Assembly: GCA_028824555.1 (NCBI GenBank)
Contig: JAPPDJ010000052.1
Location: 1 to 57,011 of the forward strand
Length of the DNA: 57,011 nt
Origin: Gammaproteobacteria bacterium
GTDB lineage: Bacteria; Pseudomonadota; Gammaproteobacteria; Pseudomonadales; Azotimanducaceae
Direction: 5' to 3'
Positions 1 to 57,011 of this stretch are shown here, piece after piece (position 1 is the stretch's first letter; the number at the start of each line of letters is the position of its first letter). Made by a program: the position numbers and the translations under genes. The notes under the pieces were generated by a model, which did not search any database, was not told the DNA's origin, and worked only from the letters and a program-made list of their open reading frames with translations.

Positions 1-125
1 TTTCTCGACTCCCCCGCGAGGGGGGAGTGACATGTGGAGGTTTTGTTCTGGGTCTGGGGGAGGCGCGCATCTGTGTGGCCAAATGGCGTTACGATGCCTC
101 GCGCCTTGAGGGAGAGAGGGTGTCC

Positions 126-2309
126 ATGCACGAGTTGCGGGCTCGACCGTTGCCTTGCGTTGCCACATTCGCTGCGTTGCTTGTGTTGGCAGCCTGCAGC
201 GACTCACCCGACGAGACAGCGCCGCCACCCGAACTCGAGATCACGGCGACGCCGATGGGATGGGTGGACGAGGCGCGCATCCTCGCGGCGGCAGAGGCCG
301 AGCCCGGAAGCTGGCTTGCGCATGGGCTCGACTACAACGAGCGGCGGTTTTCGCACCTCACGGACATCAACCGCGACACCATCGGCGAATTGGGGCTCGC
401 GTGGTATCGCGACCTCGGCAATCGTCACCGCATGCAGTCGACGCCGCTCGTGATCGACGGCGTGATGTACTTCACCGATCCGTGGAGCGTCGCCTACGCC
501 CTCGACGCCGCCACCGGCGAGCAAATCTGGCGCTTTGATCCGGCAACGGACAAGCGCTCCATGCGCTATTCCTGCTGTGGCGGCGCGATGAATCGAGGCA
601 TGGCGGCCTATCGCGGTCGGCTCTATTTCGCCACATTCGATGCCCGCCTGGTGGCCGTGGACCTCGCCACCGGCGAGAAGGCGTGGGACGTGGACACCAC
701 CGACGGCATCGACCTCAGTCACATTCCCCCCACCCACAGCAACCCCTACACCATCACCGGCGCGCCGAGAGCCGCCGCCGGCAAGGTGTTCATCGGCCAG
801 AGCAGTTCGGAGTTTGGCCTGCGCGGCTATCTCTCTGCCTACGACGCCGACACCGGCGAACTGGCATGGCGCTTCTTCGTGGTGCCGGGCGATCCCGCAA
901 AGCCCTTCGAGCACCCGGAACTCGAAGCGGCGGCCGCGACCTGGACCGGCGAATGGTGGCGGTTCGGCGGCGGCGGCACGGTCTGGAACGCCATCGTCTA
1001 TGACGCCGAGTTCGATCAGCTCCTGTTCGGCACCGGCAACGGCGCACCGTGGCCGCGCAAGATTCGCTCGCCCGAGGGAGGCGACAACCTCTTCCTCGGC
1101 GGCATCATGTCGGTGGACCCCAACACCGGGCGCATGAAGTGGTTCTATCAGGCAACCCCGGCCGACAACTGGGACTTCAATGCCGCCCAGGACATTGCCC
1201 TGCTCGACATGGACGTCGGCGGCGTCACCCGGCCCGTGCTGCTGCAGGCGCCCAAGAACGGCTTCTTCTATGTGCTCGACCGTGAGAACGGCCAGCTCTT
1301 GCGCGCCAACCCCTACGTTCGGCTCAACTGGGCGACCCACGTGGATCTCGAAACCGGCCGCCCGGTGGAGAACCCGGACATGCAATACGACGAGGAGCCC
1401 CAATGGGTGTGGCCGAGCAACGCCGGCGGCCATAGCTGGCAGCCGATGTCGGTGGACGCCGAGCGAGGCATCGCCTATTTCGCGGTGCAGGACATGGCGG
1501 CGTTCTATTCCCTGCCGAAGGAGTTCGTGGAAACCGGGGAGTGGGAGCTGAGCCCCACCCGCATGAGCTTGGGCGTGGATTTCGGACCGCCGGAAGGTGG
1601 CCCCGCAGCGCCGGAAACGCATGGCTATCTCAAGGCGTTCGATCCGCTCACCGGCGAGGAGGTATGGAGCGTCGAGCGCGCCACGCCCTACAACGGCGGC
1701 GTGCTCGCGACCGCCGGAGGAGTGGTGTTCCAAGGCGACGGCGCCGGCCAGTTCGCCGCCTTCGACACCGAAGACGGCGAGCTCCTGTGGGAGTTCGACA
1801 CCTATGGCAACGCGGACTCGGCGCCGATCACCTATCGAGTCGGCGGCGTGCAGTATGTCGCCACTCTTGCCGCCGGGGGCGTCCGCAATCGCTACAACGA
1901 TGGCCGCCTGCTGGTGTTCCGGCTCGGCGGCGACGCAGTGATTCCCGAAGCTACCGCGCCGGATGTGGAGATTCCCGAACCCCCGCCGCTGACGGCCAGC
2001 GCGGACGAGGTGGAAGAGGGCCGCCGCATCTACAACCGCGTCTGTTTCTGGTGCCACGGCTTGGGCGCGGTGGGCACGGTGAACGCGGACCTGCGCCTGA
2101 TGACGGAAGAAACCCACAAGCGCTTCCAAGCCATCGTCCGCGGCGGCCTCTACCGCGACCGCGGCATGGAGGCATTCGCCGATGCGGTGACCGAGGCCGA
2201 GGCGGAACTGGTGCGACAATACATCATCGACCGCACCATCGCAGCAAGGGCGGAAGCCTCGGGCAGCGACAGCGGAGCGCCTTCGGCATCCACCGGGGAG
2301 GACTCTTGA
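126..2309 (+). CDS. PQQ-dependent alcohol dehydrogenase with C-terminal cytochrome c domain (quinohaemoprotein, lipoprotein)
   Basis: This 727-aa protein should oxidise an alcohol or aldehyde in the periplasm, passing electrons from PQQ to a fused haem c. I chose ATG 126 because it gives a lipoprotein signal peptide with lipobox LAAC; an in-frame start at 27 only adds a non-signal extension. Residues about 40-600 form an eight-bladed quinoprotein propeller opening with the usual 'GLAWYRDLG' type first blade. Vicinal cysteines C150-C151 (YSCCGG) match the disulphide ring next to PQQ in this family. A CFWCH haem motif sits at residues 640-644, in the C-terminal cytochrome domain. Length and domain order match type II quinohaemoprotein alcohol dehydrogenases. 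The stop overlaps the TTG start of the next quinoprotein, so the two are probably co-transcribed. The family is clear, but the substrate cannot be read from the sequence. Confidence 0.9.
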   Translation: MHELRARPLPCVATFAALLVLAACSDSPDETAPPPELEITATPMGWVDEARILAAAEAEPGSWLAHGLDYNERRFSHLTDINRDTIGELGLAWYRDLGNRHRMQSTPLVIDGVMYFTDPWSVAYALDAATGEQIWRFDPATDKRSMRYSCCGGAMNRGMAAYRGRLYFATFDARLVAVDLATGEKAWDVDTTDGIDLSHIPPTHSNPYTITGAPRAAAGKVFIGQSSSEFGLRGYLSAYDADTGELAWRFFVVPGDPAKPFEHPELEAAAATWTGEWWRFGGGGTVWNAIVYDAEFDQLLFGTGNGAPWPRKIRSPEGGDNLFLGGIMSVDPNTGRMKWFYQATPADNWDFNAAQDIALLDMDVGGVTRPVLLQAPKNGFFYVLDRENGQLLRANPYVRLNWATHVDLETGRPVENPDMQYDEEPQWVWPSNAGGHSWQPMSVDAERGIAYFAVQDMAAFYSLPKEFVETGEWELSPTRMSLGVDFGPPEGGPAAPETHGYLKAFDPLTGEEVWSVERATPYNGGVLATAGGVVFQGDGAGQFAAFDTEDGELLWEFDTYGNADSAPITYRVGGVQYVATLAAGGVRNRYNDGRLLVFRLGGDAVIPEATAPDVEIPEPPPLTASADEVEEGRRIYNRVCFWCHGLGAVGTVNADLRLMTEETHKRFQAIVRGGLYRDRGMEAFADAVTEAEAELVRQYIIDRTIAARAEASGSDSGAPSASTGEDS

Positions 2310-4657
2310 GTTCGAAAGACGCGCCTGTCCGCGCCACGGGTCGCCCCTCAACGCGCGGAGGAGGGTCTTGGGGGGGAGGGCATCTTGCCCTCCCACGCGC
2401 CGCAAGGCGCGCTGAGCACGTACTCGTCCTCCTAACCTCCGCGCCTATCGAGGGGACACGCTCGCGCAACAGCCATGTTTGGGTAGGCGCTTGCCTCGTT
2501 GCGGTTTGCGTTTCGCTTGCCGGCGCCGTTGGTGCGAGCCCCGAACTGCTCGTGCCAGCGCTCGAGTACGGCGCCAAGGATTGCGGCTTCTGCCATCAGT
2601 CGCCGGCCGGCGGCGAGGCCCACAATGAACGTGGCGAGTGGCTGGTTCGGGAGCGCGAGCGGCGCGGCGCGGCGAAGGTTGATGTGACTTGGCTGGCGGC
2701 GCGGGACGAGAAGGTTAGGCAAGCGCAGGAATTGCCGGCCGACACGACGTCGGTAGCGGCGCTTACCCCGATCAAGCCCCAGCCAACCGACCTTTCGCGG
2801 CCGGTGGACTACACGACGATGCACGGCGACTGGCCTGCCTACGGTGGCAACCTGCGCGCCCAGAAACACTCGCCTCTCGATCAGATCTCCGCCGCCAACG
2901 CCGGCGAGCTTGCCGTCGCCTGGGTGTGGGAAGCCTTCGACAATCGTCGCTATGTGGATGGCACCGACCGCAACACGGTGCCAGACGGCTTCAAGGCGAC
3001 GCCGCTCATGGTGGGCGGGCGCGTCTTCATCCGCACTGCGTTTTCGGCAGTCGCCGCACTCGATCCGCTGACCGGCGAGACGCTTTGGACCTACGATCCC
3101 GGCACCGGCGACGGCCCAAGGCCTCCCGTGTTCGGCTTCTCCACCCGCGGCCTCGCCTATCACCAGGACAAGGACGGCGGCCGCGTGCTCCTCGTCACCA
3201 GCGACGGCTGGCTCATCGCACTCGCGCCGGACACCGGCAAGCCCATCGCCGACTTTGGCGAGGAGGGCCGCGTCGATCTCACGAAGGGCCTGCGCCGCCT
3301 CCTGGCCCGCGACGCCAACACGTGGAACTATGCCCCGGCGCTCTGCGGCGACATCGTGATCCTCGGCAACCAGACCTCCGACACATCGCACTACCAGGAG
3401 TACTGGAGCACAAACGTCCCCTTGGGCGACGTGCGCGGCTTCGACGTCAAGACCGGTGAGCAGGCGTGGGTTTTCAAGACCATCCCGCAGGAAGGCGAGT
3501 TCGGCAACGACACCTGGGGCGAGGAGTCCTGGCGCTGGATGGGCAACACCAATGTCTGGACGATGATGAGCTGCGACCCGGAGCTCGGCATCGCCTACCT
3601 GCCGGTCAGCGCCCCGTCGAGCCACTTCTACGGCGCCATGCGGCCGGGCGACAACCTCTTCGGCACTTCCGTGGTCGCCGTGGACGCCGGCACCGGCGAG
3701 CGCAAGTGGCATTTCCAGACCGTGCATCACGACATCTGGGACTACGACCTGCCAGCCGCGCCGGTGGTGGCGGACATCGTCGTGGAAGGCAAGCCGGTGA
3801 AGGCACTGGCGCAGGTGAGCAAGGTGGGCTATCTCTACGTCTTCGACCGCGTGACCGGCGAGCCCCTGTGGCCCATCGAGGAACGCGCTGTGCCGCCGAG
3901 CGACCTTGAAGGCGAACAGGCGTCAAAGACGCAGCCCTTCCCCACGTGGCCGCCGCCGTTCGAGATGCAGGGCCTCACCGACGACGACATCAACGACCTC
4001 ACCCCACAAATCGAAAAGCTCGTCCGCGAGCGACTCAAGGGCATCCGCACCGGCGGCCTGTTCGTGCCGCCTTCCACCGATGGCACCATCGCGGTTCCGG
4101 GCTGGGGCGGCGGCGCCAACTGGGGCGGCGCCGCGTTCGACCCCGACACCCGAATGCTCTACGTCGCCTCGCGCCGGGCACCGCTCCTAATGACCGCCCA
4201 AGAAATGCCACGCCTCAAGCGCAACGGCATCGCCTTCGGCATCCGGCCGAGGTTCGTCAACGTGGAGCGCCTGCCGGTGGTGAAGCCGCCCTGGTCAAGC
4301 ATCACCGCCTATCACCTCGACACCGGCGAGATCGCCTGGCAAGTGGCCAACGGCCGCGGCCCCAAAGGTCACCCCCTCCTCGAGGGCCTCGACCTGCCCG
4401 ACCTTGGCGAGACGAGCAACGCACCGGGCCTCTTGGTGACCAAGCACCTGCTCTTCCACGGCCACCGCACCAATCAAGGCACGACCCTGCGGGCCCTCGA
4501 CAAGGCCACCGGCGCACTGATCGCCGAACACCCCGTGCAAGGCGGCCACCTCTCCGCCCCACCCATGACCTACCTATCCGGCGGCCGACAGTTCATCGTC
4601 CTCGCCACCGGCGCCGGACTCGAACCCGCGAGACTCACCGCATTCCGCCTGCCTTGA
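2306..4657 (+). CDS. PQQ-dependent dehydrogenase with N-terminal haem c motif
   Basis: A second quinoprotein, about 783 aa if it starts at TTG 2306, the only in-frame start I find ahead of the signal segment. It overlaps the upstream stop and has GGGGAGG just before it. A hydrophobic signal-like segment ('GACLVAVCVSLAGAVGA') lies about 55 residues in, which is unusually late. A CGFCH haem-binding motif follows about 35 residues after it, then a PQQ propeller opening with 'DWPAYGGNLRAQKHSPLDQI', typical of membrane-type glucose/sorbosone-like quinoproteins. The long positively charged n-region encodes a half-copy of the dispersed palindromic repeat (2373-2412). Either the repeat entered the start of the gene or the true start is non-canonical. 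It probably acts with the upstream enzyme in periplasmic oxidation; its substrate is unknown. Confidence 0.85.
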   Translation: MSSKDAPVRATGRPSTRGGGSWGGGHLALPRAARRAEHVLVLLTSAPIEGTRSRNSHVWVGACLVAVCVSLAGAVGASPELLVPALEYGAKDCGFCHQSPAGGEAHNERGEWLVRERERRGAAKVDVTWLAARDEKVRQAQELPADTTSVAALTPIKPQPTDLSRPVDYTTMHGDWPAYGGNLRAQKHSPLDQISAANAGELAVAWVWEAFDNRRYVDGTDRNTVPDGFKATPLMVGGRVFIRTAFSAVAALDPLTGETLWTYDPGTGDGPRPPVFGFSTRGLAYHQDKDGGRVLLVTSDGWLIALAPDTGKPIADFGEEGRVDLTKGLRRLLARDANTWNYAPALCGDIVILGNQTSDTSHYQEYWSTNVPLGDVRGFDVKTGEQAWVFKTIPQEGEFGNDTWGEESWRWMGNTNVWTMMSCDPELGIAYLPVSAPSSHFYGAMRPGDNLFGTSVVAVDAGTGERKWHFQTVHHDIWDYDLPAAPVVADIVVEGKPVKALAQVSKVGYLYVFDRVTGEPLWPIEERAVPPSDLEGEQASKTQPFPTWPPPFEMQGLTDDDINDLTPQIEKLVRERLKGIRTGGLFVPPSTDGTIAVPGWGGGANWGGAAFDPDTRMLYVASRRAPLLMTAQEMPRLKRNGIAFGIRPRFVNVERLPVVKPPWSSITAYHLDTGEIAWQVANGRGPKGHPLLEGLDLPDLGETSNAPGLLVTKHLLFHGHRTNQGTTLRALDKATGALIAEHPVQGGHLSAPPMTYLSGGRQFIVLATGAGLEPARLTAFRLP
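2373..2412. repeat. Dispersed palindromic repeat, half copy (inside the 5' end of the second quinoprotein frame)
   Basis: GGAGGGCATCTTGCCCTCC, itself a palindrome, is followed by the hairpin GCGCCGCAAGGCGC. This is one arm and inner hairpin of the repeat family seen complete at 4767-4893. Confidence 0.7.
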
Positions 4658-4766
4658 CTGCGCCAGCCAAGAAGGGCGCCCTGAGCTTTGCCCCTAGTAG
4701 GTCGTGCCCGGTCGGGCAGAGGGTCCCACAGCCGGTGGTGTCTCACTTTGACCTGCACCGCGCCTG

Positions 4767-4893
4767 GCGCCTCTGGACGGAGGGCGTCCCGCCCTCCAGC
4801 GCGCCGCAAGGCGCGCAGAACACTCGCTGCACCGCCAAGATACGCGCCCTTGCGGGCGCGATGGAGGGCGGGACGCCCTCCGTCCAGAGGCGC
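4767..4893. repeat. Dispersed palindromic repeat, complete copy in a 457-bp intergenic gap
   Basis: Two 32-bp arms (4767-4798 and 4862-4893) are perfect inverted repeats, each containing the smaller palindrome GAGGGCGTCCCGCCCTC. Between them lie two further hairpins, GCGCGCCGCAAGGCGCGC and GCGCCCTTGCGGGCGC. The whole unit could fold into a long cruciform. It occupies the middle of the gap 4658-5114; apart from the nuoE ribosome-binding site I see nothing else there. Confidence 0.85.
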
Positions 4894-5114
4894 AGGCACC
4901 CAGTCGGAACACGATCGCCGGTCTCCAGCGCCATCCGCTACAGCCGGAAAGGTCAGGGCGAGACACCACCCACAGCCCCCAATCACTTGCTTGGGGGTAG
5001 GGGCGCGGGTATCGTGCGCGGCTTGCGCGACGGAGGCGCATAAGCAGTGTTTGGGAACCGTAAACCGAGGCCGCGAAGGGTTGTGATCGAGGTCAGTTTG
5101 TCAGGAGACGGGCG

Positions 5115-5621
5115 GTGACTCAGGCGGCGCGGCAGCCGGTCGAGTCCTTCGTGCAGGTGCTCTCGGACGAGGAAATCGACGAGATCGAGCACGAGTGCGC
5201 GCATCTGCCGGACCGCCAGTCGGCGGCCATCGACGCCATGATGATCGTGCAGAAGCGGCGCGGGTGGATTTCGGACGAGAGTCTCGCCGCCATCGCCCGG
5301 CTGCTCGGCATGTCGGTGGAGGCGCTCGACAGCGTCGCCACCTTCTACAACCTGATCTTCCGCCAGCCGGTGGGGCGGCATGTGGTGATGGTGTGCGACA
5401 GCGTGTCGTGCTACGTCATGGGCGCGGATGGCCTCCGCACGCGCATCGAGGAGCACCTCGGCATCCGCACCGGCGAGACCACCGAAGACGACCGCTTCAC
5501 CTTGCTGCCCATCGTCTGCCTCGGCGCCTGCGACCGGGCGCCGACCCTGATGATCGACGAGGAGCTCATCGGCCCTGTCGATGCCGACAACCTCGAAGCC
5601 GTGTTCTCGCGCTTCGAGTAG
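5115..5621 (+). CDS. nuoE: NADH-quinone oxidoreductase subunit E (24-kDa, 2Fe-2S)
   Basis: The 168-aa thioredoxin-fold [2Fe-2S] protein matches NuoE in length and motifs. The N-terminal helical part carries 'AAIDAMMIVQKRRGWIS'. The cluster ligands are the cysteine pairs in 'CDSVSCYVMG' and 'CLGACDRAP'. GTG 5115 is preceded by AGGAG at good spacing. nuoF follows 59 bp downstream. In the classical nuo operon nuoG would come next, but none is present here; the next gene is a hydrolase. The pair could therefore serve complex I in trans or act as a diaphorase module for another dehydrogenase. The family is certain; the partner is not. Confidence 0.93.
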   Translation: MTQAARQPVESFVQVLSDEEIDEIEHECAHLPDRQSAAIDAMMIVQKRRGWISDESLAAIARLLGMSVEALDSVATFYNLIFRQPVGRHVVMVCDSVSCYVMGADGLRTRIEEHLGIRTGETTEDDRFTLLPIVCLGACDRAPTLMIDEELIGPVDADNLEAVFSRFE

Positions 5622-5680
5622 CGCTTGCCCGTCGCTCCCCGCAACTCGGCCAAACACCAAGCCACGAGGAACGCTAGAGA

Positions 5681-6967
5681 ATGGATTACGTTCGCCCCCT
5701 GATCGGCATCATCGACGCGGTGGGCGGCCGGGTCGGCCTCGACGACTACGAGTCCCACGGCGGCTACGACGCCGCCCGACGCGCCGTCACCGAGATGGCG
5801 CCAAGCGACGTGATTGATCTCGTCAAGGACGCGAACCTGCGCGGGCGTGGCGGCGCTGGCTTCCCCACCGGCATGAAATGGAGCTTCGTCCCGCAAGGCC
5901 CGGAGGTGGGCCTCAAATACCTCGTCTGCAACGCCGACGAGATGGAACCCGGCACCTTCAAGGATCGCTACCTCATCACCTACAACCCTCACGTGCTCGT
6001 GGAGGGCATGATCATCGGCGCCCACGCCATCGGCGCGGAACAAGGCTATGTCTTCCTGCGCGGCGAATACCACGAGCCGGGCGCCGAACTCGAACGCGCC
6101 ATCGCCGATGCCTACGCCAAGGGCCTTCTCGGCCAGGGCATCTTCGGCACCGAAACGAACTTTGACTTGCGCATCCACCGCTCCGGCGGCCGCTACATCT
6201 GCGGCGAGGAAACCGCGCTCCTGAACGCCCTCGAAGGCAAGCGGGCGCAACCGCGCCAAAAGCCGCCGTTCCCGCCGGCGAGCGGCGCCTGGGGCCGCCC
6301 CACCATCGTCAACAACGTCGAGACGTTCTGCAACGTGCCCGGCATCGTTCGCAACGGCGCGGAGTGGTATCACGATCTCGGCGCAACCGACGACGCCGGC
6401 ACCAAGCTCTACGGCGTCTCCGGCCGGGTCAACAAGCCTGGACTCTGGGAACTGCCCATCGGCACCACCGTACGGGAGATCATCGACGAGCACGCTGGCG
6501 GGATGCAGGACGGCTACAAGCTGCGCGGCTTCTTGCCGGGCGGTGCCTCCACGGATTTCCTCGTGGAGGAACACCTGGACCTCGCCATGGACTACGGCAC
6601 CATCCAAGCCGCCGGCAGCCGCATGGGCACCGGCACCATGATCATCATGGACGATTCCATCTGCCCGGTGGACATGTGCCGCAACCTCGAGCACTTCTTC
6701 GCCCAGGAGTCATGCGGCTTCTGCACGCCCTGCCGCGAGGGGCTGCCGTGGGTGGAGTCGCTTCTCATCGACATTCTCGAAGGCCGCGGCGAGGAGGGCG
6801 ACCTCGACATCCTCGCCCGCAACGCCCAATTCATCGGCGGCCCCACCAACACCTTCTGCCTGCACGCCCCCGGCGCCATGGAGCCTTTGCAAAGCGCCCT
6901 CAAGTACTTCCGCGAGGACTTCGAACACTACATCCAGCACGGCACCCGCGCCCCCGCCCCCGGCTGA
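5681..6967 (+). CDS. nuoF: NADH-quinone oxidoreductase subunit F (51-kDa, FMN and NADH binding)
   Basis: The 428-aa protein has the standard NuoF order. The glycine-rich NADH/FMN site 'GRGGAGFPTGMKW' lies near residues 47-60, the FMN-site 'CNADEMEPGTFKDR' follows, then a SLBB-like region. The [4Fe-4S] ligands are in 'CGFCTPCREG', with the fourth cysteine in 'TFCLHAPGA'. It accepts hydride from NADH and passes electrons to the NuoE cluster. ATG 5681 follows a GAGGAACG stretch. The gene is full length and no NuoG-type gene follows, so it looks like an isolated NADH-input module in this window. Confidence 0.93.
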   Translation: MDYVRPLIGIIDAVGGRVGLDDYESHGGYDAARRAVTEMAPSDVIDLVKDANLRGRGGAGFPTGMKWSFVPQGPEVGLKYLVCNADEMEPGTFKDRYLITYNPHVLVEGMIIGAHAIGAEQGYVFLRGEYHEPGAELERAIADAYAKGLLGQGIFGTETNFDLRIHRSGGRYICGEETALLNALEGKRAQPRQKPPFPPASGAWGRPTIVNNVETFCNVPGIVRNGAEWYHDLGATDDAGTKLYGVSGRVNKPGLWELPIGTTVREIIDEHAGGMQDGYKLRGFLPGGASTDFLVEEHLDLAMDYGTIQAAGSRMGTGTMIIMDDSICPVDMCRNLEHFFAQESCGFCTPCREGLPWVESLLIDILEGRGEEGDLDILARNAQFIGGPTNTFCLHAPGAMEPLQSALKYFREDFEHYIQHGTRAPAPG

Positions 6968-7060
6968 CCATTCATTCCCTACCGTCCCACAACCACTTCG
7001 CCCCGACGCGAGGTGGAACGGGTTACGCTCTTGGGCTGCATGCACACGGAAGGGTCCCCA

Positions 7061-7867
7061 ATGACGCGCGAAGCGGTGACAGTTGCCCGCGGCGGCGGAC
7101 GCGACCTGCAAGCCGACATCTACAGGCCCGAGCAGGCAAACGGCGCTGGCGTCCTGATGATCCACGGCGGCGGCTGGCGCATGGGCTCCAAGGACATGCT
7201 GCCGTCGCAGGCCGGCGCCCTTGTGGGGCACGGCTTCACCTGTGTCGCGGTGGAGTATCGACTGACGCCCGAATCCCCTTGGCCGGCGCAGATTCACGAT
7301 GTGAAGGCGGCCATGCGCTGGTTTCGCGCCAACGCAACTGGGCTCGGCGTCGATCCCGACAAGATCGCGGTGGCCGGCAACTCCGCCGGCGGCCACCTCG
7401 CGCTGATGCTCGCGGGCACGCCCACCGTCGCCGAGTTTGAGGGCGACGGCGGCAACGCCGGCATCGACACCTCGGTGGCCGCCGTAGTGGCCGTGTATCC
7501 GCCGGTAGCGTTCCACACCGGCGAGCGCTTTTCCGGCGCCAACGCCGCCTCAGCACTGCTCGGAGAATCCGCCAGCCGCCACGATGCCCTCAAGGCCAGC
7601 CCCATCGAATATGTGCACAAGGACTTCCCGCCTACGTTCTTCCTGCATGGCAACGCCGACACCGTGGTGCCGGTCTCCGCCAGCATCAACATGTACAACG
7701 CGCTATCGAAGGCAGGCGCGCCGGCCGAGATGCACATCTATTCCGGACAGCCGCACGGCTGGGCACGTTGGCCAGCGTGGGTGCAGCCGACGATGGACGA
7801 GGCGGCGCTTTTTCTCACTCGGCACCTGCTCGACCCGCAGGCCTACGCCGCTCCGGAGCCGCAGTGA
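7061..7867 (+). CDS. Alpha/beta hydrolase (HSL/esterase-type)
   Basis: A 268-aa carboxylesterase-like enzyme of the hormone-sensitive-lipase group. It shows the oxyanion-hole motif HGGGW, the nucleophile elbow GNSAGG (GxSxG), an acid in 'HGNADTVVP' and the catalytic His in 'GQPHGW'. I prefer ATG 7061 (GGAAGGG upstream) over 7013. It has no signal peptide, so it is probably cytosolic. Its stop overlaps the ATG of a broken oxidoreductase remnant, which suggests the hydrolase and an oxidoreductase once formed an operon that was later disrupted. Confidence 0.85.
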   Translation: MTREAVTVARGGGRDLQADIYRPEQANGAGVLMIHGGGWRMGSKDMLPSQAGALVGHGFTCVAVEYRLTPESPWPAQIHDVKAAMRWFRANATGLGVDPDKIAVAGNSAGGHLALMLAGTPTVAEFEGDGGNAGIDTSVAAVVAVYPPVAFHTGERFSGANAASALLGESASRHDALKASPIEYVHKDFPPTFFLHGNADTVVPVSASINMYNALSKAGAPAEMHIYSGQPHGWARWPAWVQPTMDEAALFLTRHLLDPQAYAAPEPQ

Positions 7868-7945
7868 TGGTGGCCGCGCAGCAACGCCTGAAGCTGGCCC
7901 TAGTGGGTTGCGGAGCATAGCCCAGGCGCACTGGCACGGGATTGA
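7867..7945 (+). pseudogene. 5' remnant of a Gfo/Idh/MocA-family oxidoreductase
   Basis: From about 7885 the DNA matches the start of the intact oxidoreductase at 13096 nearly base for base (CGCCTGAAGCTGGCCCTAGT and onward, about 55-60 bp). It would encode the same Rossmann start 'RLKLALVGCG', but one G is missing, so a TAG at 7918-7920 ends the frame. Homology stops near 7945, about 10 bp before the 236-bp repeat element. It is either the stump of a paralogue destroyed by an insertion or a duplication of the 5' end of the intact gene. Confidence 0.75.
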
Positions 7946-7954
7946 AAGAAATGG

Positions 7955-8190
7955 CTCCCGACACACGAACATTCCGTCGCACAGGCCCTGCCGGCGATCT
8001 CTCCCGTGCAATGCCCCCGCAATCCTGCTCGCGTGAGGTCATCAACGAGGATGGCTGGAGAGCCCTGCCGCAGCTTCGGCGGAGGGGGAACCGGCGGCCT
8101 GTGGCGCTGAACGCCACCCCACACCACGGGTTCGCCGCGTGAGACACTGCCGCCTAGGACCGAGGGGCGAAACGCTTGTGTGTCGGGGAG
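7955..8190. mobile_element. MITE-like element, copy A (236 bp, inverted ends)
   Basis: The left end is CTCCCGACACAC..CATTCCGTC; the right end, read on the other strand, is CTCCCCGACACAC..GCGTTTC. A second copy of exactly the same length and orientation lies at 11160-11395, with the same inner landmarks (CAATCCTGCTCGCGTG, CTGCCGCAGCTTCGGCGGAG, CCACACCACGGGTTCGCCGC). It has no convincing coding content. Short, non-coding and with terminal inverted repeats, it fits a miniature inverted-repeat element. No transposase is present in the window. Confidence 0.7.
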
Positions 8191-8496
8191 GAGTGTTCAT
8201 GTGCCCTAACGCGGGTTCGCCCCCGAGCAGCGGCCGCAGAGCGTTGCTTTCAGGGATCGAGTGTGTACCAAGGCACTTCGCATCTAATCGACCCTCGCCG
8301 GCCAAGCCATTGCTCCACGAGCACTCGACGTGTATGTTAGGTTGGAAGCTGGTGAACAAGTGGTCGTAACGCGTGGCATCGCCTAGGTTAGAAGGTCCGA
8401 CCAAGAGTTCCTGGGGACTGCGCCCGTTGAAGCCGCTACCAAGCGGCAGCGCGGGCACCAGCAGGAAACGCGCGCCATGATTAAGACCGCATCATC
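8191..8496. other. Gap upstream of the nuclease-ATPase gene
   Basis: About 306 bp between the repeat element and the next gene. I see no convincing gene, hairpin or repeat. The promoter of the downstream gene presumably lies here, but no clear -35/-10 pair can be assigned. Confidence 0.4.
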
Positions 8497-10971
8497 ATGA
8501 GCCAAGGTGAATACAGTCAGACAGTGTCGTTCCCGTTGGTCACGACCCTGGCGACTGAAGCCGACGTGGAGCAGAAGGTACTTTTTCCGCTCCTAACCCA
8601 TCCCGCTCTCCTTCGAATCCCCGCTGCATCGATACGTGCCAAGGAGTATCTTGCAGCTGCGCCGCTTGACAAACGAGCAGGCAGCGCGGGCGGTTACTAC
8701 CCCGATTTCTCTGTATGGGAGAAGGCCCTCCCCCTCCTAGTCGTTGAGGCCAAGGCCCCCGATGTCGATGTCGCAGTCGGTTACCGAGAAGCGTCGTTGT
8801 ATGCCCGACACCTGAACCAGTCCTATCGAACCGGACTGAACCCCTGTGGTCTCGTACTTTCGTGCAACGGTGAGGCGTTGCTCGTCGGCCACTGGGACAG
8901 CCAACCCGAGGCCGCCTTAGCCGTCGTAGACCTACGGCCCGGTACCAGTGCCCTCTCGAAGCTGCAAGAGCTGTGCGCGCACGATAGGATCCTCGCGAAC
9001 GCAGAAGAATGCCAGAAAGCGCTATCCAATCGCGACCGTGTCCGACCATACAGCCTCGCTGGCGGTCAAGCCGTGATAAATTCGAAGAAGCCGTTTAACA
9101 CGTTTGCAGCTGGTCTTTCTCCTATACTTAGAAAATACTTCACATCAAAATCGCAGGACAGCGACCCCGAAATCTACGAACGCGCGTACGTAAGCTCGGA
9201 CGCTGTCACAGAGTATGATCGGGTTCTCGAGTCCTTACTCAAGGACCGAGTGGGCGCACGCGGCTCCATGACGTTGGATCTAGAGCCGACCCGCCGGAAG
9301 GAGCCGAAACTGCAGGCCGCAATCCACGACTATAACGAAACGCATCCCGCCGATGGCCAGTTGCAGCTCATCACCGGTGGCGTCGGTGTAGGCAAGTCCC
9401 TCTTTGCCCGCCGCTTCAAGGAGCTCCTACAGGCCCCGTCGCAGTCCGAATATACACACTGGGCCTTCGTTGACTTCAACGGCGCGCCGGCCTCGCTGCA
9501 AAACGCCGAGACCTGGGTGTGCGAGGCCTTTTTAAGCAGTTTCCAAGATGAAAACCCCGAGTTCGACCTTTTCGAACCCGAGAACACCCGGCGGTTTTTC
9601 TCCCACGACATACAGAAACGCCGGAGCGTGTATGCCCAGTACAAACGAGCTTCCGCAGCGCGTGCCCAAGAGGCACGGGCTAGCGATCTTCAAGGCTGGC
9701 TGGACGATCCCCAGAAACTAGCATTCTCAGTTTGCCGGTACTTTTCGTCCGACAAGCACGAAACCGTAGTTGCAGTTTTCGATAACGTCGATCGGCTCGA
9801 CCTCGAGAACCAGCTCGCGGCCTTTCAGCTCGCGCTGTGGTTTCTCAGCAAGAGTCGGTCTTTCGTGATCCTCCAGATGCGTGACGAGACCTACGAAAGA
9901 TACAAGAATCGACCACCTCTTGATACATTTCGTTCGGGCGTATCATTCCATATTACGCCTCCACGCTTCCTCGACGTCGTCAAACGACGCCTCGAGCTCA
10001 GTCTCGACTATCTCGTGCATAGGGCGGACAGCCGGCAAGAGTACCACCTCAGCAATGGCACGAAAGTATCGTATCCAAAGACCTTACTCGGGCAGTTCCT
10101 TAGTGGCATCTATCTTGAGTTGTTTGAACGTCAGAACAACGTCGCCAGGATTCTCCAAGGAATCGCCGGGCGAGACGTGCGTCGCGCGCTCGAGATGTTT
10201 GTAGCGATTCTGACATCTGGGCATCTCCGCGAGGAAACCATAACATCGGCGGCGATTAGCTCCCGCGCCGTGGTCATTCCTGAGTACATGGTGCTGAAGA
10301 TACTCATGCGCACAGAGTATAGATTCTTCAATGACGCCAGCGGCTTTGTTACAAATGTGTTTTTTGTGGATGACGAATGGGAACGGCCTACCAACTTCCT
10401 TTTCGTCGAGATAGTGTTTTGGTTGTACCGGAACAGGAAAAAGCAAGGGTCGATTGGCCTTGAGGGCTATCACACTGTGGCTGACATTGCCGACGCGCTG
10501 CAGCCACTTGGCTATATCCGCGAGGATGTGCTGTCCGCGTGCGGCTTCTTGGTGCAGAGACAGTTGATTGAGCCAGATCATATGAACATCTCCCGGGTCG
10601 ATGTCGACGACGCCGTCAAGGTGACCGCGTCAGGGTTTATTCACGTCCGGATTCTCTGCGAACGCCTGGAGTACTTGTACGGAGTGCTCGCGGTCACGTC
10701 GATGTTTGACCGAAAGAGTGCAACAGCGATCGCCCGATTCGTCGAGTCGGAAAATAGGCTCGGGTACTCGCCGTCGTACCGGATGGTCGAATGCGTGGAA
10801 AGGTTTCGAGCGTACTTGTCAAGCCAATACAAGGGGTTGAAGCAGATGTTCCCTGGATACGCGGTCGAGCCCAACGGAGCGTCCTACGTGATCTCGCAGA
10901 TCGACAGCGCAATCGCACATTCCAAGAGGCGGGGCGATGCCAAGGTTCGACGGAACGTAATGGACGAATAG
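8497..10971 (+). CDS. PD-(D/E)XK nuclease domain fused to P-loop ATPase (probable anti-phage defence protein)
   Basis: This 824-aa protein has an N-terminal restriction-type fold like the N-terminal domain of type I restriction R subunits: a conserved glutamate region (E21-E25), PD at 69-70 and EAK at 84-86, giving the D-x(13)-ExK nuclease signature. A P-loop ATPase follows, with Walker A GGVGVGKS at 294-301 and Walker B VVAVFDNVD at 424-432. The long C-terminal half is helical with no motif I recognise. Codon use and GC are visibly lower than in the flanking genes, which indicates transfer. It stands alone, flanked by two 236-bp direct-repeat elements. By architecture it should sense or cleave foreign nucleic acid using ATP. 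I cannot assign it to a named defence system. Confidence 0.75.
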   Translation: MSQGEYSQTVSFPLVTTLATEADVEQKVLFPLLTHPALLRIPAASIRAKEYLAAAPLDKRAGSAGGYYPDFSVWEKALPLLVVEAKAPDVDVAVGYREASLYARHLNQSYRTGLNPCGLVLSCNGEALLVGHWDSQPEAALAVVDLRPGTSALSKLQELCAHDRILANAEECQKALSNRDRVRPYSLAGGQAVINSKKPFNTFAAGLSPILRKYFTSKSQDSDPEIYERAYVSSDAVTEYDRVLESLLKDRVGARGSMTLDLEPTRRKEPKLQAAIHDYNETHPADGQLQLITGGVGVGKSLFARRFKELLQAPSQSEYTHWAFVDFNGAPASLQNAETWVCEAFLSSFQDENPEFDLFEPENTRRFFSHDIQKRRSVYAQYKRASAARAQEARASDLQGWLDDPQKLAFSVCRYFSSDKHETVVAVFDNVDRLDLENQLAAFQLALWFLSKSRSFVILQMRDETYERYKNRPPLDTFRSGVSFHITPPRFLDVVKRRLELSLDYLVHRADSRQEYHLSNGTKVSYPKTLLGQFLSGIYLELFERQNNVARILQGIAGRDVRRALEMFVAILTSGHLREETITSAAISSRAVVIPEYMVLKILMRTEYRFFNDASGFVTNVFFVDDEWERPTNFLFVEIVFWLYRNRKKQGSIGLEGYHTVADIADALQPLGYIREDVLSACGFLVQRQLIEPDHMNISRVDVDDAVKVTASGFIHVRILCERLEYLYGVLAVTSMFDRKSATAIARFVESENRLGYSPSYRMVECVERFRAYLSSQYKGLKQMFPGYAVEPNGASYVISQIDSAIAHSKRRGDAKVRRNVMDE

Positions 10972-11159
10972 GAAGGAATGGCAATTGGGCTGGACATGCA
11001 GTCGACTCCGGCGGAGACTGAGGTTTGGGATATGGGTAAGGTGAGGTTGTCGCCGCGTCGCGGGCACTTTTCGACGATATCGACTTTGCACGCTGAACAT
11101 GCCCGCGTGCGGATGCCGGAGTCACGACGCGCTCGCTGATAGGCTTGCAGTAGAAGTGC

Positions 11160-11395
11160 CTCCCGACACACAAACTTTCCGTCCCACAGGCTCTGTGGGC
11201 GTTTTCTCACGTGCAATGTACCCGCGGCAATCCTGCTCGCGTGGGGTCATCAGCGAGGATGGCTGAATAGCCCTGCCGCAGCTTCGGCGGAGGGAGAGCG
11301 GCGGTCTGTGTTGCTGAATGCACCCCACACCACGGGTTCGCCGCGTGAGACATTGCCGCCAGGGACTAATGGACGAAATGCCTGTGTGTCGGGGA
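11160..11395. mobile_element. MITE-like element, copy B (236 bp, inverted ends)
   Basis: Same length and orientation as copy A at 7955-8190, with many scattered substitutions. Ends are CTCCCGACACAC on the left and GTGTGTCGGGGA on the right. The two copies bracket about 3 kb holding only the nuclease-ATPase gene. The 188 bp between that gene and this copy carry nothing recognisable. Confidence 0.7.
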
Positions 11396-11436
11396 CGAAG
11401 AGCTTCGAACTCCTGTTGGATCGGAACTCCAGAGGA

Positions 11437-11937
11437 TCAAGGCCCGGCGAGGCACATTGGCTTGCCGCACAACCGGCAACTCGCTAGACACAGCTCCGGT
11501 GAGCGACCCCCGATGTTGGCCGCCGGTCTCGGTGCTTTCGTCGGCCGATCTGTCGGCGGATCCAGCATGTGCGCCATGAAGGCGTCGCGGGTGTAAAGGT
11601 CGGAATAGTATTCGCGCCAGTAGGCATCGGCGATCTGCTCGTCGCTGAGCTGCGACACTTCGTCACCGTACTGCTGGCGGATCGCTGCGATGGAGATACG
11701 CGCCGTGACCACCTCCGCCGCCTCGGTCACCAGGTCGACCCTTTCCCAGGCCGCATCACAGTAGTCCTTGCACACTGTGTCGTTCGGCAGGGACTGGACC
11801 CGCATTGATGGCCCAGATGATCCAAGCCCCAACCACACACCGATGGCGACAAGTGCTCCTACCGTTGCACTGCCGAGCGCGACGGCCAGCAAAGACACTC
11901 CACGTCGCGCTGTGGGCTGACTGGGCGGTCCCTTCAT
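11437..11937 (-). CDS. Small single-pass membrane protein, unknown function
   Basis: A 166-aa protein with one N-terminal transmembrane segment (about residues 15-38, 'SLLAVALGSATVGALVAIGV') and a soluble, probably periplasmic domain. That domain has paired cysteines ('VCKDYC' and a C-terminal 'CLASCRLCGKPMC'). AAGGTGA precedes the ATG. It lies 45 bp downstream of the DUF429-like gene on the same strand, so the two may be co-transcribed. I do not recognise a family. It belongs to the accessory island between the repeat elements and the intact oxidoreductase. Confidence 0.55.
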   Translation of the reverse strand: MKGPPSQPTARRGVSLLAVALGSATVGALVAIGVWLGLGSSGPSMRVQSLPNDTVCKDYCDAAWERVDLVTEAAEVVTARISIAAIRQQYGDEVSQLSDEQIADAYWREYYSDLYTRDAFMAHMLDPPTDRPTKAPRPAANIGGRSPELCLASCRLCGKPMCLAGP

Positions 11938-11982
11938 TCACTTCACCTTGGCGACGACGAACCAACATAGCATGGGCGGCCC

Positions 11983-12792
11983 TCAAACCCCTTTGGGGTC
12001 AGCTATCCACCCTTCGGTGGGCTCGACTCCCGAACTCGCGAACAGCCGCTCTCGGTTTCGCCACGCCCAGGCGGCCTGCACCGCGCACAAAAGTGCGTCC
12101 AAGCTGTCGCCCGTCGGGTCGTCGACCAGTTCCGGGTCGTCAGCTTCCACCGTGATGCCGTAACGGGCCGCCAACTCGCCGCCGGTCAAGGCGCGCAGGA
12201 TCCAGAATCGGGCATCGCGCTGCCTCGCAGTTTGACGGCGAGCCCTGTCGTGCTTGTAGCTCTCCTTCGTGACGGAGCGCGCCAGCACCCCGGGATACGC
12301 TTCCACGACTGTGCGGGCCGGGTCGCCTTCCTGAAGCCCCGGTACATCGACGCCCGCTTCGACCAGCCTCGGCGCCCCCTGGAAGAACATCTTGCCCACC
12401 GGCGGAAAGAACAGCTTCTGCGGACTGACCGACCCCACCCGCTCATCCGTGACGCGCCGGTGCTCCTTCTCCCCGGCCGGCTGGCTCGTGCGGTACGTGT
12501 TGAGTACCGCCTCGTATCCGACCTTCCCGAGACTCTCAGCGTGCCGCACGTAGTCCCGCCAAGCCTGCGGCCAGCCCACATCAGCCACGAACCGCCGCGG
12601 CAGCCCGAACGGGAAGTCGATGCCGGCGATCCAGGGTCCCGGCAGCGCTAGAGCTGCCTCGAACGCCCCAAATCCGGTCCAGGCGCTCGGAGATAGCGCG
12701 TGGAGGACCTCGCCGTCGAGTCGGCAGAGCCTGCAGGTGATCGGCTTCTTCGGACTGGGACTGCTCGTGAAGTCGATGCCGTAGACGTCCAA
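11983..12792 (-). CDS. DUF429-like protein (predicted RNase H-fold nuclease)
   Basis: About 269 aa from TTG 12792, which has GGGGAGG at good spacing. The frame runs on upstream but with sequence unlike protein. The protein opens with 'VYGIDFTSSP' and later has 'WIAGIDFPFGLP', the paired Asp strands of an RNase H-like fold. Near the C-terminus is 'DPTGDSLDALLCAVQAAWAW', the usual last acidic motif of the DUF429 family (D..DALxxA). These suggest a metal-dependent nuclease or phosphotransferase; the biological role is unknown. It is divergent from the intact oxidoreductase across 288 bp that hold no other evident gene. Confidence 0.7.
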   Translation of the reverse strand: MDVYGIDFTSSPSPKKPITCRLCRLDGEVLHALSPSAWTGFGAFEAALALPGPWIAGIDFPFGLPRRFVADVGWPQAWRDYVRHAESLGKVGYEAVLNTYRTSQPAGEKEHRRVTDERVGSVSPQKLFFPPVGKMFFQGAPRLVEAGVDVPGLQEGDPARTVVEAYPGVLARSVTKESYKHDRARRQTARQRDARFWILRALTGGELAARYGITVEADDPELVDDPTGDSLDALLCAVQAAWAWRNRERLFASSGVEPTEGWIADPKGV

Positions 12793-13080
12793 CGTACCTT
12801 GCCTCCCCTCGGAAACGGCCCAACGATATCCGTGCCGCCGAGCGGCCCCGGCACGGCCAACCGCCCCTCGCCTAGTGGGGCGGCTCCGCGCGCTCGCGGT
12901 GAGAATAGTCCGATAGCCGCGCCCCGCGACGGAACGCTTACCACGACACCCCGACGTCAGAACGGCTGCACGCCCGTCGAAAGCACCATCTCGGAGCTTG
13001 TGCCGTCCGAAGTCCGCCAGCCTGCTAGGCTTGCAGGGTCGCACTGCGGGGATCCTCCAGATGACGCGCGAGCCCACGCC

Positions 13081-14106
13081 ATGACCGAATCGAAGCGCCT
13101 GAAGCTGGCCCTAGTGGGTTGCGGGAACATCGCCCGGGCCCACTGGCGTGGCATTCGCTATGTCGCGACGGACATCGACGTGACTGCGGTGGTGGATGCG
13201 GATGTGGGGCGAGCCGAGGCCATGGCTGAACGCACCGGCGCCGCCGCATTCACGTCGCTGGCCGATGCACTGGCCGACGGCGATTTCGATGCCGTGGACT
13301 TGATGCTGCCGCACGACCTGCACGAGGAATACGCGGCCGAGACGTTCGCCGCCGGCAAGCATCTGGTGCTCGAAAAGCCCATCGCGCCCGACCTTGGCGC
13401 GGCCGGGCGCATCTTCGAGGCGGCCGAGCGTGCCGGCACGGTCTTCATGGTGGCGGAGCAGGCGCAGTATTGGCCCGATGTGATTCGGGCGCGCGAACTC
13501 ATCGACGCTGGCGAGATTGGCGAGGTGATCACCGCCCGCGCCTGCTTCTACGACCCGCTCAGCGTCGATCCGGAAGACCCGGTTCCGTGGCGCTTTCGCC
13601 TCAAGCGCGCCGGCGGCGGCATCAGCATCGACGGCGGCGCGCATTGGATCCGCCCCTTGCGGATGCTGCTCGGCGAGATCGACGCCGCCATCGCGGTCAC
13701 CGGGCGCCACATTGAGGCGATGGAAGGCGAATCCTTCGCCCACGCACTGTTCCGCTTCCAAAGCGGCGTAACCGCCACCTTCGACGCCCTGTTGCACGCA
13801 AGCCCCGTGGCACCCACCGAGGACTTCCGCGTCACCGGCACCGCTGGCGAGATCGTCATTGAGCATGGTCGGGAAGGCCGTCTACTGCTCTTCAACGCCA
13901 CCCACCCCGAGGGCACAGAAGTGATGCAGGGCTTCCCCGGCAAGGTGGACAGTTACGGCGAGGAACTCAAGGATTTCGCCAGCGCTGTGCTGCACGGGAC
14001 CGAGTTGGCCGCACCCCCCGAGAGGGCCTTGGGCGAACTGCGCACCGCCCTCGCGATGTACCGGTCCACCAATTCGGGACGCTGGGAAAACGTCTGGGAT
14101 GACTAA
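13081..14106 (+). CDS. Gfo/Idh/MocA-family NAD(P)-dependent oxidoreductase
   Basis: The 341-aa protein starts with the Rossmann fingerprint 'LALVGCGNIARAHW'. It carries the EKP motif ('LVLEKPIAPD') with the catalytic lysine, followed by the 'GGGISIDGGAHWI' substrate-domain segment with its conserved His. Family members oxidise or reduce sugars, inositols and related compounds in the cytosol. The DNA of its first 60 bp recurs, frameshifted, at 7885-7945. The next frame's ATG overlaps its end by 8 bp. The specific substrate is unknown. Confidence 0.88.
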   Translation: MTESKRLKLALVGCGNIARAHWRGIRYVATDIDVTAVVDADVGRAEAMAERTGAAAFTSLADALADGDFDAVDLMLPHDLHEEYAAETFAAGKHLVLEKPIAPDLGAAGRIFEAAERAGTVFMVAEQAQYWPDVIRARELIDAGEIGEVITARACFYDPLSVDPEDPVPWRFRLKRAGGGISIDGGAHWIRPLRMLLGEIDAAIAVTGRHIEAMEGESFAHALFRFQSGVTATFDALLHASPVAPTEDFRVTGTAGEIVIEHGREGRLLLFNATHPEGTEVMQGFPGKVDSYGEELKDFASAVLHGTELAAPPERALGELRTALAMYRSTNSGRWENVWDD

Positions 14107-16834
14107 CAGCCCTCCACAAGCCTCTCCGGAGTTTCCGACCCGCCGAGGACGCCGAATCGCTGACGTGGCGAGGAACAGGCTTGAGGGGCCTCGGAGGGAA
14201 GGCATCCTGCCTTCCCTAAGCGCTGATAGGCGCATTCCCACCTGCCACATTGAAAGCAGGTGCGCTGGCGCGCAGGGAAGGCAGAATGCCTTCCCTCCGA
14301 AGCTTTCGCTTCGAGTCAAACCCTTAAAGCATCAACGTGTTACGCGTTTCTTTCCGTGGAAGGCAGCGCCCCGCATCTGGGCAGCGCTCGTCGCAGTAGT
14401 CTGCGCCACGGCTTTCGCCACAGGTGGCGACACGGCCGCTGAGGACAACGACGCCCTGATCGAGGAAATCGTCGTCGTAGCGACAGCCCCGGATGACCGC
14501 AGCGGAATGCCCGCCGCCAAGCTGCCCTACGCGAGCCAAGCCGCCGACGCCGAACAGGTGGATCGCTCGCTCAGTCTCGACCTCTCCGACTTCCTCGAAC
14601 GCACCTTCACCAGCGTCAGCCTGAACGATGCCCAGAACAACCCCTTGCAGCCCGATCTGCAGTATCGCGGCTACACCGCCTCGCCCCTCTTGGGCCTCGC
14701 ACAGGGCATCGCAGTACACGTCAACGGCGCTCGCTTCAACGAGCCGCTCGGCGACACCGTGAACTGGGACTTGATGCCCGTCACGGCGATCCACAGCGTG
14801 CAGCTCATGGGCGGCGCCAACCCGGCGTTCGGACTCAACACTCTCGGCGGCGCCTTGAGCCTGCGCATGAAGGATGGGTTCCGCTCGCCTGGTATGGGGC
14901 TCGAGGCATGGGGCGGTTCGCACGGTCGGCGCGTGGTGGCGGCGGATGTGGGTGGCAATCGCGCGGTTGGGTCTGGTGCCTTGGCCTATCACATCGGTGC
15001 TCACGGGTTCGATGAAGACGGTTGGCGCGATCTTTCCGCCTCAAGCGCCGGCAACGCCTTTGGCAGCGTGGGCTGGCGCGGCGCACGTTCCGAGATGCAC
15101 CTCCGAGCGCATCGGGCCACCAGCGACCTGCTCGGCAACGGTGCCGTGCCGATGGAACTCCTGGCCCTCGACCGCAAGGCCATCTTCACCGCCCCGGATC
15201 GCACCGAGAACACCATGACCATGCTGTCGCTCGATGCCTCCCGCGAGTTGTCGGACGGCATCCAGGTGGCCGCTAACCTCTTCCACCGCTCCGGCGGCGC
15301 CGATGCCTTCAACGGCGATGCCAGCGAGTTCGCCGAGTGCGAGTTGGGAGGTGACGACCGCTTGATCGAAGGGCTCGAAGAAGACGACCTCGAGGAGATT
15401 GGCCTCGACGACGACGACGTGTGCGAGGGCCAGTTCGCGGACGCCGAGGCACTCGAGGACTTCCTCAATGAAGCCGCTGACGACGACGAGTTCGACGTGG
15501 ACGACCTCACGGACGATCTCTCCGGCACCGGCGAACTGGCAGACGACGCCGTGAACAACATCAGCCGCCGCCGCCAGACCAGCCGCGGCGGGGACGTGCA
15601 TGCCACCTACACCGGCGAGTTGTTCGGCGCCCCGGCACGCGCGCTCGCCGGCGTCGCTTGGTATCGCGGCGACACCAACTTCCACTCCGTGACCGAACTC
15701 GCCGAGCTGAACCCGGACACGCGCAGCACGGAGGGTCTCGGTACCGGCACCTTCGTCGACGATCTCGCCACCCGCATCGACACGCGCACCCAGACCAAGA
15801 GCCTCTACCTCACCGCCTCTGTCGATGCCAGCGAAGCGTTCACCGTCACCGCCTCTGCGCGCATGAACGACACCCGCGTCACGCTTGAGGACCGCTCCGG
15901 CGAACGCCCGGAACTCGATGGCGAGCACGACTATTTCCGCGTCAATCCCCACCTTGGGGCGGTCTGGAACGTGACCGACTCGGCAAGCCTCTATGCCGGC
16001 GTCGGCATGTCCTCGCGAGCCCCCACACCGATCGAACTCGCCTGCAACGAGCACGTGTTCGAGCGCGCCGCCGAGTTCGGCGACGACGACGAATTCGAGT
16101 GCCGACTGCCGAACGCCTTTCTCGCCGATCCCCCCTTGGACGACGTGGTGACGCGCGGCTTCGAGGCCGGCGCCCGGGGCCTGGTGGCCGGTATCAGCTA
16201 CCACTTGGGGCTGTTCCACTCTGTCAACACCGACGACATCCTGTTCCAAACCACCGGCCGCGCCACGGGCCTCTTCGCCAATGTGGACGAAACCCGGCGC
16301 GCTGGCGTCGAACTGGCACTGAACGGGTCGCTCGATCGGCTCGACTGGCGTGCCGCCTACACCCGGCTCGACGCTACGTTCGGACAGGACTTCCACGTGC
16401 TGAGCCCGAACCATCGTTTCGCCGACGACGACGGCGAAGTCCTCGTTCGCTCGGGCAGCCGCATCCCGGGCTTGCCGGACCAGTCCTTCAAGCTCGGCGT
16501 CGACTACGCCGTGGGTAGCGGCCTTGAGATCGGCTTCGATCTCGTCGCACACGGCGGTCAGCACTTGCGCGGCGACGAGTCGAACCAGCTTCCCCGCCTG
16601 CCGGGCTATCGGGTGCTGGACTTGCGCCTGATCTGGCAGGCGACGCCTAGCGCGAAGCTGTTCCTGCGCATCGAGAACGCATTCGACGAGGAGTACGAGA
16701 GCTTCGGCCTCATCGGTGAGTCGCCGGCGGAAGTGGACGTGCCGTTGTTCCGCGACTTCGAGAACCCACGCTTCGTCAGCCCCGGCGCTCCGCGGGGCAT
16801 CTTTGCCGGCGTTCGGCTTCGCTTGCCGCAGTGA
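14099..16834 (+). CDS. TonB-dependent outer-membrane receptor with acidic loop
   Basis: An outer-membrane receptor of up to 911 aa. A signal segment ('IWAALVAVVCATAFA') is followed by a TonB box 'EEIVVVA', a plug domain ('LSLDLSDFLERTFTSV') and a 22-strand barrel ending in aromatic 'GIFAGVRLRLPQ'. The only in-frame ATG is at 14099, overlapping the previous gene, and it puts about 90 residues before the signal segment. Those residues read through a palindromic repeat (14191-14300), so the real start is uncertain. Residues about 414-480 are a highly acidic stretch rich in Asp/Glu with two cysteines, unusual in a barrel loop and possibly cation-binding. An M16 peptidase pair follows immediately, suggesting uptake and breakdown of a peptide ligand. 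Confidence 0.85.
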   Translation: MTNSPPQASPEFPTRRGRRIADVARNRLEGPRREGILPSLSADRRIPTCHIESRCAGAQGRQNAFPPKLSLRVKPLKHQRVTRFFPWKAAPRIWAALVAVVCATAFATGGDTAAEDNDALIEEIVVVATAPDDRSGMPAAKLPYASQAADAEQVDRSLSLDLSDFLERTFTSVSLNDAQNNPLQPDLQYRGYTASPLLGLAQGIAVHVNGARFNEPLGDTVNWDLMPVTAIHSVQLMGGANPAFGLNTLGGALSLRMKDGFRSPGMGLEAWGGSHGRRVVAADVGGNRAVGSGALAYHIGAHGFDEDGWRDLSASSAGNAFGSVGWRGARSEMHLRAHRATSDLLGNGAVPMELLALDRKAIFTAPDRTENTMTMLSLDASRELSDGIQVAANLFHRSGGADAFNGDASEFAECELGGDDRLIEGLEEDDLEEIGLDDDDVCEGQFADAEALEDFLNEAADDDEFDVDDLTDDLSGTGELADDAVNNISRRRQTSRGGDVHATYTGELFGAPARALAGVAWYRGDTNFHSVTELAELNPDTRSTEGLGTGTFVDDLATRIDTRTQTKSLYLTASVDASEAFTVTASARMNDTRVTLEDRSGERPELDGEHDYFRVNPHLGAVWNVTDSASLYAGVGMSSRAPTPIELACNEHVFERAAEFGDDDEFECRLPNAFLADPPLDDVVTRGFEAGARGLVAGISYHLGLFHSVNTDDILFQTTGRATGLFANVDETRRAGVELALNGSLDRLDWRAAYTRLDATFGQDFHVLSPNHRFADDDGEVLVRSGSRIPGLPDQSFKLGVDYAVGSGLEIGFDLVAHGGQHLRGDESNQLPRLPGYRVLDLRLIWQATPSAKLFLRIENAFDEEYESFGLIGESPAEVDVPLFRDFENPRFVSPGAPRGIFAGVRLRLPQ
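14191..14300. repeat. Dispersed palindromic repeat, complete copy (within the 5' part of the receptor frame)
   Basis: Arms 14191-14217 and 14274-14300 are inverted repeats of 27 bp with one mismatch. Each arm contains GGAAGGCATCCTGCCTTCC or its variant. Inner hairpins are GCGCTGATAGGCGC and the ACCTGC..GCAGGT pair. The copy is readable in frame. Confidence 0.85.
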
Positions 16835-16844
16835 AAAAACGGAC

Positions 16845-18227
16845 GTGAGGGGTTGCCCCTACGGCAGCCGCTGCACCGCTGCCGCTCTCTGGGTGCTGGT
16901 CGCCGCTACGGTCGCGGCCAGCCCGCCAACGCCGGAGGTCCTGCACGAGCGGCTCGAAAACGGTCTGACCGTTTCCATCCTCGCCGATGCGAACATGCCG
17001 GTGGTGGCGACGCAGGTTTGGTATCACGTCGGCTCCGCCAATGAAGCCGAGGACAGCCGAGGCTTCGCGCACCTGTTCGAACACCTGATGTTTGGCGGCA
17101 GCGCCAACTTCGCCAAGGACGAACTGATGCGCCACCACACCAAGAGCGGCGGTTCGTGGAACGGCTACACGTCGCTCGACGAGACGGTCTATGTCTCGGC
17201 TCTCGCCCCGGCCGGGCTCGACCAGGTGCTGGCCATGGAAGCGGACCGCATGGCACACCTCAACCTGACCGAGGAGAACCTCGCCAACGAAAAGCGCATC
17301 GTCACCGAGGAACTGCGCCTCAGGATCGAGAACAACCCGCTGACGAGGGTGGGCACCAGCGTGCAGGGGGCGGTGCTGGCCGGCCACCCGTATGCCATCA
17401 GTCCCGTCGGTACTCAGGAGGACATCGAACGCGCCACCCTCGCCGGCGCCCGGCGCTTCTATGAGTCCCTGTATGGCCCTGGCAATGCCCATCTCGTGAT
17501 CGTCGGACCCGTGGATGCGGAAGCAACGCTAGACAAGGTGCGGCAGTCCCTCGGCACCGTTCCGGCCCGGGGAGCACCACCGCCGGACATCCCCGACGTG
17601 TACGGCTGGGAGCTTCGCCGGGCAGTCTCCTTCACTGAAGACCTGCCGCCGGTGAAGGTGGCGGCGGTGGCTTTCCCGCTGCCGACGGATGCTGCCAATC
17701 GGGAGGCGGTGCGGGTGTTGCATCAAATGCTGGCAAGGAGCGCGGTGGACCCGTTCGAGGAAGAACTGGTGCGGCGTCGCCGCATGGCCGTGTTCGCGAT
17801 GACGGAGGGTCTGTTCTTCCGACGCGGCAACGTGCTCGCCTTCGGGGCGGCCTATCTTCCCTATCGGCGCGAGACGACGGCATTTCGGCTGATCGAGGAG
17901 ACCTTGGCGGATATGTCGCGGCTTGAATGGCTGACGGACGAAACCGTGGCCGCCGCCAAGCGCGCGCTCTTGGTGGACGACCTGGAGCGACGCTACTACG
18001 CCGAGGACATGGCCCGTGCCATCGGCACCGCCCACTGGCGCTACGGCGACGTGCATTACGCGCTCGAACAATCCGAACACATCCGCCGAGTCACCCGCGC
18101 CGACGTGGAGGCCCTTTGGCAACGCCACATCGGCAGTGCTGAAGGCGTGCGCGTGTTCCTCAAGCCCGAGCACGTGCCCTGGTACATCGCCGCCTTCGGC
18201 TGGCTCTATCCGTTGTTCGCGCCATGA
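16845..18227 (+). CDS. M16-family zinc metallopeptidase (catalytic subunit)
   Basis: A periplasmic insulinase-type peptidase of about 460 aa. Start GTG 16845 gives a hydrophobic signal sequence ('AAALWVLVAATVAASPP'). The inverted zinc motif HxxEH is present as 'HLFEH', with a downstream glutamate in 'NEKRIVTEEL'. A C-terminal M16C-like domain follows. The next gene overlaps by 4 bp and encodes a homologue lacking the zinc motif, the usual arrangement of an active/inactive heterodimer (as in the PqqF/processing-peptidase group). Located directly behind a TonB receptor, it probably degrades imported peptides. Confidence 0.88.
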   Translation: MRGCPYGSRCTAAALWVLVAATVAASPPTPEVLHERLENGLTVSILADANMPVVATQVWYHVGSANEAEDSRGFAHLFEHLMFGGSANFAKDELMRHHTKSGGSWNGYTSLDETVYVSALAPAGLDQVLAMEADRMAHLNLTEENLANEKRIVTEELRLRIENNPLTRVGTSVQGAVLAGHPYAISPVGTQEDIERATLAGARRFYESLYGPGNAHLVIVGPVDAEATLDKVRQSLGTVPARGAPPPDIPDVYGWELRRAVSFTEDLPPVKVAAVAFPLPTDAANREAVRVLHQMLARSAVDPFEEELVRRRRMAVFAMTEGLFFRRGNVLAFGAAYLPYRRETTAFRLIEETLADMSRLEWLTDETVAAAKRALLVDDLERRYYAEDMARAIGTAHWRYGDVHYALEQSEHIRRVTRADVEALWQRHIGSAEGVRVFLKPEHVPWYIAAFGWLYPLFAP

Positions 18228-19561
18228 AGGTGCCCCGACTTCGGGCCAAGCTTCTGGCCAGCTTGCTGGCAGCAGCCACCACCTTCGCAGCCCACGCCAC
18301 AACGGCGCCGCCGACCATCGAACAATGGCAGATGGGCACCGACACGGTTTTCCTGCTCGAAGACCATCGCACGCCTCTGGTCCACGTGCGCCTGGAGTTC
18401 CCCGTTGGCAACTGGTCCGCCTGGGCGCACGACAACCACGCCGCCGACGCCTTCTCTATCCAGGCATATGATCCCGAACGTCGCCTCCTCGCTCGTGCCG
18501 ATCGGCTCGGCGTGGAGCTCGATGTCGGCATGGCCACCGTCTCCGCCTGGCTGCAGGCAACATGCCTTGCCGAGGACACCGGCGCCCTGCTGACCTTGAT
18601 GCGCGACGTGCTCGCAAATCGCGACTTCGACACCTCGGAACTCGGCCGCTGGCACAAGCAACGTGACCTAGCCTGGGATGCCAATCGCAAGGACCCGCAA
18701 TTCGCGCTGACGCAAGCGAGCGCCCGCCTGCTGCTGGCCGAGGACGACCCGCGCCGACGCCCGTGGGAGGAGCCGGCTGGCGGCACCACGAACGAGGCAA
18801 GGCTCGTCAGCGCCCGCGATGCCGTGCTGCGGGCGCCGGGCCGCGTCATCGCCGTGTCCGGAAGCATCGACCGAGCGGCACTCGAACCGCAGCTCGATGG
18901 CTTTCTTCCGCCTCCCCAACCGTTGCCGGGCGAAACGCTGACGACCACGGCCACGGAGCGCCACGAGACGCTGCTGCCACTGCGGCCGCTCGCCGCGAGG
19001 CCAGGCGAAACCACCGTGACCTTGCCGCGACTGACGCAGGTGTACCTGGCTCTGGTCCGTGATGCCCCGCCCCAGCACCACCCCGACTACCCCGCCTTCC
19101 AAATCGCCAGCCACGTGCTCACGGGCCACTTCTATTCGCGCATGTACGTGGCCCTCCGCCACGACGCCGGCGAGACCTACACCGTCTCCGCAGGCAGCTA
19201 CGGCACGATCCACCGTCCGCTCGTGCACACCATCCGCACCTTCACCCACACCGCCAATGCCGACCGCACCGAGCGCATCTTCCGCGACACGCTTGCCACC
19301 TTCCATGCCGAAGGCATCACAGAGGACGAACGCAACGACGCGGTGGGCAACCTAACCGGCCGGCGCCTGTTCCAACGCCAGACGCCCCGCCGAATCCTGG
19401 CCGAACATCTCACCGAGCGGCGCTTGGCCTTCCCTGAGGGTCTTTTCGAGAGCCTCCCCACTCGCGCAGCCGCGCTATCCCTCAGCGACATCAACGCCTT
19501 CATCGAGCGCTTCTACGACCCGGTGCAGTTTCGCCTCGTCCGCGTTGAACCCGACGACTGA
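18224..19561 (+). CDS. M16-family peptidase-like protein (non-catalytic partner)
   Basis: 445 aa with a clear signal peptide ('LLASLLAAATTFAAHA'). It aligns in layout with M16 peptidases, but the HxxEH site is replaced by 'DNHAADAF', so zinc catalysis is not expected. The C-terminal half keeps the conserved 'GHFYSRMYVALRHDAGETYTV' substrate-binding segment (R..Y pair) typical of non-catalytic subunits. ATGA overlap with the active subunit implies translational coupling. Most likely it forms the second half of a clam-shell heterodimer in the periplasm. Confidence 0.85.
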   Translation: MKVPRLRAKLLASLLAAATTFAAHATTAPPTIEQWQMGTDTVFLLEDHRTPLVHVRLEFPVGNWSAWAHDNHAADAFSIQAYDPERRLLARADRLGVELDVGMATVSAWLQATCLAEDTGALLTLMRDVLANRDFDTSELGRWHKQRDLAWDANRKDPQFALTQASARLLLAEDDPRRRPWEEPAGGTTNEARLVSARDAVLRAPGRVIAVSGSIDRAALEPQLDGFLPPPQPLPGETLTTTATERHETLLPLRPLAARPGETTVTLPRLTQVYLALVRDAPPQHHPDYPAFQIASHVLTGHFYSRMYVALRHDAGETYTVSAGSYGTIHRPLVHTIRTFTHTANADRTERIFRDTLATFHAEGITEDERNDAVGNLTGRRLFQRQTPRRILAEHLTERRLAFPEGLFESLPTRAAALSLSDINAFIERFYDPVQFRLVRVEPDD

Positions 19562-19575
19562 ACGCGGCTCCCGTC

Positions 19576-19905
19576 TCACTGGTGGGGCGTGGCTCCCTGG
19601 TTGGCCGCTTGCGCGGCGGCTTGCGTTACTGCCGCGACGGTCACCGGCGTCTGGTTTGCCGAGCCTATGATCGCGTGGCTGTAGCCGAGCTTAGGGAGCC
19701 CGTTTTGCCAACGGATTTCGCCGCTGAGCGTGTCCAAGGCATAGAGCACGCCTTGGGTGTATGCAAATACGCCGTCTGGTTCCAGCACAACGTTGACGTA
19801 GGAACCGCCCTTCAGCTTTGTTCGCCAGATTTCCACGCCGTCGCGCTTGCGCACCCGCACGACGTGCCCGCGGATACCCACGTAGAGACTGTCTTCGCCA
19901 ACCAT
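19576..19905 (-). CDS. Short PQQ-propeller-repeat protein or fragment
   Basis: About 109 aa containing two blade-like repeats: 'RKRDGVEIWRTKLKG' and 'LDTLSGEIRWQNGLP' each end in the W-docking pattern of PQQ/pyrrolo-quinoline propellers. ATG 19905 has GAGG upstream. Two blades cannot close a propeller, so this is either a remnant of a larger beta-propeller protein or part of an oligomer. It is convergent with the M16 pair. Confidence 0.5.
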   Translation of the reverse strand: MVGEDSLYVGIRGHVVRVRKRDGVEIWRTKLKGGSYVNVVLEPDGVFAYTQGVLYALDTLSGEIRWQNGLPKLGYSHAIIGSANQTPVTVAAVTQAAAQAANQGATPHQ

Positions 19906-19961
19906 CACCAACCTCAACCACCACAGAAGACCATACGATATGCGAATCTCGCCGCCGCCTA

Positions 19962-19981
19962 GCGCGCCCTTGCGGGCGCGC
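19962..19981. repeat. GC-rich hairpin between convergent/divergent genes
   Basis: GCGCGCCC-TTGC-GGGCGCGC forms an 8-bp perfect stem. It is the same hairpin type as in the loops of the dispersed palindromes. The string CAGCCTCCTAG at about 20043 recurs near 37975, hinting at a second small repeat family. Confidence 0.5.
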
Positions 19982-20082
19982 GCCTACGGGTTCGCTTACG
20001 CTCACCACTCCGGCTAGGAGCCAGCGCCGTTTTCTACGGCACAGCCTCCTAGCCTTGCCACAGCCAACGAGGTACACGCGCC

Positions 20083-20409
20083 ATGAACGCTTGGATTCTG
20101 CTCGCCTTCGCCATCGTCGCCGAAGTTGCTGGCACCACCGCCATGAAGCTCTCGCGGGGCTTCGAGGTTTGGCAATGGACGGTCGCGCTAGTGGTCTGCT
20201 ATGTGGTGTCGTTCTATCTGTTGGCGTTGGCCCTCAAGTACATCGAAATCGGCGTCGCATACGCCATCTGGGCCGGTGCCGGCACGGCCCTGGTCGCCCT
20301 GATCGGCATCGCCGTGTTCCACGAGTCCATGACCGCGGTGAAGGTGATGTCCCTGGTCGCGATCATCGCCGGCGTCGTCGGCCTCAACCTTTCGGGCGGC
20401 CACGCCTGA
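20083..20409 (+). CDS. Small multidrug resistance (SMR) family efflux protein
   Basis: 108 aa with four transmembrane helices. The membrane-embedded glutamate that couples protons to drug is in helix 1 ('FAIVAEVAGTTAMKLS', E14). The helix-3 motif 'IGVAYAIWAGAGTALVALIG' and helix 4 'GVVGLNLSGG' match EmrE-like members. It works as an antiparallel dimer in the inner membrane, exporting quaternary cations or guanidinium-type compounds. It stands alone, 85 bp before the CoA-transferase gene. Confidence 0.93.
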   Translation: MNAWILLAFAIVAEVAGTTAMKLSRGFEVWQWTVALVVCYVVSFYLLALALKYIEIGVAYAIWAGAGTALVALIGIAVFHESMTAVKVMSLVAIIAGVVGLNLSGGHA

Positions 20410-20494
20410 GCCACCGGAACCGCAAAGGCTTGCCGTGACTGCGACGGATGCGACAAACTGCTCGCGAGAGGTGCGGCTTGCCGGGGGGACTTGC

Positions 20495-22846
20495 ATGGCC
20501 GGGTTGTTCGAGGGTGTTCGGGTGGTGGAGATTGGTCACCCGCTAACCGAGTACGCCGGGGCGCTTTGGGCACGACTTGGGGCTGACGTCTATCTCGTTG
20601 AACTGCCAGAAGGCGTGGAGACGCGTAGACGCTTGCCTCGAGTGCCTGGAGCTGGGGAGTCGAGCCGGGGGAGCATGGCGTTTCTGGTGCGGAATGCCGG
20701 CAAGCGAAGCGTCGTGTTCGACACGGATTCAGCCGAAGATCGCGATGCGCTGCTTACGCTTTGCGACAGCGCCGACGTGCTGCTAGATGCCGATGGCTCG
20801 GCCTTCCACGCAATCGTCGCCGAGTCGCGCGTGCCGGTTGCGGCCACCGTCACCGATACAGAGGGCCTCGGCACTTCCTCCATCGTTGGCTTCGCGGCCG
20901 GTGGTGGCATGGCGTCGAGTGGGTGGCCGCATCAGCCACCCTGCAATGCGCCTTCGTGGCTGGCGCACGATGGCGCTGGCACGTATGCCGCGGTGATGGC
21001 GGCAGTGGGTCTCCTTGCCGTTCGCGGCGGTGCGGACCACGCGCGCTACGAGATTCCGTACGGAGAGGCCGCGACCGCCGCCACCACCCCGTGGACGCGC
21101 ATCCTGCATTCGCACGAAACGCACGCGGTGGGGCAAGGCACGCAGGCGGCGCGCCTCGGACCCAACGGCTTTCCCATCTACGAGACCAAGGATGGCTACG
21201 TTCGCTGCCTTGCCGGCACGCCGAAGCAGTGGCGGGCATTGGTGGAACTCTTAGGGAGCCCGGAGGAGCTCGCTTCCGGGCCGTTCGTCGATCCCAAGTT
21301 TCGCGCCGAGAACGCCGATGCGCTCAAGCTCCTCACCGAGGAACTCATGCGCGCAAAGACCACGGAGGAAGCGTTCCTCGAAGGGCAAAGGCTGGGCCTC
21401 ACCATCTCGCCGGTGCTTTCGCTGCGACAGTTTCAGGACGACACCCACACCCGCGCGCGCGGCATCCTGGAGAAGACCATCGATCCCGAATTCGGCGCAC
21501 AACAGATGGTGCGCACGCCGTTCCTGCTCGAACCCAAGGCGCTGAATGTGGTGCCTGCTCCAGCACCCGCCCTCGACGAACATGGTGAGGAGGCACGCGG
21601 GCTCACGGCGCGGGAACCAGCGATTCAAGCGCCACGAGAGGAGGCCGATCCGGCCCTCCCCCTTGCCGGCGTACGCGTTCTGGAGCTTGGCGTTGGCGCC
21701 GTCGTTCCTGAAGCTGCGTCTCTGCTCGCGCTTCTGGGCGCGGAGGTCATCAAGCTCGAGTCGCACGTTCACGTGGATTTCCTGCGCCGCAATTCCGAGG
21801 TCGCCAACGCCAGCCCCACGTTCAACCAACTCAACCTCGGCGTGAAGAGCCTGGCGATGGACATGACGCATCCTGAAGCGGTGGAGATTGCGCACAAGCT
21901 CGCCGCCGAGTGCGACATCATCATGGAGAACATGCGCGGGCCGATCGTGCGCCGATGGGGGCTCGACTACACCGGCGCAAACGCCATCCGCGACGATGTG
22001 ATCTATCTCGGCAGCCAAGGCCTCGGCACCGGCCCATACGACGGCTTCCAGACCTATGGCCCCAACCTGCAAACCTTCGCCGGCGTCACCCACCAATGGG
22101 CGCATCCCGACGATCCGTTCCCCGTGGGCACGACCCTGAACCATCCCGACCACATCGCCGGCAAGCAGGCGCTGGTGGCGCTCATCGGCGCGCTGATGCG
22201 GCGGCGCGAGACCGGCGAAGGCTGCTTCATCGACGCAACGCAAGTGGAAGGGGCGGCGTTCCTCATCGCCGACCGGCACTTGCAGCAGTTCCACAGCGAG
22301 GAGGATGTCGCCCCGCTCGGCAATCGCAGCCCCGACATGGCACCGCACGGCTGCTATCGCTGCGCGGATCAGGCGGACGAGGAGCGGTGGCTGACGCTGG
22401 CGGTGGAGAACGACGAGCAATGGGAGGCATTGTGCGACGTGATCAACTCCACAGGCCTCGACCTCGGCGACCAGGCACTTGCCTCAAAAGCGGGCCGTTT
22501 CGCCGCAGAGGACGCCATCGACGCTGCCTTGTCGGCTTGGCTGCGACCGCAAGCCGTGGCGGACGCCGAACGCTCGCTGCGTGCCGCCGGCATCCCAGCC
22601 TCCCGCGTCGTCACCGGCAACGACATGGCGTCGGAGCAAACGCCGTTCTTTCCGGCGCTCTCCCATCCCGTGGCCGGCACCCGCCACTACACCGGCGTGC
22701 CGGTGCTGCGCGATGGCAAGCATCGCGTCACGCACCGCCGCCCGCCGCTTCTCGGCGAACACACCGAATACGTCTTGCACGATTTGCTGCACCTTGATGC
22801 GGACGAGATCGAGCGCCTGACGGCCGCCAGGATCGTGGGCCACTGA
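20495..22846 (+). CDS. Tandem CaiB/BaiF family (class III) CoA-transferase
   Basis: 783 aa from ATG 20495, preceded by GGGGGGA. Two CaiB/BaiF modules lie in tandem. The first begins 'FEGVRVVEIGHPLTEYAG', the second (about residue 390) 'LAGVRVLELGVGAVVPEAASL'. The second module keeps the classical 'SLAMDMTHPEA' and 'NHPDHIAGKQALVALIGALM' segments with an Asp in the catalytic position; the first is more divergent. Class III CoA-transferases move CoA between carboxylic acids. Fused tandem forms occur in degradation pathways, and the acceptor here is unknown. A DsbA/HCCA-isomerase-like gene follows 32 bp later, suggesting one catabolic operon. Confidence 0.88.
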   Translation: MAGLFEGVRVVEIGHPLTEYAGALWARLGADVYLVELPEGVETRRRLPRVPGAGESSRGSMAFLVRNAGKRSVVFDTDSAEDRDALLTLCDSADVLLDADGSAFHAIVAESRVPVAATVTDTEGLGTSSIVGFAAGGGMASSGWPHQPPCNAPSWLAHDGAGTYAAVMAAVGLLAVRGGADHARYEIPYGEAATAATTPWTRILHSHETHAVGQGTQAARLGPNGFPIYETKDGYVRCLAGTPKQWRALVELLGSPEELASGPFVDPKFRAENADALKLLTEELMRAKTTEEAFLEGQRLGLTISPVLSLRQFQDDTHTRARGILEKTIDPEFGAQQMVRTPFLLEPKALNVVPAPAPALDEHGEEARGLTAREPAIQAPREEADPALPLAGVRVLELGVGAVVPEAASLLALLGAEVIKLESHVHVDFLRRNSEVANASPTFNQLNLGVKSLAMDMTHPEAVEIAHKLAAECDIIMENMRGPIVRRWGLDYTGANAIRDDVIYLGSQGLGTGPYDGFQTYGPNLQTFAGVTHQWAHPDDPFPVGTTLNHPDHIAGKQALVALIGALMRRRETGEGCFIDATQVEGAAFLIADRHLQQFHSEEDVAPLGNRSPDMAPHGCYRCADQADEERWLTLAVENDEQWEALCDVINSTGLDLGDQALASKAGRFAAEDAIDAALSAWLRPQAVADAERSLRAAGIPASRVVTGNDMASEQTPFFPALSHPVAGTRHYTGVPVLRDGKHRVTHRRPPLLGEHTEYVLHDLLHLDADEIERLTAARIVGH

Positions 22847-22878
22847 AACCCTCTCTGGGAGGGCCTAGTGGGAAACGG

Positions 22879-24369
22879 ATGAATGACAACTCCGAGCGGC
22901 CTGACTTTCAGGACCAAGGCGGGTTCGCCACCGCGAATCCGCCCCGGCTCATGCGGTGGGCAACGTCCCGGCTGCTCGCCTATGTCGCTTCCGAGCGCCG
23001 CGTCACCACAAGGCGGGCCAAGTCCGAGGCGGCGCGGCGGAGGCGTGGGGCACCGCACGTGGTGGAGTACTTCCATCAGGTGGACGACGGCTACAGCCAC
23101 TTGGCGGCGCAGTTGCTTGTGCCTTTGATCGAAACTTATGACATCAAGCTGGTTTGCCATCTGGTGCCGGGTCCCCAGGGCAAGAACGCCGCGGAGCCCG
23201 ATCTGCTGCTGCCCCTCTCGCGCTACGACGCCGCCAAGATCGCTCCTCACTACGGCTTGACGTTCCCGCCCGATGCCGGCGCACCGAAGCCAGAGCAGGT
23301 GTCGCTCGCAAGCCAGATTCTGGCGGGGCTAGACGATGAAGACTTCGCCAAGGTCGCTCCAGAGGTCGGAGACGCGCTCTGGTCCGAGTCAGACGCGGCG
23401 CTCAAGACTCTGGCCGAAACCAATCCGCCAACGGACGCCCCCACCGCCGAGGCGTGCACCGAGTCTGGCTCGGCGCGAAGAGACCAACTCGGCCACTACT
23501 CCGGTGCCATGTTCCACTACGGTGGCGAGTGGTACTGGGGTGTCGATCGCCTGTGCCATCTCGAAGCGCGCCTGACGGAACTAGGCGCCCGCCGCCAACC
23601 CGTCTCTACGCGGAGCGCCCACCACCAGCCCGACTCAACACGGACGGATGCCCGCCACCAGCCTGGCGCCACACGGACGGAGGGCGTCTCGCCCTCCATC
23701 GCGCCCGCAAGGGCCCGCATGATCGCGCCGAGGCCCGACACCCCCACCGGCCCGCACAAGGACACCGGCACCCTCACCCTCGAAACCTACCCGTCCATCC
23801 GCAGCCCCTACACCGCCGCAGCCTTCGACGCCACCGTGGCCCTCGCCCGCGAAACCGGCGTGCGACTCGTGGTGCGACCGGTGCTGCCCATGGTCATGCG
23901 CGGCGTGCCCGCGACGAGGGCCAAGGGCGTGTACATCTTCACCGACGCCGCGCGCGAGGCGCGGGCACGGGGAATCACCGACTGGGGCAAGTTCCGCGAC
24001 CCCATCGGCAATCCGGTCCAGCGAGGCTATTCCCTCTATCCGTGGGCGGCGTCCCAAGGCAGGGGCATCGAGTTCATCTCCGCATTCCTCCGTGCCGCCT
24101 TCCGCGAAGGCGTGAACACAAACACGAACCGTGGCCTGCGCCACGTGGTGGAATCGGCCGGCCTCCCCTGGAACGAAGCCGCGCAAATCGTCGATAACGA
24201 CGACTGGATACCCCTCATCGAGGCCAACCGCCAAGCCATGTACAGCTTTGGCCTCTGGGGCGTCCCAAGCTTCCGCCTCCTGAACGCGGAAGGCGAACCG
24301 CTGGTGCACGCCTGGGGGCAAGACCGCCTCTGGCTCATCGCCAAGGAAATCCAGCGAGCCCTGGGCTGA
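22879..24369 (+). CDS. Tandem DsbA/2-hydroxychromene-2-carboxylate-isomerase-like protein with repeat-derived insert
   Basis: 496 aa with two thioredoxin-fold modules related to DsbA/HCCA isomerase-kappa GST. The first starts 'HVVEYFHQVDDGYSHLAAQLL' and the second 'LETYPSIRSPYTAAAFDA', each with the 'SPY'-type turn that replaces CxxC in the isomerase branch. The C-terminus 'YSFGLWGVPSFRLLNAEGE' is the cis-Pro region. Between the modules, residues about 235-290 are low-complexity ('HHQPDSTRTDARHQPG') and read through a half-copy of the dispersed palindrome (23678-23718). It probably acts in glutathione-linked or ring-cleavage chemistry with the CoA-transferase upstream. The exact reaction is unknown. 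Confidence 0.75.
   Translation: MNDNSERPDFQDQGGFATANPPRLMRWATSRLLAYVASERRVTTRRAKSEAARRRRGAPHVVEYFHQVDDGYSHLAAQLLVPLIETYDIKLVCHLVPGPQGKNAAEPDLLLPLSRYDAAKIAPHYGLTFPPDAGAPKPEQVSLASQILAGLDDEDFAKVAPEVGDALWSESDAALKTLAETNPPTDAPTAEACTESGSARRDQLGHYSGAMFHYGGEWYWGVDRLCHLEARLTELGARRQPVSTRSAHHQPDSTRTDARHQPGATRTEGVSPSIAPARARMIAPRPDTPTGPHKDTGTLTLETYPSIRSPYTAAAFDATVALARETGVRLVVRPVLPMVMRGVPATRAKGVYIFTDAAREARARGITDWGKFRDPIGNPVQRGYSLYPWAASQGRGIEFISAFLRAAFREGVNTNTNRGLRHVVESAGLPWNEAAQIVDNDDWIPLIEANRQAMYSFGLWGVPSFRLLNAEGEPLVHAWGQDRLWLIAKEIQRALG
23678..23718. repeat. Dispersed palindromic repeat, half copy inside a coding region
   Basis: GGAGGGCGTCTCGCCCTCC followed by GCGCCCGCAAGGGC lies in frame within the tandem DsbA-like gene. 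It is preceded by four short imperfect direct repeats of the type GCCCGCCACCAGCC..CACGGACG (about 23586-23680). Confidence 0.75.
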
Positions 24370-24401
24370 TCAACGAGGCGGTTTGTAGACCGCAAAACAC
24401 G

Positions 24402-24470
24402 ACGGGTGATTTGGCGACGTTTCAACGGGGCATTTGTCGACGTTCCAACGGGTGATTTGGCGAACTTTCG
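24402..24470. repeat. Three tandem 23-bp imperfect repeats
   Basis: Units at 24402-24424, 24425-24447 and 24448-24470 share ACGGGTGATTTGGCGACGTT-like sequence. They are contiguous with no spacers. Multi-copy end repeats of this kind are typical of IS21-type element termini, so this may be a stranded IS end; no transposase is nearby. The rest of the 356-bp gap 24370-24725 holds the palindrome listed next and nothing else I can see. Confidence 0.6.
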
Positions 24471-24577
24471 GCGGGTCACCACGTGGTCTTGACCGACGAT
24501 GCTCGCGTTTGCCGTAAGTCGCCACACCGTCCTCGCATGGAACAGATACCGCAACCCTACGATCCAAGGCGGCTCTT

Positions 24578-24657
24578 CGTAGGGGACGGGCTTGTCCCGT
24601 CCCGTGCTTGACGCTTCGACGAACCTGGAACGGGACGGGACAAGCCCGTCCCCTACG
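24578..24657. repeat. Dispersed palindromic repeat, GTAGGGGACGGG variant
   Basis: Perfect 28-bp inverted arms at 24578-24605 and 24630-24657, each containing GGGACGGGCTTGTCCCGTCCC, with a 24-bp loop. The structure matches the other palindromes but the arm sequence differs. A degenerate half copy is seen near 45175-45205. Confidence 0.85.
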
Positions 24658-24725
24658 GCCCCTCGACCCACCATGTGTAAGCGAGATGGGGAGTTATGGT
24701 GGTTTCGATACGCGGTGTTTGCGGA

Positions 24726-26411
24726 TCAGGGTGTGCCCCGCCGCAGCACCTGCCCCGAGCGTGCTCCCGTGCTCTCGCCGTCCCGAAGGCTGAGGCGGCC
24801 GTTGACGATGGTGGCGTCGAAACCGCGGGCCTGCTGGATGTAGCGCGGCGCGCCGCCCGGGAAGTCGTGCACTAGGCGCGGCTGCAGTTCGGCGACGCGG
24901 TCCAGGTCGATGACGTTGACGTCGGCCGCCATGCCCTCGCGCAGGATCCCGCGGTCGTTCAGTCCCACCACGCGCGCCGGACCCGACGTCATGCGCTCGA
25001 TGACGCGTGCGAGGCTGTAGAAGCCCGTCGCCCGATGCCAGTGCGAGAGCATGAAGCTGGGCCAGCCGGCATCCATGATCTGCGATACGTGCGCGCCGGC
25101 GTCGCCAAGGCCGGGATACAGGTGGTCACTCTCGAACAGGCGCGCCTGCGCCTTGAGGCTCCCCGCGAACATGCGGTAATTGAACAGCGCCCGTCCGCCT
25201 GTCTCCCGCGACAGGCGCAGGAACGTCTCGGACCAGTGCTCGCCCGCGGCCGCCGCCTGGTCTGCGAGGCTCGCCTCGCCCGTGTAGTCCGGCGTTTCGC
25301 CCGCGCCCATGTAGAAGCAGCGTTCGGGGCGCACCCGGCCGGCGCTGGCCTGACGCGCTTCCCGCACCAGTTCCTCCGCCGTGTCGGCGTCGGCGATAGC
25401 CGCCAGGCGGCCGTCGAGATCCAGCGCCGCGAGTCGATCCCAAGCGCCGCCTTGGGCCGGCAGGTTCGACTGCAGGCCGAGCACGAAGCCGGATCCGCGC
25501 ACATGGGCAATGGCCGTGATGTCGCGCTCGCCGCACAAGGAATCGAGCGAAGCCGCCGCGCGGCGTCCGGTTTCCACGTCCGGAACCGCGGCTGCGCCCA
25601 TCTCGACGGTGTCGCCGTCGTCGTAGATCTCGAGCGCGTAGCTGAACAGCACGCGGCTTCGAGCGGCGTCCGCTATCGCCTTCAGGACATCGAAGTCGGC
25701 GCCCACGGCCTGCATGAGGCCGTCTTTCCCACCCACTGCGGCGGCGATCGTCTCGAGTTCCGACACCGCCGCGAACGTGCCCGGGATGGAGCGGCCGTCC
25801 GGGGCCCGGTGCGGCGCGAAGCGGTTGGTGGAAAAGCCCCAGGCGCCGTCGTCGAGGGAGCGTCCGACTATCGCCGTCATACGCTCGACTTCGTCTGCCG
25901 TCGCATCGTCCGCGAACGAGCGCTCGCCCATCACGTAGTAGCGCACCGCTGCGTGCCCGACCATGCCGGCCACGTTCACCGCGGTGCCGAGTTTCTCGAT
26001 GGAGTCGAGATATTCGCCGTAGTGCTCCCAGTCCCAGGCCAGTCCCGAGAGGATGGCCTGCTTGGGAATGTCCTCCACCGTTTCCATCATGCCCGCCAGC
26101 AGCTCGCGGTCTTCGGGCCGGCAGGGGGCGAAAGTCATGCCGCAGTTGCCGATGAGCGCCGTCGTGACCCCGTGCCAGCTCACCGGCGTCATGTCCGGGT
26201 CCCACCCCATCTGGGCATCGAGGTGCGTGTGAATGTCGACGAAACCGGGCGTGACGACGCGGTCCCGAGCGTCGATTTCCAGTTCGCCCTTGCCGGCGAC
26301 GGCACCGAGGGCCGAGATGCGCCCGTCCTTGACCGCGAGGTCTCCGGCGACGGGTTCGGCGCCGCTGCCGTCCACCAGGGTGCCGCCGCGAATGACGATG
26401 TCGTGATTCAT
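24726..26411 (-). CDS. N-acyl-D-amino-acid deacylase-like amidohydrolase
   Basis: 561 aa from ATG 26411, with GGAAGGA upstream. The protein opens like D-aminoacylases and dihydroorotase-type amidohydrolases: 'DIVIRGGTLVDGSGAEP', then the metal motif HTH at 61-63 ('GFVDIHTHLD'). The bridging cysteine is in 'GNCGMTFAP' (C90), and later come the 'HVRGSG' and 'GLGDAGAH' active-site loops. The C-terminal beta-sandwich contains 'GMAADVNVIDLDRV'. Family members hydrolyse N-acyl-D-amino acids or related amides in the cytosol with zinc. It is complete and stands alone. Confidence 0.88.
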   Translation of the reverse strand: MNHDIVIRGGTLVDGSGAEPVAGDLAVKDGRISALGAVAGKGELEIDARDRVVTPGFVDIHTHLDAQMGWDPDMTPVSWHGVTTALIGNCGMTFAPCRPEDRELLAGMMETVEDIPKQAILSGLAWDWEHYGEYLDSIEKLGTAVNVAGMVGHAAVRYYVMGERSFADDATADEVERMTAIVGRSLDDGAWGFSTNRFAPHRAPDGRSIPGTFAAVSELETIAAAVGGKDGLMQAVGADFDVLKAIADAARSRVLFSYALEIYDDGDTVEMGAAAVPDVETGRRAAASLDSLCGERDITAIAHVRGSGFVLGLQSNLPAQGGAWDRLAALDLDGRLAAIADADTAEELVREARQASAGRVRPERCFYMGAGETPDYTGEASLADQAAAAGEHWSETFLRLSRETGGRALFNYRMFAGSLKAQARLFESDHLYPGLGDAGAHVSQIMDAGWPSFMLSHWHRATGFYSLARVIERMTSGPARVVGLNDRGILREGMAADVNVIDLDRVAELQPRLVHDFPGGAPRYIQQARGFDATIVNGRLSLRDGESTGARSGQVLRRGTP

Positions 26412-26620
26412 GCGCTGTGTCCTTCCACTATCCGACGCCGGACGACGCCTTTCGCCCATCTTACCGGGAAGTTCCCGATCGCCGGACGAGGGAGTACGCC
26501 GGCCGCGGCAGGTGAGTCCATGACGGGCGAGATGCCCCCACTCAATCTCGATCTCGGCGAGACCGCAGATACGAGGCATACGGAATCCCAGCCCGGCTAG
26601 CGCATGTGCAAGGCGGGTCT

Positions 26621-26725
26621 TCGGAGGGAAGGCATCCTGCCTTCCCTGTGCGCCGTCAGGCGCACTGACGTGCTCTTGCCAAAGGCGCCTTGCGGCGCAG
26701 GGAAGGCAGAATGCCTTCGCTCCGA
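26621..26725. repeat. Dispersed palindromic repeat, complete copy
   Basis: Arms 26621-26647 and 26699-26725 (27 bp, two mismatches) contain GGAAGGCATCCTGCCTTCC-type palindromes. Inner hairpins are GCGCCGTCAGGCGC and GCGCCTTGCGGCGC. It fills the middle of the 346-bp gap 26412-26757; nothing else is evident there. Confidence 0.85.
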
Positions 26726-26757
26726 GGACCGTCCCATCGCCTTAGTCCGACAGGCTG

Positions 26758-27171
26758 CTAGGTGAAATCCTTGTACCAACGGCCTTGGTTTCGCAGCGCT
26801 AGGGCGGGGGCGAGCCATGGGACGGTGCTAGTTGGCAGAGCTCGGGGGTTCACGAAGCAAAGGTGGTCGCATCTGCTGGGTTCGCCGATTTGGGGGGTGC
26901 CGTGCCAATCGGTGGCTTGGAAGAGGAAGTTGATGCCTGTGGCAAATGGCAGGGCGGCGACGGGGTGGGCGGCGGTGATGTTGATGCAGGCTTCTTCGCG
27001 GGACTCGCGGATGGCGGTGTCGAGCAGGCGTTCGTTTGGTTGGCGATGGCCGCCGGGTGGGGCAGAGAGGCCGTCCATGACGCCGGTGTTGGTTCGGCGG
27101 AGCAGCAGCAGGTGGCCTGAGGCGTTGAACACCAAGGCGTGGACGACGATGACGAAGGTGTCGCGGGGCAT
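26758..27171 (-). CDS. Nudix hydrolase
   Basis: A 137-aa protein with a near-complete Nudix box: 'GHRQPNERLLDTAIRESREEACI' fits GX5EX7REUXEEXGU except that the last Gly is Cys. The box provides Mg-binding glutamates for hydrolysis of nucleoside diphosphate-X substrates. The N-terminal strand 'VIVVHALVFNASGHLLLLRR' is typical of MutT/ADP-ribose-type members. It starts 8 bp after the Uma2-like gene on the same strand, so they are probably co-transcribed. Substrate unknown. Confidence 0.85.
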   Translation of the reverse strand: MPRDTFVIVVHALVFNASGHLLLLRRTNTGVMDGLSAPPGGHRQPNERLLDTAIRESREEACINITAAHPVAALPFATGINFLFQATDWHGTPQIGEPSRCDHLCFVNPRALPTSTVPWLAPALALRNQGRWYKDFT

Positions 27172-27179
27172 CGGCTCCG

Positions 27180-27917
27180 CTAGCCGCCTGCCTGGCGTTG
27201 GAGACTGGCGAGGAAGGCTCGGTGGGCCTTTGTCGCCATCGCGTCGCGCAAGGCTGCCGTAACCGTGGCGAAGTCTCCCTTGACGAGAGCGGCGGTGGCG
27301 AGGGCGAGGCCGGGGAACGCGCGGCTGTGGATGACCCCGTTTTGGTCGGCGGGGATGGGATGGAACTCGCCATCGGCGAGCGCGAACCAGTCGATCTCGC
27401 CATCGAGCGTGCGCCAGACGATGTATTCGAGGACGCCGTTTCGGGCGTAGGCATCACGCTTCGCGTGCAAGTCGTAGCGCACGCTGCTGGCGGCGATTTC
27501 GGCGACGAGCTCCGGGGCACCGTCAATGTAGTCGTCCTCGTCGTTGCGGGAGCGGCCGCCGGCGACGACCCGCAGCATCACGTCTGGCTGCGGTTCGTTG
27601 GTGTCGTCGAGCCGAACCGTGGCGTTGTCGGCGATCTCGACACCCGGCGTGTTCCACGCGTAGTGGGTGAGCCAGCCGATGAGACGTGCGTGAGGGTTCC
27701 CGTGCGCATCGTAGTGGACGTGCTCTTCCATCACGACCATGCCCTCGATCAGCTCCGCTTTCTTGATGTGCGGCATTAGGGCGTAGCGCTGCTCGAACTC
27801 CTCGCGCTCGAGGCGATCGCCGGTCTTGAAGAGGTTTCGGTTCCGCGGCCTGGCCTCAGCCCGTTGGGGGTCGGAAGGTGTGCGAGCGGTTTGTGTCACG
27901 CGTTGTGCGGTGGCCAT
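27180..27917 (-). CDS. Uma2-family (DUF820) PD-(D/E)XK protein
   Basis: 245 aa from ATG 27917, with AAGGAA upstream. It has the DUF820/Uma2 layout: 'IKKAELIEGMVVM', then 'EPQPDVMLRV' with the catalytic Asp, 'APELVAEIAASSVRYD' with the catalytic Glu, 'HAKRDAYARNGVLEYIVW', and a C-terminal substrate-like domain. Members are predicted restriction-like nucleases of uncertain function, common in cyanobacteria and often near mobile DNA. It heads a two-gene unit with the Nudix hydrolase. Confidence 0.85.
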   Translation of the reverse strand: MATAQRVTQTARTPSDPQRAEARPRNRNLFKTGDRLEREEFEQRYALMPHIKKAELIEGMVVMEEHVHYDAHGNPHARLIGWLTHYAWNTPGVEIADNATVRLDDTNEPQPDVMLRVVAGGRSRNDEDDYIDGAPELVAEIAASSVRYDLHAKRDAYARNGVLEYIVWRTLDGEIDWFALADGEFHPIPADQNGVIHSRAFPGLALATAALVKGDFATVTAALRDAMATKAHRAFLASLQRQAGG

Positions 27918-27954
27918 TGTCTGGTTCCTTTTTCGTGCGGTGCAGCATAGCGTC

Positions 27955-28063
27955 TGGAGGGAAGGCATTCTGCCTTCCTTGGCCCGCCGTCAGGCGCACT
28001 GACGCACACTTGCCTCGAAAAGCGCCTATCGGCGCTTAGGGGAGGCAGAATGCCTTCCCTCCA
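27955..28063. repeat. Dispersed palindromic repeat, complete copy
   Basis: Arms 27955-27978 and 28041-28063 carry GGAAGGCATTCTGCCTTCC. Inner hairpins are CGCCGTCAGGCGCACTGACG and GCGCCTATCGGCGC. It lies in the 404-bp gap 27918-28321 between divergent genes, where the promoters of both units must also lie. Confidence 0.85.
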
Positions 28064-28321
28064 ATGGCCCGTCTACACGCAACTTCCTTTGCCTTCTCCA
28101 CGTGCAGCCACCGAGGCCAGAGCCGGCGCGAAACTCGTTGACGCCGCCGCATGGGTGCGGCCATGATGACGGCAACGACGCTTGGCTCTTTTGAGGCGAG
28201 TCGTCATTTGGGGGAAGGCCAGTGGGGCGAGAGCCACGGCACGAGGAGTCTGCGCCGCCGAGGCGACGGGCATGAAGCGAGTGCCTCCTTGCGGCTTGGC
28301 CCGTTGCACAAGGACGTGCGT

Positions 28322-30289
28322 GTGAGGCGCCTTCAGGTGCTGGGTGCCGTCATCGTCGGACTCGCGACGACAGCGTCCTTTGCCGATGGCCGGCCACCGG
28401 GTGCCGAGGGCAGGGGGGATTCGCCCCCTTGGCCAGAGGAGTGGTTCGAGCCGCCGAAGACGGCGAGCGAGCTTGGCATCACGAGCTTCTCCCAGAGCCC
28501 GTATCTCGACGAGCGCGGCTTGCCGCCGGTGGAGGAGCGGCTGCCGGACGATCCGGTGGTGTCGCAGCCCTATCAGAGCGTCGGCAAGTACGGCGGCACG
28601 GCGCGCATCACGCTCTGGGACACCTGGCAGTTCTTCAACTGGGAGCACGCCCTCACCCTCTCGGCAGACATGCGCAACGTGCTGCCGAACCTAGCCGAGT
28701 CCTGGAGCCTCTCCGAAGACGGCCGCGTCACCACCATCACGCTGCGCAAGGGGCTGAAGTGGTCGGACGGCCATCCCCTTACCTCCGAAGACTTCATGTT
28801 CCGCTTCAACCATGTCCACATGGATCCGGAGATGTCGCCGGTGACCTTCCGCCCCATCCGCGGCGGCAAGGTGGTGATGATCGACGACCAGACGTTCCAG
28901 TACGTCTTCCCCGACCCGAATCCCATGTTCGTCAACTTCTTCGCCCAGTACGGCAGCCACATGGCGGACCCTGCGCACTTTTTCAGCCAGTACCACCCCG
29001 CCTACCGCGACAAGGAGGAGTTGGCCGAGCTGATCGAAGACGAGGGTTTCGTCACCTGGATGGCCATGTACGGCGCCCTGCGGGGCTGGGGCAACGAGGA
29101 CGCGGTGCGGGTACCGACGCTGCGCGCCTACCGGGTGATCGAGCGCACGCCCACCAAGATGCGTCTCGAGCGCAACCCCTACTACTTCAAGATCGACCCC
29201 GAAGGCCGCCAGCTTCCCTACATCGACAAGGTGGACGCGATCATCCTGCTGGAGAACTCCAAGATGATCGCCTTCCAGGCCGCCACCGGACAGCTCGACT
29301 TCGCCGCCTTCGCGCTCAAGACCGAGGACATCCCGCTGCTCAAGCTTGGCGAGGTGAAGGGCGTCAACAAGGTGCACGTGTGGACCCGCCTGCACATCAG
29401 CGATGTATCCATCCAGCCGAACTACAATTTCGACGATCCCAAGTATCGCGAACTCCTCTGGGGCACCGGCGAGCGGCGCTTCATCCGGGCGCTGTCCCAC
29501 GCCATCAACCGGCCGCAGATGAACGACGTGATCTACTTCGGGCGCGGCAAGCCAAGTCAGGTCACGGCGCATCCCACCAGCCAATGGCACGAAGAACGCT
29601 TTCAGCTAGCGCACACTCGCTACGACCCGGACTACGCCAACGCAATGCTGGATGAACTCGGCCTCGAAGACATCGACGGCGACGGCCTGCGCGAATATCC
29701 AGACGGCTCCAAGCTCACCATCACCTTCGAATATCTCGATTTCGAGACGCCGAAAACCATGACCATGGAGCTTGTGCGGGAATACTGGCGCGAGGTGGGC
29801 ATCGATCTCAGGCTGAAATCCGTGGAGCGGCGGCTTCAGTCCGAGCGCGCCCAGGCGAACAAGATGCAGATGACGCTTTGGCACGCCGACAAGGTGACGG
29901 ACCTGCTCTTCCCCCTCGTGCCAGACTGGTTCTACCCCCACCGCACCGGCTGGGACATCGCCATGTGGAACCACTGGGCGCGCTACTACCAAACCGACGG
30001 ACGGCTGGGCGAAGAACCGCCGCCGCAGGTGAAGCAACTACAATCCTGGGGCGACGACTTGCGTCAGGCGGTGACGGACGAAAGCCGCACCAAGGCCGCG
30101 AAGTCGCTGCTGAACGCCGCCGCGGAAAACCTGTGGACCATCGGCACGGTGGGGCAGGCGCCGCACCCGGTGGTGGTCTCCAACCGGCTCAAGAACGTGA
30201 CGCCCACCGGCATCTGGGGCTGGGACAATCGCTGGACGCTGTCATACCACCCGGCGACTTGGTACTTCGACGAGTCGGGCGGCGAGTAG
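28322..30289 (+). CDS. ABC transporter substrate-binding protein, oligopeptide/dipeptide type (SBP_bac_5)
   Basis: About 655 aa from GTG 28322, which has AAGGA 7 bp upstream and directly precedes a signal sequence ('RRLQVLGAVIVGLATTASFA'). A longer frame from 28151 looks non-coding at its start. The body has family-5 landmarks: 'LAESWSLSEDGRVTTITLRKG LKWSDGHPLTSEDF'-type opening and 'FIRALSHAINRPQMNDVIY' in the middle. It is somewhat longer than DppA/OppA. It binds peptides or similar ligands in the periplasm and delivers them to the permeases encoded next, 27 bp downstream. Confidence 0.9.
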   Translation: MRRLQVLGAVIVGLATTASFADGRPPGAEGRGDSPPWPEEWFEPPKTASELGITSFSQSPYLDERGLPPVEERLPDDPVVSQPYQSVGKYGGTARITLWDTWQFFNWEHALTLSADMRNVLPNLAESWSLSEDGRVTTITLRKGLKWSDGHPLTSEDFMFRFNHVHMDPEMSPVTFRPIRGGKVVMIDDQTFQYVFPDPNPMFVNFFAQYGSHMADPAHFFSQYHPAYRDKEELAELIEDEGFVTWMAMYGALRGWGNEDAVRVPTLRAYRVIERTPTKMRLERNPYYFKIDPEGRQLPYIDKVDAIILLENSKMIAFQAATGQLDFAAFALKTEDIPLLKLGEVKGVNKVHVWTRLHISDVSIQPNYNFDDPKYRELLWGTGERRFIRALSHAINRPQMNDVIYFGRGKPSQVTAHPTSQWHEERFQLAHTRYDPDYANAMLDELGLEDIDGDGLREYPDGSKLTITFEYLDFETPKTMTMELVREYWREVGIDLRLKSVERRLQSERAQANKMQMTLWHADKVTDLLFPLVPDWFYPHRTGWDIAMWNHWARYYQTDGRLGEEPPPQVKQLQSWGDDLRQAVTDESRTKAAKSLLNAAAENLWTIGTVGQAPHPVVVSNRLKNVTPTGIWGWDNRWTLSYHPATWYFDESGGE

Positions 30290-30316
30290 GGTTTGGGCGG
30301 GACGGACGAGGCGTAA

Positions 30317-31300
30317 ATGAGGTCCTACATCCTAACCCGCATAGCGGGCCTGATCCCTACGCTCGCGATCATCTCGGTGATCATCTTCATCGTCATCCAG
30401 TTGCCGGAAGGCGACATCGTTTCCTCGATGCTCGACCGGCTGCAGGCGCAGGGGGTCGATACCTCCGAAGAATACGTGCAGAACCTGCGGGCGCAATACA
30501 ACCTCGACAAGCCGATGGTGATTCAGTATTTCTATTGGGCCGGCAACTTCCTCACCGGCGACATGGGATACTCGTATCTCTTTTCCCGGCCCGTGAATGA
30601 ACTGGTGTGGGAGCGATTAGGCTATACCTTATCCATCACCATATCGGCACTCTTCTTCACCTGGCTCGTGGCGCTGCCGGTAGGCATCTATTCGGCGCTT
30701 CGCCAGTACACCATCGGCGACTACCTGATGACGACGTTGGCCTTGGTCGGCCTCGCCACGCCGCCGTTCCTGCTCGCGCTCATCTTCATGCACATCGGCT
30801 TCGAATGGTTCGGCATCAGCACCGGCGGCCTCTTCTCGCCGGAGTTCGAGGATGCCTCGTGGAGCTTCGCCAAGTTCGCCGACATGCTCGCCCACATCTG
30901 GTTGCCGATGGTCATCGTCGGCGCCGGCGGGGCGGCTTTCACCATGCGCATCCTGCGCGCCAACCTCCTCGACGAACTGAACAAGCCCTATGTGGTGACG
31001 GCCCGCGCCAAGGGCGTGCGTCCGGCCAAGCTCGTCATCAAGTACCCGGTTCGCATCGCCATCAACCCATTCATCAGCAACATTGGCCTCATGCTGCCGG
31101 CACTGATTTCCGGCGAAGCGCTAGTGGGCATGGTGATGGGGCTGCCCACCATCGGCCCCCTGCTGCTGCAATCGCTCCTGAACCAAGACATGTTCCTCGC
31201 CGGCAGCATGTTGATGTGGCTGGCGATTCTGGTGGTGTTCGGGATTTTGCTCTCCGACCTCTTGCTGGCCTGGGTGGACCCGAGGATTCGCTTTGAGTGA
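30317..31300 (+). CDS. Peptide ABC transporter permease (DppB type)
   Basis: A 327-aa inner-membrane protein with six predicted transmembrane helices and the conserved N-terminal 'MRSYILTRIAGLIPTLAIIS'. The cytoplasmic EAA loop is seen in 'VTARAKGVRPAKLVIKYPVR'. ATG 30317 has GAGG upstream. The next permease starts within its last codons. It forms the pore with the DppC-type subunit. Confidence 0.92.
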   Translation: MRSYILTRIAGLIPTLAIISVIIFIVIQLPEGDIVSSMLDRLQAQGVDTSEEYVQNLRAQYNLDKPMVIQYFYWAGNFLTGDMGYSYLFSRPVNELVWERLGYTLSITISALFFTWLVALPVGIYSALRQYTIGDYLMTTLALVGLATPPFLLALIFMHIGFEWFGISTGGLFSPEFEDASWSFAKFADMLAHIWLPMVIVGAGGAAFTMRILRANLLDELNKPYVVTARAKGVRPAKLVIKYPVRIAINPFISNIGLMLPALISGEALVGMVMGLPTIGPLLLQSLLNQDMFLAGSMLMWLAILVVFGILLSDLLLAWVDPRIRFE

Positions 31301-32453
31301 GGCAGTGAACCCGGCCACGGGGGCGGGCGCAGCGACGCCGGCAGCGATCGTGCGTGCCGAAGAAACCACCATCTCGCCGCGCCAGCTCATGTGGCTGCGC
31401 TTTCGCCGCCATCGGCTAGCGTACGCGAGCGGCTTGTTCCTGCTGGTGCTGTACGTGGTCGTGATCTTCTGCGAGTTCGTCTCGCCCTACAGCACCACCA
31501 CGCGCAATCAGGACGCCATCAACGCCCCGCCCATGTCGATCCACTTCTTCGATGCGGACGGCAACTTCCACCTGCGCCCGTTCGTGTACGCCTACCAGAT
31601 GGAGGTGAACCCGGACACGTGGATGCGGGAATACTCCGAAGACACCAGCCGCATGTTCCCCATCCGGTTCTTCGCCAGCGGCGAGTCCTACAAGATGTGG
31701 AGCCTGTTCGATGCAGACCTGCATCTGTTCACCACCGACGAAGGCGGCTACATTCACCTCTTCGGCACCGATCCCCTGGGCCGCGACATGTTCTCGCGGG
31801 TGGTGTACGGGGGCCGCATATCGCTTTCCATCGGCTTCGTCGGCGTCGTACTGACGATCACGTTCGGCATCACCCTGGGGGGCCTCGCCGGCTATCTCGG
31901 CGGCATTGTCGACCGATCCGTCAACAAGGTGATCGAGGTGCTGCAATGCCTGCCGGCGCTGCCCTTGTGGATGGCGCTTTCGGCGGCACTGCCGGTGCAT
32001 TGGTCGCCGCTCTTGATCTATTTCGGGGTCACCATCATCCTCTCGCTGTTCGGCTGGACGGCCCTCGCGCGACAGGTGCGTGGCCGCTTCCTTGCCCTCC
32101 GGGAGGAGGACTTCGTGATGGCGGCGCGGCTGTTGGGCGCCGACACGCCGAGGGTGATCCGCAAGCACATGCTGCCGAGCTTCGCGAGCCACATCATCGC
32201 CACGGCGACGCTGGCGGTGCCGGCCATGATCCTGGGCGAGACCGCGCTTTCGTTCCTCGGCATCGGCCTTAGGCCGCCCGTAGTGAGTTGGGGCGTGCTC
32301 CTGTTCCAGGCGCAGAACCCTCTGGTGATCGAGATGACGCCGTGGCAGATGATGCCGGGGGTCGCTGTGGTGCTGGCCGTAATGGCGTTCAATCTGCTCG
32401 GCGACGGTCTGCGCGATGCGGCCGATCCCTACAGCACCGGTGGGATGAAGTAA
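31293..32453 (+). CDS. Peptide ABC transporter permease (DppC type) with long periplasmic insert
   Basis: 386 aa, longer than usual DppC (about 300). The excess is a roughly 100-residue soluble segment after the first transmembrane helix ('SPYSTTTRNQDAINAPPM' through 'LFTTDEGGYIHLFGTDPLGRD'), a known variant in some oligopeptide systems. The EAA loop is 'VMAARLLGADTPRVIRKHML'. The start TTG 31293 overlaps the previous stop by 8 bp; GTG 31305 is an alternative. It is the partner of the upstream permease in the inner membrane. Confidence 0.9.
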   Translation: MSEAVNPATGAGAATPAAIVRAEETTISPRQLMWLRFRRHRLAYASGLFLLVLYVVVIFCEFVSPYSTTTRNQDAINAPPMSIHFFDADGNFHLRPFVYAYQMEVNPDTWMREYSEDTSRMFPIRFFASGESYKMWSLFDADLHLFTTDEGGYIHLFGTDPLGRDMFSRVVYGGRISLSIGFVGVVLTITFGITLGGLAGYLGGIVDRSVNKVIEVLQCLPALPLWMALSAALPVHWSPLLIYFGVTIILSLFGWTALARQVRGRFLALREEDFVMAARLLGADTPRVIRKHMLPSFASHIIATATLAVPAMILGETALSFLGIGLRPPVVSWGVLLFQAQNPLVIEMTPWQMMPGVAVVLAVMAFNLLGDGLRDAADPYSTGGMK

Positions 32454-32455
32454 CC

Positions 32456-33424
32456 GTGGCGGGAGACGACCAGGCCGTGGATGTCGTGCTGAAGGTCCAG
32501 GACCTCGCGGTGGATTTCAAGACGGACACCGGCCTCACCCATGCGCTCATGGGGGTTGGATTCGAGGTGCCCCGGGGCAAGGTGACGGCGATCGTCGGCG
32601 AGTCCGGCTCCGGCAAGTCCGTCACCGCCAACTGCATCATGCGCATCATTCAGCCGCCCGGGCGCATCGTCGACGGCAGCATCGATTTCGCACCCAAGGG
32701 GATGGAACCGTTCGAGATCGTCTCACTGACGAAGAAGGACCCGCGCCTGCAGGAACTGCGCGGCGGCCTCATCAGCATGGTGTTTCAGGAGCCGATGACC
32801 GCGCTCTCGCCGGTGTACAAGGTGGGCAACCAGGTCGCGGAAGCCATCCTCTGCCATCGCAAGGTCAGCCGTGCAGAGGCGTGGCGCGAGGCGGCGGAAA
32901 TGCTCGAACGGGTGGGCATCGACGACATCGACCGGCGGATTCAGATGTATCCGTTCGAGTTCTCCGGCGGCATGCGGCAGCGGGTGGTGATCGCGATGGC
33001 GCTCGTCTGCCATCCCGAGGTGCTCATCTGCGACGAGCCGACGACCGCCCTCGATGTCACGATCCAGGCCGAGATCCTCACGCTCATCAAGGATCTGCAG
33101 CGCGAGCTTGGAAACTCCGTGATCTTCATCACGCACGACCTTGGCGTCGTGGCGCAGATCGCGGATCAGGTGGTGGTGATGTACCAAGGGCGCGTGCTGG
33201 AGATCGGTACCGTGCGCCAGGTGCTCAAGGAGCCGGTGCACCCCTACACGAAGGGGCTGCTGGCGGCGATTCCGGGCCTCGCGCCCAAGGGCGAGCGGCT
33301 TGCCACCATCGCCACGGTGGTTGGGGATGCGGACATCACGACGCCTTTTCCCATGCAGACTCTTGCGGACGGCCGGCAAGTGAGCCTGCCGCCGGAGCTC
33401 GTCGGCAGCGCGCAGCAGGCATGA
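32456..33424 (+). CDS. Peptide ABC transporter ATP-binding protein (DppD type)
   Basis: 322 aa from GTG 32456, 2 bp after the permease stop. Walker A is GESGSGKS, the signature is 'FSGGMRQRV', Walker B is 'VLICDEPTTALD', and the oligopeptide-type C-terminal extension has 'PVHPYTKGLLAAIPGL'. It powers uptake as one half of an ATPase heterodimer with the next gene, whose ATG overlaps its stop. Confidence 0.93.
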   Translation: MAGDDQAVDVVLKVQDLAVDFKTDTGLTHALMGVGFEVPRGKVTAIVGESGSGKSVTANCIMRIIQPPGRIVDGSIDFAPKGMEPFEIVSLTKKDPRLQELRGGLISMVFQEPMTALSPVYKVGNQVAEAILCHRKVSRAEAWREAAEMLERVGIDDIDRRIQMYPFEFSGGMRQRVVIAMALVCHPEVLICDEPTTALDVTIQAEILTLIKDLQRELGNSVIFITHDLGVVAQIADQVVVMYQGRVLEIGTVRQVLKEPVHPYTKGLLAAIPGLAPKGERLATIATVVGDADITTPFPMQTLADGRQVSLPPELVGSAQQA

Positions 33425-34287
33425 GCGAACCAGCCCTTGCCCGAGAGGCGCTGTCGCCGGAACCGGCGGAGGACGACGACACCATCCTGGTAGTGGAAGG
33501 CGTGTCGCGCTTCTTCGACGGCGTGCCGGCGGTGCAGGACGTGTCGTTCGACGTGCGCCGCTCCGAGACGCTGGGCATCGTTGGCGAGTCCGGCTCCGGC
33601 AAGACGACGCTGGTGCGTTGCGTCCTACGTGCCATCGACCCGGACGAGGGGATCGTGCGGTTCAAGAGCGCGGGCGGCTGGGTAGAACTGCAGGACATGG
33701 CCGCCAAGCAGCTCATTCCGCTCCGGCGCGAAATGCAGATGATCTTTCAGGACCCGTTCGCCTCCCTCAATCCGCGCATGACGGTGCGCGAAATCCTCGA
33801 AGAACCACTCATCATCCACAAGGTGGGCGATCGCGCCGAACGGCTCGACACCGTGATCGAGATGCTGAACCTCGTGCAGCTCGACTCCGACTCCCTCACG
33901 CGCTATCCGCACGCATTCTCAGGCGGTCAGAGGCAGCGCATCGGCATCGCCAGGGCCTTGATCCTGCGGCCGAACCTGGTCGTCTGCGACGAATCGGTGT
34001 CGGCGCTCGACGTCTCCGTGCAGGCGCAGATCATCAATCTCTTGGAAGAGCTGCAGACCGAGCTCGGCTTGACGTATCTGTTCGTCGCGCACGATCTCAG
34101 CGTGGTGCAGCACATCTGCGACCGCGTGCTGGTGATGCACCAGGGCCGGGTGGTGGAAAGCGGCGGCGTGGACGAAATCTTCGCGAACCCGCAGGAGAAC
34201 TACACCAAGCTCTTGCTCTCCGCCATCCCCTCGCCCGATCCGGACATCCGTCTCAAGCCCCTGGACCGGCGCGAACTCGGCCTGTAG
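33421..34287 (+). CDS. Peptide ABC transporter ATP-binding protein (DppF type)
   Basis: 288 aa. Walker A is GESGSGKTT, the Q-loop is 'MIFQDPFASLNPRM', the signature is 'FSGGQRQRIGIARAL', and Walker B is 'LVVCDESVSALD' with the family's ESVSALD form. ATGA overlap with the DppD-type gene means translational coupling. It completes the five-gene importer that started at 28322. Confidence 0.93.
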   Translation: MSEPALAREALSPEPAEDDDTILVVEGVSRFFDGVPAVQDVSFDVRRSETLGIVGESGSGKTTLVRCVLRAIDPDEGIVRFKSAGGWVELQDMAAKQLIPLRREMQMIFQDPFASLNPRMTVREILEEPLIIHKVGDRAERLDTVIEMLNLVQLDSDSLTRYPHAFSGGQRQRIGIARALILRPNLVVCDESVSALDVSVQAQIINLLEELQTELGLTYLFVAHDLSVVQHICDRVLVMHQGRVVESGGVDEIFANPQENYTKLLLSAIPSPDPDIRLKPLDRRELGL

Positions 34288-34315
34288 CACCGGTCCGGGT
34301 CGTCACGGCAGCCCA

Positions 34316-35017
34316 ATGAACCTCCCCGCCCTCCCGCACCTCGTGCGGTGGTTTGCGGTGCCAACGGCACTGGCGCTGGCGATCGTCATCCTGTTCCACG
34401 ACCCCACCTATCGCTTCCCCTTCCTGACCCTCGTGCTGCCCATGTTCCTGCGCGGCGCCGCCATCGTGCTGGGCGTACACCGGAGCACGGAGGAGCCCTC
34501 CCGAACCCAACGCTTCTTCGCCACCCTGGGCTTCGCCGGCTTTGCCATTGGCTGGCTGCTCATGTTTGGCCTCGTCGCGTTCACCGTGCTGGTGTTGCTG
34601 CTATCGCTGCCCGGCACCGGAACCGTCATCGCACTTTGCCTGTCCTTCGGCGGCCTCGGCTTCATCGTCGCGGCCGCGTTCTGGTGGCCTTGGTACGCCC
34701 GCGACGTGCTGGAGCAATGGCCCCGCTCGGCATTCCGCGTCGGCACGCAAAGCAGCAACCGCTGGCAACGCCTGTTCCTGACCTGGCGAATGCAGCAGAT
34801 GCGCGGCAGGGCACTTCGCCTCAAGGGCTTCGGCTACCTCTCGGGCACCATCGTCGTCGTCATGGCCATCACCATCCTCGGCGCCTACGACGGCATGGCT
34901 CCCCGCCTAGCCGACATCCTCCTCATAGCCCTCCTGATTCCGCTCCACCTGCTGATCGTCCAAGCCACGCACGAAGTCTGCACCCTCTGGCAAGAAGGCG
35001 ACCGCCCGCAACTCTAA
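34316..35017 (+). CDS. Multi-pass membrane protein, unknown function
   Basis: 233 aa with about five to six hydrophobic segments (for example 'FAVPTALALAIVILF', 'TVLVLLLSLPGTGTVIALCLSF', 'YLSGTIVVVMAITILGAY'). A basic cytoplasmic loop carries 'RWQRLFLTWRMQQMRGR'. There are no motifs I can name. It lies between the peptide importer and a TonB receptor on the same strand with short gaps, so it may be part of that unit. Confidence 0.65.
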   Translation: MNLPALPHLVRWFAVPTALALAIVILFHDPTYRFPFLTLVLPMFLRGAAIVLGVHRSTEEPSRTQRFFATLGFAGFAIGWLLMFGLVAFTVLVLLLSLPGTGTVIALCLSFGGLGFIVAAAFWWPWYARDVLEQWPRSAFRVGTQSSNRWQRLFLTWRMQQMRGRALRLKGFGYLSGTIVVVMAITILGAYDGMAPRLADILLIALLIPLHLLIVQATHEVCTLWQEGDRPQL

Positions 35018-35044
35018 GCCTGCCCAGGGAACCAAGGAGCCCCC

Positions 35045-37915
35045 ATGCCACCGACAAGGCCCGCCATCTGGGCTTCCATTGCCGTTTCCGTGACGCTGTC
35101 GGCGTCGGCGCAAGACTCCGAACCTTCGGCGACATACACCGGCGACATCGAGGAAATCGTCGTCGTCGGTTCCCTCATCAAACGCCCGGCCCTCCACGAA
35201 GGCCGCGCACCCGTGCAGACGCTCGACTCGGAGCTCTTCGAGTCGGTTGGCGCGGCCCAGGCCGTGGACATCCTGCCGAGCCTCACCGCCAACACCGGCT
35301 CCTACATCGCCACGCAGCAGAACTACCTGCAAGGGGTGTCGCAGTTCAGCCTGCGCGGCGTTGGGCTGTCGTCCACCCTGACGCTCATCAACGGCCGCCG
35401 CGCCGGCTTTGCCCCGGTTTCCAACGACGTGGGGCAGAGCTTCTTCGACATCAACACCTTGCCGGTGCTCTTGATCGAGCGGGTGGAAATCCTCCGCGAC
35501 GGCGCTTCCGCCACCTATGGCTCGCAGGCCGTCGCCGGCGTTGCCAACATCGTCACGCGCCGGGGATTCTCGGGGCTAGAGTTCACCGGTGGCTATCGAA
35601 CCGCCAGCAACACCGCCTACGACGCAGGGTTCGCGGCTGGCTTCGAGACGCCGCGGGGTTACCTCTCCGTGTACGGCGCGGGCCTCAAGCAAGACGAGAA
35701 TTTCCGCACCGACTTCGCCTGGATGATTCCCCGCGCCATCGACCCGGATGGCGACGGCGACATCGTCGAGGGCTCCTTCGATTCCGGCCGAGGTTCCCCC
35801 GGCAGCTTTCGACGCGCGGTTGCCAATCCAGACGGCAGCTATTCACCGTTTCAGATCAATGGCTTCGACGCGCCGCGCTTCCCCGATCCCGACTGCCGCG
35901 CCGGCGGCGGCTATCCGAGCGGATCGCTTTGCCGGATGGACTTCTCGGACCAGCGCACCATGATCGCCGCCGAAGAGCGGCTGCAGTTCTTCGCGGATGC
36001 AGAGTACGACCTCACGCGCGCGATCACGCTGTTCGCGGAGATCGGCCACTCCGTCAACGAAGTGACCGACCGGGTCGGAAACATGCTGCTGTTCAACGGC
36101 AACGTCGAGCGCACCAACGAGTTCTTCGTGCCGGCGAACCACCCATTCAACTTCTGGACCGATGCTGACGGCGACGGCCTGCTCACCTGGATTGCGCCGG
36201 CGGAATGGATGCCGAAGGTGCATGAAGCGGTGCCCCTTGGCTATTTTGGCCGTCCACTCGGTGCCGAGGCGTTCGGCGACAACTCTGGCTACCAGCCCCG
36301 ACAGTTCGAGAATCTACGCGTCGTGATCGGCTTCGATGCAGACCTGCCCGGCGGCTGGACCGGCACCGGACACATCGCCCGCGCCCGCTCCGATCTCGCC
36401 GTGCGCTCGGAGCGCTACTGGGTAGCTGCCGAGTTCGCCGCGGTGATCGTCGAAGGCGTGTGGAACCCGTTCGGCACTCGCTTGGTCGCGCCAGATCTGG
36501 TGACGCCGAAGACCGTCGCCGACGACGGGCTTGCCGACGCCCTGACAGGCAAGCGAGCGGCCAACGAACCGAGTACCTTTGCCCGCTTCGACAATGAACG
36601 CCACGAGAGCATCGGCAGTGCGCAGAATGTGGCGGAGTTTGTGGCGAGTGGCGACATTTTTGAGTGGCACGGCCAGCCGGTGAGCTTGGCCGCCGGCACC
36701 CAATACAGGGCACTCGACTATTCCTTCCAGCCGGATCCCTTGAGCATCGCAGGCGGTGGCCCGCGAGAGATTCGCGAGTTCCCGGTGGCGGCGGATCAGC
36801 GCGTATGGGCAATCTTCGTCGAGACGCTGACGCACCTGGGCGATCGCGCCGACGTGCAGCTCGCCGCGCGCCATGAACGCTACGACAAGGCCGGAAGCTC
36901 CACCGATCCGAAGGTGGCGGCAAGGTTCCTTGTCAACGACCTGCTTTCCCTCAGAGCCTCCTGGGGCACATCTTTCCAGGCCCCGAGCGTGTTTCAGGTG
37001 GCCGGCAACGCCAGCTCTCGCACCATCACAGACCCCTTCCGCTTCGACGGCCAAGGCGTCGGCCAATGCACGGTGGACGCTTCCGGCAACATCGTGGGCC
37101 GTGGCGACAACTTCGCCTTGAGCACGCGTCTCGAAGGGGGAAGCCTAGGGCCCCAGACCGCCGCGTCCGCCAACTTCGGACTCCTCGTCCAACCTTGGGT
37201 AGGCGCGGCGCTGAGCCTCGATTACTGGACGCTCGACTACCGCAACGTCATCGCCCAAGGCCGCAGCTTCCAGGCCATCGTCGACGACGACTGCCGCGAC
37301 GACGGCCGCCCCAACGATCCCCGCGTGCAGCGCGACTCGTCAGGGCAACTGAGCGTAGTGACGACGGAATACGAGAACATCGGCGCCGTGCGAACCGCAG
37401 GGTTCGACTTCAACGCCCACTACAACCTTCCACCCACGCCGGTAGGCGACTTCCGCATCACCGCCGACGCAACCCTGCTCACCCGCTTCGATGTGCGCTT
37501 CGCCGGCGGACCCTTCTCCGACCAACTCGGCAATCGCAATGACCTGAACGGCTTCGCCCCCACCCCGGAACTCAGAGTGAACCTGGGTCTCAACTGGCGC
37601 CGAGGCGCACACACCGCGGGCCTGACGCTGCGCTACGTGGACTCCTACAAGAACGACGAAATCGCCACCCAACCCAAAATCGCCGCCTGGACCACGCTGG
37701 ATGCAAGCTACAGCTACCGGGTAGAAGACCTCTTTGGCACCAAAGCCACCATCTACCTAGGCACCCGCAACCTCACGGACAAAGACCCCCCACCCCTACC
37801 CACCGGCCGCGACGGCATCCACCGCCACAACCTACGCCCCGGCTTCGACGGTCTCGTCCACGACATAAAGGGCCGCACGGTGTACTTACGCTTCCGCGTA
37901 TCCACCGACGCATAG
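35045..37915 (+). CDS. TonB-dependent outer-membrane receptor
   Basis: 956 aa with AAGGAG before ATG 35045, a short signal peptide ('IWASIAVSVTLSASAQ'), a TonB box 'EEIVVVGS', and a plug with 'SLRGVGLSSTLTLINGRR' and 'LIERVEILRDGASATYGS'. The barrel ends in 'GRTVYLRFRVSTDA'. The plug pattern is that of the large TonB receptors of Gammaproteobacteria that lack siderophore specificity. Next to a peptide ABC importer, it may bring peptides or small polymers across the outer membrane. Complete; ligand unknown. Confidence 0.92.
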   Translation: MPPTRPAIWASIAVSVTLSASAQDSEPSATYTGDIEEIVVVGSLIKRPALHEGRAPVQTLDSELFESVGAAQAVDILPSLTANTGSYIATQQNYLQGVSQFSLRGVGLSSTLTLINGRRAGFAPVSNDVGQSFFDINTLPVLLIERVEILRDGASATYGSQAVAGVANIVTRRGFSGLEFTGGYRTASNTAYDAGFAAGFETPRGYLSVYGAGLKQDENFRTDFAWMIPRAIDPDGDGDIVEGSFDSGRGSPGSFRRAVANPDGSYSPFQINGFDAPRFPDPDCRAGGGYPSGSLCRMDFSDQRTMIAAEERLQFFADAEYDLTRAITLFAEIGHSVNEVTDRVGNMLLFNGNVERTNEFFVPANHPFNFWTDADGDGLLTWIAPAEWMPKVHEAVPLGYFGRPLGAEAFGDNSGYQPRQFENLRVVIGFDADLPGGWTGTGHIARARSDLAVRSERYWVAAEFAAVIVEGVWNPFGTRLVAPDLVTPKTVADDGLADALTGKRAANEPSTFARFDNERHESIGSAQNVAEFVASGDIFEWHGQPVSLAAGTQYRALDYSFQPDPLSIAGGGPREIREFPVAADQRVWAIFVETLTHLGDRADVQLAARHERYDKAGSSTDPKVAARFLVNDLLSLRASWGTSFQAPSVFQVAGNASSRTITDPFRFDGQGVGQCTVDASGNIVGRGDNFALSTRLEGGSLGPQTAASANFGLLVQPWVGAALSLDYWTLDYRNVIAQGRSFQAIVDDDCRDDGRPNDPRVQRDSSGQLSVVTTEYENIGAVRTAGFDFNAHYNLPPTPVGDFRITADATLLTRFDVRFAGGPFSDQLGNRNDLNGFAPTPELRVNLGLNWRRGAHTAGLTLRYVDSYKNDEIATQPKIAAWTTLDASYSYRVEDLFGTKATIYLGTRNLTDKDPPPLPTGRDGIHRHNLRPGFDGLVHDIKGRTVYLRFRVSTDA

Positions 37916-38020
37916 CGACGCCTAAAGCTGGCGTGCGTCGGGCAGTACAATGCGATTCGTGGTTTTCGCGGCGCAGCCTCCTAGGCTCAGGCTGGATGCG
38001 CATGGCATTTCGTTGGGGGC

Positions 38021-38584
38021 TTGGTCGTGTTCAACAATCCCTTTGGCTCGTTTCACGACATGGTGGCTGAGGCCAAGGAAGAGCGTGAACAACTAGACCG
38101 GCTGCTGACCGTTTCCTCACCGCGGGACTCTGTGGCGGTGCTTGGCGTTGCCCTCGCGGCGCTGGTCTTGGGCATGTGGCTCTTTCTTGGCAGCGTGTCT
38201 CGCAGCTTGACGTTGGATGGCGTGGTGCTCGGTGCCGGGGAAGTCTCCCCGAACGGCACACGGTCGGTGCAGGCGCTGGTGTCGGTGGCGCGCGATGCCG
38301 CTGCCGAAGTGGAGGCAGGTGCATCCGTGGCGGTGCATGTGCAAACCGTCGCTTCGCCGGCGACGCTCCCAGGGACGGTGACATCCCTTGAGGTTGCGAA
38401 CCCGGCAGACGGCTTGGCGGAGTTCGCGGCGAGGGTGCCGGTGGGGCTTTACCGAATGGAGCTTGAGTTCGCCTCGGCCACGGTTGATTTCGCTTCGCTG
38501 GCCGGCGAGCCATGCAAGATTGTCGTGGAGCTCCCCGGTACGGCACCGGCAGCGCTGGTTTGGAAGCGCACGGCGTCGCTGTGA
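38021..38584 (+). CDS. NHLM-type bacteriocin secretion protein, short HlyD-like form
   Basis: 187 aa from TTG 38021 (GTG 38027 possible; GGGGGC upstream). The N-terminal helix 'REQLDRLLTVSSPRDSVAVLG' followed by one transmembrane segment ('LGVALAALVLGMWLFLGSV') and 'LTLDGVVLGAGEVSP' is the pattern of the HlyD-like secretion proteins that accompany NHLM exporters. Those are normally more than twice as long, with a coiled-coil hairpin that is missing here; only a beta-rich domain follows. It is the first gene of the RiPP operon and probably couples the inner-membrane exporters to the periplasm. Confidence 0.65.
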   Translation: MVVFNNPFGSFHDMVAEAKEEREQLDRLLTVSSPRDSVAVLGVALAALVLGMWLFLGSVSRSLTLDGVVLGAGEVSPNGTRSVQALVSVARDAAAEVEAGASVAVHVQTVASPATLPGTVTSLEVANPADGLAEFAARVPVGLYRMELEFASATVDFASLAGEPCKIVVELPGTAPAALVWKRTASL

Positions 38585-38597
38585 GGCATTCGTAGCG

Positions 38598-40823
38598 ATG
38601 TCGTCGAGAGGTGCGACTGACCGAGCCGACAAAGTCGCCTCGGCCGAGCCGCAACGGCGGATCGCAACGCCGATCGTCTTGCAGATGCATGCGACCGAGT
38701 GTGGCGCGGCTTGCCTCGGCGCCGTGCTCGGCTTTTTCGGGCGTTGGGTGCCGCTCACGGAATTGCGCGAACGGTGCGAGGTGAGCAGAGACGGGAGCAG
38801 CGCCGCGAGCATCGCCCGCGCCGCCAGACACTATGGCCTCGAATGCAATGGTCTCAGCGTTCGGGCGGAGCAATTGAAGAAGCTCGAACTGCCGCTGATC
38901 CTGTTCTGGCAGTTCAGCCATTTCGTGGTCCTTGACGGCTTTGACAAGGACAGTTTCACCATCAACGATCCATCCTCCGGGCGCCGCAGGATTCCGGAGG
39001 AGGAGTTCCGCGAAGGCTACAGCGGCATCGCGCTTAGGCTCGCCAAGGGCGCCGATTTTCGGTCCGGCGGCGAGCCGCCGGGCCTCGTCTCGCAGCTACG
39101 GGCCGTGCTGAGCGGATCCTGGGGCGCTTTCGGGGGAGTGCTCGCCTGCGGCTTCTTGGCGGCCTTGCTGGCGCTCGTCATTCCCGCTTCGCTGGTCGTG
39201 CTGGTGGATGGCGTGCTGCAGGGCCAAGGCCCCTGGGGGGGCTTGTTGGCGGCCCTCTTGGCGAGCGCAGCTCTCGTATACATCGTGTCCGCGATCAAGC
39301 ATCGGCTCGTGAAGCGGTTGGGAGTTCGCATCGCCGTGATCGGCGCCAACGATGTCGTGACGCGGCTTCTGAGCTTGCCGGTGGAGTTTTTCGACCATCG
39401 GATGGTGGGCGATCTCACCGATCGAGTCTCGTCGATTGACAGAGTCTCGAAGAACATCACCGAGCGATTCCTCCTGCTGGCCCTCGATGTGGTGATGGCT
39501 GCGGTGCTGTTGGTGGCGATGTTTGTCTTGGACGCATGGCTCACGGCAGTCGTGCTGTCGCTGGCAGCATTGCACGGGCTCGCCGCGCGTTTGCTCGCTC
39601 GGCACCGGACCGCACTCAGCGAAGCGATGCGACGCGAGCAGGGGCTCCTGATCGGCGTCGGGCTGCAGATGCTGAGCCACGCCGACACCTTGCGCATGAC
39701 CGGTGCCGATGACCGCTTCTTCGCGCGCTGGAGCGGCCAGCAAGCCAGAGAACTGCGCGCCCGGCGGCCCCATGCGGAGCTCAGTGCCTACCACGCCGCC
39801 GTTCCGGGCCTGATTGCCATCTTCCGCAGCGCCGCCGTTCTTGGCGTGGGGGCGAGCATGGTTGTGGCTGGCGAACTTTCACTCGGCATGCTCGTTGGCT
39901 TCTACGTCCTTGCCGAGATGTTCCTTGCACCCGTCGGCCGGTTCCTCGAGCTCACAGGCGAACGGCAGGCACTCAAGACCGATCTGCAACGCCAAGGCGA
40001 CATCGCGGCGGCCGCGGTGGATCCGGCGATCAAGCGCCGCCGCCCGGAGTCGAAGTCGATTCCGACATTCAACGATCGGCTGCAACTCACCGGCGCCCTG
40101 GAACTGCGCAACGTCACCTTCGGCTTCAACAAAAGCCGGCCGCCGCTCATCAAGGATTTCAGCCTCGTCATCAAGCCGGGACAGCGAGTGGCCGTGGTCG
40201 GGCCGAGTGGCTCCGGCAAGTCCACCTTGGCGCGCCTGGTGGCCGGCGTCCATCAGCCTTGGTCCGGCGAGATTCTCTTCGACGGGCAGCCGCGGGAGGA
40301 GATCCCCGAGGAGGTCCTGCGCCGCTCCATCTCGATGGTCGAGCAGGACATCGCGCTCTTTTCCGCCTCCCTGCGCGACAACATCACTTTGTGGAATCCG
40401 GCCATCCCCGACGAAGCGGTGTTTGCCGCCACCCGAGACGCCCGCATCCATGACGAAATCCTGGTTCGGCCAGACGGCTACGCCACCCGGGTCGAGGAGG
40501 GCGGCGCCAACTTCAGCGGCGGCCAGCGGCAGCGGCTGGAGATCGCCCGAGCGTTGGTGGGCGATCCCACGATGCTCCTGCTCGACGAGGCCACGAGTTC
40601 GCTCGACGCCGCCACGGAAGAGGACATCGATGGCGCCTTGCGGCGGCGCGGCATGACCTGCCTGATCGTCGCGCACCGGCTCAGCACGGTGCGGGACTGC
40701 GACAACATCATCGTGCTCGAACGGGGTGTGGAAGTGCAGCGTGGCACCCACGACGAGCTGGTCCAGGACCAGGGCGGCAGCTATTTCGGCCTGGTCCGTT
40801 CTGATCACGCCCTCGCCGGGTGA
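38598..40823 (+). CDS. NHLM bacteriocin exporter: C39 peptidase/ABC transporter
   Basis: 741 aa from ATG 38598. An N-terminal C39 leader peptidase has oxyanion Gln29, catalytic Cys35 ('ATECGAACLG'), His108 ('FSHFVVLDGF') and Asp124 ('INDPSSG'). Transmembrane helices follow, then an ATPase with Walker A from G535 (GPSGSGKS), signature 'FSGGQRQRLEIARAL' from 639 and Walker B 'MLLLDEATSSLD' from 659. It cuts the leader after a Gly and exports the product. It matches the peptidase/ATP-binding partner of NHLM systems. The next ABC gene starts in its last codon. Confidence 0.93.
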   Translation: MSSRGATDRADKVASAEPQRRIATPIVLQMHATECGAACLGAVLGFFGRWVPLTELRERCEVSRDGSSAASIARAARHYGLECNGLSVRAEQLKKLELPLILFWQFSHFVVLDGFDKDSFTINDPSSGRRRIPEEEFREGYSGIALRLAKGADFRSGGEPPGLVSQLRAVLSGSWGAFGGVLACGFLAALLALVIPASLVVLVDGVLQGQGPWGGLLAALLASAALVYIVSAIKHRLVKRLGVRIAVIGANDVVTRLLSLPVEFFDHRMVGDLTDRVSSIDRVSKNITERFLLLALDVVMAAVLLVAMFVLDAWLTAVVLSLAALHGLAARLLARHRTALSEAMRREQGLLIGVGLQMLSHADTLRMTGADDRFFARWSGQQARELRARRPHAELSAYHAAVPGLIAIFRSAAVLGVGASMVVAGELSLGMLVGFYVLAEMFLAPVGRFLELTGERQALKTDLQRQGDIAAAAVDPAIKRRRPESKSIPTFNDRLQLTGALELRNVTFGFNKSRPPLIKDFSLVIKPGQRVAVVGPSGSGKSTLARLVAGVHQPWSGEILFDGQPREEIPEEVLRRSISMVEQDIALFSASLRDNITLWNPAIPDEAVFAATRDARIHDEILVRPDGYATRVEEGGANFSGGQRQRLEIARALVGDPTMLLLDEATSSLDAATEEDIDGALRRRGMTCLIVAHRLSTVRDCDNIIVLERGVEVQRGTHDELVQDQGGSYFGLVRSDHALAG

Positions 40824-43798
40824 GGCCCGTGCCTGCACCGGCAAGCCCACGCTTTGCATCGCTCGCGGAGCTTGCCGCCCGCCTCGGCACCGTTGTGCCC
40901 TGCGCCGGCAACCTGCCGGTGGAGCTTGACGATCCAGGCAGCGTCTGGTTCATCGAGCAAGGGGTAGTTGATCTCTTCCTCATCGAGCGAAGGAGGGGCG
41001 TCGCGCAGGCGGCACCGCAACATGCATTGCGTCGCAGCTCCGGCGGGCTGTTGCCCGGCGTCGCTCCGGACGAGTCCAGCGACGCCGACGGCACGACCCT
41101 CTGCATGGTTGCCAAGGGATTGCCGGGTACCCTGCTGAAGCGCCTGCCGGCATCGCTGCTGGCGGAAGTGGACCCCGCTGAACTTGCACGCCAGGCCGAT
41201 ACCTGGGTGACCGCCCTGACGGATGTGTTGTCGCGCTTTGCGAGCCCACTGCCGCGACCAACTGCATTGGTGGAGCCCGACACGCCGCAGACGGTGGCAC
41301 CCGGCATCCTGGCTGCGCACAGTCGCGTGGCGTGGCTTGAGCCGCCACGCGGAAAGAGCGCCTATGTGGATGTCTTGGACCCTGCGGACGTTTTGGGCAC
41401 GAGCGATGAACACGGGGTGATGCACAGGCTCCCGCTCACGCGGTCGGCTTGGCTCGCGCTGTCGAGCGCAGCGGAGATCTCGGCCGATTCCACCGAAACC
41501 TTGGCGCGGCAAGGAAGGCTGCTTGCGGCGCTGGCGTCGTTCCATGCCGTTGCCCTCGCCTTGGAGCGCATCAATCGGCGGCTCGCGCTGGTGGACGAGG
41601 TGAATCTCGAACGGGCATGGATGGCCAGTCGCCACACGGCGGAGCAATCCGCCCGTCGGCGGCTGTTCAACATCCATGACCTGCCGATCGGCGAGGACGT
41701 TGGGGGTGAGCAACCGACCGTTGCCAGCGAAGAGCCCCTGCTGGCGGCACTGGGCATCGTCGGCCGCCGCGAGGCGATCGAGTTCCGCGAGCCTCCCCGA
41801 CCGACGTCTGCGGCAGCTGCGCTTTCCGTCGAAGATGTGCTCGATGTTTCCGGCGTGCGCGCGCGCCGCGTGCGACTCGACACCGAGCGCCGTTGGTGGC
41901 GCGGCGACAGCAATGCGCTGCTGGCATTTCGCGCCGCCGACGGGCAACCGGTAGCGCTGCTGCCCGGCATGTTCGGGCGCTACCGACAAGTGGACCCGGT
42001 GACCAAGCGCAGCGTGCGAATGACGCCGGCGCGCGCGGCGGCGCTCAGAAACGAAGCCTGGATGTTCCATGCCCCCTTGCCGTCAGGGCCGCTGCAGCCC
42101 TTGGGTCTCATGCGGCTGGCGTTCAAGGGCTCGGCGGGGGACTTGATGCGGCTGGTGACGGCCGGGCTGCCCGCCGGCCTCGTCAAGCTGCTGCCGGCAT
42201 TGGCTCTCGGGTTCGTTGCGAATTATGTGGCAACCGGCGGCGGCAGTGGCGCGCTCTACGCGGTGGTGCTGACGCTGGCTGGATTTGGCCTGGTCGGTGC
42301 GTTGCTGCATCTCGTGCAAAGCTCGGCGTTGATGCGGCTCGAAGGGCGCTCGGCGTCGCGGCTCGAAGCGGCCTTCTGGGATCGCCTGACCCGCCTGGCG
42401 CCAACCACTCTGCGCCGCCAGCCCACCGGTGCCTTGGCCATGTCCGGCATGAGCTTCCAGAGTCTTCGCGACGGTTTCCGAGACGTCGTCGCCGACAGCG
42501 TCCTGTCCGTCCTGTTTCTGCTGCCCGTCTTCGCGGTGATTCTCTTCTACGACGCCACCCTCGGCACGGTTGCGCTCGGCTTCAGCGTCGCCTCGCTCTT
42601 CGTCACCGTGGCCGTTGGGCTGGGGCAGCTACGTCCTTGGACGCGGCTGATCGCCGCCACTCGGCGCGTCGCCGGCAACCTGTTTCAGATCATTGGCGGC
42701 ATTGCCAAACTGCGGGTGGACAACGCCGAGGGCTCTGCCTTCGCCATCTGGGCCCAGGGTTACCGCGAGCAGAAGCGGGCCGAACTCGATCTCGGCGCGA
42801 TCGAAGGGCACTCCCGCGCGTTTGCCGCCGCACTGCCATTCCTTGCCGTCGCGGCGATGCTCTTCGCGGTGGCGATGTCGGGCGGGCAAAGCAGTGTGCC
42901 GGTCGCGGACTTCCTGGTGGTGCTCATCGTCTTCACGACGTTCCAGTCGGCTGTCGCGCGCCTCGGCGAGTCCGTTGGCGCCGTTGCTGCCATGCTGCCG
43001 GCATCTGCCGAGATGCGTCCGCTGCTTGCCGAAGTGCCGGAGACCGAGGCTGAAGGAGAGCCGGTGGAGCACCTCGGCGGCGATGTTCTGTTCGACCGGG
43101 TGTCGTTTCGCTACGAGGCGGATGGACCGTTGGTTCTCGATGACGTCACGATTCGAGCGAGGCGTGGGGAATTCATCGCCATTGCCGGCGAGTCCGGCGC
43201 CGGCAAGAGCACTCTGTTCCGCCTTGCGCTCGGCATGGAACGTCCATCCGCTGGCGCGGTGTACTACGACGGCAGAGACCTCCGGCACCTGAACCTGAGG
43301 CAACTGCGGCGCAGGATCGGCGCAGTGCCGCAAGCCGTTGGCCTGCATCCGCAGGACATTTGGGACAATGTGGTCAGCCACCACACGGACGCGGCCACCG
43401 ACGAGGTATGGGCGGCAGCGCGCACGGCGGAGGTTGAGGAGCAAATCAAGACCATGCCGATGGGCATGATGACCGTGGTCGGCACCAGCGGCAGCGTGCT
43501 GTCCGGGGGCGAGAGCCAGCGCGTCTCCATTGCCCGGGCCGTGCTCGGCAGCCCACCGGTCATGCTCTTGGACGAGGCAACCAACTGGCTCGACAACGAC
43601 GGGCAAGCCAAGGTCATGGAAAACCTGGCGGGGCAGACGTCGACCCGAGTCGTCATCGCACACCGCCTGTCCACACTGCGCGAGGCAGATCGCATCTACG
43701 TGCTGAAGGCAGGGAGGGTCGTGCAGGTCGGCTCCTTCCGAGAACTCATGGAGGTTGACGGAGTGTTCCGCGATCTAGTCACAAGGCAAATTGCCTAG
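40820..43798 (+). CDS. NHLM bacteriocin exporter: second ABC transporter with large N-terminal domain
   Basis: 992 aa from GTG 40820. The first 440 residues are a soluble region with no catalytic motif I recognise, typical of the second ABC protein of NHLM systems. Transmembrane helices begin near residue 450. The ATPase has Walker A GESGAGKS at 790-797, signature 'LSGGESQRV' from 894 and Walker B 'VMLLDEATNWLD' from 914. It probably pairs with the C39 exporter as a heterodimer; it has no peptidase. It overlaps the upstream gene by 4 bp, and the leader-toroid gene starts 15 bp later. Confidence 0.92.
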   Translation: MRPVPAPASPRFASLAELAARLGTVVPCAGNLPVELDDPGSVWFIEQGVVDLFLIERRRGVAQAAPQHALRRSSGGLLPGVAPDESSDADGTTLCMVAKGLPGTLLKRLPASLLAEVDPAELARQADTWVTALTDVLSRFASPLPRPTALVEPDTPQTVAPGILAAHSRVAWLEPPRGKSAYVDVLDPADVLGTSDEHGVMHRLPLTRSAWLALSSAAEISADSTETLARQGRLLAALASFHAVALALERINRRLALVDEVNLERAWMASRHTAEQSARRRLFNIHDLPIGEDVGGEQPTVASEEPLLAALGIVGRREAIEFREPPRPTSAAAALSVEDVLDVSGVRARRVRLDTERRWWRGDSNALLAFRAADGQPVALLPGMFGRYRQVDPVTKRSVRMTPARAAALRNEAWMFHAPLPSGPLQPLGLMRLAFKGSAGDLMRLVTAGLPAGLVKLLPALALGFVANYVATGGGSGALYAVVLTLAGFGLVGALLHLVQSSALMRLEGRSASRLEAAFWDRLTRLAPTTLRRQPTGALAMSGMSFQSLRDGFRDVVADSVLSVLFLLPVFAVILFYDATLGTVALGFSVASLFVTVAVGLGQLRPWTRLIAATRRVAGNLFQIIGGIAKLRVDNAEGSAFAIWAQGYREQKRAELDLGAIEGHSRAFAAALPFLAVAAMLFAVAMSGGQSSVPVADFLVVLIVFTTFQSAVARLGESVGAVAAMLPASAEMRPLLAEVPETEAEGEPVEHLGGDVLFDRVSFRYEADGPLVLDDVTIRARRGEFIAIAGESGAGKSTLFRLALGMERPSAGAVYYDGRDLRHLNLRQLRRRIGAVPQAVGLHPQDIWDNVVSHHTDAATDEVWAAARTAEVEEQIKTMPMGMMTVVGTSGSVLSGGESQRVSIARAVLGSPPVMLLDEATNWLDNDGQAKVMENLAGQTSTRVVIAHRLSTLREADRIYVLKAGRVVQVGSFRELMEVDGVFRDLVTRQIA

Positions 43799-43813
43799 CG
43801 CTGAGGTAGTGGT

Positions 43814-45121
43814 TTGAAGGAGGGTGCCATCGACGCAACAGCGCGCATCCTGGCGCGCGCCGAGGAAGACGGTGAGTTTCGCCGTCGTCTGCTGGCTGGG
43901 CCGGAAGCGGCCAAGGCCGCGATCGAGCAGGAGCTCGGCACGCCGCTGGCGGACGGGCATCGGTTGGTTGTGCACGAGGAGACCGACACCGAGACGCATC
44001 TGGTGCTGGCTCCGAGAAGCAAGCGCAGCGCCGAAGAGCGTGCCGCAGCAAGGAGTGGCGCGGCCTCCCTCGAGTTCCTGAAAAAGACCATGCACGACCC
44101 GGCGCCCGCTCGCCGCGATGCCGCGCGCAAGCCGAGCGGCGACTGGACGAGTTCGCCGTCACCGACCGCGTCATCGAAAGAGGTGCGACAGTCCATTCGC
44201 CGTGGGCTCGCGTTCCTCGCGTCCGCCGTCGACGACAACGGCGCTTGGCACTGCATTCGGTTCAATCTGGCGAATCCCAGCATTCCGCGACACTACGAGA
44301 GGCCAGCGTTCATTTCAGCGCTTTGCACCTTGGCGCTCGAGAGCTCCGACGAGCCGCAGGCGAAGGCCTTGCGCGCCGCAACGTGGAACTACATCGCAGC
44401 CACCATGGAGCACCCCGGCCTGTGGCGCTATTACCGCCACCTGCCCCAAGACCTCGACAGCAGTGCGCTGTGTGGCCTGGTGGTCGGCACGCACCCGTGG
44501 ATCGCGCTCGGCCGCAACGTCGCCCGGATGCTCGCCAACCGCGATGCAGACGGTCGTTTCATGACCTGGGTGCTCGAGCAAGACGAGCCGGACGTTACAC
44601 CGAGCTTTCGCATCGAAGCCGACCCGGTGGTGAACGCGAATGTCATCGCCTACGTTGGCGACGGGGCGGAGACCAAGGCTGCCCAGCAATGGCTGCATGC
44701 CCTGCTCGCCGACGACCGCATCGAGGGCACCTCGAAGTGGTATCCGAGCACGGTGGCGATCTACTACGCGATCAGCCGCACGGTCGTCCGCACAAGCCCG
44801 GCCCTCGACCACCTGCGGCCATTGCTGACCGAGCGCATTCTGGCCCTCGCAGGGGAAGCCGGCGAATTCGGCAACGTGCTAGAGACCGCGCAGGCGATGT
44901 CGGCACTCTACAACGTGGGCGGCTTGGATAGCGTTGACGCACGGCGCGAGACCGCGCGCCTGCTGGACGCCCAGCGCGACGACGGGAGCTGGCCGGAACT
45001 GCTCGCCTTTGGCGACGAAACCTTGCGCTGGGGGCTGATCGGGCAGATCGGCCACGGCTCCGAGTCGGTGACCACGGCGTTCTGCATCGAGGCACTCGAG
45101 CGCCTCACACGCGTGCTTTGA
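43814..45121 (+). CDS. NHLP leader domain fused to squalene-cyclase-like alpha-toroid
   Basis: 435 aa from TTG 43814 (GAGG 7 bp upstream). Residues 1-75 align with the leader of the precursor at 51390-51641: 'FRRRLLAGPEAA' versus 'FRQQLLADPKA', 'QELG' in both, then 'VHE..T.HL.L'. Residues about 115-435 form a prenyltransferase/squalene-oxidase-type helical toroid with a QW-type motif 'QRDDGSW' at 387-393. The SHC/OSC acid motif DxDD is not seen; 'EADPVVNANVIAY' stands in a similar place. It could be a leader-docked modifying enzyme or carry the leader as an intramolecular recruitment tag. No core peptide with Cys/Ser follows the leader part, so it is not itself a precursor. Confidence 0.75.
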   Translation: MKEGAIDATARILARAEEDGEFRRRLLAGPEAAKAAIEQELGTPLADGHRLVVHEETDTETHLVLAPRSKRSAEERAAARSGAASLEFLKKTMHDPAPARRDAARKPSGDWTSSPSPTASSKEVRQSIRRGLAFLASAVDDNGAWHCIRFNLANPSIPRHYERPAFISALCTLALESSDEPQAKALRAATWNYIAATMEHPGLWRYYRHLPQDLDSSALCGLVVGTHPWIALGRNVARMLANRDADGRFMTWVLEQDEPDVTPSFRIEADPVVNANVIAYVGDGAETKAAQQWLHALLADDRIEGTSKWYPSTVAIYYAISRTVVRTSPALDHLRPLLTERILALAGEAGEFGNVLETAQAMSALYNVGGLDSVDARRETARLLDAQRDDGSWPELLAFGDETLRWGLIGQIGHGSESVTTAFCIEALERLTRVL

Positions 45122-45171
45122 ATTTCGACGCCGCACCACGCCGAGTCGCTGGCGCGGGAGGAACATGGATG

Positions 45172-45212
45172 GGCCGTGGGGACTGGCTCGTCCCGTCCCC
45201 TACGAGTTTCTT
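45172..45212. repeat. Degenerate half copy of the GTAGGGGACGGG palindrome
   Basis: GTGGGGACTGGCTCGTCCCG followed by TCCCCTACGAG resembles one arm of the palindrome at 24578-24657. It lies in the 159-bp gap ahead of the monooxygenase gene. Confidence 0.5.
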
Positions 45213-45280
45213 CGCCACTGGTCGCGTGCTAGCATCGCCTAGATTGAGAGTTGCAAAGGGCTGGCGCAGGGAGAGCCGCC

Positions 45281-47677
45281 ATGGGGCAAGAGACAGCCGC
45301 ACGCGTCCTCGGCACGAATGAAACCAGAGCCGGCAAGTCCATAGAGCCTTCGCCTCTCACCGCCCTGCCGCACTTTCTTCCACTCGGCATCTTCCCCTTG
45401 CTCTACGTCGCAATCGTCTTTGGTGGTTGGTGGTTGCTTGCGCCGTTTGTGTTCATGAGCGTTACCGGGCCGCTGGATAAGCTGCTAGGGGCAGACGGTC
45501 GCAGGATGGACCCCGCAACAACGCCCGAGGGGCGGCTGTTTTGGCACAACCTACCGGTTTGGACATGGGCCTTCCTGTGGCCGCCGACTCTGATTTTTGG
45601 CATGTGGATGATCCTCGTCGCCGAGCGCTACGCCATCTGGGAAGCGGTGGCGCTCGCAATCATCCTCACCATGGAGGCGCAGGCCGTCTTTGTCGTGGGT
45701 CACGAGTTGGTGCATCGGCGCAGCACATGGGAACGGCGGCTCGGCGAGTTCCTGCTCGCGTCAGCGTCCTATCCACAGTATGCGACCGAGCATGTATATA
45801 TACACCACGCGAAGGTTGGCACACCCCACGATGTTGGCTCCGCCCGCAAAGGCGAGAGCTTTTGGCACTACTTTCCGAAGGAAGTCGTTAGCAACCTTGT
45901 GAACTCCTGGCAGGTCGCGAGCGAACGCCTGCGGCGCCGCAACCTGCCACGGTGGCATCTCAGCAATCCTTTCTGGCGCTACGGCATCGGCATCGCGTTC
46001 TGGTATGGAGTCGTGTTCTGGATGGGTGGAATCTGGGCAGTGCCGGTGTTTGCCTTCCTGGGCCTCGGCTGTGTCTTTTCGATGAAGCTCAGCAACTACT
46101 TCCAGCACTATGGCCTGCGCCGCGTGCGGCTGCCGGGCGGGCGCTGGGAGAAGGCGACGCCACGCCATTCCTGGGACGCGGACTGGAAATACAGCAACTG
46201 GATGTTCTTCAACATGCAGCGCCATGCGGATCACCATGCCATGGCGTCGAGGCCCTATCCGCTGCTGCAGGCCGCGGGCGCGGACGAATCGCCGGTTTTG
46301 CCCGGAACCTATGCCGACATGATGAACATCGTGCTGCGCCCCAGGCGGTGGTTCGAAAAAATGGATCCACTCGTGGAGCAGTGGCGCAGGCACTTCTATC
46401 CCGACATGGAAGACTGGAGCGCCTACGACAGTCCGGTCGCGGCCGCGCGGCCTGACGCCTTCGAGGCGATCGTCGAGATCTTCGCCGCCGCGCCCAGGCT
46501 CGCGACCTGGATCGAGCAGAGCCCGCAACTGCTCGATGCTCTAGAGGAGCGCGAGTTCACCGATCTCGACCTTCCGCAAGGCTTCGGGCCGGATCCGGAG
46601 TCTGAGGCCATCGCTCGGCGCGGCTTGGCGCGGCTCTACTGGACTCGCGAAATGGGCGCCTCCGAGCTGACGGAACTCGCGGGCGAACTGCCGGCAGCGG
46701 ATGGCCGGGAGACTGCAGAGGCCGTTCGGAACTGGGCCAACGACAAGGCATTTCAGGTCGGCATGCATGTGCTGCGCGGCAACCTGTCACCCGGCGAGGC
46801 GAGGATGGCCCTCTCGAATCTCGCCGAAGCATCGCTTGCGACGGTGGCGGCCGCAGTGGTCGCTGACATTGCCGGCACGGGGCCGGGCGCGGGTCGCGGC
46901 ATCGCCATCGTCGCCTTGGGAGACCTCGCGAGCCGTGACATTCACCCCGACAGCGCCATCGACGTGTTGCTCGTGCATGACGGTTGGCAGGCGAGCGAAA
47001 GCCAACGCCTGGTCCGGCGCTTCGGCACGGCATTGCGGGACCTTGCCCAGCACAGCCTGCTGTTTTCCCCGACAGACTCGAAGCCCGTTGCCGCACTGCC
47101 GCTTGGCGAGTTGGCCGGTCGTTTGGCCGAGGCACCTGACGGTGCGGTTCCCTTGGGTCTCAGGGCGCGCCGCGTGTTCGACTGGGGCGATGCCGCATTC
47201 GGTGGTCGCGTGGACGAAGCCGGGCGCGAGGCGCTACGCCGCTCGGCGAACGCTCCGCTGCCAGAGCGGCAAAGCCGCGCCGCAACCGACGAGCAAGGCA
47301 AGGGCGCAACAAACTACGCCAACATGCCTGGCGGGCTGGTGGACACCGAAACGGCGGCACGCCTGTTGCTGCTGACGCAAGAGCCGCGTTTAGCGGAGGC
47401 CCATGCCAAACCCGGTGATTCCCCACCCCCAGCGGCCGTGATCCTTACCAACTGCGGCGCCGAAAGGCTGGCAAAAGCCGCCACGCTTTGGCGCGACCTT
47501 GAGGGCATCATGCGTCTCGTGGGCGAGGAGGGATTCGACGTTGCCAGCGCCACACCGAACGTCCAGTATGTCGTCGCCAATGCCTGCGGCTGCGAGAGCT
47601 ACGAAGCCTTGGAACAGGCGGTGAATGAGGCCGCATCGGGTGCCGCCGCCGAAATCGACGCACTTGCAGCCGCGTGA
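45281..47677 (+). CDS. AlkB-like membrane di-iron monooxygenase fused to GlnE-like adenylyltransferase module
   Basis: 798 aa from ATG 45281 (GGGAG upstream). Residues 30-370 form an AlkB/fatty-acid-hydroxylase-type membrane enzyme with histidine boxes HELVH (141-145), HVYIHH (171-176), NYFQHYG (272-278) and RHADHH (314-319), plus several transmembrane helices. Residues about 410-650 resemble the N-terminal half of glutamine-synthetase adenylyltransferase: 'SPQLLDALEE', 'LSPGEARMALSNLAEASL', then 'IAIVALGDLASRD', the nucleotidyltransferase core. There the usual SDLD is SAID, so one catalytic Asp is lost (A559) and the domain is probably inactive or only binding. The C-terminal about 150 residues are unknown. 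It sits mid-operon and likely hydroxylates or desaturates the peptide or a lipid partner. I know of no such fusion. Confidence 0.8.
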   Translation: MGQETAARVLGTNETRAGKSIEPSPLTALPHFLPLGIFPLLYVAIVFGGWWLLAPFVFMSVTGPLDKLLGADGRRMDPATTPEGRLFWHNLPVWTWAFLWPPTLIFGMWMILVAERYAIWEAVALAIILTMEAQAVFVVGHELVHRRSTWERRLGEFLLASASYPQYATEHVYIHHAKVGTPHDVGSARKGESFWHYFPKEVVSNLVNSWQVASERLRRRNLPRWHLSNPFWRYGIGIAFWYGVVFWMGGIWAVPVFAFLGLGCVFSMKLSNYFQHYGLRRVRLPGGRWEKATPRHSWDADWKYSNWMFFNMQRHADHHAMASRPYPLLQAAGADESPVLPGTYADMMNIVLRPRRWFEKMDPLVEQWRRHFYPDMEDWSAYDSPVAAARPDAFEAIVEIFAAAPRLATWIEQSPQLLDALEEREFTDLDLPQGFGPDPESEAIARRGLARLYWTREMGASELTELAGELPAADGRETAEAVRNWANDKAFQVGMHVLRGNLSPGEARMALSNLAEASLATVAAAVVADIAGTGPGAGRGIAIVALGDLASRDIHPDSAIDVLLVHDGWQASESQRLVRRFGTALRDLAQHSLLFSPTDSKPVAALPLGELAGRLAEAPDGAVPLGLRARRVFDWGDAAFGGRVDEAGREALRRSANAPLPERQSRAATDEQGKGATNYANMPGGLVDTETAARLLLLTQEPRLAEAHAKPGDSPPPAAVILTNCGAERLAKAATLWRDLEGIMRLVGEEGFDVASATPNVQYVVANACGCESYEALEQAVNEAASGAAAEIDALAAA

Positions 47678-50022
47678 TCCCCGACCCACAACCCACGTCG
47701 GGCACCCAAGCGAACGTCCCGGCCGAACCGAGCGCCCCGCGCAGCATATTGCGGCGCACGACCCCGGAGGACCAAGGCCTCGTCCGCCTGCCCGCGCTCG
47801 CCCCCCATCTTGAGTTCCGTCAAGTCGGCGAGCAGCAGACTCTGCTGGTGTCGGAGTCCTTCAACACCCTGCTGCATGGCGAGCTGTACCGCGAAATGCT
47901 GCCGTTGCTCGATGGCCGGCACTCGCAGCAGGAGATCGTCGCGGCGCTCGGCGACAGCCACGCCTTCACCAACATTCTGAGCGCAACGGTTTCCCTTGCG
48001 GGCAAGGGCTATGTCGTCTCTGCCGAGCACGGCATGGAACGCAATCGAGCCGCGTACTTCTCGGCGCTGGGTGCATCGCCGCGCTGGGCTGAGGCGCGGC
48101 TGGCAGATTCGCGCATCCGCGTGCTCGGCGACGCCCACCAACTCGTCCGCCATCTGCAAGAGTCCGGCGTGACGGTGGCGAGGGATGCCCCCAAACTCAC
48201 GGTGGTTGTCTGCGACGACTATCTGGCGTCGCGCCTCGCCGATGTGAATCGCCGTCAGCTCGAGCTCGGCGAACCTTGGATGCTGGTGCGGCCGCGCGGC
48301 ACCGAGCCGCTGTTCGGCCCCGTCTTTCCTGGCGAGCGAAGCGGCCCCTGTTGGGCCTGCCTTGCCGAGCGGCTTCAGGGCCACCGGGAGGTACACAACT
48401 TCCTGCGCAGCAGTGCTGGCGAGGGCGCTGCCTTCAGGCCAACCGCGAGCCATCCGGCCACGCTTGAGGCATTCTGGGGCTTGGTTGCCGCCGAGGTCAT
48501 CAAGTGGCTGGTGCTCGATGCGGCGGCACCGATTCACGACTGTGTCCTCGCCATGAATGTCGTCGAATTCGCGAGTTCCAAGCATCGGGTTACACAGCGG
48601 CCCCAATGCTCCGTCTGCGGCGACGAGGCGCTGTATCGGCCGGATCGCCCACCGCTGCCGCTCAGCTTGCTGGCAAGTCCAAAGCTCCATGCCACCAGCG
48701 GCGGCGCCCGCACCGTGCCGCCGCAAGTCACGCTCGCGCGATACCGTCATTTGGTGAGCCCCATCAGCGGTGTGGTGACTTGGCTCGAACGCACCAGCGA
48801 AGACACCGACCCCTGGCTGCACGTGCATTGGGCGGGCAGCAATCTCGGCATGAGAAGCCAGAGCCTGAGTTCGCTGCGGCAGAGCCTGCGCAGCAAGAGT
48901 GCCGGCAAGGGCAGCAGCGGCGAGCAGTCGGAGGCGAGCGCCTTGTGCGAGGCCGTGGAGCGCTACTCAGGCGCAATGCACGGCGAGGAGATCCGCATCC
49001 GCCAGCGCTTCAGCGACTTCGACGGCGAGGCGATCCATCCAGACGCAGTGCAGCTTTTCAGCGAGCGTCAGCTTGACGATGCCAAGAAGATCAACGCGAA
49101 GGGGCATCCGTACAACGTCGTTCCACCGCGTCTTGATCCCGATGCAGAAATCGACTGGAGCCCCGTGTGGTCGCTGACGCACAAGCGGCATCGCTATCTG
49201 CCCACGTCCATGCTCTACAGCACGGCGCCGGAAGGGCGCGGCCCCTGGGACCGGATCGCCGACTCCAACGGCTGCGCCGCCGGCAACACGATCGCGGAAG
49301 CCGTGCTGCAAGGGTTCTTCGAGCTTGCCGAGCGCGATGCATTCGCCATTTGGTGGTACAACCGCTTGCAGGTGGCGGCGGTGGACCTCGCGAGTTTCGA
49401 CGACGACTACCTCGCCCGTGCGCCGGCCTACTATGCCCGCCACGACCGCGAGCTGTGGCTGCTCGACGTCACCGCCGACATGGACATCCCGGCGTTCGTC
49501 GCCCTGTCGCGGAAGCCCGATGGCGAAGCCGAAGAGATCATCTACGGCGCCGGCGCCCACACCGACCCGCGCCTGGCGGCGTTGCGGGCCGTCTGCGAGT
49601 TGAACCAGTGCCTCACTTGGCTGCCTCGGCCCGGCAGCAATGCCGGTGGCCCGGCGATCGACGATCCGCTCGCGCTTTGGTGGTGGAAGACCGCCAAACT
49701 CGCAGACTGTCCGTGGCTTGCGCCTAGGCAAGACGAACCGCCCTGCAGCGCCGAGCGTTACTTCGCGCCAGAAACGACGGACACCCTTGAGGATGTGGAA
49801 CGCTGTCGCGCGCTCGTCGAGGCACGGGGCATGGAGTTGCTCGTGCTGGACCAAACCCGGCCCGACGTCGGCATGCCCGTGGTGCGGGTCATCGTGCCCG
49901 GGATGCGACACTTTTGGGCCCGGTTCGCGCCGGGGCGGCTGTACGACGTTCCGGTGACCATGGGCCGGCGCAGCCATCCGCTCGAAGAAGCGGACCTCAA
50001 CCCTGCCCCCGTGATCGCCTGA
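47674..50022 (+). CDS. Fused cyclodehydratase C-domain/YcaO protein (TOMM azoline synthetase)
   Basis: 782 aa from GTG 47674, overlapping the monooxygenase stop. The N-terminal half is the leader-binding, ThiF-like cyclodehydratase part with two CxxC zinc sites ('CWAC' near 226 and 'CSVC' near 312). The C-terminal half is YcaO: 'SEASALCEAVERYSG' near 418-432 and 'GNTIAEAVLQGFFELAERDA' near 536-556 are the ATP/Mg motifs. It converts Cys/Ser/Thr of a RiPP core into thiazolines or oxazolines using ATP. The C-terminus 'NPAPVIA' only partly resembles the PxPxP tail of many TOMM YcaO enzymes. No SagB-type dehydrogenase is encoded nearby, so azolines may not be oxidised by the usual route. Confidence 0.9.
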   Translation: MIPDPQPTSGTQANVPAEPSAPRSILRRTTPEDQGLVRLPALAPHLEFRQVGEQQTLLVSESFNTLLHGELYREMLPLLDGRHSQQEIVAALGDSHAFTNILSATVSLAGKGYVVSAEHGMERNRAAYFSALGASPRWAEARLADSRIRVLGDAHQLVRHLQESGVTVARDAPKLTVVVCDDYLASRLADVNRRQLELGEPWMLVRPRGTEPLFGPVFPGERSGPCWACLAERLQGHREVHNFLRSSAGEGAAFRPTASHPATLEAFWGLVAAEVIKWLVLDAAAPIHDCVLAMNVVEFASSKHRVTQRPQCSVCGDEALYRPDRPPLPLSLLASPKLHATSGGARTVPPQVTLARYRHLVSPISGVVTWLERTSEDTDPWLHVHWAGSNLGMRSQSLSSLRQSLRSKSAGKGSSGEQSEASALCEAVERYSGAMHGEEIRIRQRFSDFDGEAIHPDAVQLFSERQLDDAKKINAKGHPYNVVPPRLDPDAEIDWSPVWSLTHKRHRYLPTSMLYSTAPEGRGPWDRIADSNGCAAGNTIAEAVLQGFFELAERDAFAIWWYNRLQVAAVDLASFDDDYLARAPAYYARHDRELWLLDVTADMDIPAFVALSRKPDGEAEEIIYGAGAHTDPRLAALRAVCELNQCLTWLPRPGSNAGGPAIDDPLALWWWKTAKLADCPWLAPRQDEPPCSAERYFAPETTDTLEDVERCRALVEARGMELLVLDQTRPDVGMPVVRVIVPGMRHFWARFAPGRLYDVPVTMGRRSHPLEEADLNPAPVIA

Positions 50023-50032
50023 GGGAGCCGAC

Positions 50033-51139
50033 ATGGACATCGACGAGGCGATCACCCTCACTCAGGACCGCCTTGCCCAAGAGGGCGAGACCATGGGTGA
50101 CCTGATCGGCCATTTCCGCAGCAAGGTCTCGCCGGTTCTCGTGGGCGAACCCGAGTGGCAGCGCATCGTTGAATGCGCCGGCGGACTGCCGATCATTTTG
50201 GGAGCCTTGCCGTTCGGCTTCGAGTTGCCACTGCACGACCGTCGGCCGCAGGCGGACCTTGGCGTTTCCCTCGCGAGCGGGACCGCAACGGCGGGCTTCT
50301 TCCACGCGGCTGCCGGCGCCGACGAGACGGCGGGCATCGTCACGCGTCTGTTCGGGCAGATGGACACCGCCAACTCGCGCTTGCGCGAAATCGTTGGCCC
50401 CAAGCTGATGCTGGAGTTCGACATCGGTTCGGCCGGCGAGGGCGAGCGCCCCCTTCCGGGCGTGTTCCTGCGGCCCGGAGAGCGGCCCATCGTCGGCGCC
50501 TCGGGCCAAGTGGACGACGTGAACGTGGTGGTGGACGCACTGGTCTCGTCCGTCGGTTGGGCAAGCAACGAAGCCGAGCGCCGGCAGGTGCAACGCGCTT
50601 ATCTCGCGCAGCCCGAGGACACGCGGCTCGACTCGTTCGGGGTGTTTCCGTCCCGTGAGAGGGCCATTCGTCTCGCGGTCATGGGCTTCAAGTCGCAGGC
50701 GGAGACCTGCACATACCTTGAGGAGGCAGGCTGGCCCGGTGATCTGTCTGCCGTTCGCGACGTGATGTCCCGCTTTCGCCAGCGCGCCAACATCGTCAGG
50801 AGTGGAGCGAACATCGATGTTTGGGAGGACGGGCTCGGCCCCACCCTGGGGCTCACCCTCATCGTCAAGCAGAGATACACCAAGGACTCGCGCTATTGGC
50901 TGGACGGCCTCACCGACTGGGACCCGTTCCTCGGAGCCTTGGGCGAGGAGGAGATCGTGGTTCTGGACAAACTCGCGGCGCTTGCCGACTGGGCCTCAAC
51001 GCCGACGCCGCTCTTCGGCAGGGCCGGCCGCTACGTGCTGCTGCGAGGCATCCACCACATCAAGCTGGTCATAGCCGACGGTGCCCTCCGGCAGGCCAAG
51101 GCATACGTTTTCTTGGTGCTCTCCGCCGCCGTAACCTAG
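50033..51139 (+). CDS. Unrecognised RiPP-cluster protein
   Basis: 368 aa, starting 10 bp after the YcaO gene with GGGAG before ATG 50033. No flavin-nitroreductase (SagB) signature, signal peptide or transmembrane segment is seen. Noticeable segments are 'LMLEFDIGSAGEGERPLPGVFL' (an EFD..PxVFL pattern, mid-protein), 'GLGPTLGLTLIV' and a C-terminal 'RGIHHIKLVIADG' followed by 'AKAYVF'. This last arrangement (HIK..AKAY) looks like a conserved family end, and I associate it loosely with clusters that have cyclase-like toroids; this is memory, not proof. Tight coupling to the YcaO gene implies a role in peptide modification or in supporting the toroid fusion. Confidence 0.6.
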   Translation: MDIDEAITLTQDRLAQEGETMGDLIGHFRSKVSPVLVGEPEWQRIVECAGGLPIILGALPFGFELPLHDRRPQADLGVSLASGTATAGFFHAAAGADETAGIVTRLFGQMDTANSRLREIVGPKLMLEFDIGSAGEGERPLPGVFLRPGERPIVGASGQVDDVNVVVDALVSSVGWASNEAERRQVQRAYLAQPEDTRLDSFGVFPSRERAIRLAVMGFKSQAETCTYLEEAGWPGDLSAVRDVMSRFRQRANIVRSGANIDVWEDGLGPTLGLTLIVKQRYTKDSRYWLDGLTDWDPFLGALGEEEIVVLDKLAALADWASTPTPLFGRAGRYVLLRGIHHIKLVIADGALRQAKAYVFLVLSAAVT

Positions 51140-51185
51140 CGCCGCTTCGCGGCGCTCTGGCAGTTTTCGCTTGCGCGAAAACTGC
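51139..51185. terminator. Paired hairpins after the RiPP operon
   Basis: GCGCCGC-TTC-GCGGCGC (51139-51155), then GCAGTTTTCGC-TTGC-GCGAAAACTGC (51160-51185, 11-bp stem). They begin at the stop codon region of the last plus-strand gene. There is no long T tract, so a terminator role is an inference. Confidence 0.5.
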
Positions 51186-51206
51186 TACGGTCCGTCCTAG
51201 GGCCAC

Positions 51207-51339
51207 GAACGGGTCCTTGGAGGGAGGGCGTCTCGCCCTCCCTGGCGTGCCGCAGGCACGCGTTCGGTGCTTTAGCCAAACGGAACGCGCCTTGCGGCGC
51301 GTATGGAGGGCGAGACGCCCTCCCTCCAAAGGCCCGTTC
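51207..51339. repeat. Dispersed palindromic repeat, complete copy between convergent RiPP genes
   Basis: Arms 51207-51241 and 51305-51339 are 35 bp with two mismatches and contain GGAGGGCGTCTCGCCCTCC. The loop has GCGTGCCGCAGGCACGC and GCGCCTTGCGGCGC hairpins. It separates the plus-strand operon from the convergent precursor gene and could end transcription from both sides. Confidence 0.85.
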
Positions 51340-51389
51340 ATCCCAACAGGCTGACGCGCCCGATGGGCGCGGGAACAGGCCCTAAAGAC

Positions 51390-51641
51390 CTACCAGCAGC
51401 AGCAAAGTCCGGCCGAGATGGCCTCGAGCTGTTCCTCGGTGATGTTGGGGTCCGGGGGCAAGGCGAGATGCACAGTTTGCATGTCGCTCTCGTGCACCTT
51501 GATGGTCATCGACTCCGGAATCGTGATGCCGAGTTCCTGGGAGATCGTTGCTTTGGGGTCCGCAAGAAGCTGCTGCCGGAACCCCGCGTCGAGAGCGGAC
51601 TTCTCGACGATGTGCTGCAGCATTTCGTCACCACTTTTCAT
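51390..51641 (-). CDS. NHLP-family RiPP precursor peptide, core LCCCW
   Basis: 83 aa from ATG 51641, with AGGAG 9 bp upstream; longer in-frame starts lack a ribosome-binding site. Residues 1-78 are a nitrile-hydratase-alpha-like leader ('MLQHIVEKSALDAGFRQQLL', 'ISQELGITIPESMTIKVHE', 'TVHLALPP'). The end is 'EAISAG-LCCCW': an Ala77-Gly78 cleavage site for the C39 exporter, then Leu-Cys-Cys-Cys-Trp as the core. Three adjacent cysteines suit the YcaO cyclodehydratase and the single Trp suits the divergent halogenase. Five residues is remarkably short for a TOMM core. The leader recurs at the N-terminus of the toroid fusion at 43814. The family is clear; the modification pattern is inferred. Confidence 0.88.
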   Translation of the reverse strand: MKSGDEMLQHIVEKSALDAGFRQQLLADPKATISQELGITIPESMTIKVHESDMQTVHLALPPDPNITEEQLEAISAGLCCCW

Positions 51642-51829
51642 GAGCGGCACTCCTGTCTTGGCCATTTGCTCGCACGGCGAAAAAGCGTCGCCGAAACATG
51701 GCCGCACCGTAGCACGACTTGGTGCGCCCGGCAACGTGCCACGCGAGGTCCGGCCGACCTACGACGCGTCCGTCACGGCGCATCTTGCGGGGTAGAATCG
51801 AAGGGCACGTCGGAGGCTCAAGCACAAGC
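51642..51829. promoter_or_regulatory. Divergent promoter region between precursor and halogenase genes
   Basis: 188 bp between divergent starts. Promoters for both must be here unless transcription reads in from outside. I cannot assign -35/-10 boxes with confidence. GGAGG at 51812-51816 is the likely halogenase ribosome-binding site, with rather long spacing. Confidence 0.5.
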
Positions 51830-53098
51830 ATGCTCGGTCGGGAGTCTTTGCGGAGGATCGCAGTGGTCGGGCGCGGCACCGCCGGATGCCTCGCGGCCGC
51901 GAGCGTGACGCGTCTGCTTCGAGGCAGCGACCACGAACTGCACCACATTTATGACTCTCGAATACCGGTCATCGGAGTCGGCGAAGGTAGCTGGCCGAGC
52001 TTGGTGCAGGAACTCGCGCGACTGACCGAACTCCCGCACGAGGCCATACAGCTACGCCTGAACGGAACGCGCAAGTACGGCGTTGCATTCGAGGGCTGGG
52101 GTCGGCGCAACAAAGACTTTACACACTACTTTACGCCCCAGCAGGTGTCCTATGCCTATCATCTTTCCGCTGACCTTTTGGCTGCCTTGTTGCAGGAGAG
52201 CACCTCGGCCCAGCACATCGACGCAGAGGTCCTCAGCATCACGAAAGTCGAAGCGGGAGCGCGGGTGGAGTTCGATGGCCTGCCACCCGAACACTATGAC
52301 CTCGTCTTCGATGCGCGCGGTTTCCCCAAGGGCCTCCTTGCCGACGAGCACATCGACATCTCCTTCATCCCCACCAACACGGCAGTCATTCGACGCGCCC
52401 CGGCAATCGCCCTTCAAGAGCGCGAGGGCGTGGCTGTGCAGCCCACCTACACCAGAGCGGTGGCACGCCGGCACGGTTGGGTGTTCGTGATTCCCCTCAC
52501 GGCACACACGTCCTATGGCTACATCTTCAACCGCGATGTGACCACCCTCGCCGAGGTCGAGTCAGACTTCGATGCGCTGCTCGAGGCAGAGGACGTGCGA
52601 GATTTCGAACAACGAGCCGTGCTGCGGTTTCCGAACTTCGTCCATCGCCAGATCTACGACGGCGCGGTGGCGCGCATCGGCAATGCGGCGGCCTTCATGG
52701 AGCCGCTCGAAGCCACGGCGATCGTGTCGGCGCAGTTGCAGATCGGCATGATCCTGCAAATGCGACTGAACCGTCCGTCGGAACATCTGGAGCGGGATGT
52801 GCCGGTGGTGAATCGGTTTCTGGTCAACACGGTGCTGCGCTACGGCCTGTTCGTCGGCTGGCACTACTCCTGCGGCTCAAGCTACGACAGCGAATTCTGG
52901 CGCCACGCGAAAGACCACGTTTGGCCCAGCCACCGTCAAGCCGCCGACCCACAAAAGGTGCACTGCAACGCCTTGCGCACATTCGACGACATGCAGGCAC
53001 TCTTGCGCCAGACCGTCATCGACCCCGACGACTGGAATCGAATGTGCGCCGTCCCCCTCACCAGCTTCGCCCAGATGTCCCAAGGCCTCGGCTGCTAG
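51830..53098 (+). CDS. Flavin-dependent tryptophan halogenase-like enzyme
   Basis: 422 aa from ATG 51830. FAD-binding GxGxxG is 'VVGRGTAGCLAA' (14-19) and the halogenase motif is 'GVGEGSWPSL' (49-58). A lysine at 82 ('GTRKYGVAFEGW') occupies the place of the catalytic Lys that carries the chloramine. The WxWxIP motif appears as 'GWVFVIPL' (216-223, second Trp replaced by Phe), followed by 'FMEPLEATAI'. It is about 100 residues shorter than free-Trp halogenases such as PrnA, in keeping with a peptide or different aromatic substrate. A separate flavin reductase is needed and not found here. Lying back-to-back with a precursor ending in Trp, it is a strong candidate to halogenate that residue. 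Confidence 0.85.
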   Translation: MLGRESLRRIAVVGRGTAGCLAAASVTRLLRGSDHELHHIYDSRIPVIGVGEGSWPSLVQELARLTELPHEAIQLRLNGTRKYGVAFEGWGRRNKDFTHYFTPQQVSYAYHLSADLLAALLQESTSAQHIDAEVLSITKVEAGARVEFDGLPPEHYDLVFDARGFPKGLLADEHIDISFIPTNTAVIRRAPAIALQEREGVAVQPTYTRAVARRHGWVFVIPLTAHTSYGYIFNRDVTTLAEVESDFDALLEAEDVRDFEQRAVLRFPNFVHRQIYDGAVARIGNAAAFMEPLEATAIVSAQLQIGMILQMRLNRPSEHLERDVPVVNRFLVNTVLRYGLFVGWHYSCGSSYDSEFWRHAKDHVWPSHRQAADPQKVHCNALRTFDDMQALLRQTVIDPDDWNRMCAVPLTSFAQMSQGLGC

Positions 53099-53121
53099 GA
53101 ACTCCCACGCGCGGGACAAGC

Positions 53122-53171
53122 CCACCGCCGAAGGGTGGTTTTCGGGGGTTGCAGGACTTCGCCGGAAGTCC
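53122..53171 (+). terminator. Probable terminator after the halogenase gene
   Basis: CCACC-GCCGAAG-GGTGG followed by TTTT (53122-53142) is a short rho-independent-like hairpin 23 bp past the stop. A second hairpin GGACTTC-GCCG-GAAGTCC (53154-53171) follows, then TTTAA. Confidence 0.55.
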
Positions 53172-53268
53172 TTTAACCCGCCGATAAACATAAACTTTTT
53201 GGCGTATCGGGCACCGCCGGGGCACACTGCTTCTCAACAACCCCTTGTAACCGAACAGGGAACGGGAA

Positions 53269-54434
53269 GTGAACAATCGACCCCTCATGCTGTCCGCAAC
53301 CTTCGTCCGCAACGCCAACCGCCCCGGCCGCTACGGCGACGGCCGCGGCGGGCTCGGCCTCGGCCTGCTCGTCCGGCCCGCGCTGCGCGGCGGCGTCAAC
53401 AAGCCCTGGACGCAGAGCGTCCGCATCGACGGCAGGGCCACCAGCCTCGGCCTCGGCCGCTACCCCGTCGTCACCCTCGCCATGGCGCGCGAGCGGGCGC
53501 TGGAGAACGCCCGCGCCATCGCCCAGGGCCGCGATCCAAGGCGCTCGGGCAAGGCCGTGCCGACCTTCGCCGAGGCGCTGGAGACCGTCATCGGCATCCA
53601 CGCCCCGAACTGGAAGGACCGCGCCGGCTCCGAACGCCAGTGGCGCGCGAGCCTCGCCGCCTACGCGCTGCCGCGGCTCGGCGCCAAGACCGTGGATGCC
53701 GTGACGAGCGCCGACGTCATGGCCGTGCTGCTGCCGATCTGGTCGACGAAGCGGGTGACCGCCGGCCGCGTGCGGCAGCGCATCGGCGCCGTCATGAAGT
53801 GGGCGGTCGCGCAGGGGCTGCGCGCCGACAACCCCGCCGGCGACGCGATCTCCGCGGCGCTGCCGAGGACCGCCGCGGCGCGGCGGCACCAGCGGGCGTT
53901 GCCGCACGCCGAGGTCCGCGCCGCACTCGCGCGGGTGCGGGACTGCGACGCGCACGCCGGCGTCAGGCTGGCGTTCGAGTTCCTGGTGCTGACCGCGACC
54001 CGCTCGGGCGAGGTGCGCAACGCCCGCTGGGAGGAGATCGACCGCGACGGCGCGGTGTGGACGATTCCCGCCGAGCGGATGAAGAACGGCCGCGAACACC
54101 GCGTGCCGCTGTCGGACCGCGCCCTCGAGGTGCTCGACGAGGCCCGCGAGCTGGCCGTGGCGGAGGCTGGGTGTTCCCGTCGCCGCGCGGCCGCGCCATG
54201 CACCAGAGATACCTTTCCGAACTCATGCGCACGCTGGCCGTCGACGCCGTCCCGCACGGCTTCCGCTCGAGCTTCCGCGACTGGGCCGCCGAGTGCACGG
54301 ACGCGCCGCGCGAGGTCTGCGAGCTCGCCTTGGCGCACGTCAGCGGCGATCGCGTGGAGGCCGCCTACCGGCGCAGCGACCTGTTCGACAGGCGCCGCGC
54401 GCTGATGGCCGACTGGGCAGCGTACGTGGCCTGA
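53269..54434 (+). pseudogene. Frameshifted tyrosine-recombinase (phage-type integrase)
   Basis: Starting at GTG 53269 (or ATG 53287), the frame encodes an arm-binding domain ('SLGLGRYPVVTLAMARERALE'), a core-binding domain and the first half of the catalytic domain with Arg in 'TATRSGEVRNARW'. Near 54150-54165 the coding shifts by minus one. The other frame then supplies 'GGWVFPSPRGRAMHQRYL', the HxxR motif 'HGFRSSFRDW', 'LALAHVSGD' and the tyrosine in 'EAAYRRSDLF'. All catalytic residues are present but split over two frames, so it is a recent pseudogene or a single-base sequence error. There is no tRNA nearby. Confidence 0.85.
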
Positions 54435-54599
54435 AACGGCGTCAGCGCGGCCGCGACGCCGCCGTGCTGTCGCGGAGAGTGCCCTGGCCGACCGGTTCTC
54501 GCCGCGAAACCGGTTTCAGGCCGCTCTCCGCGCCATCCGCCTCGTCGAGCGACCGGCGGTGTCCCTCGTCCAGCACCGGGATCAGATGCACGGTGTCCG

Positions 54600-55745
54600 T
54601 CAGCGGGCGTCGTTCATCTCGCCCATGTCCCGATGGAAGCCGGTGTCCTGCCAGAACGCCTCGATGTGGGCTGCGACGGCCTCCGGTGCCTCCAGCATGG
54701 CGCCCGCCCCATGGCCGTCAACCGTCCGCCAGACGACATCCGGCAATTCGGCGTACTGGGCTGCCACGACCTCGCGGGAGGTTCTCTCCTTCCCCGCCGG
54801 GCCCGTGGGCCAGAGCGCGAGAACGGGACTCTCGACGGACTCGATCCGCTGTCGCATCTCGCCAGGGCCCAGTCCCCGAATGAGCTCATAGGCCACGGTG
54901 ACGGCATCCGACCTGTGAAGCGACTCGATGATTTCCGACTGAACGGCGTCCTCGACAAAGTCGCGCCCGGTCTTCACGTCAATGGCAGACCACATCGTCC
55001 ACCAACCGGGCGGCGCGACTCGAGCCTGGGCAGCGAACGCGGTCGCCGGCGTTATCGCGTAAGCCTTGAGCATTGGGTTCTGCACCGACGGCGGATGCGG
55101 CAGGACGTCATACAACACAACGTTGTGAACGCGGTCCGAGGAGAGGTGCGCAGCGGCTTCCAATGCAACTTGACCGCCGAAATCGTCGCCAATGAGCGAC
55201 ACCGGTCCAGTGCCGTCGCGTATTAGATCCGCGACCAGCCGGGCGGCTTGCTCGCGGACTGCGCCGCGCCATGTGCACGGGCGGTTGCCGTCGCTGCCGG
55301 GGAGCGTCACCAAAGTGGACTCTTGGCCCCCGTCGGCCACCGCCCGGGCGACATGCCGCCACGCACGCCCGCTTCGACCGAGATCGGCAATGAAGATTGA
55401 GCGGCGGTCTCCTGCACCCATTCTTCGAATCCAGAGCTGGCAGTCCTTGTCGGGCCACCCATACCCGACAAACGGCAGCCATCGTCGTGTGCGGGTCCCG
55501 ACCACGACAACCTCCTCGACGTCGTCACTCAGGCTCGTCTGCGGTTCCCCACGCGGTGATCCAGCAACGTCGGCCCCGGCGTGCCGGTCGACCGGTTCGG
55601 TGTCGCCTCCGGGTGTCGACACCGCACCTGACCGAACGACATCTTCTGTCGTCGCTCGAGGGGTGGAGGTCTCCTGAATCTGGATCGCACAACCTGCGAG
55701 GAAGAGAGCCATGCAAAGGATCGAAGCGACAGTCCTTGTTGTCAT
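54600..55745 (-). CDS. Lipoprotein alpha/beta hydrolase with TonB-box-like N-terminus
   Basis: 381 aa with AAGGA before ATG 55745. The lipoprotein signal has lipobox LAGC (Cys19). Residues 76-86 read 'VEEVVVVGTRT', nearly the TonB box/plug start of the receptors in this window, preceded by a low-complexity linker. Then comes an alpha/beta hydrolase: 'FIADLGRSGRAW', nucleophile elbow GDDFGG (Asp188 instead of Ser, as in epoxide hydrolases and haloalkane dehalogenases), and His in 'DGHGAGAMLEAPEAV'. It is membrane-anchored in the periplasm or outer membrane; the substrate is unknown. Confidence 0.75.
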   Translation of the reverse strand: MTTRTVASILCMALFLAGCAIQIQETSTPRATTEDVVRSGAVSTPGGDTEPVDRHAGADVAGSPRGEPQTSLSDDVEEVVVVGTRTRRWLPFVGYGWPDKDCQLWIRRMGAGDRRSIFIADLGRSGRAWRHVARAVADGGQESTLVTLPGSDGNRPCTWRGAVREQAARLVADLIRDGTGPVSLIGDDFGGQVALEAAAHLSSDRVHNVVLYDVLPHPPSVQNPMLKAYAITPATAFAAQARVAPPGWWTMWSAIDVKTGRDFVEDAVQSEIIESLHRSDAVTVAYELIRGLGPGEMRQRIESVESPVLALWPTGPAGKERTSREVVAAQYAELPDVVWRTVDGHGAGAMLEAPEAVAAHIEAFWQDTGFHRDMGEMNDAR

Positions 55746-55965
55746 TGGATGGTTTTCCTTGATGCCTTCGTGCGGAGCCTGAGTACGCCGCCCACGACGC
55801 CACCGTCAACCCTACGTCATTCTGCGAGCACTTTCCCGCCGTGCTCACGCGACTCAGCCGCTGGCCCAGCCTAGCGGCAGACGGTCACTGGCGCGACCCA
55901 CGGCGGTGTCGATCTGCCTCCCTGGCTGGTCGCCTGATGGTCGGACTGCATGAAGTCCTGCGCAG

Positions 55966-56241
55966 CGGGATCAAGGTGGACAAGCGCATGCCGTAGTCTG
56001 CGCTCGGCCTCACCATGCCCCCCTTGCCGACGCGGCCGGCCCACCAGCGCAGGTGCGCCATGCGGTTCATCGTGGTGGCGTCGGACAGGCCGCGGTCCTT
56101 CCAGTGGCGCACCAGCGCCTCGACGTGCCGGCCCTTGAACCCCCGCGCCCTCAGGCCCCGATGGCCGAAGCCGTGCAGCGTCTCCGCCGCCTGCGCCAGC
56201 ACGTGGCGCCGGGCGCGCCGCGTCGCGTGCGAGCCGCGCCG
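55966..56241 (-). pseudogene. Remnant of an integrase core-binding domain
   Basis: A short stretch reads 'LHGFGHRGLRARGFKGRHVEALVRHW' type sequence (split here: 'TLHGFGHRGLRARGFKGRHV', then 'MNRMAHLRWWAGRVGKGG'), the SAM-like N-terminal domain of a phage-type integrase. Neither a proper start nor a catalytic domain is found; flanking frames look random. It is unrelated in sequence to the recombinase at 53269. Confidence 0.55.
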
Positions 56242-56874
56242 GTTGAATGCAGTCGATCGCGGGAGGTCCGGCCCGCGGCGTCGCCGCATCGGCCGCGCCC
56301 CGCGGCCGCAGTCGCGGCCGGGAGCGGAATGGTTCGTTGAGTTCTGATGGGCGACCCGGCACCCGTCAGGGTGTCCGGACCCCGCACCTTCGTGCGGCAA
56401 TGCCCGTCGACGCGTATTCCCTCGCCGTCTCGTGCGGCGGCCGCGGCGTGTCCTGCGACAACTGGCCCGCCAGCCCTTCGGCACGCGCCGCGCCGCGCGG
56501 AGCCATTCGGCATGACGGACTCTCCCGTCCCGCGCGATGCGTCGCACCACGTCCAGGTTCGCCGCACCGGTTTCCCGGCGGTGCGCGTCTCCGCGCCATG
56601 CGGCCTCTCCTGCCGTCGGTGGTTCGCCCCTGTCCGCGCGCTGCCGCGAACATGGCGACCGTGCCTTCTCGCGATGCGTCGACCGCACATGCTGCGCCTG
56701 CAGCTGGCACATTGCGCCGCCGTTCGGCGACGCCGTCATGCAGGGCTCTCCGGCCCGGCCATGTCGCGCGATGGCGGAAGATTGACGCCGGGCACTCTAG
56801 CACCGCGTCACCACGCCGGCACCAGCTTTCTTGTTACCGGAGCGCTTGCCGCCGCTGGCCCGAAGGCCGCATCT

Positions 56875-56948
56875 GCGCCCCGTCACTACCGGAACTCCGC
56901 CGCCCCCCAGGGGCGCCGGCGGGGTAGTGACGGGGCGCGTGACGTCCT
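56875..56948. repeat. 16-bp perfect inverted repeat with GC-rich loop
   Basis: GCGCCCCGTCACTACC at 56875-56890 and its exact reverse complement at 56933-56948, with a 42-bp loop that itself folds (CCCCCCAGGGGCG). It is not related to the dispersed palindromes. It could be the end of an element or a terminator of a gene beyond the window. Confidence 0.7.
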
Positions 56949-57011
56949 GCGGGCGATCGCGGCGGTCGCCGTCGGCGCTCATCGGACCAGCGCCGCGTAG
57001 TCGGGCAGCGG

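Follow-up and report, generated by a model that had tools for sequence, protein, structure and literature searches.

The srp proteusin cluster of sponge microbiomes (Nguyen et al. 2021, 2023, 2024) encodes the NHLP peptide SrpE with the core LCCCW, whose three cysteines are converted into thiazolines by SrpC, and the brominase SrpI, which acts on the C-terminal Trp of SrpE at the indole C6 (PMC10858898, PMC10286304). Both of these accounts refer back to the founding publication of the srp family (J Am Chem Soc, 2021), and the cluster is reported to be conserved across sponge species (PMC9426513). The portions of PMC10858898 and PMC10286304 drawn on here describe only thiazolines and bromine on SrpE. 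By full-text word search, no mention of a prenyl or terpene step was found in PMC10858898, PMC10286304 and PMC12615548, one reference title apart, and none of the titles and abstract openings listed in literature searches on srp names such a step.

The locus and its correspondence to srp clusters

A stretch of 57,011 nucleotides, hereafter the window, was analysed, corresponding to positions 1-57011 of contig C141 in a genome of 4.2 Mb that is 96% complete and distributed over 182 contigs. The region 38021-53098 holds eight plus-strand genes in an operon-like run, in the order listed below, and the precursor gene is the sole minus-strand gene, lying between the gene of a 368-aa protein and that of the halogenase.

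38021-38584, plus strand: short HlyD-like secretion protein (TTG start, ATG at 38060 also possible; TIGR03794, 22 bits, cut-off 156)
38598-40823, plus strand: NHLM ABC exporter 1 with C39 leader peptidase (ATG; TIGR03796, 822 bits, cut-off 853; Peptidase_C39, 6.8e-34)
40820-43798, plus strand: NHLM ABC exporter 2 (TIGR03797, 637 bits, cut-off 709)
43814-45121, plus strand: NHLP leader-like domain fused to a predicted class II terpene cyclase beta domain (motif D213-L-D215-S)
45281-47677, plus strand: AlkB-type membrane di-iron oxygenase fused to a GlnE-like nucleotidyltransferase domain (ATG; 8f6t, 1.9e-54; GlnE 3k7d, 3e-9)
47674-50022, plus strand: TOMM leader-binding/cyclodehydratase YcaO fusion, SrpC-like (TIGR03604, 272 bits; TIGR03882, 128 bits; both above cut-off)
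50033-51139, plus strand: predicted ABBA-fold aromatic prenyltransferase, 368 aa (AlphaFold2 model)
51390-51641, minus strand: SrpE-like NHLP precursor, 83 aa, core LCCCW after ISAG (TIGR03793, 68 bits, cut-off 50.9)
51830-53098, plus strand: predicted SrpI-like flavin-dependent tryptophan brominase (ATG; Trp_halogenase, 1e-46)

Every part of the gene inventory in the original prediction is thus present by profile matches, frames and coordinates, and its assignment to an NHLP-type RiPP cluster is borne out. It had placed both the precursor and the halogenase opposite to the other genes, which holds for the precursor, while the halogenase shares the plus strand with the operon. A REP-like element of 19 bases, GGAGGGCGTCTCGCCCTCC, forms an inverted pair at 51223-51241 and 51305-51323, in the interval where the prenyltransferase and precursor genes converge; it has 263 copies in the genome at no more than one mismatch (120 forward and 143 reverse), the backwards control giving 0. 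A C-terminal fragment of a phage-type integrase (PRK09692, 28.9 bits, residues 351-410 only) lies at 53199-54434, just 3' of the halogenase, and the G+C content falls to 0.58-0.59 at 8001-12000, compared with mostly 0.63-0.68, with an 824-aa frame there that has no Pfam match at 1e-4. The plasmid search gave no match.

Judged from its sequence, the locus is an srp-type proteusin cluster and a further copy of a published system. The original prediction knew of no described system with this combination of enzymes, but the srp cluster, with its LCCCW core, the YcaO enzyme SrpC and the Trp brominase SrpI, had been published (PMC10858898, PMC10286304). The likeness includes the LCCCW core, the position of the NHLP leader motif, the YcaO enzyme, and the key residues and spacing of the halogenase acting on the C-terminal Trp. 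The five-residue core that had been anticipated is indeed LCCCW, residues 79-83 after AISAG, and it is encoded together with a YcaO cyclodehydratase. Residues 66-72 of the precursor read NITEEQL against NLTEEQL in SrpE, so that the window differs from the described cluster by Ile where L(X)4L has its first Leu; this position is Ile in 61, Leu in five and Met in one of the 67 precursors from the loci. The abstract of the 2021 J Am Chem Soc paper is said to agree with this identification. Compared by the published numbering, the SrpI-type residues (Lys84, Tyr102, the loop P105-S109 and Tyr110) are all matched in the halogenase of the window, where Lys82 and P103-Q-Q-V-S-Y108 correspond to Lys84 and P105-Q-Q-V-S-Y110 of SrpI with identical spacing and an offset of 2. 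By analogy, the halogenation would be a bromination if the enzyme behaves like SrpI. The anticipated set of azolines, halogenation and possible oxidation is retained, as a prediction from the genes.

Conservation of the cluster among related loci

The comparison covered 80 loci, the best 80 of 122 AlkB-GlnE relatives from a scan of genome contigs, in which the AlkB gene is present by construction. All but one (79/80) come from records titled MAG, the exception being L080, 'Spongia_Bin9'. A sponge-bacterial origin of the loci is presumed from the published srp work and from isolate names as we understand them, few records naming a host. The cluster was also found in L056 and L072, whose isolate names begin with Plut. 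We take Plut to stand for the coral Porites lutea, and, if so, the srp cluster is not confined to sponges.

The precursor family was found in 67 of the 80 loci, exactly as LCCCW in 64, which marks the cluster as more than a chance arrangement. In those 67 loci 71 precursors were counted, with 64 LCCCW, two LCCCGW, one LSCCW and four second precursors ending in MCCCGI, these core counts leaving out the row L072:8526-9140, which is part of the toroid leader. The 64 LCCCW cores are written in seven different codings, and a protein search gave 116 LCCCW, three LSCCW and one LCCSW among the 120 listed of 694 precursor relatives. The C-terminal Trp is kept in all 67 canonical precursors, including that of the chromosome record L023, which has no halogenase match. 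A brominase orthologue of at least 71% identity was present in 11 of the 16 genomes checked, so in most of them the Trp could be kept for bromination.

Synteny was counted in the 49 of the 80 loci with at least 9 kb on each side of the AlkB gene. There the cyclase, AlkB, YcaO and prenyltransferase genes were matched in 49/49 (counting L072 with broken frames, and L082 with only the end of the cyclase gene, about 9 kb away), followed by the precursor in 48, ABC2 in 45, the halogenase and ABC1 in 44 each, and HlyD in 42; over all 80 loci the HlyD-like protein was matched in 55. The precursor and the halogenase, which would have counted against a common cluster had they never occurred near the rest in related genomes, are thus near the AlkB gene in 48/49 and 44/49. 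Of the 67 loci in which all four enzyme genes are present, 63 keep them as toroid, AlkB, YcaO, 368-aa gene on a single strand, and the precursor is opposite in strand to the 368-aa gene in all 67 loci with both. In the prenyltransferase tree, built from 71 of the 80 loci plus the window, the rows with a phylum in the title represent eight phyla, the labels of which need 12 changes against a minimum of 7; a horizontal spread of the cluster among phyla is therefore likely, as far as the sequences indicate.

Additional genes accompany the cluster in some of the loci. An MMPL/RND-type exporter gene was matched in 29/80; in L007, L012, L013, L015 and L078 it stops immediately ahead of the HlyD gene, and in L006 it lies elsewhere; that such exporters would fit a greasy product is only suggestive. 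A DUF1302-like gene (Pfam DUF1302 below cut-off) was matched in 23/80, beside the halogenase in L007, L009 and L012. Neither gene was matched in the window, and the genome has a 43% MMPL relative on another contig. By single-linkage clustering, a Rieske oxygenase family occurs near the cluster in 11/80 loci, including L009, L022, L028, L029, L035 and L037, and was confirmed by Pfam in the three loci tested (L022, L035 and L037).

Enzymes of the predicted isoprenoid branch

The leader-toroid fusion consists of an NHLP leader-like domain at about residues 1-115 and a domain at about residues 118-435 that belongs to the alpha/alpha-toroid beta domains of class II terpene cyclases. Its catalytic motif is a variant, D-L-D-S in the window, aligned with DxDTT, in which the third Asp of DxDD is absent; both Asp of D-L-D, including the middle one, are invariant in 43/43 toroid sequences (42 of 68 locus sequences plus the window). 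The protein that had been left as an unspecified cyclase-like toroid is thus, from its sequence, a predicted class II terpene cyclase, and the activity of its Ser form is likewise a prediction.

The 368-aa protein, formerly of unknown function, takes an ABBA barrel fold in its AlphaFold2 model (pLDDT 73.4, five models ranging from 33 to 73), the nearest folds being indole prenyltransferases. A Pfam search of the family at E up to 10 gave no prenyltransferase match, the best being DUF7639 at 0.0086, nor did Pfam match the divergent homologues described below to a prenyltransferase family. PDB profile searches with the alignment A2 (26 of 120 listed homologues plus the window; A1 comprised 45 of 120 listed plus the window) and with the broader A5 gave no prenyltransferase match either, and the Trp_DMAT family had no match in 299 genomes, the controls being equally without match, which makes that scan uninformative. 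Because no Pfam or PDB profile matched, the protein is called here a fold relative rather than a member of a named family: it is a predicted relative of the ABBA fold, for which prenyl transfer is inferred from one model, and a shared ABBA fold by itself shows no function. No isoprenoid synthase was recognised in the cluster of the window. The recognition of a putative prenyltransferase, by predicted structure, and of a predicted cyclase changes the product expected from the original prediction.

The first part of the AlkB-GlnE fusion is AlkB-like (alkane 1-monooxygenase 8f6t, 1.9e-54), with the motif histidines invariant in 46/46. In the GlnE-like part, Asp stands at the first D-x-D position in 0/46 and at the second in 28/46, so that this domain looks catalytically dead and its role may be structural; the matches end at residue 652-681 in seven loci (L065, L067, L071, L073, L074, L075 and L081), and therefore the protein can apparently do without its last part. 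Free hydrocarbons are the usual substrates of AlkB oxygenases; here the substrate is perhaps the isoprenoid, as we propose.

Divergent members of the prenyltransferase family were found by searching the relatives for it (181-316 bits and 35-41% identical by BLAST for those near the LCCCL, MCCCL, ECIC, VCQC and LCACM cores). The most telling layout is that of the locus L100, from a genome (G625) of the same family as that of the window, where two NHLP precursors, whose cores are unrelated to LCCCW, precede genes for a homologue of the prenyltransferase (91.5 bits, 29% identity), for a homologue of the cyclase that has no leader domain (189.6 bits, with DADDT as its motif) and, in the same operon, for a polyprenyl synthase (PF00348, 2.5e-54). 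These genes stand in a row at L100:7724-12472, the precursors having His-containing tails (..RIVPHSH and ..QMVRHNH). Over the 19.9 kb of L100, tblastn at E 1e-3 found no relative of the YcaO, AlkB-GlnE, halogenase, HlyD or ABC proteins of the window, only the cyclase, prenyltransferase and leader matches, and a single-protein PDB search with the L100 cyclase matched none. The layout suggests that the prenyltransferase-cyclase pair travels as a unit with an isoprenoid supply and NHLP precursors, and the polyprenyl synthase supports prenyl transfer as the function of the 368-aa enzyme. L100 is the strongest single support for a terpene-bearing product, and it was found after that reading had been formed.

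The proposed product, its acceptor and known systems

In the proposed pathway, the NHLP leader would dock the enzymes and the YcaO protein would turn the three Cys into thiazolines, as published for SrpC and SrpE; the halogenase would brominate the C-terminal Trp at the indole C6, as published for SrpI; and the ABBA enzyme would transfer an allylic isoprenoid to the peptide, most likely onto the Trp indole. The AlkB domain would then oxidise the isoprenoid, perhaps to an epoxide, and the cyclase would protonate and fold it, with D215 of D-L-D-S as the general acid (compare MstE on a prenylated aromatic acid) and its own leader-like domain as the docking module. Finally, the C39 peptidase would cut after ISAG and the two NHLM transporters would export the product. 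The calculated [M+H]+ values with three thiazolines and 79Br are 651.088 for the bare peptide, 719.150 with C5, 787.213 with C10, 855.275 with C15 and 923.338 with C20, with +15.995 each for one oxygen. That an isoprenoid is attached to the peptide, whatever the acceptor, is considered highly probable; that LCCCW becomes a brominated thiazoline peptide carrying a cyclised and oxidised isoprenoid, with Trp as the favoured acceptor, is held with moderate confidence. Close to evenly balanced is the broadest claim, according to which the srp clusters of at least eight sponge-symbiont phyla make a RiPP meroterpenoid, a tris-thiazoline, bromotryptophan pentapeptide with a polycyclic, oxygenated isoprenoid, through a split prenyltransferase and cyclase pair and with a leader as the docking tag of the cyclase.

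The acceptor is the part on which the divergent clusters bear. The L100 cores, after Gly-Gly, hold no Trp and do hold Tyr and His; Trp-free precursors also occur near the divergent homologues as LCCCL (L096), MCCCL (L098) and ECIC, VCQC and LCACM (L097), and L071, L073, L074 and L075 each combine the one prenyltransferase with an additional precursor, which lacks Trp and ends in MCCCGI. The MCCCGI precursors (L071:18272-18544, L073:18471-18743, L074:18254-19249 and L075:18272-18544) have the same orientation as the enzyme genes and are some 2.5 kb away from the LCCCW precursor. On one G322 contig (L095/L096) the LCCCW set and the LCCCL set stand side by side, separated by two transporters, a second AlkB-GlnE and a divergent prenyltransferase homologue, with no second YcaO or cyclase match on that contig. 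L097:6421-18709 holds its three NHLP precursors and two prenyltransferase homologues, with a methyltransferase and an FMO-like oxidoreductase nearby, and L099:4173-11716 holds an AlkB-GlnE-like protein, a YcaO (56% identical) and two tandem prenyltransferase homologues, with no precursor match on the 15.5-kb contig.

Trp-free cores beside prenyltransferase homologues mean that Trp need not be the acceptor: either the divergent homologues have a different target for the prenyl group, or Trp serves as acceptor in none of them. The isoprenoid may thus be attached at either end of the core or on a ring formed from Cys, sites common to LCCCW and the Trp-free cores, as the 35-41% homologues, the 29% homologue of L100 and the two sets on the single G322 contig would allow. 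However, the C-terminal Trp of 67/67 canonical precursors and the indole prenyltransferases as nearest folds of the model point to Trp, and the divergent homologues may simply have another specificity, so that an acceptor other than Trp is judged rather unlikely. Greater doubt attaches to a mature peptide that is the tris-thiazoline, bromo-Trp LCCCW only, with the prenyltransferase, cyclase and AlkB genes serving a separate lipid product. This would agree with the modifications published for SrpE and with the usual substrates of AlkB oxygenases; it is made improbable by the NHLP leader-like domain carried in cis by the cyclase gene, by the recurrence of the prenyltransferase-cyclase pair beside unrelated NHLP precursors in L100, and by the lack of the three genes in 0/49 full-flank loci. 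Least probable of all is a purely structural role, in which neither the toroid nor the 368-aa protein would be catalytic and both, with enzyme folds kept as relics, would serve as scaffolds to hold or present the leader: D-L-D-S instead of DxDD and the degenerate GlnE-like domain already in the cluster would suit it, but both D-L-D Asp are invariant in 43/43, and DxDTT enzymes, without the last Asp, are active. Attachment of an oxidised, cyclised isoprenoid to the peptide, preferably at Trp, is retained as the preferred reading.

The locus itself is of low novelty, being a copy of the published srp system; what is new is the prediction about its product. The prenyltransferase, terpene-cyclase and oxygenase steps predicted here are absent from the descriptions of the srp cluster in PMC10858898 and PMC10286304. 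If the remaining srp genes add and cyclise a terpene, a search for the plain brominated thiazoline peptide would be set to the wrong mass. A terpene cyclase guided by a RiPP leader of its own, if borne out, would offer a novel means of directing such enzymes to peptides. MstE and the drimenol synthase AsDMS differ in having no NHLP domain and were solved in complexes with prenylated benzoates and farnesyl diphosphate. Terpene-bearing RiPPs are a known kind, as two published systems demonstrate. In the lanthipeptide cluster mpp of Moorena producens (MppE, MppI, MppC, MppD and MppG), a brominase, a prenyltransferase, a terpene synthase and an oxygenase are described (PMC11791876), and the leader-dependent MppC geranylates Trp (PMC12715784); likened by description, it shares with the window a brominase, an ABBA prenyltransferase, a terpene synthase and an oxygenase in one RiPP cluster, and differs by its Nif11-type leader, lanthionine synthetase and arginases, in contrast to the NHLP leader and YcaO of the window. 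NctPC (Hubrich et al. 2024, cited in PMC13290415), an ABBA prenyltransferase fused to an MstE-like cyclase, is described as geranylgeranylating Trp and cyclising the chain (PMC13290415), and thus resembles the predicted pair in its action on a ribosomal peptide; however, it is one fused protein, whereas the window has two genes, the cyclase being fused to an NHLP leader-like domain, and would add thiazolines, bromine and an AlkB oxygenase.
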